Under the pieces are notes generated by a model. The model made no database searches and was not told where the DNA came from. It saw only the letters and a program-made list of their open reading frames with translations. The position numbers and the translations under genes are program-made. Positions 1 to 52,524 of a stretch of DNA of 52,524 nucleotides are shown in pieces. Position 1 is the stretch's first letter. The number at the start of each line of letters is the position of its first letter. The DNA comes from an uncultured Bacteroidota bacterium (GTDB taxonomy: Bacteria; Bacteroidota; Bacteroidia; Bacteroidales; GWA2-32-17): contig CAIQJL010000224.1 of the NCBI GenBank assembly GCA_903872185.1, positions 1-52,524 of the forward strand. Direction: 5' to 3'.

Positions 1-87
1 AATGTTGAGAGTCTTTGTCCAGGCGTTTACTTTATGAAAGTTTATAATAAACAAGAAAGAAAGATGGTTAAGCTTATTAAAGAATAA
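1..87 (+). CDS. C-terminal end of a T9SS type A sorting-domain protein (partial)
   Basis: The plus strand is open from the first base of the window to TAA at 85-87 and encodes 28 residues ending in KMVKLIKE. The segment CPGVYFMKVYN followed by a basic tail matches the last two strands of the Bacteroidota type A C-terminal sorting domain (typically L-x-x-G-x-Y-x-x-x-V, then a Lys-rich end). Most of the gene lies outside the window, so the function of the exported passenger cannot be judged. A strong terminator follows 22 bases later. The family assignment is from pattern alone. Confidence 0.6.
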   Translation, partial: NVESLCPGVYFMKVYNKQERKMVKLIKE

Positions 88-109
88 GCTTGGGTTAGGT
101 TGATAGAAG

Positions 110-138
110 GCCGCTTCAGAAATGAGGCGGCTTTTTTT
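110..138 (+). terminator. Rho-independent terminator after the partial T9SS protein
   Basis: The stem GCCGCTTCA (110-118) pairs with TGAGGCGGC (123-131), 9 bp with one G-U pair. The loop is a GAAA tetraloop and seven T follow. It lies between the convergent ends of the partial plus-strand gene and selB. The T-run lies only on the plus-strand side, so it serves the plus-strand transcript. Confidence 0.9.
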
Positions 139-2056
139 ATTTCTTTAAATAAATCTGAACCTTAATGCCGGAATTCTGTGTTACAATTATTTTTTGAGCT
201 TCATATATAGCAATAAGTATTGGTGCTAGTCTCTTTGAAACTCCTGTCTTTTGTCTAAATTCACTTATTTCTATTCTGTTTTCATTTGTTTTTAACTCGT
301 TTAATAAAAATGATTTATATTTTGTTGCAATTTCATAATGTACATAATCATTTTTAAAAAGAATTAGTTTGTTTTGCCCGGTTAAATAATGCAAATATTT
401 TTTTATTTTGTCTTTTGTGATTTTTTTTAATAAAGCACGTTCCTCAATTTCAGACAATGCTGGTTTTTGAACATTGTAATTTAAAAACTCGTTTTCCAAC
501 CAATTAATTTCTTCTATTGTTTTTGTGTCTATTGATTGGCTAAATCCCTTTAAAATCCATGAATTGTTCTTGTTTTCTATCAATTGCTCGTTGTCCATTT
601 TTAGCATCAGGTTTTCTAAATATTCTTTTCCACAAGTAATATTTAACAAGTTAAGTTTCCCTAGTATTTCAATAGATGTTAATCCAATATTAGATAATGT
701 GTTTTCTGTATGAAAAGTTTTTAAAATAGTTATTATTTTATTTCGATAAATGTTGTCATATTCTCTTATAATAATGACATTATTCAATTTAATAATTTCC
801 AGTGGTTGATTATTTATTTGAATTAATACATCATCAGGTTTTAAATTTAATATATCTGAAATATGTTTAATAGTAAAAGGACGAATTTCTTTCTTAAGTT
901 CTATACAAATCAAATCTGTTAAATTATTTTCATTTAAAATGCTTTTTGATAATGAGGATAATGATTCTACAAGCTGAGTAGTTCTCTTTTTATGGTGAAG
1001 CGGAAAAGCATCAATTATATAACCACCACCTATAGTTTTATCGCCAGATGAATTTCTTATAATAAATCTGTCCTTTGTTAATAATGTTGCTGGTTTATCA
1101 AAATGAAACTGTACAATTATGTTTTTTCCATCTTCACTTATTATATGCATCCTTGTTTGGCATTCGAATGTGCCAGAATGAAATGTTACAACCGACCAAT
1201 TTTGTAATTTAAAATTATTGTCAAAAAGTATGATGTTTGCATCAACCATTTTAGTCGGTTCCAATAATTTATCAGAAATTAATGAGCCTCTTTTAATGTC
1301 TTCTTTTTTTATTCCTGTTAATTGAATGGCAGCTCTATCTCCTGCAGTAACTGTATTTACAGTTTGTCCATGTCTTTCTATCGATTTTACTTTGTGTTTG
1401 GAATCTCCAGGTAATAAAAAGATTTCTTGACCGGTATTCAAATTACCATTTGTTACAGTTCCTGTAATAACTGTTCCAATTCCTTTTACTGTAAATGTTC
1501 TGTCAATAAACAATCGAAATACTTCACCTTTATTTTTTTCTTCAATTTGTGGAATTATTTCTTCAATGCTATTTGTTAATTCGCTTAGTCCCTGTCCTGA
1601 AACCGATGAAATGCCTATTATAGGAATATTCTTTAATGGAGTATTATTTAAAAATTCCATTATTTCTAGTTTTGCCATTTCGGCTAATTCTTCATCAACA
1701 AGATCTATTTTAGTTAGTGCAACTATTCCATTTTTAATTCCCAGTGCAGTAATAATATTTACGTGTTCTATTGTTTGAGGCATTATTCCACTATCGGCAG
1801 CTATAACAAGTAACACAAAGTCAATTCCGCAAGCACCGCTTACCATAGTATTTATAAAATCTTTATGCCCAGGAACGTCAATAATTCCAATTGATTCGCC
1901 ACTTGATAAGTTTAAATATGAAAATCCTAAATTGATAGTGATACCTCTTAGTTTTTCTTCTTTATGTGTGTCGCAATCTATGTTTGTAAGCGCCTTAATA
2001 AGTGCAGTCTTGCCATGATCTACATGACCAGCTGTTCCCATTATTAAGTGCTTCAT
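137..2056 (-). CDS. selB: Selenocysteine-specific elongation factor SelB
   Basis: This 639-residue GTPase delivers Sec-tRNA-Sec to the ribosome at UGA codons marked by a SECIS hairpin. The G1 motif GHVDHGKT (10-17), the switch I motif RGITI (37-41), the G3 motif DVPGHKD (60-66) and the G4 motif TKID (about 114-117) are all present. EF-Tu-like beta-barrel domains follow. The long C-terminal half is the region expected to hold the SelB winged-helix domains that bind SECIS RNA. The length is close to E. coli SelB (about 614). The ATG is 5 bases after the selA stop, so the two genes are translationally close and probably one transcript. A complete SECIS-binding half argues that this organism really decodes UGA as Sec and has not just kept a remnant. 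Confidence 0.97.
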   Translation of the reverse strand: MKHLIMGTAGHVDHGKTALIKALTNIDCDTHKEEKLRGITINLGFSYLNLSSGESIGIIDVPGHKDFINTMVSGACGIDFVLLVIAADSGIMPQTIEHVNIITALGIKNGIVALTKIDLVDEELAEMAKLEIMEFLNNTPLKNIPIIGISSVSGQGLSELTNSIEEIIPQIEEKNKGEVFRLFIDRTFTVKGIGTVITGTVTNGNLNTGQEIFLLPGDSKHKVKSIERHGQTVNTVTAGDRAAIQLTGIKKEDIKRGSLISDKLLEPTKMVDANIILFDNNFKLQNWSVVTFHSGTFECQTRMHIISEDGKNIIVQFHFDKPATLLTKDRFIIRNSSGDKTIGGGYIIDAFPLHHKKRTTQLVESLSSLSKSILNENNLTDLICIELKKEIRPFTIKHISDILNLKPDDVLIQINNQPLEIIKLNNVIIIREYDNIYRNKIITILKTFHTENTLSNIGLTSIEILGKLNLLNITCGKEYLENLMLKMDNEQLIENKNNSWILKGFSQSIDTKTIEEINWLENEFLNYNVQKPALSEIEERALLKKITKDKIKKYLHYLTGQNKLILFKNDYVHYEIATKYKSFLLNELKTNENRIEISEFRQKTGVSKRLAPILIAIYEAQKIIVTQNSGIKVQIYLKK

Positions 2057-2061
2057 AAAAT

Positions 2062-3486
2062 TTATTGTTTTGTGTTGAAATATACCTGATTTACAATCAT
2101 TGTTAATTCATCTAGCTCATTTTCGAATATTGTTAACATGTCAAAATAAATATATCCTTTTTTAAGAATTGCCAGTACAGGAATTTGATGTTGTAATAAT
2201 GAATAATGCATATTTTCGGCAAAATCAGAACGTTCTTTATTATTTCCGTTAATTAATAATTTTACCGAAAAGCTTGGTATTTCACCGTCTGGAACGGTTC
2301 CTCCACCTGTTTGACCAATGCTTGAAACAACCTCAGAATTAATATTAAGTTCCTTTAAATTATTTGAAAAATTTTGAGCGATATTTTTAATTTCCTGTGA
2401 TTTTCTGTTAAATGTTTTAAATATAAAATTCTTTTTATTTAAAATATGTTCATTTAAATAATATGTAAATGTAGTTTCAAGTAATGCAATGGTAGTTTTA
2501 CAAACCCTTAAGGCTCTCAATAGCGGTTCTTTTTTAAGTTTGCTTATATATTTCTTTTTCCCAACAATAATACCAGCTTGAGGTCCTCCTAAAAGTTTGT
2601 CGCCACTAAAACAAATTAAATCAACTCCTTTTTTTATCGAATCTTTAACAGTAGGTTCTTCTAATAAAAATTTATTCGAGTTCTTTTGCAAAAGACCAGA
2701 ACCTAGATCATATATTATTGGAATTTTATTTTTTTTACCAAGTAAAACTAAGTCTTCTAATTGCACATCTTTAGTAAATCCAGTAATCTGATAATTTGAT
2801 TTATGTGCTTTAAAAAGTATTGCTGTATTATTATTTATTGCTTTTTTGTAGTCTTCAATATTTGTTTTGTTTGTTGTTCCCACTTCTACCATTTTACAAT
2901 CAGAAGTAGCCATGATATCTGGAATTCTAAATGATCCGCCTATCTCAATTAATTCGCCTCTAGAAACAATTACTTCTTTATCTTTCGCAAATGTTCTTAG
3001 TAAAAGCATTACTGCTGCAGCGTTATTGTTTACTATTATTGCATCTTCAGCTCCTGTTATATGTTTTAGTAATTCGGTTGCATGGTCATTTCTGTTCCCC
3101 CTTGAACCTTTTTGTAAGTTAAATTCTAAATTGTTATAGCCTTTTAAAACGTCAAATGAATCTTTAATTAAATCATCACCAAATGGTGTTCTTCCAAGAT
3201 TAGTATGAATAATTATACCAGTTGCATTAATTACTTTTCTTAAACTTTTATTGCTTTTTAAACTTATTGTATTTTTTATCTTATTAATAATTTCATCAAT
3301 GGATGGAGACAGATTTCCATTTATTATTTCTGATCTGAAGAAATTCAATGAACTTTTAATTGAAAACAAAACAATCTCTCGCCCATATACATTTGATAAA
3401 ACTTTAACTTCGGCAATATTAAGTAATTTATTTACTGAAGGTAAATTTTTATACTCAGCACTTTTATTTTCACTAATATTTGTCAA
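2062..3486 (-). CDS. selA: L-seryl-tRNA(Sec) selenium transferase SelA
   Basis: SelA is a PLP enzyme that converts Ser-tRNA-Sec to Sec-tRNA-Sec using selenophosphate. The protein has 474 residues, the usual length. The PLP-lysine motif FSGDKLLGGPQAG is intact with Lys at about 297. The upstream motifs NATGIIIHTNLGRTP and NNNAAAVMLLL are typical of the bacterial decameric enzyme. The gene starts just downstream of the tRNA-Sec gene on the same strand and is followed 5 bases later by selB, giving the order selC-selA-selB. The selenophosphate donor needs SelD, which is not in the window. No frameshift or missing key residue was seen. Confidence 0.97.
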   Translation of the reverse strand: MTNISENKSAEYKNLPSVNKLLNIAEVKVLSNVYGREIVLFSIKSSLNFFRSEIINGNLSPSIDEIINKIKNTISLKSNKSLRKVINATGIIIHTNLGRTPFGDDLIKDSFDVLKGYNNLEFNLQKGSRGNRNDHATELLKHITGAEDAIIVNNNAAAVMLLLRTFAKDKEVIVSRGELIEIGGSFRIPDIMATSDCKMVEVGTTNKTNIEDYKKAINNNTAILFKAHKSNYQITGFTKDVQLEDLVLLGKKNKIPIIYDLGSGLLQKNSNKFLLEEPTVKDSIKKGVDLICFSGDKLLGGPQAGIIVGKKKYISKLKKEPLLRALRVCKTTIALLETTFTYYLNEHILNKKNFIFKTFNRKSQEIKNIAQNFSNNLKELNINSEVVSSIGQTGGGTVPDGEIPSFSVKLLINGNNKERSDFAENMHYSLLQHQIPVLAILKKGYIYFDMLTIFENELDELTMIVNQVYFNTKQ

Positions 3487-3504
3487 TAGAATAAAATTTA
3501 GTTG

Positions 3505-3596
3505 CAGAGAAGGCAGGAATCGAACCTGCCACAGCCGGTTTTATCCGTCTGCTACCGGTGTTGAAGACCGGATGGCACACCAGTACCTTCCTCTCT
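3505..3596 (-). tRNA. selC: Selenocysteine tRNA, anticodon TCA
   Basis: The minus strand folds as a tRNA. The anticodon arm is CCGGT-CTTCAAC-ACCGG, giving anticodon TCA, which reads UGA. There is a long variable arm (about GCAGACGG/CCGGCTGT with one mismatch), and the T arm is GCAGG-TTCGATT-CCTGC. The D arm starts GGTAC and is longer than usual, as in other tRNA-Sec. The acceptor pairs as AGAGAGG/CTTCTCT, 7 bp with one G-U, which leaves the conserved discriminator G at 3505. An eighth pair would have to be U3597-G3505, leaving C as discriminator. CCA is not encoded (CAA follows). It lies directly upstream of selA. Identity is certain; the ends are uncertain by one base. Confidence 0.95.
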
Positions 3597-3653
3597 ATTT
3601 TTAAAAACATTCAATTATAGTTAAAAAAAATGAATTTTGAAAATATCACAAAT

Positions 3654-3690
3654 AAAAAAATCGTATAAATATTATTTTATACGATTTTTA
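3654..3690 (-). terminator. Terminator between the selenoprotein candidate and selC
   Basis: A perfect 14-bp inverted repeat, AAAAATCGTATAAA (3656-3669) and TTTATACGATTTTT (3676-3689), has a 6-base loop. On the minus strand it is followed by more T. It lies 22 bases after the stop of the large secreted protein and about 60 bases before tRNA-Sec. This suggests the sel genes have their own promoter in that short gap, or receive limited read-through. Confidence 0.85.
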
Positions 3691-3711
3691 AAACATTTTT
3701 CCTCTATAATT

Positions 3712-6700
3712 TTATCTAATTAAACTAACTGATCCTGATTTTTCGTGTGAGATTCCATTTGTGTCTTTGTAGTTTACAAGCCATGTATAAACTCCAATCT
3801 GAGCAATTGATTTGTTTTTGGTAGTTCCGTCCCAAGAATATTGACTTGGATTTTCAGGATTAAAAGATGTTGTTTCGAAAATAATTTCACCCCATCTATC
3901 GTAAATATAAAGATGAAAATCTTTAGAACTAATATTCGATCCAGTTATATAAAATACTTCATTTGTGCCATCGTTATCTGGTGTAATTGCATTTGGAGCA
4001 TAAATGGTATATTCTTCAACAACAGAAACTGTATATGATGCAGTATCGCGACATCCATTGGCTGATTCAACAACTAAATTGGTGTTGTAATTTCCAACTG
4101 CAGGAAATTTATGAAATGGGCTTGCAGAAATTGAAGAATCTCCATCGCCAAACATCCAGAAATTTGTTATATTAAGTTCTGAAAGATTATTAAAATGAAT
4201 CATAGGATTTAGAATGCTTACTGTTGGCGGATTTGGAATAAATGAAGCATGTGGTTTGGGGTATACTTCAATTAAATTATTAAATGTGATTGTATTTTTA
4301 CAACCGGTGGAATCGGTTACCGTAAGCGAAACAGTATATTGTCCGTCGTTAGTGAAAATATGATTAGGATTTGATAGATAAGATAATGTATTGTTTTGGT
4401 TATCTCCAAAATTCCATAAGTATTCTCTTATATCATTATCTCCCCATGAGGTAAAGTTAACAACGTGTGGCTCACAACCTGCAGAACTATCTGGTTGGAA
4501 ATTTACAAACGGAGCAGACATTACATGAACACTTACCTGATCACAAACTTGTGGAGATGAACATGCATCTTTTAAACAAATTTCAATTGATTGTGAAGCG
4601 GGAGGATAATAAGAATAAGGTAATGAAATAATCTCTCCTCCAGTTGTTGTTAGTGTGTAAGGAGATCCTACACCGCCTGAATATAAACCAGAAATAATAA
4701 TTGGCTCTCCCAAACAAACTACATTACTAGATGAAGTTAATGAGAGTTTAAGGGAATCAAAAACAAAAACAGTTACTTCCTTTGGAGTTGCAGGACAATT
4801 GTTTGCATCCATTACAGAAACGGTATAATTTGAAGTTTGAGTAGGTGTAACTAATATGCTATTTGTTATTACTCCGTTACTCCATAAATATTGATATGGC
4901 GAATTACCACCTGTTACTGATGCCATAACTGTTGCACTTTGATCAATACAAATATGAGGATCAGGAGTAGCTCCAATAACAACATTGTTTGGTTGAAAAA
5001 CTTCAATCTCCTTAGTTTTAGAACAAGATTTTGCATTTGTTACTGTTATTGTATACATTCCAGCTGATAAGGAACTCAAATCTTGTGAAGCCTGACCGTT
5101 ACTCCAGGAATAAGTACATGGCTGACTTTCTGTATTAACAGATACATCAATAGCTCCATCGGTATATTCATAACAACTTGCATTAGTAACAATTTCTGAA
5201 ATAGCTATTTGAGAAAAAATAATATTTATTTCATCAACAGCAGTACATAAGCCGTTTGAAACGGTAACATAATATATACCTGTTGCGTTTACACTTAATG
5301 TTTGGTTAACCGAGCCATTGCTCCATAAATATGTTAGTCCGGCATTTCCTGCATCTAAAATATAAGGATCGCTAGAATTACAAAATACTTTATCGCTTCC
5401 TAAATTAACAACAGGCGCAACAATAGCAGTTAATGCAACTGAAGTATCCCAAACGCAACCCACAGCGTCAACAATTGTGTATGTGTAATCAAATACACCT
5501 GCTGTTGGTGGATTAACAGTTAAATTTGTTGGTGTCTGGTTTATAATATATGGCCCGCTTGTCCAGCCTTGTGTTGCAATTGGAATAGTATATTCCCAAA
5601 TACTTGGAGAAATTAAAGGATTAAATTCTATTTCCCAAGAGAAAATAAATCCATTATCACTTGCCCAGTTATCTGAAACATTAATTGACCAAAGTCCATT
5701 AAGTGGACAACCTACTAGGTCAGCAAAGCTTTGGTAGGGAGAATAATCACCCGGTGGTACCGCTCCCAAAGCTGCTTCAGCAACCATAGTTCCATAAACA
5801 GGTGTTGGACTCCAGCAATATGTAGCACCAGTACCCGGATCTAATATTGCATCATCGTCGATAGGTGTTCCTAAGAATTGACCGCCTCCTCCAGGGTATT
5901 CTTTTAAAATAATTGTTTGTCCATTCGGGCATGTTAATGATATTTCAAGATCACCTAAAAATGAATGTTCCATATTTGCACAAATACCAACTATATCCCA
6001 AGCATTTTGTAATGTTTGTCCCGGAGCAAAACAATTAAATGTTACGCCAGTGGTATATGAAACGCCTGTTCCATCAGGTAAGAAAGTTGTATCGTTAACG
6101 CCTAAGCTAACATCTATTTCCTGGTGAAATGGATCTCCAACAATAGATACATCTGGATTTGTTGCACCCGCAAAAATTAGGTTTGCTGTATCGTTTGCAC
6201 AAATATTTGGTGGGGATACTATATCCTGAAATGGATTTCCAGCAGTAATTACTCTTGTATCTATACTATTGGTACTAGTACATCCGTGAATATCTGTAAT
6301 TTCTAAATATACTGTGTAACCTCCTGGTTGAGCATATGTATGATTAACAACAGGACCTGTTGCTGTGGCGCCATCACCGAAATACCAGTTATAAACAGAA
6401 GTATTATCATTTTGATTATAAACAAAATTATTTTGCGGATAAGTAGAATTGCCTACAAAATGTATAGATGAACCAGGGCAAATTGCAATGTATCCGGTAT
6501 CTGGACCTGGACTAGTTAGCATTGTGTTAAGATTTGCTAGAACATTCTGACAAACCTGATGACAACTTACTAAAGCATGCCAACCATCACTTTCATCTGA
6601 ACCATTAGAATAAAAATGAACTGTTAAACATCCTGATACATTTGTAAGTGATGCACGAACTGGAATTAAATCTAATAATGGAGTTAAGCTATTATTATAC

Positions 6701-7023
6701 TTTCCAATTAATGGTGAACTTGTGTTTGGTCCATCATATATATATAATGTATCAGAAGGCATAATATGAGTATATGCAAAATACAATTGTATATGTGTAT
6801 TTACTGCATCATTCGAACAGAATGTAACAGTAGCATTTTGATTTGACGAGTAGCCACTCGTCGGAGGTTGGCCTCAGCAATGCTCGGCGTGACCGCCGTC
6901 ATCGTCGAATGTGCCCGTACAAGTAGAAATTGTTTGACCATTTACCTGATCCATTTCATATATCTGAGCTTTTGCAAGTCCAAAAATGGATATAAGGGCT
7001 ATAAAACAAAATAGTTTTTTCAT
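3712..7023 (-). CDS. Candidate secreted selenoprotein: CUB-like/PKD/SprB multidomain protein with type B T9SS sorting domain and in-frame TGA (Sec50)
   Basis: From ATG at 7023 the frame encodes a signal peptide (1-19, ending LAKA) and the first strand of a CUB-like domain (TCTGTF, 34-39). Codon 50 (6876-6874) is TGA. The same frame then stays open to TAA at 3712-3714, giving 1103 residues if TGA is read as Sec. After the TGA come the rest of the CUB-like domain (GYSSNQNATVTFC, then LYIYDGPNTSSPL), a PKD domain (about 175-260), a proprotein-convertase-P-like domain (about 325-465), Ig-like and SprB-type repeats (about 540-675), two PKD domains (about 845-1000) and a gliding-motility type B sorting domain (1004-1103, ending GSVSLIR). 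The segment after the TGA has no signal peptide of its own. The context is HCUGQ, a vicinal Cys-Sec pair. A SECIS-like hairpin follows, and selC-selA-selB lie immediately downstream. The domains and the TGA are seen; Sec insertion is inferred. The alternative is a nonsense pseudogene. Function is unknown. Confidence 0.82.
6845..6876 (-). promoter_or_regulatory. Candidate bacterial SECIS element with its UGA codon
   Basis: On the minus strand TGA (6876-6874) is followed by 11 bases (6873-6863). Then comes a perfect 7-bp stem GACGAGT (6862-6856) / ACTCGTC (6851-6845) closing the loop GGCT. If the weak top T-A pair opens, the loop is TGGCTA, which like the E. coli fdhF loop AGGUCU has GG at positions 2-3. 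The 11-base spacing and the G at the loop start match what is known of bacterial SECIS elements. There is no bulged U in the stem as in fdhF. SelB binding is inferred. Confidence 0.8.
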
Positions 7024-7600
7024 ATTATTTTTCAATTAACTCTGTTTAGACGTAAAATTTTAATTTTAGTTGCCTTATTTTTTATTAAATTAGTGTCTAT
7101 TTTTTTTTAGATAAAACACAAATTATAACTATATGATTATTAGGAAATTTAAATCAGATGCTTTTTCAATATTTTTTTATTAATAATCATCAAAAAATAA
7201 AATTATTTTTAAGCTTTTATTCAATATTATTTTGTCTTAATTTTTTTGCTTGAAAATCAATTAAAATTTTATAATTTATTATTATATGTTTTTATTTCAA
7301 TGCTATACCAAAATTACCCACTTCCAAACCATCTTTTTAACAATCTATTGTTAAAAAATCATTAAGCGCATGAATATATGTTAAATATCTATGTTAGTTT
7401 TTTTTGCAAGAAGATTTAAAAAATTACTCAACTAGCTTTCAATATGGGTGTTATGTTATAATTTGGCTTATTGTTAATAATCGTGTTGAAAAGTAGATTC
7501 GTAAAAAGAGTAAGAGTGATATATATTGCAATACTCAAATCAAAAGACGATTTGTGTTATTATCCAACAAGTTACACATTCAAAGAAAACCAAACAACAA
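7024..7600. other. AT-rich intergenic region between divergent genes
   Basis: This stretch separates the selenoprotein candidate (minus) from the ribonucleotide reductase (plus) and must hold both promoters. It is very AT-rich with many T- and A-runs. I found no cobalamin riboswitch elements and no further reading frame or tRNA. The only clear structure is the palindrome at 7334-7357. Confidence 0.6.
7334..7357. promoter_or_regulatory. Perfect 10-bp palindrome, possible operator
   Basis: TTTTTAACAA (7334-7343) and TTGTTAAAAA (7348-7357) are separated by TCTA. The site lies about 245 bases before the reductase start codon. Neither strand has a following T-run convincing enough for a terminator, so a dimeric repressor site is possible. 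The regulator is unknown. Confidence 0.35.
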
Positions 7601-10180
7601 ATGTTTGTAGAAGAAATGTCAGTTAAACAAAAGACTTCCAGTGAAGTAAATCAAATCACTTATGAGTTTGATGAATCTTTCCAATCAGCGCTTGAGTATT
7701 TCAGGGGCGATGAGCTAGCTGCAAAAGTATGGGCAAATAAATATGCCTTGAAAGATTCATATGGGAAAATATATGAAAAAAATCCCGATGAAATGCATTG
7801 GCGTATTGCACGTGAAATAGCACGTATAGAAGCAAGGTACCCGAACCCATTAAATGTGGATGAGGTATATGAATTATTGCGTGATTTTAAATATATCGTA
7901 CCACAAGGTAGTCCGATGACAGGAATTGGTAACCATTTTCAAATTGCATCCCTTTCTAACTGCTTTGTTATTGGACTAGATGGGCCAAGTGACTCTTATG
8001 GTGGTATATTAAAAATTGATGAAGAGCAGGTTCAGTTAATGAAACGTCGTGGTGGAGTGGGCCACGATTTAAGTCATATTCGTCCAGGCGGAAGTCCAGT
8101 ATTGAATAGTGCGTTAAGCTCAACAGGTATTGTCCCATTTATGGAGCGTTATAGTAACTCAACCCGTGAAGTTGCTCAGGACGGTCGTCGTGGCGCGCTT
8201 ATGCTTAGCATATCAATAAAACACCCAGATGCAGAAAATTTTATAAATGCAAAACTCGAACAGGGAAAAGTTACCGGAGCAAATGTTTCGGTAAAAATAG
8301 ATGATGAGTTTATGTTGGCTGTTATTGAAAGTAAAACTTATACTCAACAATATCCAGTAGAAAGTGCAAATCCAACCACAACAAAGGAAATTGATGCACG
8401 CTCGCTTTGGAAAAAAATTATTCATAATGCGTGGAAATCGGCTGAACCAGGTGTTTTATTCTGGGACACAATTATTCGTGAATCCGTTCCAGATAGCTAT
8501 TCAGATTTAGGATTTAAAACTGTTTCAACAAATCCTTGTGGTGAAATTCCATTATGCCCATATGATAGTTGCAGGTTGTTAGCAATTAATCTTTATGGTT
8601 ATGTTGAAAACCCATTTACTAAAGAAGCTAAATTTAATTTTGATTTATTTAAAAAACATGTTCATCATGCTCAACGCATAATGGACGATATTATCGATCT
8701 TGAATTAGAAAAAGTTGATGCGATACTTAAGAAAGTAAATTCAGATCCTGAAATAGATGAAACTAAAAGAGTAGAGTCACAACTTTGGGAAAAAATTAAA
8801 ATTAAAGCTCTTGAAGGTCGTCGCACTGGTATTGGTATAACCGCAGAAGGAGATATGTTAGCAGCTCTTGGTTTACGTTATGGAACTGACGAAGCAACTG
8901 ACTTTTCTGTTGAAGTTCATAAAACTCTTGCTATAGAGGCTTACCGTTCATCAGTTTCATGTGCTAAAGAACGTGGTGCCTTTCAAATTTATGATACAGA
9001 ACGTGAAAAAAATAATCCATTTATACAACGTATAAAAGAAGCAGATCCAGGATTATATGAAGATATGGCTAAATACGGACGCCGTAACATTGCTCTCTTA
9101 ACAATAGCCCCAACTGGTACAACAAGTTTAATGACTCAGACAACTTCAGGTATCGAGCCAGTATTTCGTCCGGTTTACAGACGTCGTCGTAAAGTAAATC
9201 CTAATGATAAAGATGTAAAAATAAATTTCACAGATGAACTTGGCGATCACTGGGAAGAATACAATGTATTTCACCACAAATTTGTAACCTGGCTAGAGAT
9301 GAATGGTTACGAATTATTTAAAGTAATGAAATACTCTGAAGAAGAACTTGAAGCATTAATTAAGAAGTCTCCATATTATATGGCAACTTCTAATGATGTA
9401 GACTGGTTGGCAAAAGTACGTATGCAAGGAAGAATTCAAAAATGGGTTGATCATTCAATTAGTGTAACCGTTAACCTTCCAGAAAACGCAAACGAAGATT
9501 TAGTTGCAAACGTTTATCTTACCGGATGGGAAAGTGGATGTAAAGGTTTAACAGTATACCGTGAAGGATCTCGTTCAGGTGTGCTTATTTCTACTGATAA
9601 AAAGAAAGGTAATCAGCCCGACTTACCATTTGAAGTAAAGAAACGTCCACCAGTTCTTACTGCTGATATTGTTCGTTTTAATAACAATAATGAAAAATGG
9701 GTTGCATTTATAGGTGTTTTAGATGGATTACCTTATGAAATTTTTACTGGTATTGACGACGATGAAGTAATACATATTCCAAAATCAATTTCGCATGGTG
9801 TTGTAATAAAGAATAAAGACGAACAGGGAAATACAAGATACGATTTTCAATACATAGATAAGCACGGATATAGAACTACTGTTGAAGGTTTATCACGTAT
9901 GTTCGACAAACAATACTGGAATTATGCAAAATTAATTTCTGGTGTTTTACGTTATGGAATGCCTATAACTGATGTTATTAATTTAGTTGGATCTTTACAA
10001 TTAGATGATGCAAATATTAACACATGGAAAACAGGTGTTGAACGTGCAATAAAAAAATACATTCCTAATGGTGCAAAACCAAAAACAGGAACACAATGTC
10101 CTAATTGCGGTCAGCACGATTTAGTTTATATGGAAGGTTGCCTTACTTGCACCTCCTGCGGATATTCTAAGTGTGGGTAG
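7601..10180 (+). CDS. nrdJ: Adenosylcobalamin-dependent (class II) ribonucleoside-diphosphate/triphosphate reductase
   Basis: The enzyme makes deoxyribonucleotides using a B12-generated thiyl radical and needs no oxygen. Visible motifs are the first redox Cys in SLSNCFVIG, the finger-loop triad STNPCGEIPL (Asn, radical Cys, Glu), APTGTTSLMTQTTSGIEP and a metal-binding-like tail (CPNCG then CTSCGYSKCG). The C-terminal Cys pairs are typical of long NrdJ proteins. The length is 859 residues from ATG 7601. Another ATG lies at 7616, and an in-frame TTG at 7526 would add a poorly conserved-looking 25 residues. I chose 7601 because the family-like sequence begins near there. No cobalamin riboswitch was seen upstream. 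A terminator follows. Confidence 0.93.
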   Translation: MFVEEMSVKQKTSSEVNQITYEFDESFQSALEYFRGDELAAKVWANKYALKDSYGKIYEKNPDEMHWRIAREIARIEARYPNPLNVDEVYELLRDFKYIVPQGSPMTGIGNHFQIASLSNCFVIGLDGPSDSYGGILKIDEEQVQLMKRRGGVGHDLSHIRPGGSPVLNSALSSTGIVPFMERYSNSTREVAQDGRRGALMLSISIKHPDAENFINAKLEQGKVTGANVSVKIDDEFMLAVIESKTYTQQYPVESANPTTTKEIDARSLWKKIIHNAWKSAEPGVLFWDTIIRESVPDSYSDLGFKTVSTNPCGEIPLCPYDSCRLLAINLYGYVENPFTKEAKFNFDLFKKHVHHAQRIMDDIIDLELEKVDAILKKVNSDPEIDETKRVESQLWEKIKIKALEGRRTGIGITAEGDMLAALGLRYGTDEATDFSVEVHKTLAIEAYRSSVSCAKERGAFQIYDTEREKNNPFIQRIKEADPGLYEDMAKYGRRNIALLTIAPTGTTSLMTQTTSGIEPVFRPVYRRRRKVNPNDKDVKINFTDELGDHWEEYNVFHHKFVTWLEMNGYELFKVMKYSEEELEALIKKSPYYMATSNDVDWLAKVRMQGRIQKWVDHSISVTVNLPENANEDLVANVYLTGWESGCKGLTVYREGSRSGVLISTDKKKGNQPDLPFEVKKRPPVLTADIVRFNNNNEKWVAFIGVLDGLPYEIFTGIDDDEVIHIPKSISHGVVIKNKDEQGNTRYDFQYIDKHGYRTTVEGLSRMFDKQYWNYAKLISGVLRYGMPITDVINLVGSLQLDDANINTWKTGVERAIKKYIPNGAKPKTGTQCPNCGQHDLVYMEGCLTCTSCGYSKCG

Positions 10181-10196
10181 AATTCGATATTTAATT

Positions 10197-10230
10197 AAAA
10201 AACGCTAGACTTTGTTTAGCGTTTTTTTTT
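10197..10230 (+). terminator. Rho-independent terminator after nrdJ
   Basis: AAAAAACGCTA (10197-10207) pairs with TAGCGTTTTTT (10217-10227), an 11-bp stem, and further T follow. It begins 17 bases after the reductase stop codon. Confidence 0.88.
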
Positions 10231-10315
10231 GCTTTAAAAAATTGTATTTTTAACAAATTGAATTATTTTTATGTGATTTATTTAAGTTTTCTAATAGTTA
10301 ATTAAAGTATTATTT

Positions 10316-12418
10316 ATGAAAAACTATTTTATAAAAATAACATTACTAATAGTTTTAGGGTTTTCTTTTTATTTAAAAGGAAAAACACAAGAAATTTCAG
10401 ATAGTTTATTCAATATAATAGCTCAAAATAATGATGTAGTTATTTTGGACGAGAAACTATCAGTAAGTTTTTCTGGAAAAAAAGCTGGTTTTATGTTTAT
10501 TAATATAAATAAGGAAATCACTTTTAAAATAAATACAGAAGATGGTGTAAAAAAAATACAACAAATTAATATTCCAGAATCATTCGATCCTACATTTATT
10601 CAACATTCTTCAACAGCACAAAAAGCATTAAGATTATATGATAAAATAATTATAGATTCTGTTTTTACTTCGGTTATACCACCATCCAAATCTGAAATAA
10701 AAAATAACTACACAATATTAAAAAGTAATAATAAATGCTTAAAAGATGATTTTAAATATGGTAATGTTATTGGTTACACAATTAATATTAAAGATATAAC
10801 TGTAGGCAGTATTGTAAAAGTTAGATATAAATTAAATTTTCCGTTTGATGAAAATTGGAAACAAATACTTTCTACAAGAGTGTTTTTTCATTCGAAGTTT
10901 CCAAAAATAAAATATGAACTTAATTGGGAGTATCCTAAACTACTTGAAGTGGAGACTACTTTTTATCAATATAAACCTAAAATTGATACTATAAATAATG
11001 TGATAACCTTTAATTGGAATTTGAAAAACCTACCAGGTTGCTTAAATGAAACAGGTTCATATCCATATGTTGATTTACCTTGGTTTATATTTAGCCCTAA
11101 GCCAACTCTTTTTCTTACATATTATTATAACACAAACGAAGTTGATTATGCTCCTTTATGGTATTTTTTAAGTTATAGAAGAGTAGCAAGATTTTTAAAT
11201 GCAAAGTTAGACGCAGAACAAGGATTAAAAACAAGTAATCAATTGGCATTTAATTCTCTTATAGAAAAATTTTCTGATCCAAATATCCATGATTCAACAG
11301 GATTTAATGGCTTAAATAACTTTCAAAAATGGATGGTAAGTGAGGTTAAATACAATAACGATAATGACTATTATAAGGAATTGGTTAAAGAATCAATGGA
11401 TAAATCGGGACTGGATTTAAAAAATGGCGAATTAAAGGATCATACCAGATATGACGCATATGCCAGAATGGTAAGCACTTTTGGATTGAATTATTATATT
11501 TCATATCCGGTTGATAAACGATATGGTGAAATTTCTTTAAATTATTTTACAACAATTTATGATTGTGATATGTTAGTGGTTTCGTTATTAAAGAATAATA
11601 CATTTACTTTTTTATATCCATTTTCAGATAAATCCAGATATTATTTTGAAGAGCTTCCGTATTATTTCGAGAATGTTAAAACTCAGGTTATACCTGCAAG
11701 TTATTATGGTGGGTACAAGGAAGATTTAAAAAAACAATATATGACAATTAATACTCCTTCAAGTAATCTTACAGATAATAAACGAAGGACTAATAGTATG
11801 GTAAATGTGAAAATTGACGATAATTTTTTTGAATTTAAAACTCAAGTTGATTTAGCTGGCCAATTCTCAACATTAACCAGAGGTATATATAAAAATTTGT
11901 CAACTGATTCTTCAATAAATTATTTATATCATGAGAAAGCGTATAATATAAATAAAAATGTAAAAGTTAATAAAGAAATTTTAAATCAGGTTTCTTTTGT
12001 TTTTCCGTTTAGTTCTGTTGTTAATCTTGACTATTCAACAAATAACTGCATAACAAAAAATGATAGTATTTTAAAAATTGATTTAAATTCATGGTTTAAA
12101 CATATTACATACCCTACTTATAAAACCAGTTATCGTTTTTTAAATTATTATTCCGATTTTATTGGAACTGACGCTTATGTTTATGTCATTAAATTTGATA
12201 AACCTGTTGAACTTATTATTGCGGAATTAGGCGCTGAAGTACACAATGAATTTGGTGACTATTCCTTTAAAATAGAGCAACTGGACGAATATCAGATAAA
12301 ATTAACAAGTTTTCTTGCTGTTAAATCAAGGCGGGTATTTGCAAATAACATAGGTCAGGTAAATGAAGTATATAAAACTATTGCAAAAGATAAGTTTTTA
12401 ACTTTTAAATTAAAGTAA
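10316..12418 (+). CDS. Secreted protein, DUF3857/transglutaminase-like architecture, function unknown
   Basis: The 700-residue protein starts with a hydrophobic signal peptide (about 1-24). The N-terminal half is rich in beta strands and alternates short hydrophobic stretches. Its pattern, with YTINIKDITVGSIVKVRYKLNFPF followed by FHSKFPKIKYELNWEYP at about 160-220, resembles DUF3857-type secreted proteins of Bacteroidota. I could not find an obvious transglutaminase Cys-His-Asp triad in the C-terminal half, so enzymatic activity should not be assumed. It stands alone, with terminators before and after. The family call is tentative. Confidence 0.6.
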   Translation: MKNYFIKITLLIVLGFSFYLKGKTQEISDSLFNIIAQNNDVVILDEKLSVSFSGKKAGFMFININKEITFKINTEDGVKKIQQINIPESFDPTFIQHSSTAQKALRLYDKIIIDSVFTSVIPPSKSEIKNNYTILKSNNKCLKDDFKYGNVIGYTINIKDITVGSIVKVRYKLNFPFDENWKQILSTRVFFHSKFPKIKYELNWEYPKLLEVETTFYQYKPKIDTINNVITFNWNLKNLPGCLNETGSYPYVDLPWFIFSPKPTLFLTYYYNTNEVDYAPLWYFLSYRRVARFLNAKLDAEQGLKTSNQLAFNSLIEKFSDPNIHDSTGFNGLNNFQKWMVSEVKYNNDNDYYKELVKESMDKSGLDLKNGELKDHTRYDAYARMVSTFGLNYYISYPVDKRYGEISLNYFTTIYDCDMLVVSLLKNNTFTFLYPFSDKSRYYFEELPYYFENVKTQVIPASYYGGYKEDLKKQYMTINTPSSNLTDNKRRTNSMVNVKIDDNFFEFKTQVDLAGQFSTLTRGIYKNLSTDSSINYLYHEKAYNINKNVKVNKEILNQVSFVFPFSSVVNLDYSTNNCITKNDSILKIDLNSWFKHITYPTYKTSYRFLNYYSDFIGTDAYVYVIKFDKPVELIIAELGAEVHNEFGDYSFKIEQLDEYQIKLTSFLAVKSRRVFANNIGQVNEVYKTIAKDKFLTFKLK

Positions 12419-12420
12419 AT

Positions 12421-12451
12421 AAAAAAAGCGTAGTGAAACTACGCTTTTTTT
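12421..12451. terminator. Bidirectional terminator
   Basis: AAAAAAAGCGTAG (12421-12433) and CTACGCTTTTTTT (12439-12451) form a perfect 13-bp stem around TGAAA. It lies between convergent genes, and both strands carry a T-run at the stem end. Confidence 0.93.
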
Positions 12452-12468
12452 ATTATTTGTTATGAGAA

Positions 12469-13659
12469 TTATTTTATAACGCCTAATTCTTTTCCAACTT
12501 TTGTAAAAGCAGCTAAACATTTATCCAAATGTTCTACTTCATGAGCTGCAGAAAGCTGTACGCGAATTCTTGCTTTTCCTTTTGCTACTACTGGGAAATA
12601 AAAGCCAATCACATAAATGCCTTCTTCTAAAAGTTTTGAAGCAAATTCCTGAGAAAGTTTTGCGTCATATAACATTACAGCAATAATTGCAGATTGTGTA
12701 GGTTTACAGTCGAAACCGGCTTTCTGCATTTTTTCACCAAAATATTTTACGTTAAAATGAAGCTTATCCTGTAGTTCTGAAGTTGAATTCATCATATCAA
12801 CCATTGCAATACCGGCAGCAGCAACAGCAGGAGGGATAGAGTTTGAAAATAAATATGGACGTGAACGTTGTCTGAGCATATCAATAATTTCCTGACGACC
12901 AGTAGTAAAACCACCAATTGCTCCACCAAATGCTTTGCCTAATGTTCCGGTAAAAATATCAACTTTTCCACGACAATTAAATTCTTCTGTAACACCACGT
13001 CCTGTTTTTCCAACTACACCTGCAGAATGTGATTCATCAACCATAATAAGTGCGTTGTATTTTTCGGCAAGCACTACAATTTTATCAAGTGGAGCTACAT
13101 TTCCATCCATTGAAAAAACACCGTCAGTAACAATTACACGGAAACGTTGAGCTTGTGCAAGCTGAAGTTGTTTTTCCAAATCAGCCATATCTGCATTTTC
13201 GTATCTGTATCTAACAGCTTTACAAAGACGAACGCCATCAATAATTGAAGCGTGATTTAATGAATCGGAAATAATAGCATCTTCTTCACCAAAAAGTGGT
13301 TCAAAAACTCCTCCGTTTGCATCAAAACAAGCAGCATATAAAATGGTATCATCGGTGCCAAAGAATTCTGCAATTTTTTTCTCTAAAGTTTTATGAATGT
13401 CGGATGTTCCGCAGATAAATCTTACAGATGACATTCCGTAGCCATGACTATCTAATGCTTTTTTTGCAGCTTCAATAAGCGTTTTGTTATTTGACAAACC
13501 TAAATAGTTATTTGCACAAAAATTTAATACTGTTTGCCCGGTACTGATTTTAATTTCTGCACCTTGTGGCCCAACAAGAATTCGTTCGTTTTTAAACAAA
13601 CCGGCCTCTTTTATTTGTTCTAATTCTTTTTGTAAAAATGCTTGATAATTATTGTACAT
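12469..13659 (-). CDS. kbl: 2-amino-3-ketobutyrate CoA ligase (glycine C-acetyltransferase)
   Basis: This fold-type I PLP enzyme of the alpha-oxoamine synthase family cleaves 2-amino-3-oxobutyrate with CoA to glycine and acetyl-CoA, the second step of threonine breakdown. The 396 residues equal the usual Kbl length. Seen are NFCANNYLGLS near the N-terminus, the PLP-contact motif DESHSAGVVG, and the Schiff-base lysine Lys242 in TLGKAFGGAIGG. No threonine dehydrogenase gene is adjacent. Other members of the family (8-amino-7-oxononanoate synthase, serine palmitoyltransferase) are possible, but RSRPYLFSNSIPPAVA fits Kbl best. Confidence 0.9.
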   Translation of the reverse strand: MYNNYQAFLQKELEQIKEAGLFKNERILVGPQGAEIKISTGQTVLNFCANNYLGLSNNKTLIEAAKKALDSHGYGMSSVRFICGTSDIHKTLEKKIAEFFGTDDTILYAACFDANGGVFEPLFGEEDAIISDSLNHASIIDGVRLCKAVRYRYENADMADLEKQLQLAQAQRFRVIVTDGVFSMDGNVAPLDKIVVLAEKYNALIMVDESHSAGVVGKTGRGVTEEFNCRGKVDIFTGTLGKAFGGAIGGFTTGRQEIIDMLRQRSRPYLFSNSIPPAVAAAGIAMVDMMNSTSELQDKLHFNVKYFGEKMQKAGFDCKPTQSAIIAVMLYDAKLSQEFASKLLEEGIYVIGFYFPVVAKGKARIRVQLSAAHEVEHLDKCLAAFTKVGKELGVIK

Positions 13660-13754
13660 ATTGCTATATTTTAAGGTTATCTTATTAACAAAGAAAAATA
13701 TTTTTTAAATAATAAAACAAAGCGAAACTCATGTTAATTTGTTATCAGTTAGTC

Positions 13755-13826
13755 CGTCATTGCGAGGTTTATACCGAAGCAATATGTTTTTAGATATAAG
13801 ATTGCTTCTCTTCGATCGCAATGACG
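13755..13826. repeat. Nested inverted repeat (intergenic palindromic element)
   Basis: The outer arms CGTCATTGCGA (13755-13765) and TCGCAATGACG (13816-13826) enclose inner arms GAAGCAAT (13776-13783) and ATTGCTTC (13801-13808). The arrangement resembles the short GTCATTGCGAGG...GAAGCAAT palindromes scattered between genes in many AT-rich bacterial genomes. It follows the phosphofructokinase stop by 12 bases and may act as its 3' hairpin. No second copy was noticed in the window. Confidence 0.75.
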
Positions 13827-13837
13827 TATAGTTTTCA

Positions 13838-15070
13838 CTAAAACATTGGTGTTACTTTTGGGAAATTGTAATCAAACCTTATTGTTTTTGGTTTATCAAT
13901 AAAATAGGATAAAAAATCTATGTAACTTTCGTTAAAATGAAATTCCTTTTTATCAAAATATTCAAATGGTAATGGCTGATTACCAATTTTGCCCATATCA
14001 ATAGTATCCATATGATATTCTTCTATTTCCTGAAAAGTAGATAGTTTAGACATTACAGGCATTCTTCCATAATCTTCGCGAAGTAATAAATCAACAACTT
14101 TATCTGCTAGTACACCCACAAATTTTTTATCATAATTTCTGCATTCTCCAGAGCGGGCATAATAACCAACGTTTTGAGCGCGTGCCTGAATACCAACTTT
14201 CTTTTCAATTTCGCTAGCAATTACTCCACTTATACCTCCAAACCGTGGATGTCCATATTCGTCAACTTCGCTGGAAGCATAAACAACGTCGACTTTATCT
14301 AATTTTTCTTGATACCAACGAGTACCTTCAGATACTGCAACAATTAAATAATGCTTTTTTGAACGTTGGTATGCCTCAGAAACTTTATCAAAAAATTCTT
14401 CCTTTTTTTCTTTTGTAATTGGAATTTCGGGAATAAGCGAAACTTCTGCTCCACCCATCATTGCTGCACCTGTGAGCCAGCCAGCATCTCTTCCCATTAC
14501 TTCTAAAACAATAATTCTTGAATGAGATTCGGCGGTAGTTGCTAATCTGGTTGTAAATTCTGCAACGCCTTTTGCTGCAGATGGAAATCCAGGGCAAACA
14601 ACACCTTCAATTAAATGACCATTATAGTTATGAATAGTTTTTGTTTTTAAATCATTGTCTATTGTTTTTGGGAAACCAATAACTGGAATTCCTTCTTGCT
14701 CATATAATCTTTTTGCTGCTCCATTTGTATCATCGCCACCAATTGTTACAAGAACATCAATTTTGTAACGCTTTAAGTTTCTCATAATTTCTGCAACTCT
14801 ACTGTTGTCTGAAACTCCAAATGGATTTGTTCTGCTGCTTCTAAGTGCAGTTCCACCATATGAACCATCATAAGGTTGAAGGCTTAAATCAACAATGTCG
14901 CCATCTCCAAGCAATCCTTTCCATCCTTTTCTAATACCATAAACCTTATATCCAAGAACAGAAGCTCTGCTTTTAATTGCTTCGATACTTGCATTTAATG
15001 CAGGTGTATCGCCACCTCCAGTTAAAATGCCTAAAGTTTTTCCTTCGAAAATTCTCTTTGCTATTGCCAT
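13838..15070 (-). CDS. pfp: 6-phosphofructokinase, probably pyrophosphate-dependent
   Basis: The enzyme phosphorylates fructose 6-phosphate at C1. The 410-residue sequence has the N-terminal donor loop GILTGGGDTPALN, GGDDTNGAA (111-119) and PKTIDND (134-140) with the catalytic Asp138. In ATP-dependent enzymes the residues at the two donor-specificity positions are Gly (GGDGS and PGTIDND). Here they are Asp114 and Lys135, the recognised signature of PPi-dependent enzymes, which makes the step reversible. EVMGRDAGWL (sugar-phosphate binding) is also present. The gene is monocistronic and ends at a palindromic repeat. Donor choice is inferred from these two residues only. Confidence 0.87.
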   Translation of the reverse strand: MAIAKRIFEGKTLGILTGGGDTPALNASIEAIKSRASVLGYKVYGIRKGWKGLLGDGDIVDLSLQPYDGSYGGTALRSSRTNPFGVSDNSRVAEIMRNLKRYKIDVLVTIGGDDTNGAAKRLYEQEGIPVIGFPKTIDNDLKTKTIHNYNGHLIEGVVCPGFPSAAKGVAEFTTRLATTAESHSRIIVLEVMGRDAGWLTGAAMMGGAEVSLIPEIPITKEKKEEFFDKVSEAYQRSKKHYLIVAVSEGTRWYQEKLDKVDVVYASSEVDEYGHPRFGGISGVIASEIEKKVGIQARAQNVGYYARSGECRNYDKKFVGVLADKVVDLLLREDYGRMPVMSKLSTFQEIEEYHMDTIDMGKIGNQPLPFEYFDKKEFHFNESYIDFLSYFIDKPKTIRFDYNFPKVTPMF

Positions 15071-15129
15071 GAAATTATTTTATTTAGTTATTGTTTAAAG
15101 TTAAAATTTATATAAGATTTTTTATAATG

Positions 15130-16119
15130 TTAAATTATGGGTTTTCGTGGCATTTTTTTAATTCTAAAAACTCTGTTTGCTAATTTAAAAGTTAAAATGT
15201 GACGATCTTTTTTTGCATTATAAATATCTTTTATTGTTACAACTAAACCCGTTTCTTCAACTTCTCCAAAATGAGAGTTTATTGCCGTTCCAAAAATTTT
15301 CATTGTAGGCGATAATCCCATATATGAATTTATCATGGGAGGAATGTTTTCACCTAATAGTCTAACATTTTGAGATAATATTTTAAAGTTCTCCTGATAA
15401 TCATCCCCAGAAAAAATTTTTTCCATTTCTATATCTTCAGTTTCTGTTTTAATGGGCTTAATTGGAGTCACAAGATTTTCTGCATCCATAAAATATTTTT
15501 TCAAAAAGTAGAGTATCATATCTCTGGCTTTTTGGTTAAAATCGGGATACATTGTTACTTTTCCAAAGAAGAACTTTATTTCGGGATGAATAATAGTAAG
15601 TGCTCCCAAGCCATCCCATAAGTTATCAAGTGCAAATAAGCCTTTTCGTCCTGCACTTGTTGATTGATAATTTGGTTGCACAAAAGATCTTCCAAGCTCA
15701 ATAGTATAAGGCATATATTCAGTAAGAAATTTATCTGAAAAATGAAAAAGAGATGAAGTTGATAAAACTATTTTACCATCTGCGTCAACTGGTGCTTCTT
15801 TTCCTAGAATATATCTATATCCGCCTAAAATTTCTTTTCTTTTTGGGTCCCAAACAATAAGTTGTTGATATGATTTATCGCCATAGTCGCATTCATCAGT
15901 GTCTATTTCTTCACCCGTTCCTCCTCCTGCATTTCTGAAAGTTAATTCCCTTAGTCTACCAATTTCAAGCATTGTATTGGGAGAATTATTGGCGTTAATA
16001 GAAAATATCTGATTGTTGCTGTAATTTGTATGACGAATAAATTTATCTTGAGTTAATTCCTTTCTGATAATTTTAACAGAAACAGGAGGAATAATTCGTT
16101 TCATTAATTGCTGCGTCAT
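15130..16119 (-). CDS. glsB: GNAT-type N-acyltransferase, probable glycine lipid synthase GlsB (OlsB-like)
   Basis: The 329-residue protein has an acyl-ACP-dependent GNAT domain of the OlsB/hemolysin-like type. MLEIGRLRELTFRNAGGGTGEEIDTDECDYGD and the following VWDPKRKEILGGYRYI form the recognisable core (about 50-110). In Bacteroides such a protein N-acylates glycine, and a PlsC-like partner then O-acylates it to give glycine lipids. The partner gene lies directly upstream and the two overlap by 4 bases, so they are co-translated. The alternative substrate is ornithine. The domain is clear; the substrate is inferred from phylum and gene pairing. Confidence 0.75.
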   Translation of the reverse strand: MTQQLMKRIIPPVSVKIIRKELTQDKFIRHTNYSNNQIFSINANNSPNTMLEIGRLRELTFRNAGGGTGEEIDTDECDYGDKSYQQLIVWDPKRKEILGGYRYILGKEAPVDADGKIVLSTSSLFHFSDKFLTEYMPYTIELGRSFVQPNYQSTSAGRKGLFALDNLWDGLGALTIIHPEIKFFFGKVTMYPDFNQKARDMILYFLKKYFMDAENLVTPIKPIKTETEDIEMEKIFSGDDYQENFKILSQNVRLLGENIPPMINSYMGLSPTMKIFGTAINSHFGEVEETGLVVTIKDIYNAKKDRHILTFKLANRVFRIKKMPRKPII

Positions 16120-16994
16120 ACAATCTTTTTCTTAAGTGAGTATACCAGTTTTTGTGTTTTTAAAGCCCAATACGAAGGACTATATGTTTTGTCAAATGAA
16201 AGATAAGAAATAGGTTCTCCAAATACAAGTGTAATTTTTTTTCCTTTTTGTTTGAAAAGTTCGTTTGGTAAGTAAAACATTTCAATATTTGATTTTATTC
16301 CAATAAATTTTCTGAAATTTGATAATCGGTAAAAGAAATTTGAATTTTGTGCATGAATATATACTGGAACAATATCACGTTTGTGCTTTGTTGAGAGATT
16401 AATAAAACTTTTTTTCCACTCAGGGTCCATTATTTCTCCTTTAATTTTTCTTGAAACTAAACCTGCGGGATAAAAAAGTACCTGAAATGTACTTTGAAAA
16501 ACTTCATCAAATTTCCTTACAGCTTCTTTACTTTGTGCACCAAATAAATTTATAGGAACAAAAATAGGCTCGTAATTTTTAAGGTTTAACAAAACATCAT
16601 TAACCATAAAACGAGATTCACCAAAATTTTCGTATACATTATCAATTAAACACATACTGTCAATTCCGCCTTGTGGGTGATTTGATACAAAAAGAAATTG
16701 TTTATCCTTTGGAATGTTTTCAATCCCTATTACTTCTTGTGAAATTCTAAAAAATTTAATTACAGCTCGAACAAAGTCAATTCCATATAAATTCTTATTT
16801 TCTTCAAGAAATCGATTTATCTCGTCTTGATGCAAAATTCTTTTAATATATCGTATTAAAAATCGAGGCAACGCCTTAGCCATACGAGGATTTTTACTTT
16901 TTATAATTGCCTCAATATCAATTTTTATTGCTTCGTTTTCTGTGGCTTTTTCTTGCATTATTATTTTCTGCATTTTATCTAATGGCAGTTTCAA
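16116..16994 (-). CDS. glsA: PlsC-like acyltransferase, probable GlsA
   Basis: The 292-residue protein contains a lysophospholipid acyltransferase domain. The catalytic block is NHPQGGIDS (His and Asp in the HX5D spacing seen in Bacteroidota OlsA/GlsA-like enzymes, about residue 107). Block III is VLFYPAGLVSRK, in place of the usual FPEGTRS. It is probably membrane-associated at the cytoplasmic face and O-acylates the product of the overlapping downstream gene. It diverges from mraZ across a 196-base gap. General acyltransferase identity is firm; the glycine-lipid role is inferred. Confidence 0.75.
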   Translation of the reverse strand: MKLPLDKMQKIIMQEKATENEAIKIDIEAIIKSKNPRMAKALPRFLIRYIKRILHQDEINRFLEENKNLYGIDFVRAVIKFFRISQEVIGIENIPKDKQFLFVSNHPQGGIDSMCLIDNVYENFGESRFMVNDVLLNLKNYEPIFVPINLFGAQSKEAVRKFDEVFQSTFQVLFYPAGLVSRKIKGEIMDPEWKKSFINLSTKHKRDIVPVYIHAQNSNFFYRLSNFRKFIGIKSNIEMFYLPNELFKQKGKKITLVFGEPISYLSFDKTYSPSYWALKTQKLVYSLKKKIV

Positions 16995-17115
16995 AGGTAA
17001 GCAAACAAAAATTTAGTATGCAAAATCAGTCTTAGTTTTTCAATAAAAAATGAAAATTTGCAACTATCTGAATTTCAACTTGTAATTTTTGAAAACAAAA
17101 AAGTTATCAACATTG

Positions 17116-17150
17116 TGGGAAATAGTGGGGGAATTTGGTAGAAAGTGGGA
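17116..17150 (+). promoter_or_regulatory. MraZ operator: four TGGG-type boxes at exact 10-bp spacing
   Basis: Boxes TGGGA, TGGGG, TGGTA and TGGGA begin at 17116, 17126, 17136 and 17146, each separated by five bases. E. coli MraZ binds TGGGN5 direct repeats upstream of mraZ to control the dcw operon. The third box departs by one base (TGGT). The array ends about 40 bases before the mraZ start, so it overlaps the expected promoter or leader. Autoregulation is inferred. Confidence 0.85.
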
Positions 17151-17190
17151 AAAGATTTTTTATTTTTGAGAATTCAAATCACACAATGCT

Positions 17191-17661
17191 ATGACCACGT
17201 TTATAGGCGATTATCCTTGTAAAGCAGATTCTAAAGGGCGAATCATGCTTCCTTCTGCCTTTAAAAAACAGATGGGCGGTACTGTTCAGGATAGATTTGT
17301 GGTAAAAAAAGATATTTTCGAAAAGTGCCTAGTTCTATACCCAATGGATGAATGGGAACGTCAAGTAAAAATGTTGCGAAGCCGTATTAATCAGTATAAT
17401 CGTGACCATAATAAGTTCTTGCGTGAATTTTATAAAGGCACTGCTGAAATTGTTTTAGATGCAAACAATAGAATGCTTGTTCCAAGAAGATTGTTGGAAT
17501 GGGCTGGAATCTTAACCGGTGATGTAGTGCTAGCAGGACAGGATGGAAGAATTTTAGTTTTAGATAAAGCAATTTACGAAAGCGGTAGCATGAACGAGGA
17601 TGATTTTGCATCATTAGCTGAAAAAATTCTTGGTGGACCCTTGAACAACATTGAAGAATGA
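17191..17661 (+). CDS. mraZ: Transcriptional regulator / division protein MraZ
   Basis: This 156-residue protein has two AbrB-like SpoVT domains, recognisable by GDYPCKADSKGRIMLPSAF near the N-terminus and VLDANNRMLVPRRLLEWAG in the second half. MraZ forms ring oligomers that bind TGGG repeats and adjust dcw transcription. Such repeats lie just upstream. It opens the cluster, and its TGA overlaps the rsmH ATG by 4 bases. Confidence 0.96.
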   Translation: MTTFIGDYPCKADSKGRIMLPSAFKKQMGGTVQDRFVVKKDIFEKCLVLYPMDEWERQVKMLRSRINQYNRDHNKFLREFYKGTAEIVLDANNRMLVPRRLLEWAGILTGDVVLAGQDGRILVLDKAIYESGSMNEDDFASLAEKILGGPLNNIEE

Positions 17662-18563
17662 CAGAATACCATACCCCCGTTCTTTTAAATGAAAGTATTG
17701 AAGGTTTAAATATCGATCCGGAAGGAATTTATGTCGATTTAACATTTGGCAGTGGAGGACATTCTGGTGAGATTTTAAAAAAATTAAAAGGAGGAAAGTT
17801 AATATCATTCGATCAGGACGAGGAAGCAAAGCAAAATGCAATAAACGATAAACGCTTTGTTTTTGTGCAAGGAAATTTTAGGTTCTTTAAAAATTTTTTA
17901 TTGTATCTGGGATTTGAAAAAGTAAACGGAATATTTGCTGACTTAGGTGTTTCCTCTCATCATTTCGATAAAACCGAAAGAGGTTTTTCTTTCAGAAGCG
18001 AAGGTTTGTTGGATATGAGGATGAACAAATCTGCAAAATTAACAGCAGCTCATCTTGTAAATAATCTTGCAGCCGAAAAACTTTCAAATATTTTTTATGA
18101 ATATGGCGAAATTCGGAATGCTCATCAGGTTGCAGGATTAATAGCAAAAGCCCGTAATATAAAGTCTATTGAAACTACTTTTGACTTATGCAAAGCTCTG
18201 GCTCCACTCACTCCAAAAGGAATTGAACACAAGTTTTTGGCAAAAGTATTTCAGGCATTAAGAATAGAAGTAAATGCGGAAATGGATGCTCTGCGTGAAA
18301 TGTTAGAACAAACTCCAGAAATGATAGTATCGGGTGGCCGATTGGTAATTTTAACATATCACTCATTAGAAGATAGATTAGTAAAAAATTTTATGAGATC
18401 TGGAAATTTTGAAGGTAAAACTGAAAGTGATGTGTTTGGAAATGTTAATGGATTGCCGTTTAAAGTTTTTAATAATAAAGTTATTATACCAAGCGAAACA
18501 GAAATAAATCTTAATTCAAGAGCAAGAAGCGCAAAGCTTAGAATTGCTATTAAAAATGATTGA
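17658..18563 (+). CDS. rsmH: 16S rRNA (cytosine-1402-N4)-methyltransferase RsmH (MraW)
   Basis: This S-adenosylmethionine-dependent enzyme methylates N4 of C1402 in the ribosomal P site. Length is 301 residues, close to the usual 310. The motifs HTPVLLNESIEGL, VDLTFGSGGHSGEIL (SAM loop), DLGVSSHHFD, ERGFSFR and RLVILTYHSLEDRLVK are all present. The start overlaps mraZ by 4 bases and the end overlaps the ftsL-like gene by 8 bases, so expression is tightly coupled to the division cluster. Confidence 0.97.
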   Translation: MTEYHTPVLLNESIEGLNIDPEGIYVDLTFGSGGHSGEILKKLKGGKLISFDQDEEAKQNAINDKRFVFVQGNFRFFKNFLLYLGFEKVNGIFADLGVSSHHFDKTERGFSFRSEGLLDMRMNKSAKLTAAHLVNNLAAEKLSNIFYEYGEIRNAHQVAGLIAKARNIKSIETTFDLCKALAPLTPKGIEHKFLAKVFQALRIEVNAEMDALREMLEQTPEMIVSGGRLVILTYHSLEDRLVKNFMRSGNFEGKTESDVFGNVNGLPFKVFNNKVIIPSETEINLNSRARSAKLRIAIKND

Positions 18564-18972
18564 AGAAAAAGAAAATATTGAAGAAAAAGTAGAGGAAGAA
18601 GTGAATATAAATTCCGAAAATTCTAATAAAAAGGAAGCAGAAGGTACGCGTTCAAATCCTTTTAGAGCTTTTATGGATGGTTCATTGCTTTCCAAAGAAA
18701 TAATAAGGAAACAATTTCCATTTGTGATTTTCTTGTCATTAATTGCAATTGGATTTATTGCAAATCGTTATCAAGCGGAAAAAATTGTTAGAAATACAGA
18801 ATCTCTAAAAATAGAATTAAAAGAATTAAGAGCAGAACAAATTTCGGTAACTTCTGAATTAATGCAGTTAAGCCAACAAAGCGAAGTTGTGAAATTAGTT
18901 ACAACAAATCAACTTGGACTTACAGAATCTGTTGACCCACCAAAAAAAATTATTGTAAAAGTTAAAGAATAA
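18556..18972 (+). CDS. ftsL: FtsL-like cell division protein
   Basis: The 138-residue bitopic membrane protein has an acidic, Glu-rich cytoplasmic N-terminus (1-40), one transmembrane segment (FPFVIFLSLIAIGFIANRY, about 55-73) and a periplasmic heptad-rich coiled coil (LKIELKELRAEQISVTSEL). Sequence similarity within the family is low, so the call rests on topology and position between rsmH and ftsI, where FtsL is always found. I start it at ATG 18556 inside the rsmH end and not at the earlier in-frame TTG 18544. Confidence 0.85.
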   Translation: MIEEKENIEEKVEEEVNINSENSNKKEAEGTRSNPFRAFMDGSLLSKEIIRKQFPFVIFLSLIAIGFIANRYQAEKIVRNTESLKIELKELRAEQISVTSELMQLSQQSEVVKLVTTNQLGLTESVDPPKKIIVKVKE

Positions 18973-21090
18973 ATGGCAGAACTCCGCAAAGACATATTAT
19001 GGCGAATGGCACTTCTTTATATTTTAATGGGAGGTTTTGCTATTCTTATAATGGGGAGAATTCTTTATATACAAATTATTGAAGGAAAACAATGGAAATC
19101 TAAAGCCAATGAGTTAACAAAAAAAGATATTATAATTGAACCAATGCGTGGTGAGATTTATTCTGGTGATGGCAGAGTTTTGGCTAGTTCTGTCCCATTT
19201 TATGAAGTAAGATTTGATACAAAAGCAGAAGGAATAAAAAAAGAATATTTCAAAGCAAATGTTGATTCTTTATCAATTTGTCTAGCAGATCTTTTTAAAG
19301 ATCAAACCGCAGCACAATATAAATCAATGTTAAAACTTGCATGGCAAACCGGTAGTCGATATGAATTAATAAAAAGAAAAGTAACATATTCTGAGCTTAA
19401 AAAAATGAAAAATTTCCCGATTTTTAGATTAGGAAAAAATAAGGGAGGTTTTATAACAATTCAAACTAGTAGAAGAGCAAAGCCATTTGGGATGCTTGCT
19501 TCAAGAACTATTGGATATGTAACAAAGGAAAGAGTAGTTGTTGGAATTGAAGGTGCATTCGATCAATATTTAAGAGGAAAACAAGGTGTAGAATTAATGC
19601 AGAAACTTGCTGGAAATATTTGGATGCCAGTAAATAATGGAAACGAAGTTGAACCACAAGATGGATATGATGTATTTAGTACTATTGATATTAATTTGCA
19701 AGATGTTGCACAAAATGCACTTTTAAAGCAGCTTGTTGCAAACAATGCCGATCATGGTTGTGCTATTTTAATGGAAGTAGAAACTGGCGATATTAAGGCG
19801 ATTGCAAATCTTGAAAAATCAAAAGATGACCCAACAGGATATGCTGATAATTACAATTTTGCAATAGGAGAAAGTTCTGAACCTGGTTCAACTTTTAAGT
19901 TGATTTCTATGTTGGCAGCACTTGAAGAAGGATTTATTGATCTTGATGATACGATAAATACCGGTAATGGTATAACAACGTATTATGGCTCAAAAATGAA
20001 GGATTCACACGAAGGAGGTTATGGGAAAATTTCAGCTAAAACAGTTTTTGCTGTTTCATCAAATGTAGGAGTTTCAAAAATTATTACTCATTATTTTTCA
20101 AAAGAACCACATCGTTTTATAGATAGAATATATAAATTAAAATTAAACGAGAAACTTGGTTTAGATATTAAAGGTGAAGGAACACCATATGTAAAAGATC
20201 CTTCTGATTCAACATGGTCGGGCATTTCACTTCCATGGATTTCTGTAGGGTATGAAATAAGATTAACGCCTCTTCAAATATTAACAGTGTACAATGCTGT
20301 TGCAAATAATGGAAGAATGGTAAAACCAAAACTTGTAAAGTCGTTAAAATTCCGTGGAGAAACTATTAGAGATTATCCCGCAGAAATTATTGTTCCTTCT
20401 ATATGTTCTAGCGAAACGCTAAAGAAACTTAAAATAATGTTAGAATGCGTTGTTGAAAATGGAACAGCAAAAAGCTTAAGAAGCCCATTATATAAAATTG
20501 CAGGAAAAACAGGTACAGCACAGGTAGCAAAAGGAAAAAGCGGATATAAAGATTTAAGTTATAAGGCTTCATTTGTTGGATATTTTCCAGCAGATAATCC
20601 TAAATATAGTTGTATTGTTGTGATTAATGATCCTGATTTTAAAACAACAGGTGCTTACTATGGCGGAGCTGTTGCAGGTCCGGTGTTTAAAGAAATATCC
20701 GATAAAGTTTATGCAACGAGTATTGACATTCATAAGCCATTAAATATTTCTTCAACCTTGGCAGGTAATTTTCCTTTAGCAAAAAACGGAAACAAACAAG
20801 ATGTAGAAAAGATATATAAAACTCTCGGAATTGCAGCCAGAACAACTGCTATAACTTCCGATTGGGTTATGGTAACAGGAAATGAAAAAGGGATAATTCT
20901 TAAAAATACAATTATAAAACCAAATCAGGTACCTAATGTTATTGGGATGGGATTACGTGATGCTTTGTTTTTATTAGAGAATTGTGGTTTACAGGTTAAG
21001 CCAATTGGAAAAGGCACCATTAAATCGCAATCTATACCAGCTGGTACAAAATCATCTAATGGTCAAACAATTTATATTCAATTAGGATAA
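18973..21090 (+). CDS. ftsI: Division transpeptidase FtsI (PBP3) with C-terminal PASTA domain
   Basis: This class B penicillin-binding protein cross-links septal peptidoglycan. The 705 residues show an N-terminal membrane anchor (about 10-32), a dimerisation domain with RGEIYSGDGRVLA, and the transpeptidase domain with SxxK in EPGSTFKL, SxN in SSNVG and KTG in AGKTGTAQ. One PASTA domain (about 650-705, starting VPNVIGMGLRDAL) ends the protein, as is usual in Bacteroidota and Gram-positives but not in E. coli. The ATG directly follows the TAA of the ftsL-like gene. Confidence 0.95.
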   Translation: MAELRKDILWRMALLYILMGGFAILIMGRILYIQIIEGKQWKSKANELTKKDIIIEPMRGEIYSGDGRVLASSVPFYEVRFDTKAEGIKKEYFKANVDSLSICLADLFKDQTAAQYKSMLKLAWQTGSRYELIKRKVTYSELKKMKNFPIFRLGKNKGGFITIQTSRRAKPFGMLASRTIGYVTKERVVVGIEGAFDQYLRGKQGVELMQKLAGNIWMPVNNGNEVEPQDGYDVFSTIDINLQDVAQNALLKQLVANNADHGCAILMEVETGDIKAIANLEKSKDDPTGYADNYNFAIGESSEPGSTFKLISMLAALEEGFIDLDDTINTGNGITTYYGSKMKDSHEGGYGKISAKTVFAVSSNVGVSKIITHYFSKEPHRFIDRIYKLKLNEKLGLDIKGEGTPYVKDPSDSTWSGISLPWISVGYEIRLTPLQILTVYNAVANNGRMVKPKLVKSLKFRGETIRDYPAEIIVPSICSSETLKKLKIMLECVVENGTAKSLRSPLYKIAGKTGTAQVAKGKSGYKDLSYKASFVGYFPADNPKYSCIVVINDPDFKTTGAYYGGAVAGPVFKEISDKVYATSIDIHKPLNISSTLAGNFPLAKNGNKQDVEKIYKTLGIAARTTAITSDWVMVTGNEKGIILKNTIIKPNQVPNVIGMGLRDALFLLENCGLQVKPIGKGTIKSQSIPAGTKSSNGQTIYIQLG

Positions 21091-21091
21091 C

Positions 21092-22552
21092 GTGAAAAAA
21101 TTATCTGAAATATTGCAAAACATTCCAGTAGTCCAAATAATTGGAAACCCTGACGTTCCTGTTTATAGAATTTATATTGATTCACGTTGTATAACAAATA
21201 ACTCAATTTTTATTGCAATTCGAGGCGCACAAGTTGATGGACATAGTTTTATTGAACAAGTAATAAAAGATGGTGCGAAAGCAATAATTTGTGAAGCTAT
21301 TCCAGATGTAATAATGTCAGATGTAACATATGTTCAGGTTAGCGATACTACTTTATTAGCAGGACCTATTGCAGATTCTTATTATGACCACCCTTCATCT
21401 AAATTAAAAGTTGTTGGAATTACCGGAACAAATGGCAAAACAACTATTGCTACTTTGTTATATAAGTTGTATAGAAGAATGGGACAAAGATCAGGGTTAA
21501 TTTCAACAGTTGTAAATTATGTTGACTCAAAATCTTTTGATAGCACACATACAACACCTGATGCAATTCAGATTCATAAGCTAATGTATAAAATGGTTGA
21601 GGCAGATTGTAGATATTGTTTTATGGAAGTAAGTTCACATGCTATTGCTCAACATAGAATTAATGGAATAACTTTTTCAGGTGGTGTATTCACAAATTTA
21701 ACGCATGACCATTTAGATTATCACAAAACATTCGAAGAATATTTATCAGTAAAGAAGAAATTTTTTGATGATTTACCACAGAATACTTTTTCACTCACAA
21801 ATGCTGATGATAAGAATGGAAAAGTAATGACACAAAATACAAAGTCAAAGATTAATACTTATTCACTTCATTCAATGTCTGATTTTAACGCATCAATATT
21901 AGAAAGTCATATTGATGGAATGTTGTTAAATGTTAATGGCATGGAAATGTGGACCAGATTAATTGGAAAATTTAATGCTAGTAACATTTTAGCAATTTAT
22001 TCGACTGCAATTTTACTTGGAGCAGAAAAAGAAAAGGTAATGCTTGAATTAAGCGATTTAACTGCTGTTGATGGCCGCTTTGAATATTTCACATCCGCAG
22101 ATGGATGTACTGCAGTTGTTGATTATGCCCATACACCAGATGCATTAGTAAATGTTTTGCAAACAATAAAACAACTTGTAACGAAAGAGAAAAAAATAAT
22201 AACTGTAGTTGGAGCTGGCGGAAATCGAGATAAAACAAAGCGCCCAATAATGGCTAAAATAAGTGCTGAGTTAAGCGATAAAGTAATTTTAACTTCCGAT
22301 AATCCAAGAAATGAATCAGCTGAAGATATAATTGCAGACATGAAAACGGGACTTGATGCAGAATTATCTAAGAAAGTTCTGACTATTGTTGACAGGAGAG
22401 AAGCAATACGTGCAGCATGTCAATTTGCATCAAAAGGAGATATTATACTAGTTGCAGGAAAAGGGCATGAGACTTATCAGGAAGTAAATGGTGTGAAAAC
22501 ACATTTTGATGACAGGGAAATAGTAAAAGAAATTTTTAACGAAAAGAAATAA
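21092..22552 (+). CDS. murE: UDP-MurNAc-tripeptide synthetase MurE (meso-DAP adding)
   Basis: MurE adds the third amino acid of the peptidoglycan stem peptide using ATP. The 486-residue protein has the P-loop [13 protein letters not shown], the conserved [11 protein letters not shown], and [10 protein letters not shown]. The substrate motif is DNPR (in LTSDNPRNE), which marks meso-diaminopimelate-specific enzymes; lysine-adding MurE differ here. Translation starts with GTG at 21092, one base after the ftsI stop. Confidence 0.96.
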
Positions 22553-22553
22553 T

Positions 22554-23810
22554 ATGCTTTATTACTTATTTTCATATTTAGATAAAATTGACTTCCCTGG
22601 GGCGGGAGTTTTTCATTACATCTCATTCAGGTCTGCAATGGCATTAATAACATCGTTAATAATATCATTGCTTTTTGGAAAGAAGATCATCAATTTTTTA
22701 CAAAAAAAACAAATTGGAGAAGTTGTAAGAGACTTAGGTCTTGAAGGACAGCTTAAAAAACAGGGAACGCCTACAATGGGAGGTATTATCATTCTAGCTT
22801 CTATTATTATTCCTACTTTACTTTTTGCAAAAATACATAATATATATATTATTATTTTACTTGTAACCACTGTTTGGTTAGGTTTAATGGGTTTTCTTGA
22901 TGATTATATAAAAGTATTTAAACATGACAAACAAGGATTAAAAGGAAAATTTAAAATTTTAGGTCAAGTGAGTTTAGGTTTGATATTAGGTCTTACTATT
23001 TATTTTAGTGGGGATATTGTTATTCGTGAAAAAGCAAGTAAAAGTATTGTTGAACCAACAACCGAAATAACAAAATCCACAAACACATTTGAAAGTCGGG
23101 CTGTTTATATGGCTAAAGAAGATATTAAATCAACAAAAACTACAATCCCATTTCTTAAAAATAATGAATTTGATTATAAATATTTTTTATGGTTTTTAAG
23201 TTCTGCCGCAAGAAATCAATGGGTTTGGGTAATTTTTGTTTTAGCTGTTATTTTTATTGTTACGGCAGTTTCTAATGGCGCAAATATGACGGATGGTCTT
23301 GATGGGCTTGCTACCGGAGTTTCTGCCATTATAGGAACCACTCTTGGCATTCTTGCATATGTTTCTGGTAATATAATTTTTGCCGATTACCTTAATATTA
23401 TGTATATTCCATATTCGGGTGAGATGGTAGTTTATGCAAGTGCTTTTATTGGTGCTACAGTTGGGTTTATGTGGTATAATTCATATCCGGCTCAGGTTTT
23501 TATGGGCGATACCGGAAGTCTGGCAATTGGAGGAATTATAGCTGTATTTGCAATCTTAATAAGAAAAGAGATTTTACTTCCAATTCTTTGTGGAATTTTC
23601 TTTGTCGAAAATTTATCTGTTATGATGCAGGTAGGTTATTTTAAATATACAAAACGCAGATTTGGTGAAGGGAAAAGATTATTTAAAATGGCACCACTAC
23701 ATCATCATTATCAAAAGAAAGGTTATGTAGAACCAAAAATAGTTACAAGGTTTTGGATTATTGCAATAATGTTAGCTGTAATAACAATAGTTACATTGAA
23801 ATTGAGATAA
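22554..23810 (+). CDS. mraY: Phospho-MurNAc-pentapeptide translocase MraY
   Basis: This polytopic membrane enzyme makes lipid I from UDP-MurNAc-pentapeptide and undecaprenyl phosphate. It has 418 residues. The conserved [23 protein letters not shown]-like [36 protein letters not shown] and [10 protein letters not shown] motifs are intact. A hydrophilic insertion of about 60 residues (roughly 155-215) lies in an extracytoplasmic loop, making it longer than E. coli MraY (360); such insertions are common in this phylum. Its TAA shares one base with the murD ATG. Confidence 0.96.
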
Positions 23811-25147
23811 TGAAAGAATTAATAGTCATATTAGGAGCAGGTGAAAGCGGAATCGGTTCGGCGGTATTAGCACGCATGAACGGTTTTGACGTTTTCATTA
23901 GTGATAATGGGACTATTAAACCTAAATATAAAGAGCTAATTGAAAAGTATAATCTTCCTTTTGAAGAAGGTGGCCATACTTTAAGTAAAATATTAAGTGC
24001 GGTAGAAATTATTAAAAGCCCTGGAATTCCAGAAAAAGCTGAAATTATTCAAGCAATTCGCAAAAAAGTAATTCCAATTGTTTCTGATATCGAATTTGCA
24101 TCACGATATACAAATGCTAAAACAATTTGCATAACTGGAAGTAATGGAAAAACTACTACAACATTATTGTTATACCATATACTTAAGAAAGCAGGATTAA
24201 ATGTAGGGGTTGCAGGAAACGTTGGGACAAGTTTCGCCTTAGAAGTCGCAGAAAAAAACTTTGAATACTTCGTTCTTGAATTAAGTAGCTATCAACTTGA
24301 TGAGATGCACAAATTCAAAGCTGATATTTCAATACTTTTAAATATAACACCTGATCATTTAGATAGATACAATTATAATTTTCAAAATTATATTGATAGT
24401 AAATTTAGAATAACAAATAACCAGAAGGAAAATGAAACTCTTATTTATTGTTTGGATGATGAAGTAATCGTTAAAGAACTTAAAAAAAGAGATCTGAAAT
24501 CACAACTGATACCCTTTTCAATAAAAGAAGAAATTGAGAATGGTGGTTGTGTAAAAGAAAATGAATTTAAAATAAACCTAAATAATAACCCCTTTAACAT
24601 GTCAATACAAGAATTAGCTTTACAAGGAAAACACAATCAGTACAATTCGTTAGCGGCAGGTATTGCAGCACAATTATTAAGAATTCGCAAAGATGTAATT
24701 CGCGAATGTCTTATGGATTTTCAAGCTGTTGAACACCGATTAGAGAAAGTTCTGAAAGTGCGTGGTGTAGAATTCATAAACGATTCAAAAGCAACGAATG
24801 TAAATTCTACCTGGTATGCATTAGAGAGCATGAAAAAACCATTAGTATGGATTGTTGGTGGTGTTGATAAAGGCAACGACTATAGTCAACTTAGCGAACT
24901 AGTAAAATCAAAAGTAAAGGCAATAGTATGTCTGGGAGCAGATAATTCGAAAATTTTACAAGCATTTGAAGGATTAGATATACCCAAAGTTGAAACAAAA
25001 TCGATGGTTGAAGCAATAAAAACCTCATTTTATCTAGCTCATGACGGAGATGTTGTATTATTATCCCCAGCATGTGCAAGTTTTGATTTGTTTGACAGCT
25101 ACGAAGATCGTGGCAAACAATTTAAAAGAGCAGTAAGAGATTTATAA
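23810..25147 (+). CDS. murD: UDP-MurNAc-alanine--D-glutamate ligase MurD
   Basis: MurD adds D-Glu to UDP-MurNAc-L-Ala. From ATG 23810 the protein has 445 residues and starts directly with the Rossmann-like motif ILGAGESGIGSAVLA. The ATP loop is ITGSNGKTTTT, and NITPDHLDRY, the EHRLEKV segment and NDSKATN follow. An in-frame TTG at 23753 inside mraY would add 19 residues without homology, so it was not used. The one-base stop/start overlap with mraY indicates translational coupling. Confidence 0.96.
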   Translation: MKELIVILGAGESGIGSAVLARMNGFDVFISDNGTIKPKYKELIEKYNLPFEEGGHTLSKILSAVEIIKSPGIPEKAEIIQAIRKKVIPIVSDIEFASRYTNAKTICITGSNGKTTTTLLLYHILKKAGLNVGVAGNVGTSFALEVAEKNFEYFVLELSSYQLDEMHKFKADISILLNITPDHLDRYNYNFQNYIDSKFRITNNQKENETLIYCLDDEVIVKELKKRDLKSQLIPFSIKEEIENGGCVKENEFKINLNNNPFNMSIQELALQGKHNQYNSLAAGIAAQLLRIRKDVIRECLMDFQAVEHRLEKVLKVRGVEFINDSKATNVNSTWYALESMKKPLVWIVGGVDKGNDYSQLSELVKSKVKAIVCLGADNSKILQAFEGLDIPKVETKSMVEAIKTSFYLAHDGDVVLLSPACASFDLFDSYEDRGKQFKRAVRDL

Positions 25148-25158
25148 AATTTGAATTG

Positions 25159-26322
25159 ATGAAAGCAGCTGTTGCAAAATTATTTAGGGGTGATGCAGTC
25201 ATTTGGGGTGTGATTGCACTACTTTCTATTATTTCAATTCTTGCAGTATACAGCTCTACAGGTACACTCGCTTTTAAATATCAAGAAGGTAATACTCTTT
25301 ATTATTTAACTAGACATGGTGCTTTGTTATTTCTTGGATTAGTAATTATTTTTATAACTCATAGAATACCGTTCAATTTTTATTTAAAGATCTCGAAATT
25401 ATTATTGTATTTATGTGTACCACTTCTTGCATGGACTTTAATAAAGGGTACAAATTTAAATGAAGCATCTCGCTGGATGACGCTTCCTGGAACGGGAATT
25501 TCTTTTCAAACTTCTGATTTTGCAAAGTTTGCTTTAATTTTATATATCGCTCGTTTTCTTGCGCAAAATCAGGGTAACATTAAAGATTTTAAAACAGGTT
25601 TTTGGTCAATAATGGTATGGATTTTAATTGTATGTGGATTAATACTTCCAGCTAACTTTTCAACAGCTGCACTGCTTTTCGGAACTTCATTAATCTTATT
25701 GTTTTTAGGTAGGGTACAAATTAAATATATACTTTATGTTATTGGAATTGGAATTGCTGGGTTAGCAATTTTTATTTTAGTAATGGTTAATCTACCTGAA
25801 GAAAAACAAGGTAGAATAGGAACCTGGAAAAAAAGAATTGAGAATTTTGTTAGTGGACAAAGTGAAGAAAATTTTCAGGTTGAACAATCAAAAATTGCTA
25901 TTGCAACTGGTGGGTTTTTTGGCAAAGGACCAGGTAATAGCACACAACGTAATTTTTTGCCACATCCTTATTCGGATTTTATTTTTGCAATAATAATAGA
26001 AGAGTATGGGTTAATTGTCCCGTTTGGAATTATATTTCTGTATATATTGTTATTTTTTCGAGCTGGTGTTATAGTTAGAAAATCGTCGAGTGCCTTTGCA
26101 GCATTTCTTTCTATGGGATTAGCTTTAAGTTTAATTTTTCAAGCATTTATAAATATGGCTGTTGCTGTAAATCTTTTTCCTGTAACAGGCCAAACAATGC
26201 CTTTGGTAAGTATGGGTGGAACGTCCATAATATTTACCAGTGCGGCTTTTGGTATTATTTTAAGCGTTAGTCAAAGTGTAACTAAAACTCCTGTACATGA
26301 GCAATCAGAAGCAAAATCTTAG
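25159..26322 (+). CDS. ftsW: Septal peptidoglycan polymerase FtsW (SEDS family)
   Basis: This SEDS glycosyltransferase polymerises lipid II at the septum with FtsI. It has 387 residues with about ten predicted transmembrane segments. The motifs AVYSSTG in the first loop, SRWMTLPG, and FPVTGQTMPLVSMGGTS near the C-terminus are diagnostic. I start at ATG 25159 and not at the TTG one codon earlier. The end overlaps murG by 26 bases. Confidence 0.94.
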   Translation: MKAAVAKLFRGDAVIWGVIALLSIISILAVYSSTGTLAFKYQEGNTLYYLTRHGALLFLGLVIIFITHRIPFNFYLKISKLLLYLCVPLLAWTLIKGTNLNEASRWMTLPGTGISFQTSDFAKFALILYIARFLAQNQGNIKDFKTGFWSIMVWILIVCGLILPANFSTAALLFGTSLILLFLGRVQIKYILYVIGIGIAGLAIFILVMVNLPEEKQGRIGTWKKRIENFVSGQSEENFQVEQSKIAIATGGFFGKGPGNSTQRNFLPHPYSDFIFAIIIEEYGLIVPFGIIFLYILLFFRAGVIVRKSSSAFAAFLSMGLALSLIFQAFINMAVAVNLFPVTGQTMPLVSMGGTSIIFTSAAFGIILSVSQSVTKTPVHEQSEAKS

Positions 26323-27421
26323 GGTTATAATTAGCGGAGGAGGAACCGGAGGTCATATATTTCCGGCAATTTCTATTGCTAATGCATTAATGCAAAAAGA
26401 TAGTAATACAGAAATTCTTTTTGTTGGAGCTGAAGGTAAAATGGAAATGGAAAAAGTTCCTGCTGCTGGATATAAAATTATTGGTCTTCCTGTTAGGGGT
26501 TTTCAAAGAAAACTTACATTTCAAAATATCTCTTTTTTCTATAAGTTACTTGTTAGCATAGTTAAAGCTAGAAAAATAATTAAATCTTTTAATCCTGATA
26601 TAGTTGTTGGTGTAGGAGGGTTTGCTTCAGGGCCAATTCTTAGAGCAGCAACAAGAATGAATATACCAACTCTTATACAAGAACAAAATTCATATGCAGG
26701 TGTAACAAATAAAATATTGGGTAACAAAGTGAATAAAATTTGTGTTGCCTATGAAAATATGGAAAGATTTTTTCCAAAAGAGAAAATCGTATTTACTGGT
26801 AATCCAGTAAGACAAGATCTTATAGATACAACAGGGAAAAAGCATGAAGAAGCACTTTTGCATTTTGGATTACAAGGAAATAAAAAAACAATATTAGTTA
26901 TTGGTGGTAGCCTTGGAGCAAGAACTATAAATAATAGTATAGAGGGTGGTTTATCTAAAATTGCAGAACACAAACTTCAATTAATTTGGCAAACAGGCAA
27001 AGAGTATATTTATAATGCTAAAGAGTCTGCAGCAAAATATAATAATGATGGTTTTAAAGTAATAGATTTTATATCTCGGATGGATTTAGCATATTCTATT
27101 GCAGACGTTGTTATATCCAGAGCTGGTGCAAGTACTATTTCCGAACTTTGTATTGTAAAGAAACCATCTATACTTGTTCCGTCGCCTAATGTTGCCGAAG
27201 ATCATCAAACTAAAAATGCAATGGCATTATTCAAAAATGATGCAGCAATGATGATAACAGATGCAGAAGCACCAGAAAAACTTGTTGATGAGGTTATAAG
27301 GCTTCTTAAAGATGAATTTTTAATAAATGTATATCGAGATAATTGTGGGAAAATGGCAGTAACAAATTCTGCAGAAAAAATCGCTAACGAAATAATTTCA
27401 ATAATTGAATCGCATCCATAA
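26297..27421 (+). CDS. murG: Lipid II-forming N-acetylglucosaminyltransferase MurG
   Basis: MurG transfers GlcNAc from UDP-GlcNAc to lipid I at the inner membrane surface. The 374 residues include the N-terminal glycine-rich loop SGGGTGGHIFPA, the membrane-side GVGGFASGP motif, QEQNSYAGVTNK, VIGGSLGARTIN and the UDP-GlcNAc site SRAGASTISEL. It begins inside ftsW and its TAA shares a base with the murC ATG. Confidence 0.97.
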   Translation: MSNQKQNLRVIISGGGTGGHIFPAISIANALMQKDSNTEILFVGAEGKMEMEKVPAAGYKIIGLPVRGFQRKLTFQNISFFYKLLVSIVKARKIIKSFNPDIVVGVGGFASGPILRAATRMNIPTLIQEQNSYAGVTNKILGNKVNKICVAYENMERFFPKEKIVFTGNPVRQDLIDTTGKKHEEALLHFGLQGNKKTILVIGGSLGARTINNSIEGGLSKIAEHKLQLIWQTGKEYIYNAKESAAKYNNDGFKVIDFISRMDLAYSIADVVISRAGASTISELCIVKKPSILVPSPNVAEDHQTKNAMALFKNDAAMMITDAEAPEKLVDEVIRLLKDEFLINVYRDNCGKMAVTNSAEKIANEIISIIESHP

Positions 27422-28806
27422 TGAATTTGAAAAATATACATAATATTTATTTGTTAGGTATTGGCGGCATTGGAATGAGCGCTCTGGCAAAGTATTTTAA
27501 AATGCTAGGGTGTAATGTTGAAGGATATGACCGTACTCAAACTCCATTATGTATAGAACTTGAGCAGTCTGGAATTAAAATTCATTATGTTGACGACACG
27601 TTGTTAATTTCTTCTGCTTTTAAGGAAGTTTCGAATAATGAAAATATATTAATTATTTGTACTCCTGCAATTCCAAAGGATAGTGCTGAATTAAACTGGT
27701 TTATTAATAAAGGCTTTACTATAAAAAAAAGAGCTGAAGTACTTGGCGAAATAACAAGAACTTCTTCAACTATTGCTGTTGCAGGTACACATGGCAAAAC
27801 TACTATTTCTACATGTATAGCTCATATATACACTCATTCGGGAGTTGGTTGTAATGCTTTTCTTGGTGGAATTTCAAAAAATTACGAAACAAATTTCCTA
27901 CATAAAGAAAATTGCAATACAGTGGTAGTTGAAGCAGATGAATATGATCGTTCTTTTCTTCAACTGTCTCCATCATCTGCTATAATAACTTCTGTTGATG
28001 CTGATCACCTTGATATTTATGGAAGTTTTGAGAAAGTAAACGAAGCATTTTCTGATTTTACTAAATGTATAAAGTCTGATGGTAAACTTTTGTATAAAAA
28101 AGAAAGTTGTTTTATACCTCCTTCTATTAATGCAGAAGTTGCAACTTATTCAGTAAAAGAAAAAGCTGATTGTAGTATTTCAAATGTAACTCTGAGTAAT
28201 GGTTTATTTACTTTTAAATTAAAAACTCCCTGGGGAAATATAGATAACATTACACCAGGAATTACTGGAATGTTCAATATTGAAAATGTAGTTGCAGCAG
28301 CATCTATGTGTTTGTGGGAAGGATTAACTCCCGAAAGTATTAAAGAAGCTTTAGCAACATTTACTGGTGTAAAAAGACGTTTTGACATTCAGGTTTCTAA
28401 TGCTAGAAATATTTATATTGATGATTATGCTCATCACCCCGAAGAATTAAAAGCTTTTATTTCTTCAGTTAAAGAAGTTTATCCTGATAAAAAAATAACA
28501 GGAGTTTTTCAACCACACTTATTTTCTCGAACTCGCGATTTTGCTGATGCATTTGGTGTTTCTCTTTCGTTACTTGATGAACTTTATTTGTTAGAAATTT
28601 ATCCTGCACGCGAAAAACCAATTGAAGGGATTACAAGTAAAACGATTTTTGATAAAGTTAACATTTCACATAAATATTTAAATACAATAGATGAACTTTT
28701 TCAGAAAATAAAAATAAATAAACCCGAGTTGTTATTAACTATGGGAGCTGGTGATATTGATCAATATATTGAACCAATTAAAAAAATAATTTTACGTTGT
28801 TTATGA
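27421..28806 (+). CDS. murC: UDP-MurNAc--L-alanine ligase MurC
   Basis: MurC adds the first L-Ala to UDP-MurNAc. The protein has 461 residues with YLLGIGGIGMSALA at the N-terminus, the P-loop AGTHGKTTIST, VVEADEYDRSFL, DADHLDIYG, and DDYAHHPEELKA in the C-terminal domain. Start and stop both overlap the neighbours (one base with murG, four with ftsQ), as expected for a polycistronic cluster. Confidence 0.97.
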   Translation: MNLKNIHNIYLLGIGGIGMSALAKYFKMLGCNVEGYDRTQTPLCIELEQSGIKIHYVDDTLLISSAFKEVSNNENILIICTPAIPKDSAELNWFINKGFTIKKRAEVLGEITRTSSTIAVAGTHGKTTISTCIAHIYTHSGVGCNAFLGGISKNYETNFLHKENCNTVVVEADEYDRSFLQLSPSSAIITSVDADHLDIYGSFEKVNEAFSDFTKCIKSDGKLLYKKESCFIPPSINAEVATYSVKEKADCSISNVTLSNGLFTFKLKTPWGNIDNITPGITGMFNIENVVAAASMCLWEGLTPESIKEALATFTGVKRRFDIQVSNARNIYIDDYAHHPEELKAFISSVKEVYPDKKITGVFQPHLFSRTRDFADAFGVSLSLLDELYLLEIYPAREKPIEGITSKTIFDKVNISHKYLNTIDELFQKIKINKPELLLTMGAGDIDQYIEPIKKIILRCL

Positions 28807-29633
28807 AAAAAGCGGTGATTAAAAAAATAATTTCTATTGCAGTATGGTCTTTCTTTATTGCGGTATTAGTTATTTCTTTGGGCTTTTCTGAATCACAGCT
28901 TAAGAAAATAAAATGTACTGATATAGATGTTCAGGTAATTGATTCAACGGGATATGGCTTTATAGAGTCAAAAGACATTAAAGAATTACTTAACCAAAAG
29001 GGGTTTAAAATTATTGGTAACAATATAGAAAGTTTTCCGCTTAATAAATTCGAAACTGCAATAAGAAATCATCCATCTGTAAAATCAGCAGAAGTATATA
29101 CCACTTTTGATGGTGTTTTGCATATTGAAGTTGAGCAAAGAAATCCAATTCTTCGAATTATTAATTATAATAATGAAAGCTATTATATTGATAATATTGG
29201 AAATTTATTTCCGTTATCAGATAAATATACAGCAAGAGTGTTAGTAGCAAATGGAAATATTAATGAACCATATAATTTACGTTATACAAAGAATGTTTCA
29301 ACAGCCGAAGAAAAAGATGTGTTGGGAAGAAATATAATGATTGATGATCTTTTTGCTTTAGCAAAATTTATTGAAGCAGATAATTTTTGTAATTCATTTA
29401 TTGAACAGATTTATATAAATGAAAATAACGAAATAGAACTTATTCCTAAAATCGGAAAATTTACAATCTTATTAGGAAGTATAGATGAAATGGAAGAGAA
29501 ATTCGATAATTTAAAAGCTTTTATTCAAATAGGATTATCGCGTGAAGGGTGGAACAAATACGAAACAATAAATATTAAATATAAGAACCAAGTAGTTTGC
29601 ACAAAAAAGATCGATTATGAACCAAATGAATGA
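28803..29633 (+). CDS. ftsQ: Cell division protein FtsQ
   Basis: The 276-residue bitopic protein has one N-terminal transmembrane segment (about 9-28), followed by a POTRA-like region (starting near ESKDIKELLNQKGFKIIG) and the beta domain (LNKFETAIRNHPSVKSAEVYTTFDG in outline). FtsQ links the Z-ring to FtsL and FtsI in the periplasm. Primary similarity is low across phyla, but topology and position between murC and ftsA make the call secure. ATG 28803 overlaps the murC TGA; the earlier TTG is unnecessary. Confidence 0.92.
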   Translation: MKKAVIKKIISIAVWSFFIAVLVISLGFSESQLKKIKCTDIDVQVIDSTGYGFIESKDIKELLNQKGFKIIGNNIESFPLNKFETAIRNHPSVKSAEVYTTFDGVLHIEVEQRNPILRIINYNNESYYIDNIGNLFPLSDKYTARVLVANGNINEPYNLRYTKNVSTAEEKDVLGRNIMIDDLFALAKFIEADNFCNSFIEQIYINENNEIELIPKIGKFTILLGSIDEMEEKFDNLKAFIQIGLSREGWNKYETINIKYKNQVVCTKKIDYEPNE

Positions 29634-30993
29634 CATTATTTCGGCAATTGATATTGGCACAACAAAGATTGTTGCTATTATTGGGAAAAAAGAAACCGAT
29701 GGGAAATTCCGTATTTTAGGAATAGGAAAAGCACCTTCAAAAGGTGTTAAACGTGGAAATGTTTTAAACATTGAAGAAACCGTAAATAGCATTAAATTGG
29801 CTGTTGAAATAGCAGAACAAAAAGCACAGTTAAAAATAACTGATGTATATGTCGGAATTGCTGGGCAAAATATTAAATGCATAAGAAACTCTGGTTATGT
29901 AAACCGACCAAGTTATGATCAGGAAATAACAGCTGAAGATGTTGAGATGCTAAAAGATGATCAGTATCGTATTGGATTAGAGCCAGGCGAAGAAATTATT
30001 CATGTGCTTCCTCAAAGTTATTCAGTTGATGGCGAAAATGGTGTAAAACCTATAGGTATTTGCGGAAAGCGTTTAGAAGGAAATTTTCACATTGTTATTG
30101 GAAAAACAATGAATATTAAAAACCTTAAGCGTTGTGTTGAAAGAGCTGGTTTACGATTAAAAAGTTTAGTACTTGAACCTTTGGCATCATCTTTTGCAGT
30201 ATTAACAGAAGACGAAAAAGAAGCAGGAGTTGCACTTATTGATATTGGTGGAGGCACAACAGATCTTGCAATTTACTACGAAGGAACTATCTGCCATACA
30301 GCTGTTGTTCCTTTTGGTGGAAATGTTCTTACCGGTGATGTTAAATCTGCTTATAACATTTTAGAAAAACATGCAGAAGAATTAAAAGTTCAGTTTGGAT
30401 CTGCTCTTGCTGAATCAACTGGTGATGATGAAATTGTAACTGTTCCAGGTGTTAGCGGGAGAAACGCAAAAGAAATTAGTCAAAAAAGTCTTGCCAATGT
30501 TCTACAAGCAAGGATGGAGGAAATAATTGGAGCTATTGAATTTCAAATAGAAAATTCTGGATACGCTGATCGTTTAGGTGCTGGAATGGTAATAACTGGT
30601 GGAGGTGCACTTTTAAAAAATCTTCCTCAACTTGTTTCATTTAAAACAGGTCATGAAATTAAAATTGGTTTCCCTATACAATATTTAACTTCTGATGTTA
30701 AGGAAGATGTAAATTCTCCGATGTATTCAACAAGCGTAGGGCTTATGATGATAGGAGAAGAGGAAATGCGAAAAAGCGGTAAGGCTTCTGTTGTTGATGT
30801 TATCGAGAAAGAAGAAGTTATGGTGCAGGCAAATATAAAACCGGATTTATTTTTTGAAGAAGAAGAAAAGGTAGAAAAACCAAAAAAGAAAGAAAAAAAG
30901 GAAAAAGAATCTAAAATAATGTTTGGAAAAAATAAGTTTTTTGAAAGTCTATCAACGCTATTTGACGATAAAGACACAAAAATTAACGAATAA
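29617..30993 (+). CDS. ftsA: Cell division protein FtsA
   Basis: This actin-like ATPase tethers FtsZ to the membrane. The 458-residue protein has phosphate-1 motif SAIDIGTTKIVAIIG, phosphate-2 motif LIDIGGGTTDLAIY and an adenosine motif MVITGGGALLKNL. The tail after about residue 410 is rich in Lys and Glu and ends near KNKFFESLSTLF, which could form the short amphipathic membrane helix. It begins within the ftsQ end; a second ATG at 29626 is an alternative start. Confidence 0.96.
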   Translation: MNQMNDIISAIDIGTTKIVAIIGKKETDGKFRILGIGKAPSKGVKRGNVLNIEETVNSIKLAVEIAEQKAQLKITDVYVGIAGQNIKCIRNSGYVNRPSYDQEITAEDVEMLKDDQYRIGLEPGEEIIHVLPQSYSVDGENGVKPIGICGKRLEGNFHIVIGKTMNIKNLKRCVERAGLRLKSLVLEPLASSFAVLTEDEKEAGVALIDIGGGTTDLAIYYEGTICHTAVVPFGGNVLTGDVKSAYNILEKHAEELKVQFGSALAESTGDDEIVTVPGVSGRNAKEISQKSLANVLQARMEEIIGAIEFQIENSGYADRLGAGMVITGGGALLKNLPQLVSFKTGHEIKIGFPIQYLTSDVKEDVNSPMYSTSVGLMMIGEEEMRKSGKASVVDVIEKEEVMVQANIKPDLFFEEEEKVEKPKKKEKKEKESKIMFGKNKFFESLSTLFDDKDTKINE

Positions 30994-31019
30994 ATTAGAA
31001 ACCCTAAAACCCAATAAAT

Positions 31020-32402
31020 ATGAATGAAGAAGATTTATTAACATTCGGATTCGCTTCCCAAAGACCTTCTATTATTAAGGTAATTGGCGTTGGCGGTGGA
31101 GGCAGTAATGCCGTTAATCATATGTTTATACAAGGAATTCGCGATGTCGACTTTGTAGTTTGCAATACCGATGTTCAGGCACTTGCAAAAAGTCCAGTTA
31201 CGCATAAAATTCAACTTGGTCAAACATTAACAGAAGGATTAGGAGCTGGAAACCTTCCAGAACAAGGAAAACAAGCTGCAATAGAAAGCTTAAATGAAAT
31301 TAATGGTTTGCTTTCTGAAAATACGCGAATGGTATTTATTACTGCTGGAATGGGCGGTGGCACTGGAACTGGTGCTGCGCCAGTAATTGCAAAAGCTGCA
31401 AAAGAGTTAGGTTTGCTAACAGTTGCTATTGTTACTATACCTTTCCGTTTTGAAGGTCCTCGTAGATTTAATCAAGCTATTGAAGGATTACGCGAATTAA
31501 AAGAGCATGTTGATTCGTTACTTGTTATTAACAACGAGAAGTTACGCGAAATATATGGTGATTTACCCGTTTCTGAAGCATTTGCAAAAGCTGATGATGT
31601 TTTAACAATTGGCGCAAGAGGTATTGCAGAAGTTATTACTGTACCTGGTCATGTAAACGTTGACTTTGCTGATGTAAGAACTGTTATGAGTGATAGCGGT
31701 GTAGCCATTATGGGAACTGGATTTGCTGAAGGTGAAAATCGTGCAATTGAAGCCATTAAAAAAGCTCTGTCATCACCTTTGTTAAATAATAACGAGATTC
31801 GTGGTGCTAAAAACATTCTGCTAAATATTACTTCTGGCGATAGCGAAGTAACAATGGATGAAATAGGACAAATAAGTGATTATGTTCAGGAGGCAGCAGG
31901 TTCAAAGGCAGATATGATATTAGGTAGTTGCAAAGACTCAACTCTTGGAAGTAAAATTTCTGTTACAATTATTGCAACTGGTTTTAGTTCTTCATCAATT
32001 CCTGAGCTTGGTTTTGCTCCAAAAGAAAAAACTAAAAATGTGCTTAATCAATCACATCATGAAGAACAAAAGGTAGTAAATCAAATATCTTCGCAGAAAG
32101 CTATAGAATTTGAAATTAATCAAAAACCAAAACAACAGGAAAATATAGTTGACCTTAATATTGAAACAAAACCTGAAACTTCCCTAACAAATAACGATAA
32201 AAAACATATACTTACTGATTTGACTAATTCAGAAAAAGTAGATCAACTTGAAAATATACCTGCATATTTAAGAAAACAAATTACAGTAGAAGATAAAAAT
32301 TATTCTGCTTCATCTGATAAATCTAATTATACCATTTCAAAAAACAATAATGGTATTCAGTTAAAAGAAAACAATCCGTATTTACACGATAACGTAGATT
32401 AA
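31020..32402 (+). CDS. ftsZ: Cell division GTPase FtsZ
   Basis: FtsZ polymerises into the Z-ring. The 460-residue protein has VIGVGGGGSNAVNHM, the tubulin signature GMGGGTGTGAAPV and the T7-loop region DFADVRTVM. A long variable linker (about 330-415) leads to IPAYLRKQI (about 418-426), which resembles the C-terminal peptide that binds FtsA. A further 30 or so residues follow, so the peptide is not at the very end. It is 26 bases after ftsA. Confidence 0.97.
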   Translation: MNEEDLLTFGFASQRPSIIKVIGVGGGGSNAVNHMFIQGIRDVDFVVCNTDVQALAKSPVTHKIQLGQTLTEGLGAGNLPEQGKQAAIESLNEINGLLSENTRMVFITAGMGGGTGTGAAPVIAKAAKELGLLTVAIVTIPFRFEGPRRFNQAIEGLRELKEHVDSLLVINNEKLREIYGDLPVSEAFAKADDVLTIGARGIAEVITVPGHVNVDFADVRTVMSDSGVAIMGTGFAEGENRAIEAIKKALSSPLLNNNEIRGAKNILLNITSGDSEVTMDEIGQISDYVQEAAGSKADMILGSCKDSTLGSKISVTIIATGFSSSSIPELGFAPKEKTKNVLNQSHHEEQKVVNQISSQKAIEFEINQKPKQQENIVDLNIETKPETSLTNNDKKHILTDLTNSEKVDQLENIPAYLRKQITVEDKNYSASSDKSNYTISKNNNGIQLKENNPYLHDNVD

Positions 32403-32412
32403 ATAAAAGATT

Positions 32413-32865
32413 ATGTCACTTTTTGATCAAATAAGTAACGATATAAAAGCAGCTATGTTAGCTAGAGAAAGTGGAAAACTCGAAGCTTTACGTAGTATAA
32501 AAGCTGCTATGCTTATAGCAAAAACCGAAGGTGCAAATTCAGAAATCAGTCATGAAAAAGAGCTTTCAATAATCCAGAAACTCTATAAACAAAGGAAAGA
32601 ATCGGCTGACATTTATTCAAAAAACAACCGTCAGGAACTTGCCGACAAAGAGTTATTTGAGGCGGACATAATACAGAAATATTTGCCAAAGCCACCTACT
32701 GAAGAAGAAATTAATGCCGTGTTGAAAGAAATTATTGAACAAACTGGAGTAAAATCTCCAGCAGAAATGGGTAAGTTTATGGGTCTTGCTTCTAAGCGTT
32801 TTGCAGGTGCTGTTGATGGTAAAATTATTTCTGAAAAGGTGAAACAATTACTTTCAAATATTTAG
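32413..32865 (+). CDS. GatB/YqeY domain protein
   Basis: The 150-residue protein matches the YqeY family: MSLFDQISNDIKAAMLARE at the start, then LEALRSIKAAM, YLPKPPTEEEI and GKFMGLASKRFAGAVDGKII. The family shares its helical domain with the tail of the GatB amidotransferase subunit and may bind tRNA, but its cellular role is unproven. It lies 10 bases after ftsZ and before a terminator, so it is probably the last gene of the dcw transcript. Confidence 0.9.
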   Translation: MSLFDQISNDIKAAMLARESGKLEALRSIKAAMLIAKTEGANSEISHEKELSIIQKLYKQRKESADIYSKNNRQELADKELFEADIIQKYLPKPPTEEEINAVLKEIIEQTGVKSPAEMGKFMGLASKRFAGAVDGKIISEKVKQLLSNI

Positions 32866-32899
32866 AGTTTAAAGAATTTCATTCTGTTGATTTAGGGTA

Positions 32900-32930
32900 A
32901 AGGCTGTCTTTTTATAAAGGCAGCCTTTTT
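32900..32930 (+). terminator. Rho-independent terminator ending the dcw cluster
   Basis: AAGGCTGTCTTT (32900-32911) pairs with AAAGGCAGCCTT (32916-32927), 12 bp with one G-U pair, loop TTAT, then a T-run. It is 34 bases past the YqeY-like gene. Confidence 0.92.
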
Positions 32931-33021
32931 AATTAAATGCAGATAGTATATGCTTAATAAAACAATGAGTTAAATGTGTTTTTCATTATTAAAGTATGTC
33001 GAAACAAATTAATGTTAAATG

Positions 33022-33060
33022 AAAAAAATAAAACCCTAACAAAAATTGTTAGGGTTTTAT
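33022..33060 (-). terminator. Terminator of the minus-strand secreted protein
   Basis: ATAAAACCCTAAC (33028-33040) and GTTAGGGTTTTAT (33048-33060) form a 13-bp stem. On the minus strand it is followed by TTTTTTT (33027-33021). It lies 42 bases beyond the stop of the gene at 33102-34670. Confidence 0.9.
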
Positions 33061-33101
33061 TTTAGTGAAGTAAAATACAACACCATTTTTATTATTTTGT
33101 T

Positions 33102-34670
33102 TTATTCATAAACAAAAGATCCTAATTTAAAGCTTTTGCCATCTTGAGCATATGAAACATAACGTTTACCAACTTTAGCTATTAACCTAGGAACAATAAC
33201 GTATTTTGCATCTTCATTTTTAAACATTGGATATTTTTCATAGCTTCCATCGCTATATAAAGTTGCTAGTACAGCTTGACCTTTAGGTGTTAAAACAGGG
33301 TTGTTTTTTAATTCTTTTGTTTTAATAGCTGACTTGTTTTCAAGGTTAGATCTGTTATCGTCAAAAATTATTTTTAGTTTGTTTGCATCAACAAAAGAAG
33401 CAATTGAATGATAGTAACCTTTGTCGTCTGAACTATTTTGATTTTTAGGAATTCGAATCTGCCAATCTAAAACTCCTTCTTTTGTTACGCCACTAACTAA
33501 TAGGTCATTATAGTAATAGTAATCGATTTTTGTTTCTTGTTTTGTTCCAGGTGCTATTATTGTAGTTGATTTTGTGTATTCTTGCTCAGCAATAAAAGCA
33601 AAACCACCATTCTCAAAGAAAAACATATCTCTAATCATATAATTAAAATACTGATCAGCAGTTTCGCCATTTCTTTCTTGACTAAATTCAGCCATAAGTT
33701 CTTTACTAAAAAGTTTTATCGATTTTTTAGGGTCCATTACTTCTGCTTTTAAAGTTCTAGGATTTATTTTTCTAAAAAAAGAACCCGAAAATTCGTTAGC
33801 TATTTTAACAGTTTTATTGGCAAAAAATCCAGTAATAACAATGTCATCATTTTTGTCTAACCCAAATATTACATGTGTAGGAGTGTATTTGTCAACTGTT
33901 ATAGGAAAAGGATGGAATTCTTTTTTCTTTACAGTATAAACTAACATAGTGTAATCAAAAGCAGGTCCTGTTGACGCTTTCTTTTTATCTGCAATTCTCT
34001 CTAATTTTATTAACATGCAAATATCTCCAAACTTTGAAACTTTAGATTGAATTACTTCAAATGCTCTATCTTTCAATGGCAATTCTAATGAGCAATTAAC
34101 TTCTTCAACAAGATCAGAATTAATAATTTTAAAATTATGTGGTTCGGCATTATAAAGTGCAAAAGTATTATGAAAATTAAGCATGATTTTACCAGCATCG
34201 GTTAATTGAAAATTAAATCCATCGGTATTTGAATTACTAACAGGTATACTTCCAATTTCTTTAGGTTTATTTTTAAGAGCACCTTCATTGTTTAAATAAG
34301 AAACGTATAGTACTTTACGACTTCCGTTAGTTATAGAGCTGAATATGATCAGTTTCCCGTTTAGATAATAAAGATTCTCATAATGAGAAGGCGTTCCACC
34401 AACAGTGGGCATTAATATTTGATTAGTTGATTCGCGAGCATTTGTTGTAGCTGAGAAATATTCTAACCATAAATTTTCTTCATTTACACCAAAAATACTT
34501 TCACTACGTATAGCAAAAAAGCCTTCTTTATCTGATCCGATTATTTTCTGATACCAGTTATTTTTTGGAAGGTCGTACGATTGTCCCCAGTCCATTTCAA
34601 GGGTTTGGGCAAACGAATTTGAACTTGTAAAAGCCAAAGTTAACAAAGTGAAAAATGTTACTGCTTTCAT
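33102..34670 (-). CDS. Secreted protein of unknown function
   Basis: The 522-residue protein starts with a clear signal peptide (1-21, ending NSFA before Q). The mature part is beta-rich, without recognisable catalytic motifs, and has recurring segments that pair a Lys-rich strand with an aromatic one, consistent with a propeller-like fold. Many Tyr/Phe and the lack of transmembrane segments fit a periplasmic or outer-membrane-associated protein. No sorting domain is present at the C-terminus, so T9SS export is not indicated. I do not recognise the family. Confidence 0.7.
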   Translation of the reverse strand: MKAVTFFTLLTLAFTSSNSFAQTLEMDWGQSYDLPKNNWYQKIIGSDKEGFFAIRSESIFGVNEENLWLEYFSATTNARESTNQILMPTVGGTPSHYENLYYLNGKLIIFSSITNGSRKVLYVSYLNNEGALKNKPKEIGSIPVSNSNTDGFNFQLTDAGKIMLNFHNTFALYNAEPHNFKIINSDLVEEVNCSLELPLKDRAFEVIQSKVSKFGDICMLIKLERIADKKKASTGPAFDYTMLVYTVKKKEFHPFPITVDKYTPTHVIFGLDKNDDIVITGFFANKTVKIANEFSGSFFRKINPRTLKAEVMDPKKSIKLFSKELMAEFSQERNGETADQYFNYMIRDMFFFENGGFAFIAEQEYTKSTTIIAPGTKQETKIDYYYYNDLLVSGVTKEGVLDWQIRIPKNQNSSDDKGYYHSIASFVDANKLKIIFDDNRSNLENKSAIKTKELKNNPVLTPKGQAVLATLYSDGSYEKYPMFKNEDAKYVIVPRLIAKVGKRYVSYAQDGKSFKLGSFVYE

Positions 34671-34754
34671 AGTTGAGAATTTTTAAAGTTAAATCGATTA
34701 AATTTTTTACGAAAGTATAAAAAATCTGAAATAAATTTCATTTTTTTCAATATT

Positions 34755-35792
34755 TCATGTATTTCTTTCTTTATTTGCTAATTGTCCGCATGCCGCATCT
34801 ATATCTTTTCCTCTACTTCGCCTTAGTTTAACATTTAAATTTTTTGCAAACAGAGTTTTCAAAAATAGTGCCGTGTTCTCTGATGTTGATTTTTCAAAAG
34901 GTAAGTCAGCAACAGGATTGTATTCAATAACGTTTACTTTACTTGCAACATGACTACAGTAATTTATTAAAGCTTTTGCATCGTTTAAGCTATCATTTAT
35001 TCCTTTAAGTAAAAGATATTCAAAAGTTACTTCTTTTTTTAAAGTAGCAGTGTAAAATTTAAGGGCTTGGGCAATACGTTCTAATGTGTACTTGTTTGCA
35101 ACAGGCAATAATTCTTGTCTAACAGCTGGATTTGCAGTATGAAGTGAAAGTGCAAGATTTACTTTAATATTATCTTTTGCCAATTGCTCTATTTTATCGG
35201 GAATTCCTGCTGTAGAAATAGTTATTCGTTTAGCTGAAAATCCCATTCCTTTTTGGGAAGTTATCCAATTTATTGCTAAAATAACATTATCGTAATTTAA
35301 CAGAGGTTCTCCCATTCCCATAAAAACAATATTTGTTAACGGCAAATCATATTGTTTTTGAGATAGTTCTGCTAATAAAAAAGCTTGATCAAATATTTCA
35401 CCCGCTGATAAATTTCTACTAAAACCAAATTGTCCTGTTGCGCAAAATTTACAACCCAAAGCGCATCCAACTTGAGATGAGATACATGCGGTGACTCTTT
35501 TGTCTGAAGGTATTAATACTCCTTCAACTGATTGGCTATCAAAAAGTGTAAATGCTACTTTTATAGTGCTGTCATCAGAAAATTGTTGAGTAGTTATTTT
35601 AGCAGCGTCAATAAAAAAGTTTTTAGACAATGTCTCTTGAAGATTAGGGGATAAATTTTTCATTTTATCAAATGAAGTAACCCTGTATTTCCATAGCCAG
35701 TCGGAAATTTGATTGGCTCTGTATGGTTTTTCTCCATTTTTTTCTAGAAATTCAATGATTGAATCTGATAATACTGATCTGATATTTTGCAT
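34755..35792 (-). CDS. rlmN: 23S rRNA (adenine-2503-C2)-methyltransferase RlmN
   Basis: This radical-SAM enzyme methylates C2 of A2503 in 23S rRNA and can act on tRNA. The 345-residue protein has the [4Fe-4S] motif CALGCKFC, preceded by CISSQVG, and VFMGMGEPLLNYD for SAM binding. The C-terminal CGQLA carries the Cys that forms the methyl-transfer adduct. The absence of Cfr-specific neighbours and the usual length favour RlmN over the resistance enzyme Cfr. Confidence 0.95.
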   Translation of the reverse strand: MQNIRSVLSDSIIEFLEKNGEKPYRANQISDWLWKYRVTSFDKMKNLSPNLQETLSKNFFIDAAKITTQQFSDDSTIKVAFTLFDSQSVEGVLIPSDKRVTACISSQVGCALGCKFCATGQFGFSRNLSAGEIFDQAFLLAELSQKQYDLPLTNIVFMGMGEPLLNYDNVILAINWITSQKGMGFSAKRITISTAGIPDKIEQLAKDNIKVNLALSLHTANPAVRQELLPVANKYTLERIAQALKFYTATLKKEVTFEYLLLKGINDSLNDAKALINYCSHVASKVNVIEYNPVADLPFEKSTSENTALFLKTLFAKNLNVKLRRSRGKDIDAACGQLANKERNT

Positions 35793-35921
35793 GGGTCAAA
35801 TTTAATTCAATTTTTAATTACTCTTAATTAAAAAAATGCTTTGTAAAATCTTTTGAAAACGCTTATTTAATGATTTAATTTGTAAAATTTTTGAAGTTTA
35901 ATTAACTATTATTTTAAAATA

Positions 35922-38090
35922 ATGATAAAAAGAATTCTAGTGTTCTTTGTTGCCTTGTTTATTGCTTTTGCAAATACTGCGAAAGCTGATGAAGGTATGT
36001 GGATTTTGTCTCTTATAAATAAAAATTACGATGATATGAAACGTCAGGGGTTTAAGTTAACTACTGACGATATTTATAATATAAATAAGGCAAGTTTAAA
36101 AGATGCAATTTGTGGGTTGAGCAATGAAAGTTATCCAATGGGATTTTTCTGTTCTGCTGAAATTGTTTCTTCGCAAGGTCTTTTATTTACAAATCATCAT
36201 TGTGGTTTTGAGTCGATACAGAGCAATAGTTCTATAGAGCATGATTATTTAACCGATGGTTTTTGGGCTTTTACAAAAGATCAGGAACTTTCAAATGAAA
36301 GCATGTGTGCTTCATTTTTAGTAAGAATTGAAGATGTATCCGATAGAGTATTAAAAGATATTACCGAAGATTTTTCATTTGAGAAACGACAATCAGCAAT
36401 TGAAAAAGCAATAAAAGAAATTGAAAAAGAGGCTGTTAAAGAAAAAGGTTATAATGTAGAAGTAGTTGATATGTTTGCAGGAAATCAATATTTTTTATTT
36501 GTTTTTGAGACTTTTAAAGATATTAGATTAGTTGGTGCTCCTCCATCTTCAATAGGTAAATTTGGTGGAGATACCGATAACTGGATGTGGCCTCGACACA
36601 CTGGAGACTTCTCAATTTTTAGAGTTTATTCTGGACCTGATGGAAAGCCTGCCAATTATTCAAAGGATAATATTCCATATAAACCAAAACAGTTTTTACC
36701 TATTTCTTTAAAAGGTCAAGAAAAAGGAGAGTATGAAATGGTTATGGGATTTCCTGGTACTACAGAAAGATATTTAACTTCATTTGGAGTAAAAGAGCAA
36801 ATGGAAGTTTTAAATCCCGCTACAATTAAAATCCGTACTGCAAAACTTGAATTGATGAGACAAGATATGGATGTTTCTGATAAAGTTAGAATTCAATATG
36901 CTTCAAAATATGCCGAATCTGCAAATTATTGGAAATATTTTATCGGACAATCAAAAGGATTAAGGCGTTTGGATGTTGTTGGCAAAAAACAGATTCTTGA
37001 AAAACAATTTACAGAATGGTTAAATAAAACTCCTGAAAGACAAAAATTATATGGAAATGTACTTTCTACAATTGAAAAGTCTTATACTGAAAACAAAGAA
37101 AAATCTTTAGCATTTCAATATGTTTCTGAAGCTTTATTTCAGGGAGGTGAAATTATTGAATTTCCATTGTCGGCAATACAACTTTATCAAGCTTTATCGG
37201 CTTCTCAACCAGATGAGTCTGTTGTAAAAAATATTGTTGAAGATTTACGCACCACAGGAAAAACATTTTTTAAAAACTACAATGTATCAACTGATAAAAA
37301 AATATTTATTGCTTTATTAAAAATGTATTACGAGGATCTTCCTCAAACATACCATCTAGAAATATTTTCAACTATACAGGATAAATATAAAGGCGATTTT
37401 AATCGCTTTGCAGATGAGCTATTTAAAAAATCAATTTTTGCAGATGAAAAACGATTTAATGCATTTTTAGATAAGCCTTCATTAAAAGTTCTTGAAAAGG
37501 ACTTGGCCTATAATATTTCAAGGCAAGTTGTTATGGAGTATTATAGTTTAAATGACATAGAAACTAACGCTGCTCTAAATGCAAAGAGATTATTTGAAAA
37601 AGGAATTATGGAAATGCAACCAGATAAACTTTTTTATCCAGATGCAAATTCTACTATTCGTTTAACTTATGGCACTGTTGGAGATTATAAACCTGCTGAT
37701 GCAGTTGATTATCATTATTACACAACACTGGCTGGCATAATGGAAAAAGAAGATCCTAAAGTTGATGAGTTTGTTGTAGCTCCAAAACTTAAAGAACTTT
37801 ATAATAAAAAAGATTTTGGTCAATATGCTTCTTCTACTGGTGAAATGCGAGTTTGTTTTACAACTAATAATGATATTACAGGAGGTAATTCTGGAAGTGC
37901 GGTTATTAATGGAAATGGTGAACTTGTAGGTATTGCTTTTGATGGTAACTGGGAAGCTATGAGTGGAGATATTGCTTACGAAAACACTCTGCAAAAATGC
38001 ATAAATGTTGATATTCGTTATGTGTTATTTGTTATTGATAAATATGCCGGTGCAAAAAATCTTATTGACGAAATGAAATTAGTAAAATAA
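35922..38090 (+). CDS. S46 family dipeptidyl-peptidase, DPP7-like
   Basis: The 722-residue protein has a signal peptide (1-22) and the S46 fold, seen in Bacteroidota enzymes that release dipeptides from N-termini in the periplasm. The catalytic His lies in LLFTNHHCGFE (His92/93) and the nucleophile is Ser657 in GGNSGSAV. Eighteen residues after the Ser, the specificity position in FDGNWE is Gly675. At this position DPP11 has Arg for acidic P1 residues, so a DPP7-like preference for hydrophobic P1 is inferred. The WPRHTGDFSIFRVY motif is typical of the family. Confidence 0.92.
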   Translation: MIKRILVFFVALFIAFANTAKADEGMWILSLINKNYDDMKRQGFKLTTDDIYNINKASLKDAICGLSNESYPMGFFCSAEIVSSQGLLFTNHHCGFESIQSNSSIEHDYLTDGFWAFTKDQELSNESMCASFLVRIEDVSDRVLKDITEDFSFEKRQSAIEKAIKEIEKEAVKEKGYNVEVVDMFAGNQYFLFVFETFKDIRLVGAPPSSIGKFGGDTDNWMWPRHTGDFSIFRVYSGPDGKPANYSKDNIPYKPKQFLPISLKGQEKGEYEMVMGFPGTTERYLTSFGVKEQMEVLNPATIKIRTAKLELMRQDMDVSDKVRIQYASKYAESANYWKYFIGQSKGLRRLDVVGKKQILEKQFTEWLNKTPERQKLYGNVLSTIEKSYTENKEKSLAFQYVSEALFQGGEIIEFPLSAIQLYQALSASQPDESVVKNIVEDLRTTGKTFFKNYNVSTDKKIFIALLKMYYEDLPQTYHLEIFSTIQDKYKGDFNRFADELFKKSIFADEKRFNAFLDKPSLKVLEKDLAYNISRQVVMEYYSLNDIETNAALNAKRLFEKGIMEMQPDKLFYPDANSTIRLTYGTVGDYKPADAVDYHYYTTLAGIMEKEDPKVDEFVVAPKLKELYNKKDFGQYASSTGEMRVCFTTNNDITGGNSGSAVINGNGELVGIAFDGNWEAMSGDIAYENTLQKCINVDIRYVLFVIDKYAGAKNLIDEMKLVK

Positions 38091-38164
38091 TTTTTTAAGA
38101 TTTGAAAAAAATGAATACTCTATAATATCGGCATTTTTTATAACTTTACGTCAAATTATTTTAT

Positions 38165-38755
38165 ATGTTAGAGTTACATTTAAATTTTCGTGAAATTTTC
38201 TCTGCATTTATGGTTTTATTTGCAGTAATAGATATTACAGGTTCTTTACCTATAATTATTGATTTAAAACAAAAACATGGTAAAATTGATGCACTTAAAG
38301 CAGCTTCTTTTGCTTTGGGCATAATGTTAATGTTTTTCTTTATTGGAGAACCATTACTTGGAATTTTTGGAGTAGACATTTATTCTTTTGCTATCGCCGG
38401 CTCATTAGTTGTGTTTTTTGTTGGACTTGAAATGGTTTTGGGAATTGATTTTTTTAGAGGAAGTACGCTTGATGGAGTAAGTATTGTTCCAATTGCATTT
38501 CCATTAGTTGCCGGAGCTGGAGCAATAACTTCTATGCTTTCTTTAAAAGCAGAATATCATGCTGCGAATATTTTAATAGCATTGGTCTTAAATATGATTA
38601 TTGTGTATATTGTAGTAAAATCTGCAGAGTGGTTTGAGAAAATTATTGGTAAAGCAGGAATTATGATTTTAAGAAAATTCTTTGGTATCATTTTGCTTGC
38701 TATTGCAATTAAATTATTTTTAACAAATACGGGAATTCATATAAGTACACATTGA
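38165..38755 (+). CDS. MarC family integral membrane protein
   Basis: The 196-residue protein has six predicted membrane segments and the family signatures FAVIDITGSLPI near the N-terminus and IVPIAFPLVAGAGAITSML in the middle. The name MarC comes from proximity to a resistance operon in E. coli, but the family has no demonstrated transport role. It stands alone downstream of the peptidase gene. The reading frame stays open for 26 codons after the TGA stop, but that segment is not conserved-looking. Confidence 0.85.
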   Translation: MLELHLNFREIFSAFMVLFAVIDITGSLPIIIDLKQKHGKIDALKAASFALGIMLMFFFIGEPLLGIFGVDIYSFAIAGSLVVFFVGLEMVLGIDFFRGSTLDGVSIVPIAFPLVAGAGAITSMLSLKAEYHAANILIALVLNMIIVYIVVKSAEWFEKIIGKAGIMILRKFFGIILLAIAIKLFLTNTGIHISTH

Positions 38756-38937
38756 CATTTAAGTTTTCCCTTCAACTGGTATTGCCTAGTTATAGCAATT
38801 TCTTGCTTTATGGCATGTTTTTACCGCCTCTTTTAGCTAATTTAAGTGTATGGGAACTCATATATTATGTTAGGTGATTTAAGTCTTGTTTTTAAAGCTT
38901 CTTTTGATTATTTTTACCAAAGCGAATTAATTTTTTA

Positions 38938-41900
38938 ATGAAAAATATTTCACTAATATTTCCGCTGTGTTATTTTAAAACTTGCTTATTTAGTCTGTTC
39001 TTATTTTTTTCAGTAATAAGTTTTGCGCAGGATTCTTTACGTTTAAGGTTTAATCATTATTCATCAGAAGATTTAAAAGTAGTAAAAGGTCTTTCTCAAA
39101 ATTCAGTTAATTGCATTTTACAGGATAAAAAAGGATTTTTATGGTTTGGAACCTGGGATGGCTTAAATCGGTTTGATGGTTTAAATTTTGTTATTTATTT
39201 ACCTGGATTAAAAGAAAGTAAACAGAATCTTGGTAATCAAACTATTCGTTCAATATTTGAAGATAAAAAAGCAAATTTGTGGGTAGGAACTGAATGGGGA
39301 TTAGCTTTATTAAACAGAAAAACACAACAATTTACTAAATATACCTCAAATATAAATGATCCAAATTCAATTCATTGTGATACCATTAATTGTATTAGTG
39401 AGGATAATGAAGGATTAATCTGGGTTGGTACAACAAATGGAATAAGTGTAATTAACAAAGTTACTGAAGAAATAAAAAATTATTCAAAAAAAAATAGTTC
39501 TATTTCTAGTGATTCAATTTATCAAATTTTTCAGGATAATTCAGGATTGATTTGGATTGCAACTGAAAACGGGTTAAATTGTTTTGATAAACAAAGTGAA
39601 AAATTTATTAAATATTTTACTGTTCCAAATAATTTAAATTCAATTTGCGGTAATCAGGTATATTCAATTATTCAAGATAATCAATCTAAACTTTGGTTTG
39701 GCACAGCAAATGGTTTAAACTCTTTTGATAAAGAAAAAAATATATTTACACGTTTTATAAACAATAATAATGACAACAATTTTATTAAAAACAATATTGT
39801 AACTAGTTTGCTTGAAGACACCAAGGGTCATTTTTGGGTAGGTACATTTGGCGGAGGGTTAAGCCTGTTTAACAAAGAAACTGGGAGTTATTTCAGCTAT
39901 AAAAATAATCCAAGTGATCAGTTCAGTGTAACAAATAATTTTATTACTTGTTTATATGAAGATAAAACAGGAATTATATGGATAGGTAATGCATATAAAG
40001 GAGTAGATAAAATAGATCCAAATTATTTTTCTTTTGATGTTTATCGTCATATTCCTTATAACAAGAATAGTTTATGTAATAATATTGTATGGGCTGTTTA
40101 TGAAGATGAAAATGAATTGTTATGGATTGGAACAGCCGAAGGTTTAAATATTTGGAACAGAAAAAAAAACATATGGATGCAATTTGTTAATGTGCCAGGT
40201 AATAATAAAACATTTTCTAGTAACAATATACGGTCAATATTTAAAGATAAAAAAGGGAATATGTGGATAGGAACTGATGATGCTGGTATTGACCGAATAA
40301 ATACAAAAACTGGTGATTTCACAAATTTTTCAAACGACAAAAAAAATATTAATTATTTATGTGATAATACTGTCTGGAATATTTTTGAAGATAATTTAGG
40401 ATTTATTTGGATTGGAACTTCAAATGGTCTTGCTAGGTATATTCCAAAACAAAATACATTTAAGTTTTATTTTAATAACAATTTAGATAATTCCAGTTTA
40501 AGTAATAACCTAGTTTATCAAATATTTCAGGATAGTAAAAATAATATATGGATATCAACAAGTAATGGACTTAATCTTTATAATCCTAAAAAAGATAATT
40601 TTAAAATATTTAAAACAAATAATAAACAAGGAACTTCAATTAATAATAATACCATTTTTTCAGTATATGAGGATGAATATGAAAATCTTTGGATATGCAC
40701 TATGGGTGGAGGTTTAAATAAATATGATATAAAAAATAATAAATTCACATATTACACAGATAAAGAAGGACTGCCAAATAATGTTGTATATTCAGTTGTT
40801 CCCGACAAGTCAGGTTTCTATTGGTTAAATACAAATCATGGTTTATGTCGTTTTAATCCAATAAATGGTGCATGTGTAAATTATGACGTTAAGGACGGAT
40901 TGCAAAGCTATGAATTTAATGGTGGAGCTAAATTGAGAACAAAAAGTGGAGAAATATTTTTTGGTGGAATGAATGGATTTAATCTGTTTTCCCCTGAAGA
41001 AATCCCAAATAATCAAACTCCTCCTATTCCAGTTATAACAAGTTTCAAAATATTTAATGAATTAAATTATCGGGAGTATTTTAATGGCGATACAATAGAG
41101 TTAAATTATTCAGACAATTTTTTTTCTTTCGAGTTTGCTTCACTTGATTTTTCAAAAGGTGCCAATCTTTTTTACGAATTTAAATTAAGTAATGTAAATA
41201 GTACCTGGATTAAAACTGATTCAGATCATAGACTTTCTGAATATACCAATATTGAACCTGGTATCTATAAGTTTAAAGTAAGAGCATCATCTACAAACTA
41301 TTTTGGCGATTCAAAAGAAACAGTTATTATTTTAATTATTAAACCACCATGGTGGAAAACTTGGATTTTTCGCATTGCTATAACAATATTTATTTTATTA
41401 TTAATTGGTTATATAATTAGAGTTCAGTATAACCGTATTCGTCAAAAAAACGAAATTGAAAGAACAATGCTTGAAATGGAGAAGAAAATTTTCGAAACAG
41501 AACGTAAAGCATTAAGACTACAAATGAATCCTCATTTTATTTTTAACACATTAAATGCAATTCAATATTTTATTTTTCAAAATGATAAATTGTCAGCCAA
41601 TAAGTATATTTCAATGTTCTCAAAACTTATTCGCCAAATTCTTGTTAATAGTCAACAAAATACAATATTATTAAAAGATGATTTAACCGCTCTTGATTTA
41701 TATGTGGAGCTTGAATTACTTCGCTTTGAAAACATGTTTGATTTTAAAATTTCTGTTTTCCCTGATGAAAGTATTTTAGAATATCAAATTCCATCAATGA
41801 TACTCCAGCCCTATGTTGAAAATGCAATACGGCATGGTTTAATTCATAGAAAAGAAAAAGGATTATTGCAAATTGTTGTTAGAAAAGAAGAAGAAGGAAG

Positions 41901-42147
41901 AATTCTATGTTTAATTGAAGATAATGGTATAGGTCGCGAAAAAGCCGAAGAAATAAGACAAAAAACAAAACCCGACCACCAATCACTTGGGATACAAATT
42001 ACAGAATCGCGTTTGCGATTAATTAACAAGCTGTATGGTAGCGAAATGTTTATAAAAACAGTTGACCTTAAAGATTCACAAGGTAATGCATTAGGAACAA
42101 GAGTAGAATTAAGTATTCCTGTTTTAGAAAAAACAAATAACATATAA
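38938..42147 (+). CDS. Two-component sensor: periplasmic regulator-propeller with LytS-type histidine kinase
   Basis: The 1069-residue protein has a signal peptide (ending about residue 30), then about 14 regulator-propeller repeats of the form I-x-x-D-x-x-G-x-x-W-x-G-T-x-x-G-L (about 45-660). A Y_Y_Y domain (about 735-800) and one transmembrane helix (about 806-828) follow. The cytoplasmic part is a His_kinase domain with the phospho-acceptor His866 in LQMNPHFIFNTLNAIQ, then the ATPase N box ENAIRHGL and G box EDNGIGREKAEE. It resembles the sensor half of a hybrid two-component system but lacks the fused receiver and AraC domain; a separate response regulator follows 3 bases later. The signal is unknown. 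Confidence 0.93.
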   Translation: MKNISLIFPLCYFKTCLFSLFLFFSVISFAQDSLRLRFNHYSSEDLKVVKGLSQNSVNCILQDKKGFLWFGTWDGLNRFDGLNFVIYLPGLKESKQNLGNQTIRSIFEDKKANLWVGTEWGLALLNRKTQQFTKYTSNINDPNSIHCDTINCISEDNEGLIWVGTTNGISVINKVTEEIKNYSKKNSSISSDSIYQIFQDNSGLIWIATENGLNCFDKQSEKFIKYFTVPNNLNSICGNQVYSIIQDNQSKLWFGTANGLNSFDKEKNIFTRFINNNNDNNFIKNNIVTSLLEDTKGHFWVGTFGGGLSLFNKETGSYFSYKNNPSDQFSVTNNFITCLYEDKTGIIWIGNAYKGVDKIDPNYFSFDVYRHIPYNKNSLCNNIVWAVYEDENELLWIGTAEGLNIWNRKKNIWMQFVNVPGNNKTFSSNNIRSIFKDKKGNMWIGTDDAGIDRINTKTGDFTNFSNDKKNINYLCDNTVWNIFEDNLGFIWIGTSNGLARYIPKQNTFKFYFNNNLDNSSLSNNLVYQIFQDSKNNIWISTSNGLNLYNPKKDNFKIFKTNNKQGTSINNNTIFSVYEDEYENLWICTMGGGLNKYDIKNNKFTYYTDKEGLPNNVVYSVVPDKSGFYWLNTNHGLCRFNPINGACVNYDVKDGLQSYEFNGGAKLRTKSGEIFFGGMNGFNLFSPEEIPNNQTPPIPVITSFKIFNELNYREYFNGDTIELNYSDNFFSFEFASLDFSKGANLFYEFKLSNVNSTWIKTDSDHRLSEYTNIEPGIYKFKVRASSTNYFGDSKETVIILIIKPPWWKTWIFRIAITIFILLLIGYIIRVQYNRIRQKNEIERTMLEMEKKIFETERKALRLQMNPHFIFNTLNAIQYFIFQNDKLSANKYISMFSKLIRQILVNSQQNTILLKDDLTALDLYVELELLRFENMFDFKISVFPDESILEYQIPSMILQPYVENAIRHGLIHRKEKGLLQIVVRKEEEGRILCLIEDNGIGREKAEEIRQKTKPDHQSLGIQITESRLRLINKLYGSEMFIKTVDLKDSQGNALGTRVELSIPVLEKTNNI

Positions 42148-42150
42148 ATT

Positions 42151-42900
42151 ATGATCAAGGCTGTAATAGTTGATGATGAAAAAAAATCGGTACAAACAAT
42201 GTCATTAATGTTAAATGAATATTGTACTGATGTTGAAGTAGTAGGTTTTGCACATTCTGCTATTGAAGGAGCAAAGGAAGTTATTTGTAAAAAGCCAGAT
42301 CTTTTATTTCTTGATGTTGAAATGACAGGCGGAAGTGGATTTGATCTTTTAGAAAGTTTGCCCGAAAGAAATTTTAAAGTAATATTTGTTACAGCGCATG
42401 ATCATTATGCATTAAAAGCAATTAAATTTCATGCAATTGATTATATTTTAAAACCAATAGATGTTGAAGAACTAAAAAGTGCTGTTGCAAATTTTAAATC
42501 ACAAATAAGCGATATTTTAAAAGTGCCATCTGATATTGAAAGACTGCTTGAGCATATGAAAGTTCAAAGAGTTAAAAAGGTAGTATTGCCTACGGCAAAT
42601 GGAGTGGAATATATTTCAATAGACGATATTTTATATTTAGCGGCAGATCGCAGTTATACAATTATTTACTTAAAAAACAATAAGAATATTCTTGTTTCAA
42701 AAGGATTAAATGAAGTGGAAGAACAATTTCCATCTGAAGACTTTTTTAGAATTCATAAATCGCATTCTGTAAATCTTGCATTTGTAAAAAAACATTTGAA
42801 GATAGATGGTGGTATAGTCGAGTTAACCGATGGAACCAAGCTTTATATTGCAAGAAGCAAAAAAGATGAGTTCGCAATTGCAATGCAAAAATTTCTTTAA
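42151..42900 (+). CDS. LytTR-family response regulator
   Basis: The 249-residue protein has an N-terminal receiver (AVIVDDEKKS, phospho-acceptor Asp55 in LFLDVEMTGGSG, KAIKFHAIDYILKPID with the conserved Lys) and a C-terminal LytTR DNA-binding domain (about 145-249; VEYISIDDILYLAADRSYT, FFRIHKSHSVNLAFV). It starts 3 bases after the sensor gene, so the two form a cognate pair. The target promoter cannot be told from the window. Confidence 0.95.
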   Translation: MIKAVIVDDEKKSVQTMSLMLNEYCTDVEVVGFAHSAIEGAKEVICKKPDLLFLDVEMTGGSGFDLLESLPERNFKVIFVTAHDHYALKAIKFHAIDYILKPIDVEELKSAVANFKSQISDILKVPSDIERLLEHMKVQRVKKVVLPTANGVEYISIDDILYLAADRSYTIIYLKNNKNILVSKGLNEVEEQFPSEDFFRIHKSHSVNLAFVKKHLKIDGGIVELTDGTKLYIARSKKDEFAIAMQKFL

Positions 42901-42918
42901 TTATTCTTTCGCTTTTCC

Positions 42919-42986
42919 CTCAGAGTCTCCTGCAAGGGATTCTGAGCATTTCGGCCCTCTTTTTTTCCCTACGGGATTCTGAGCAT
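42919..42986. repeat. Intergenic hairpin with duplicated 14-base element
   Basis: CTCAGAGTCTC (42919-42929) pairs with GGGATTCTGAG (42936-42946), with two G-U pairs. The segment GGGATTCTGAGCAT occurs at 42936-42949 and again, identically, at 42973-42986. It follows the response regulator stop by about 20 bases. It may be a decayed intergenic repeat or a processed 3' hairpin; no other copy was noticed. Confidence 0.6.
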
Positions 42987-43092
42987 AAAAACCTAAACAG
43001 AGTTATTAAACGCAAATGTTTGATAAGTTTTAACTTTAACCCACATAACCCAAGTAAAAAACAATTAGGTTTGATCTGAAATATTTTATACT

Positions 43093-45882
43093 ATGGGCAA
43101 AATAGCTCGAAACATAATTTTACTTCTTCTTGCATTAATTATAATTTCGGGTTCGGTTATAAGTTATTTTTATTTTAACAAAGAAGAAATTGTAGTAACT
43201 CAATTATTAAAAGCAGTGCCTACCGATGCTGTTATTGTAATTGAGTGTAAAAACGCTAGCACTTTTTTTAATCACCTTCAAACAAAAAGTAACGTTTGGA
43301 ATTTGTTAATTCAAATTCCCGAAATTGCTGAAATAAATTCTAAGGTTACTTGGCTCGATAGTCTTTTTATCCATTCAAAAGATTTAAATGCTATTTCTGC
43401 TAAGGGGCCTTTAGTTGTTTCTATTCACCTCTCAGGAAATAAAAGAAATGAAAGTTTGTTTATAATGAATTTTGGTTCTTTTATTACAGAGGAAAAGGTT
43501 AAGGCTTTTTTGAAAAGTGAATTCGGAGATAGTATTAAAATTTCTGAAAGAAATTATAACGATGCATTAATGTACAATACCGAACTCCCTGAAAATGCTA
43601 AAATCAAGAATTTTAGTTGGGCAATGCCACAAGGAGTTTTTGTTTTTAGCGAATCTTCATTACTAGTTGAAGATGCTATTAGGCAATTAAAATCCGATTA
43701 CTCGTTGTTAAATATTTCTGGATTTAGAAAAGTTTTAGAAACAGCAGGTAAAAATGTTGATGGAAATATTTATATAAATCATAAAGCATTTTCTCCTTTT
43801 GTTGCTGTTCAGCTTGCAAATTGTTATCAGAAATCTGTTTCGTCTTCAACAAATATTGCAGATTGGAGCGAAATTGATTTTCACGTAAAACCGGATATGT
43901 TTATGTTTAATGGTTTTACTTATCCTGGCGATTCTATTGCCAATTATATGAATATTTTTATGAGTCAGGAACCTCAAAAATTTTCAACTTCTGAGGTAAT
44001 GCCAGGTGATGTTTATTCTTATGTATTTTTAGGTATCAGCGATTTTAAAAAATATTTAACAGATTACAAAAATTATTTAGAAGCAGGTGGTAAAATAAAC
44101 TCATATAACAAGGAGATTGATATAATTAAAAAAAATTATCAGATTGATATTGAGGCTGCTTTTGGTAGTTTAATTGATGGAGAAGTGGTTATGGCTTTTG
44201 CCGATAATCAGTTATCGGTAAAGGATACCACAAAATCAGAGTATGTTTTTATAAAAACAAAAAGTCGAAGTATAACCGAAGAAGGAATGACTTTATTAAT
44301 GAATAAAATTGCTAAAATCCAAAATCGAAAACCAGAATCATATAAATCTTTATGTGTTATTGATGACGAAACCTCTTTCCCTATGTATTCATTGCCAATT
44401 AAAAATATTGGAGGTTTACTCTTTGGGAATATATTTGATAGAGTTCCTACTTCTTATTTTACTTATTTAGATAATTATCTTGTATTTAGTTCCTCAAAGT
44501 TAGCTTTAACAAAATTACACCACTCTTATTTACTTAAAAAAACACTCGCAAATGATGGCTTTTATCAGAGTTATACTGAGAATTTGGATTCAAAAAGTAA
44601 TTTCCTTTTTTATATTGATTTATCCAGAGCAAAGGATTTTGCAGCTGGTTTTTTAAATAAAAATTTAGCCGAAACATTTAACACAAATTTTGAAGTTTTA
44701 AAAAGACTTGATGCAATCTCATGCCAGATGAATGTTTCAAGAGGGATGATTTATAATAGTATTATAATAAAGTATAATCCCGAGGCAAAAGAGAAAACTC
44801 ATACTGTATGGGAAAGTCGCTTAGATTCTACAATATCGCAAAAACCATATTTTTTAATTAATCATTTAACAGAAGAAAAAGAAGTTTTTGTGCAAGATGA
44901 CGGACGTACACTTTATCTTATTAATAGCACAGGCAGAATACTGTGGAAAAATAATATTACCGAAACAATTATGAGTGATGTTTTTCAGGTTGATGCTTTT
45001 AAAAATAAAAAACTTCAATACCTTTTTAATACAAGAAATTACATCTATTTAATTGATAGGAATGGTGATTATCTTGATCGTTTTCCAATTAAGTTACAAG
45101 CTCCTGCAACAAATGGTATAAGTATTTCAGATTTTGATGGTAAAGGAAATATAAGAATATTTGTAGCTTGTTCTGATAAAAAAGTATATTGTTATACTCC
45201 AGATGGAAATTTAGTAAAAGACTGGAAATTTGAACAGACTGATAATTTTGTTTGTCAGCCAATTCAATTTTTCAAAGTAAAAGATAAACAATATGTAGTA
45301 TTTGCTGATACTTTAAAGTGTTACTTCCTTGACAAAAAGGGAAAAGAGATATTAAAATTAAAAGAGTATTTTCCAAGGAATAAAAATAGTCGTTTCTTCT
45401 TTGAACCGAAAAATCCTGAAACAGAAGATAGAATTGTCACAACAACAGTTGATGGTGGTATAAGATATATTTATTTTGATGGTACTATCAAAAAATTAAC
45501 AATTGACAAATTTTCACAAAATCATTTTTTCGATTATCGTGATATGGACGGTGATGGATATTGCGAATTTATTTATTTGGACGAAGATGAACTTTCGATA
45601 TTTAACAGATTAAAAAAGAAAACTTGTTCTTTTGGCTTGCCAGAAACTTCTACGTTTAGGCCTGTTTATTATGAGTTTCCGGGTGCTAAACATAAAATAG
45701 GAGTTGTTTGTAAAGAAAGTAACAAAATATACTTAATAGATAAAGATGGTAATTTACCAAAAGGTTTTCCACTTGATGGAGGTACACCTTTTAGCGTAAG
45801 TCATTTTAATACCACAGGTAGAATGTATAATTTAATTGTAGGAAATAAAGATGGTTTCTTATATAATTACGAAGTTTATTAA
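43093..45882 (+). CDS. Membrane-anchored protein with C-terminal propeller-like repeats, function unknown
   Basis: The 929-residue protein has an uncleaved-looking N-terminal membrane segment (about 6-28), then a periplasmic part beginning LLKAVPTDAVIVIECKNAS, which recalls DUF3352-type proteins. From about residue 590 short repeats of the form strand-x-D-x-x-G-x-x-x-x (for example DRNGDYLDRFP, DFDGKGNIRIF, DMDGDGYCEFIYL, DKDGNLPKGFP) suggest a PQQ/WD-like or FG-GAP-like propeller with calcium-type loops. No enzyme motif was seen. It is monocistronic. Confidence 0.65.
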   Translation: MGKIARNIILLLLALIIISGSVISYFYFNKEEIVVTQLLKAVPTDAVIVIECKNASTFFNHLQTKSNVWNLLIQIPEIAEINSKVTWLDSLFIHSKDLNAISAKGPLVVSIHLSGNKRNESLFIMNFGSFITEEKVKAFLKSEFGDSIKISERNYNDALMYNTELPENAKIKNFSWAMPQGVFVFSESSLLVEDAIRQLKSDYSLLNISGFRKVLETAGKNVDGNIYINHKAFSPFVAVQLANCYQKSVSSSTNIADWSEIDFHVKPDMFMFNGFTYPGDSIANYMNIFMSQEPQKFSTSEVMPGDVYSYVFLGISDFKKYLTDYKNYLEAGGKINSYNKEIDIIKKNYQIDIEAAFGSLIDGEVVMAFADNQLSVKDTTKSEYVFIKTKSRSITEEGMTLLMNKIAKIQNRKPESYKSLCVIDDETSFPMYSLPIKNIGGLLFGNIFDRVPTSYFTYLDNYLVFSSSKLALTKLHHSYLLKKTLANDGFYQSYTENLDSKSNFLFYIDLSRAKDFAAGFLNKNLAETFNTNFEVLKRLDAISCQMNVSRGMIYNSIIIKYNPEAKEKTHTVWESRLDSTISQKPYFLINHLTEEKEVFVQDDGRTLYLINSTGRILWKNNITETIMSDVFQVDAFKNKKLQYLFNTRNYIYLIDRNGDYLDRFPIKLQAPATNGISISDFDGKGNIRIFVACSDKKVYCYTPDGNLVKDWKFEQTDNFVCQPIQFFKVKDKQYVVFADTLKCYFLDKKGKEILKLKEYFPRNKNSRFFFEPKNPETEDRIVTTTVDGGIRYIYFDGTIKKLTIDKFSQNHFFDYRDMDGDGYCEFIYLDEDELSIFNRLKKKTCSFGLPETSTFRPVYYEFPGAKHKIGVVCKESNKIYLIDKDGNLPKGFPLDGGTPFSVSHFNTTGRMYNLIVGNKDGFLYNYEVY

Positions 45883-45937
45883 GCAGTTATCTTTTTCTAT
45901 TCTAATTGTAAAAGATTTTTTAAGTTAGTTATTAGCT

Positions 45938-46267
45938 TTACCACTTCTTAAAAATAAAGAATACTGCAAGTACCATAAATGCAAATCCAACAATATAATT
46001 CCATTTTAAACTTTCGTTTAAATAGAGTACTGCAAAGGCCGAAAATACTACAAGACCTATTACTTCCTGAATGGTTTTTAATTCAAAAGCATTAAACTGT
46101 CCATACCCTACTCTGTTTGCTGGAACCATAAAACAATATTCAACAAAGGCAATAAGCCATGAAATAAGTACAACTTTCCACAGTGTTACATCTTTAAATT
46201 TTAAATGACCATACCATGCAATAGTCATAAAAATATTTGAAACAGTAAGTAATAGGATGGTCCACAT
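45938..46267 (-). CDS. DUF486 / DMT-superfamily small membrane protein
   Basis: The 109-residue protein has four predicted helices. MWTILLLTVSNIFMTIAWYGHLKFK, YCFMVPANRVGYG and AFELKTIQEVIGLVVFS match the DUF486 family, a relative of small drug/metabolite transporters. Substrate and partner are unknown. It is convergent with the preceding gene. Confidence 0.85.
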   Translation of the reverse strand: MWTILLLTVSNIFMTIAWYGHLKFKDVTLWKVVLISWLIAFVEYCFMVPANRVGYGQFNAFELKTIQEVIGLVVFSAFAVLYLNESLKWNYIVGFAFMVLAVFFIFKKW

Positions 46268-46310
46268 AATTTAATTTTTAAGTAAAGATAAATGTAATAC
46301 CGATATATTT

Positions 46311-46335
46311 AAAACGCACAGGTAGTTTGCGTTTT
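46311..46335. other. Short intergenic hairpin
   Basis: AAAACGCA (46311-46318) and TGCGTTTT (46328-46335) form an 8-bp stem with a 9-base loop upstream of the divergent DUF486 gene. It could be a regulatory site or a weak terminator. The rest of the 46268-46535 gap is AT-rich without other visible structure. Confidence 0.35.
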
Positions 46336-46535
46336 AGTTTAGGTAAAATACGCATCTAAAAATCGTTTTGTAAGTCGTTTAATTGTTGTTATATTTAATA
46401 ATTATTTAATTATTATGACTTAAAACATATTTAATCTATGGTAAAATTCATAAAAAAGTTATAATTTGCCTTTTTATTTTAAATTAAATAGTACTCTTTT
46501 AAAAAACCAAACTTATTAACTTACAGAAAACTGTA

Positions 46536-47066
46536 ATGAAAATATTTCTCTTATGTAATGTCTTATTCTATTTGACTTTTCTGTCATATAGTCAAACTGC
46601 TGATACATTAAAATCTAGTAAGCCTAAACCATTTCTTATTCCCAATACAAAAATATTAATAACTCCTCCGGCACATTTTAAATTTGTTGAAAAAATCAAC
46701 GGATTTATACATATTGGAAGTTCAGCATCAATTACCGTAACATCTGTTGAAGGAACTTCTTATCTTCAGGTAACTGATGGTCTTACTTCTGACTATTTTA
46801 AAACTCAGAATGCAATATTGGTTTCTACTGAGGATGTGAAAACGAGTAATGGAGTTGATGGCAAATTGTACACACTTAGCTTTACTACTATATCAAAAGA
46901 TACCACCAAAAAAGTTCTTCAGTTTGAAAGAATGATGCTTTTTACCGGTGATTATCATAATACAATATGGTTAAATGCCAGCTATCCTTCTGTATTAAAA
47001 AAATTGCTTTATCCCGCATTGAAGGAAAGCTTGTTAAGCGTTAAATTTAATGAAACAAAAGAATAA
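46536..47066 (+). CDS. Small secreted protein of unknown function
   Basis: The 176-residue protein has a signal peptide (1-20, ending SYS before Q). The mature part is a single globular alpha/beta-looking domain with ITVTSVEGTSYLQVTDGLT and FERMMLFTGDYHNTIWLNASYP. I do not recognise the family. It ends 3 bases before the large SprB-repeat adhesin gene and is probably in the same operon. Confidence 0.65.
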   Translation: MKIFLLCNVLFYLTFLSYSQTADTLKSSKPKPFLIPNTKILITPPAHFKFVEKINGFIHIGSSASITVTSVEGTSYLQVTDGLTSDYFKTQNAILVSTEDVKTSNGVDGKLYTLSFTTISKDTTKKVLQFERMMLFTGDYHNTIWLNASYPSVLKKLLYPALKESLLSVKFNETKE

Positions 47067-47069
47067 TAA

Positions 47070-50000
47070 ATGAAGGTGTTTACCCGTATATTATTTGTTA
47101 TTATTCTGACTGTTAGTCTGAATTTCGCGAGCGAAGCACAGACTTATATTATTACTCACGATATTCCATATTCTACAGAAAATCAAAATATGTGGGGACC
47201 AAACGGAAGTCCTTTTAATATAAATGTAAATATTGATTTATTCCATATTGCTTTTGATACAGTTGTTTCTGTTGGTTATATGGATAATATTCTTGGTGAG
47301 CCTGTTGGCGCAATGATTGATATTGATACTTGGTTTGAAGTTGGTTCTACATTTGATATGCATGGGTGGACAACGGGCTGGTTAGATGTTGATTATCCGG
47401 TTGAGGTTAATTTAGAAGTTCCTAATAATTATACTTTTAATCCTGGTGAAATAGTTACCATACATTCAAATTACGAGGTGCAACCTGGTTGGGAATTGTA
47501 TTCTCATTTTCCTCAGGCTGGTGTAATTTCTTTGGATTTAGATTTTGGTTTTGGTTTAGATGTAGATGCATATGTGTGTTTGCTGGGTTGTGATAGCATT
47601 AATATTATGAGTATTCAGGTACCAACTGATTCAATTGTTATTTTCTATTTGAATGGATTGACAGGAGAAACAATTTATCCTTGTGCCGACCCATCTAGCC
47701 CTTTGGGTTTTGGTTTCTGCCATGATACAATTTTGCCAATTACTTTTAATAATTTATTTGGAATTGGATTGAGCGGGTGGATAACTTTACCATATATAGA
47801 AACTACAGATTGGTTAGATAATTCTGATCAATGTCATCAGATTCTTGGAGCAAATGGCGACAGCACATATATGAATTTAGATATAGATATTATTCAGTTT
47901 TTATCCGCTGTTGCTGGATTAATCCCACCTCCTCAAGGCCCTGCAATTCAGCAATTCTTAGCAATGCTTAATGGTACTTATGATATGGGAGGAGGCATAA
48001 CCATCGACTATTCCTTGTTGACGGCGCATATGTCAATTACTAACACTATGCAGCAGGATTTGGTTTTTGATCCAACTGTAAATACTGTATTTACATTTCC
48101 TACTCCTGTAGAATATTATGTTTCTAATCCTAATAACGGGAATATTGTTGTTGATCAGGGTGTCTCAGACTCAATTGCATTTCCCACATGTATGGATTTT
48201 AATTATCGTTATCCCTGTTTTGGTTGGCCACAAATGCCAATTGGAATTGCAGCTCATCTCGATAATGATTTTACAAATCATGTTTGGGATAGTATAGCTT
48301 TTACTTTTCTATTAACAGCCTTGGAGTTTGATATTCATATTCCGTTTCCATTTATTAAATCAACTATAGTTCCAGAATTTTGTATAAAAGTGCCTTTTAA
48401 TTGTGCCGATTCTACATGTTATTATGAGTTATGTTCTCCAGAAATAACAAATGAAGCATATTGTGCTTTAAGGCATGATACAGTGGGTGGTCCAGAATAT
48501 GATGAAGGTGATGGTGGACTAGATCCTCCCCACATTCTTTGGGATTATCATATAGGCCCATTAGTTGATTTGTCGCTTCCACTTGGGTATATCCCTCTTA
48601 CTTGGTATAACAATACGTGGGAGTTAGCTGGATTCAATGTTGATACTACTTTTGCAGGAATAATAATGATTCCAAATCCGGTAATGGAGATTGTTTCTGT
48701 TACAGATAATGATAATGTTTGTTTTGGTGATAGTATAGGGAACATTACTATAACAATGAACTATGGAACTTTGCCTTATATTTATTCGTGGTCAAATGGT
48801 GTTGTTGATACTTCATTTTTAGCTGTAAACACTCAAACAGGACTTATATCTGGAATTTATACTGTAACCGTTAGCGATATTAATGGTTGTTCATTAATAG
48901 CTACTGATACAATAACAGAAACTAATCCACCGATATTTGTTACATTAACCCCAACACATGTCTTGTGTAATGGTGGCATTACTGGATCAATTACTTCTAA
49001 CGTATGGGGAGGAACTCCGGGTTATATTTATCAATGGATTCCTATTGGAGGAGTTAATTCAAATGCAGTTAATTTACCTGCGGGAATTTATACTCTTTCT
49101 ATAATCGATGCAGCTGGTTGTCCCAAAACTGCTACAACAACGATTACAGAACCTGCAGCTCCTATAGCTATTTCATTAGATTCAATAACTCATGTTCTTT
49201 GTTTTAATGGAAATAACGGATCAATTTCTATATCTGTTTCGGGAGGAAGTCCGGGATATACTTATATCTGGACTAATGGTAATACTGTGCAGGATATTAA
49301 TACACTTATTGCAAATACTTATACTGTAACAGTAACTGACACTCATTTATGTACTGAAATTTTTACTGAAACGATTACTCAACCTCCTTTGTTGTTTACA
49401 GCAATCGCGTCTACTAATGTAAGTTGTTTTGGTCTCTCTGATGGAACTGTAAATTTAATGGTTAATGGTGGTAATCCTCCTTATAGCTATATATGGAGTA
49501 ATGGAGAAATTACCGAAGATATTGCAAATTTAGTTTTTGGCGATTATACTGTTACTGTTACCGATTCGAATTTGTGTACTTCTGTTTCCAGTGTTTATAT
49601 TTCGCAACCTCAGGCTCCGTTATCTGCAACTTATATTGTTACTGATGTGCTTTGCCATGGCTTAAGTACCGGTGCAATTAATTTAGTACCTGTTGGAGGC
49701 ACAATTCCATATGCTTATCAGTGGGATTCTGGTCAAACGACTCAGGATTTAAATAATATTCTTGCAGGAAATTATTCTGTAACAATTACCGATTTTAATT
49801 TGTGTACAGTTATTACAAGTGCTACTGTTTCTGAACCGCCTTTGGCAGTTGCTACAATAATTATAGGAACTGATGTTCGTTGTTATGGTGAAGTAAATGG
49901 ATCAGCAGATTTAACTGTTTCAGGTGGAGTTCCTCCATATGAAATTATATGGAGTACTGGATCGGTAAATGAAGATATTAATACTCTTTATGCCGGAATT

Positions 50001-51323
50001 TATTTTGTAACAGTAACAGATAGTCATAATTGCTCTGTTGTAGATAGTGTTAGTGTTATTGAACCAGGAGAACTTTTTGCATCAATTACTGAAAATGTAT
50101 GGATTTGCATTGGAGATACAGCAAATATTATAGTATCTGCAACAGGTGGTACCGCTTGGTATACTTTTTTATGGAATACTGGCGAATCTGACACTTTAAT
50201 TCATGTAATGCCAATTGTAAATACAAATTATAACGTTACTGTAACAGATAATCATGGTTGTATAGCTACCGATATAGAGATGGTTAATGTTTATCCTCCA
50301 TTATCGGCAGTGGTAACTGCTGATAGAGATACTATATGTCCAGGTGAACCTATTATAATTTCGGGAATTGTATCAGGTGGAAATAGTCAATATGTTATAA
50401 CATTAAACGATTCAATAATTATAAATTTACCATATATTTATTATGCCCTTAATTCATCGCAGTATATAATTATTGTAGAAGATAATTGTAGTACTCCACC
50501 AATTATTTTCTATAAAGATATTATTGTGCTAAGTTCTCCTCCTGTTGGATTCCTTGCTGACATTACAAGTGATTGCGCTCCATTAACTGTTACTTTTAAT
50601 GAAGTAAATCCAATAATAGGTCAAACATATCTATGGAATTTTGGTGATAATAATTCTATGAATTCGAGTACGATTAAAAATCCTACACATACGTTTGAAG
50701 TACCAGGTGCTTATGATGTGTCATTAACAGTAACTTCTGTAGGAGGGTGTACCTCCTATACTGAAATAGCAGATTTAATTAATGTATATCCAAATCCGGA
50801 TGCTCGGTTTATAACAAATCCTATTGCAGTAAATGTTATAAATCCTGAAGTAAATTTCATTAATTTGTCAACTGATGCAAATAATTACCTGTGGTATTTT
50901 GGCGATGGCGATTCTACCAGTGAAACTAACCCGCATCATACTTATTTGAATATTCCTAATCAGTATAATGTTACATTAATAGCATTAAACTCTTATGGAT
51001 GCTCAGATACAACCCATTCTGTTATGAATGTTAGTGGTGAGTATACATTTTATGCGCCAACAGCTTTTTCGCCAGATGCAGATGATAGAAATGAAGAGTT
51101 TAAAGTGTTTGCAACCAATATTGATTTTGACACATTTGAATTGTTGATTTTTGATCGTTGGGGTGAAGTAATTTTTAATACTCGTGATATTAGTAAGGGC
51201 TGGAATGGTAGGGCAAAAGGTAATGAATTGGTGCAGATTGGATCATATACTTGGATGGCTTCATTTAAAGATAAAAATGGAGTTACGCGAAATAAAACAG
51301 GTTCTGTAACAACAATTAGATAA
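47070..51323 (+). CDS. Giant secreted SprB-repeat/PKD protein with type B T9SS sorting domain
   Basis: The 1417-residue protein has a signal peptide (1-23) and a unique N-terminal region of about 520 residues rich in Asp, Gly and aromatic residues. Six SprB-type repeats follow (about 545-1000), each with V-x-C-x-G...G-x-x-P-Y-x-Y-x-W-x-x-G and then YTVTVTD-like strands. Then come an Ig-like domain and two PKD domains (FGDNNSM and FGDGDSTSE). The gliding-motility type B sorting domain (about 1327-1417) ends GSVTTIR. It probably acts as a surface or extracellular adhesin. The C-terminal half shares its architecture with the selenoprotein candidate (PKD, PKD, sorting domain), so the two may be paralogues there, but this one has no TGA. 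Confidence 0.9.
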   Translation: MKVFTRILFVIILTVSLNFASEAQTYIITHDIPYSTENQNMWGPNGSPFNINVNIDLFHIAFDTVVSVGYMDNILGEPVGAMIDIDTWFEVGSTFDMHGWTTGWLDVDYPVEVNLEVPNNYTFNPGEIVTIHSNYEVQPGWELYSHFPQAGVISLDLDFGFGLDVDAYVCLLGCDSINIMSIQVPTDSIVIFYLNGLTGETIYPCADPSSPLGFGFCHDTILPITFNNLFGIGLSGWITLPYIETTDWLDNSDQCHQILGANGDSTYMNLDIDIIQFLSAVAGLIPPPQGPAIQQFLAMLNGTYDMGGGITIDYSLLTAHMSITNTMQQDLVFDPTVNTVFTFPTPVEYYVSNPNNGNIVVDQGVSDSIAFPTCMDFNYRYPCFGWPQMPIGIAAHLDNDFTNHVWDSIAFTFLLTALEFDIHIPFPFIKSTIVPEFCIKVPFNCADSTCYYELCSPEITNEAYCALRHDTVGGPEYDEGDGGLDPPHILWDYHIGPLVDLSLPLGYIPLTWYNNTWELAGFNVDTTFAGIIMIPNPVMEIVSVTDNDNVCFGDSIGNITITMNYGTLPYIYSWSNGVVDTSFLAVNTQTGLISGIYTVTVSDINGCSLIATDTITETNPPIFVTLTPTHVLCNGGITGSITSNVWGGTPGYIYQWIPIGGVNSNAVNLPAGIYTLSIIDAAGCPKTATTTITEPAAPIAISLDSITHVLCFNGNNGSISISVSGGSPGYTYIWTNGNTVQDINTLIANTYTVTVTDTHLCTEIFTETITQPPLLFTAIASTNVSCFGLSDGTVNLMVNGGNPPYSYIWSNGEITEDIANLVFGDYTVTVTDSNLCTSVSSVYISQPQAPLSATYIVTDVLCHGLSTGAINLVPVGGTIPYAYQWDSGQTTQDLNNILAGNYSVTITDFNLCTVITSATVSEPPLAVATIIIGTDVRCYGEVNGSADLTVSGGVPPYEIIWSTGSVNEDINTLYAGIYFVTVTDSHNCSVVDSVSVIEPGELFASITENVWICIGDTANIIVSATGGTAWYTFLWNTGESDTLIHVMPIVNTNYNVTVTDNHGCIATDIEMVNVYPPLSAVVTADRDTICPGEPIIISGIVSGGNSQYVITLNDSIIINLPYIYYALNSSQYIIIVEDNCSTPPIIFYKDIIVLSSPPVGFLADITSDCAPLTVTFNEVNPIIGQTYLWNFGDNNSMNSSTIKNPTHTFEVPGAYDVSLTVTSVGGCTSYTEIADLINVYPNPDARFITNPIAVNVINPEVNFINLSTDANNYLWYFGDGDSTSETNPHHTYLNIPNQYNVTLIALNSYGCSDTTHSVMNVSGEYTFYAPTAFSPDADDRNEEFKVFATNIDFDTFELLIFDRWGEVIFNTRDISKGWNGRAKGNELVQIGSYTWMASFKDKNGVTRNKTGSVTTIR
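48703..50070 (+). repeat. Six tandem SprB-type protein repeats
   Basis: About 225-bp units inside the adhesin gene encode the recurring pattern T-x-V-x-C-x-G...G-S-x-x-x-x-V-x-G-G-x-P-P-Y-x-Y-x-W. DNA identity between units is partial, so the repeats are old and not recently amplified. Boundaries are approximate. Confidence 0.8.
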
Positions 51324-51325
51324 TT

Positions 51326-51757
51326 ATGAAAATCAGAATATTATTATTTTTATTTATTCCTTTTATTTGTAATGAAACTAAGGCACAATCAAGCCCCGAA
51401 GCATTAATTGATAGTTTTTTTGTTTATTATAAAACTGTTGGAATAGAAAAAGCCATCGATTTTGTTTTTGCAACAAATAAATATATGGAGCAAAGTAAAG
51501 AAGTGATCGATAATATAAAACTTAGATTAAATCGCGCAACACCTCTTTTAGGTCCTTATCATGGCTATGATCTTTTTATTAAAAAACAAGCTGGGCAATC
51601 ATATGTTTTTTTAAGTTATCTGATAAAGTATGACAGACAACCAATTCAAATATCTTTTATCTTGTATAAACCAAAAGATAAGTGGCAAATACAAAATCTT
51701 CGTTTTGATGATAAAGTGGATGCTGAGTTAGATAAACTTCCAAATGTAGCAAAGTGA
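51326..51757 (+). CDS. Small secreted protein, possibly NTF2-like
   Basis: The 143-residue protein has a signal peptide (1-20, ending TKA before Q). The mature part begins PEALIDSFFVYYKTVGIEKAIDFVF and ends KDKWQIQNLRFDD, a helix-then-sheet order resembling NTF2-like/DUF3887 proteins. It starts 2 bases after the adhesin stop, so it completes a three-gene operon. The function is unknown. Confidence 0.65.
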   Translation: MKIRILLFLFIPFICNETKAQSSPEALIDSFFVYYKTVGIEKAIDFVFATNKYMEQSKEVIDNIKLRLNRATPLLGPYHGYDLFIKKQAGQSYVFLSYLIKYDRQPIQISFILYKPKDKWQIQNLRFDDKVDAELDKLPNVAK

Positions 51758-51788
51758 TTTTTTAGAAACAAAAGTTAGTGAGGTATAG

Positions 51789-52472
51789 TCATTCTTCTGT
51801 CTTAGTAGAAAATTTCCATTTATTATTCAATTCCCTTATTGCATCTTTTGCAATCCAATGAGCCGATTTATGCGGTTGTTTTAAAAGTCTTTCAGAACAT
51901 TCTATTGCTAATTTTCCAAGTTCCGGATTTCTTTTTCCAATTTGCCTTAACGCCCAGTTTACTGCTTTTTTTACAAAATTTCTATTGTCAAATGAATACT
52001 TCTCAATTATATCAAAATATTTTAAATAGGCGTCATTTGGTAATTTTTTATTTGTTAATGACATGCCAGCAATCATTGAAAAAGCTGCCCTTCTAATATA
52101 TTCAGATTCATTTTTAGCATATTCGAAAATTTTTTTGTCGTAGAATGTAGTTTTACAAAAAACTCCAAAGCAAACAACATCGCAAATATCCCACGAATTA
52201 AAATCTTTAACCCAATTATCAATATCTTTTTCGGTAATTTTTTTTGGTTCTGCAATAAAACTTGCAATCATTTTTGCCTCATGAAAATTTGTTTGCCATA
52301 ATGCTCTAGCAAGTTCCATATTTTTCTCTATAGTCTTTGCTTTGTTTCTTAAAATAGGCATTCTTATTCCAAAAGCAGTATCTGTTTTTATTCCAAAATG
52401 CTCCATTTTTTTAATGAATTGCTCATTTTTGTTTTCATTTAACCATGTGACTATAGAAGATACATTTTCCAT
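51789..52472 (-). CDS. DNA alkylation repair protein, AlkD-like HEAT-repeat glycosylase
   Basis: The 227-residue all-helical protein matches the DNA alkylation repair (AlkD/AlkC) family: FGIKTDTAFGIRMPILRNKAK near the N-terminus, then helices with the signature WVKDFNSWDICDVVC and INWALRQIGKRN-like VNWALRQIGKRNPEL. AlkD-type enzymes excise positively charged alkylated bases. It is convergent with the preceding operon. Whether it is an active glycosylase cannot be told from sequence alone. Confidence 0.88.
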   Translation of the reverse strand: MENVSSIVTWLNENKNEQFIKKMEHFGIKTDTAFGIRMPILRNKAKTIEKNMELARALWQTNFHEAKMIASFIAEPKKITEKDIDNWVKDFNSWDICDVVCFGVFCKTTFYDKKIFEYAKNESEYIRRAAFSMIAGMSLTNKKLPNDAYLKYFDIIEKYSFDNRNFVKKAVNWALRQIGKRNPELGKLAIECSERLLKQPHKSAHWIAKDAIRELNNKWKFSTKTEE

Positions 52473-52524
52473 TTCAGTAAAAATTTAATATTCAAAATTA
52501 CACATTCAAACAAAATAAATTACT

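Follow-up and report, generated by a model that had tools for sequence, protein, structure and literature searches.

Selenocysteine (Sec) is the rare 21st amino acid, and the locus described here raises the question of whether a UGA codon near the start of a gene for a large exported protein is read as Sec. The gene lies in a 52,524-nucleotide stretch of DNA from an uncultured Bacteroidota bacterium (hereafter the window). Translation of the minus-strand frame 7023–3712 gave 1103 residues with a single in-frame TGA at codon 50 (6876–6874), followed by 1053 open codons in the same frame, as described in an initial annotation made from the sequence alone. The features of the locus are as follows.

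3712..7023, minus strand: predicted multidomain selenoprotein gene with a T9SS sorting domain (translation, Pfam, NCBIfam)
6967..7023, minus strand: signal peptide, about residues 1–19 (by eye)
6853..6891, minus strand: loop region of the CUB-like domain, about residues 45–57 (alignment, structure model)
6862..6879, minus strand: codons of the invariant C-U-G-Q-P-P, residues 49–54 (seven aligned rows)
6874..6876, minus strand: in-frame TGA, putatively read as selenocysteine, residue 50 (TGA in the same column in 7/7 orthologues)
6845..6862, minus strand: SECIS-like stem-loop GACGAGT-GGCT-ACTCGTC (folding, covariation, synonymous-codon test)
3715..3999, minus strand: CHU_C / T9SS type B sorting domain, residues 1009–1103 (Pfam, NCBIfam)
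3654..3689, minus strand: AT-rich hairpin then T-run between the Sec gene and selC, probable terminator (by eye)
3504..3597, minus strand: selC, tRNA-Sec (ARAGORN, Rfam)
2062..3486, minus strand: selA, selenocysteine synthase (Pfam SelA, 439 bits)
137..2056, minus strand: selB, Sec-specific elongation factor (Pfam SelB-type domains; NCBIfam SelB over cut-off)

The domains run in the order signal peptide, CUB-like domain with the Sec loop, PKD, P-domain-like, SprB repeats, PKD and CHU_C. The PKD, P_proprotein, SprB and CHU_C / T9SS type B domains recognised by Pfam and NCBIfam all lie downstream of the TGA. The initial annotation had argued from a signal peptide present only before the TGA and a T9SS domain present only after it, and this division was confirmed, by eye for the former and by the Pfam CHU_C match for the latter. 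Its further description of a CUB-like domain cut midway by the codon was partly borne out: the TGA does fall inside the domain, but within an inserted loop, and the domain is not simply halved.

Searches of relatives recovered six orthologues that were 45–79% identical to the window protein, with pairwise identities of 44–79% among all seven. This Sec group spans four families of one order, comprising the window gene (row G000), G003 from the same genus, G006 from the same family, and G155, G042, G062 and G390 from three other families. All members of the group aligned across the TGA, which occupied one alignment column inside an invariant C-U-G-Q-P-P motif in 7/7 genes, at codon 50–55 and just past the signal peptide (start codons as chosen for alignment). 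Homologues with either Cys or TGA at this column had been anticipated as support for Sec; TGA was found there throughout the Sec group, and Cys homologues were not seen. Between the window gene and G003 (79% identical), dN/dS was 0.18 for the 49 codons preceding the TGA and 0.14 for the 1052 that follow it, which by this estimate is purifying selection on both sides. Bacterial selenoproteins are recognised by an in-frame UGA that is conserved and flanked on either side by sequence under coding constraint, and this signature is present. Downstream decay, random residues at the column, and TGG or TGT in place of the TGA, each named beforehand as evidence against the proposal, were all absent. 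A nonsense mutation, an assembly or sequencing error or a decaying pseudogene, with the TGA a real stop or an artefact, would account for an otherwise open frame split by a TGA, but this has next to no probability, and a chance stop is likewise ruled out, because the TGA recurs in the same column of six orthologues, in seven genomes down to 44% identity, within an invariant motif and with low dN/dS on either side.

The distribution of this form, and of any Cys version, was examined with a profile carrying Cys at the Sec column in four overlapping draws, from the order (393 genomes, E 1e-22), the class (395, 1e-15), the family of G390 (11, 1e-22) and the phylum (395, 1e-35). The TGA form was present in 5/393 genomes of the order draw at 288–313 bits, the next match scoring 167 bits with no stop. 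It occurred in 3/10 genomes of the window's family and 1/11 of G390's family. Among the matches listed from the 395 genomes of the class draw, the sole TGA form was the window's own gene, as it was in the 395-genome phylum draw at E ≤ 1e-35. No TGA-less match scored as high as the Sec group among the matches listed in these draws, although a distant Cys form could be missed because the E-value limits were strict and only part of the matches was read as loci. A DNA pattern for C-U-G-Q-P-P matched in 13/393 genomes, with about 8 for a reversed control pattern (counted by eye); in five of the 13 the match had a long open frame to either side, and all five belong to this family.

Downstream of the UGA, the window sequence folds into a SECIS-like hairpin with a 7-bp stem and a GGCU loop, the stem starting 11 nt and the apical loop 18 nt after the UGA. 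The Escherichia coli fdhF SECIS, folded as a control, has an upper stem that starts at 11 nt and an apical loop, GGUC, at 18 nt; the two therefore share the stem start, the loop position and an initial GG, but the stem here has no bulged base. The 54-nt window fold had z = -2.23, with 6/200 shuffles as good. Across the seven genes the window helix paired 81.6% of cells, compared with 67.9% in shuffles, and the covariation score was 0.476 compared with 0.181, neither value being reached by any of 500 shuffles. Its register outperformed six slid registers on all measures. Two coarser measures of the five were weaker (33 and 42 of the 500 shuffles did as well), and the test leans towards the helix, since the structure it scored came from the hairpin of the window itself.

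Synonymous variants provided a second test, in which codons were redrawn according to the usage of each gene while the protein stayed unchanged. In 6/7 genes the hairpin was stronger than the variants (p ≤ 0.0275), with p = 0.13 for G155. Fisher's test gave 1.7e-10 over seven rows and 3e-7 over five (G000, G006, G155, G062 and G390), values that are upper bounds on strength because the rows share ancestry and the stretch to be folded was selected once the hairpins were known. When the whole 36 nt was considered, p ≤ 0.01 was obtained in 4/7. The four codons after the TGA were identical in 64/84 row pairs (76%), as against 46% at invariant residues elsewhere, and the second Pro of the motif was CCG in all seven genes.

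Hairpin geometry was scored as an apical loop of 3–9 nt, 16–37 nt from the UGA, on a stem of 4–16 bp. The minimum-energy fold had this geometry in 6/7 genes; that of G155 differs and is ambiguous. At ≤ -5 kcal/mol it was found at 5/7 real sites and at 5.9% of the 8046 control sites taken from these genes. The bSECIS model, as given in the part of PMC13188914 consulted, calls for a G within the first two positions of the apical loop and for an energy of -7.5 kcal/mol or lower. Geometry with the G was seen in 3/7 (G000, G003 and G042), the loop G being absent in G006, G062 and G390, unlike fdhF. Over 42 nt, 5/7 were within the energy limit, and 2/7 (G000 and G003) combined energy with geometry and G. 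Compared with control sites inside these genes, the energy of the hairpin was in the best 5–7% for G003 and G006 and unremarkable for G155 and G390, and the register differs in G006 and G390.

Genes for Sec insertion accompany the interrupted frame. The initial annotation had pointed to adjoining selC, selA and selB, and all three identifications held (tRNA-Sec by both ARAGORN and Rfam, SelA at 439 bits, SelB over the NCBIfam cut-off); the window's own genome contains selB, selC and selD. In a set of 20 genomes, SelB scored over cut-off in 5/7 carriers of the TGA form and 3/13 non-carriers, and tRNA-Sec in 6/7 and 2/13; SelD did so in 7/7 carriers and 3/7 of the non-carriers searched. Neither SelB nor tRNA-Sec was found over cut-off in G042 (95% complete, about 190 contigs), which had SelD only, and no SelB over cut-off was found in G390 (91% complete); these absences are possibly draft-genome gaps. 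Proximity of selC to the Sec gene (within 200 bp) was seen in 3/7 loci in two arrangements, about 110–115 bp downstream in the window and G003 and about 170 bp upstream, divergent, in G390. selC was not on the stretches read around the Sec gene in G006, G155, G042 and G062. We describe this as a neighbourhood and not as one operon because an AT-rich, terminator-like hairpin separates the gene from selC; the Sec gene and selC-selA-selB are probably not co-transcribed as a single operon. A terminator scan requiring G-C pairs did not list this hairpin (3654..3689). A promoter-like match also lies between the Sec gene and selC (3643–3614), though such matches numbered 37 compared with 43.3 expected in shuffles.

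Several further observations concern these genomes. The SelD match of the window's genome contains no TGA. An in-frame TGA interrupts the G062 SelD (C154, L164) close to its start (GAG-U-GCK), with a weak predicted fold downstream (-4.5 kcal/mol); Sec-type SelD is known elsewhere. G004, from the window's genus, has SelB and SelD over cut-off with no tRNA-Sec over cut-off and no TGA form, which may mean that the draft is incomplete there or that Sec use has been lost in part. Elsewhere in the window, the divergent neighbour of the Sec gene (7526–10180, plus strand) is an adenosylcobalamin-dependent ribonucleotide reductase (NrdJ_Z), and an 870-codon open frame similar by eye occupies the same relative place in G003. 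A division and cell wall cluster (17191–32865, plus strand) contains MraW, a PBP transpeptidase, a MurG-like glycosyltransferase and FtsZ by Pfam, its other genes being guessed from size and order only. A two-component regulator propeller protein with Y_Y_Y and histidine kinase domains (Pfam) is encoded at 38938–42147 on the plus strand.

Taken together with its conservation, the UGA at codon 50 is very probably decoded as selenocysteine. Readthrough by a near-cognate or suppressor tRNA, or stimulated by the hairpin, would instead yield small amounts of an extended surface protein that contains no Sec. It would also fit a conserved UGA followed by structure, and the G042 genome, without SelB or tRNA-Sec over cut-off, is in its favour. 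We nevertheless consider it very improbable given tRNA-Sec in 6/7 carriers and SelD in 7/7, the fdhF register of the window hairpin and selC adjacent in three loci. An invariant Cys also directly precedes the UGA, an arrangement shared with several of the listed CU-motif selenoproteins, and the main product of such readthrough, 49 residues long, is unlikely to be useful T9SS cargo. Under Sec decoding, SelB with Sec-tRNA would read UGA 50 under the direction of the stem-loop 11 nt downstream, and the resulting protein of about 1100 residues would exit via the general secretory route and then the type IX secretion system, remaining on or near the cell surface.

Because termination at the UGA leaves only a 49-residue fragment, the full protein would be made only when selenium is available, and selenium-dependent production would follow from the UGA position at codon 50–55. 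The codon might then act chiefly to sense selenium, its early stop gating a costly surface protein by Sec-tRNA supply, with the Sec residue itself unimportant. The early position of the UGA in all seven genes and selC nearby in three loci are consistent with such a gate, which would have no need of the invariant C, G, Q, P and P around the codon. That objection is softened by the possibility that SECIS nucleotide constraint fixes some codons of the motif. On balance we find a purely regulatory role improbable.

The domain that carries this residue was characterised by profile and structure comparison. Pfam PF00431 (CUB) matched the isolated window domain just below cut-off (20.9 compared with 21.4 bits), and two orthologues scored 18.3 and 17.9 bits. 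An AlphaFold model of the CUB-like domain (pLDDT 76, 5-row alignment) gave best Foldseek matches to proteins holding CUB domains, namely neuropilin, PCPE-1 and spermadhesin (best E 4.3e-7, TM about 0.58 by query length). By this structure comparison the predicted domain has the CUB fold, a beta-sandwich. Residues 44–53 were modelled with low confidence, and the Sec loop is probably flexible.

The Cys-Sec pair sits in a 9–11-residue loop inserted into this domain. The loop was present in 7/50 rows aligned to the N-terminal profile and absent from 43 (40 distinct), the 50 rows being matches that became loci and so a part of all matches. Cys replaced Sec in such a loop in none of the 50 rows, and none of the 40 distinct non-Sec relatives aligned had a loop with Cys-Sec. 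When the loop was deleted from the alignment, the seven Sec forms still formed one clade (support 100/96) among 47 distinct rows, and the loop therefore marks a single orthologous group. Homologues that skip the TGA region, which the initial annotation had held to speak against Sec, do exist, but they lack the whole loop and fall outside the Sec clade. Among them are CUB-like surface proteins of the same order that have the N-terminal CUB-like domain in common with the Sec group (G021 C238, locus L005/L135; L058) and have neither loop, Cys-Sec pair nor TGA. L058–L061 are 41–47% identical to the window protein over the CUB-like domain, and the G021 homologue (871 aa in an uninterrupted frame) shares 45% identity with that protein over residues 1–727. 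A genome-contig search returned four relatives, none with a TGA or the loop where aligned, and phage records gave no match.

Most selenoproteins have Cys homologues. We think it fairly likely that Sec was gained here together with a short loop that brought both codon and SECIS into an ordinary extracellular CUB-like domain, giving a Sec-only family with no Cys ancestor and chemistry performed outside the cell on a surface protein.

From the invariant motif we infer that the vicinal Cys and Sec form a reactive site outside the cell. The role most often assigned to Sec is redox. Redox reactions are also thought to be the job of most prokaryotic selenoproteins (PMC9312934, in the part consulted). 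A selenylsulfide/selenolate couple formed by Cys-Sec is our leading, if tentative, suggestion, with a chance a little short of even. If the UGA is indeed read as Sec, the site could instead trap mercury, other soft metals, organometals or an electrophile without being a redox centre. Metal capture keeps some probability because the CU-motif selenoproteins listed in the consulted part of PMC13188914 include proteins of organometal and metal systems (SaoL, SaoB, SaoC, HgcA and MbdU). However, no metal-handling family was found among the six neighbouring proteins scanned, and three Sec-group members had no match to the NCBIfam models of those selenoproteins. We therefore regard a metal trap as unlikely, and as less likely than a redox couple.

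Export of the protein was assessed from its C-terminus. CHU_C scored over cut-off in 7/7 Sec-group proteins, and TIGR04131 (cut-off 35) gave 37.6 bits for the window protein, 36.2 for G390 and 33.9, below cut-off, for G006. The Sec protein is thus probably exported by the T9SS to a surface location. At least 25 matches to it were found in its own genome, many over the C-terminal part, which suggests further T9SS cargo there. A second large protein with SprB, PKD and CHU_C domains and no in-frame TGA is encoded at 47070–51323 of the window (plus strand).

The proposal of a new selenoprotein family was upheld. A 2026 table of 119 prokaryotic selenoprotein families and subfamilies has no CUB or T9SS entry in the part consulted (PMC13188914), and no NCBIfam selenoprotein model matched in the three of the seven Sec-group proteins searched; from these two absences we call the family new. 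The consulted text of PMC13188914 makes no mention of CUB, secreted, Bacteroid, surface or adhesin, extracellular occurring only in a reference title. Literature searches, covering titles and abstract openings, found no CUB, T9SS, gliding-motility or secreted selenoprotein of this kind. The nearest resemblance in motif is to the CU-motif selenoproteins SaoL, SaoB, SaoC, HgcA, MbdU and KCU-star, in which Sec directly follows Cys as it does here; none is given as CUB or T9SS in the part of PMC13188914 consulted, and none matched the three members through NCBIfam. A TonB-dependent receptor of the FCYXU type, described in the consulted part of PMC12013277, is likewise a computationally predicted envelope selenoprotein, but it has a CxxU motif, Cys homologues and a domain unrelated to the CUB-like Sec protein.

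Two features of the family appear unusual: the searches made recovered it in Sec form alone, and its members are predicted to be exported surface proteins. A recent finder retains only those candidates whose top ten matches include either a Sec homologue already known or two or more Cys homologues (PMC12013277, in the part consulted). If our reading is correct, finders that demand Cys or known Sec homologues miss families of this kind, and more may exist. In this family Sec would reside in a modular protein exported to the surface, for which the searches showed no Cys counterpart. The use of selenium outside the cell could then be tested, and with it the display of a large surface protein in dependence on selenium.
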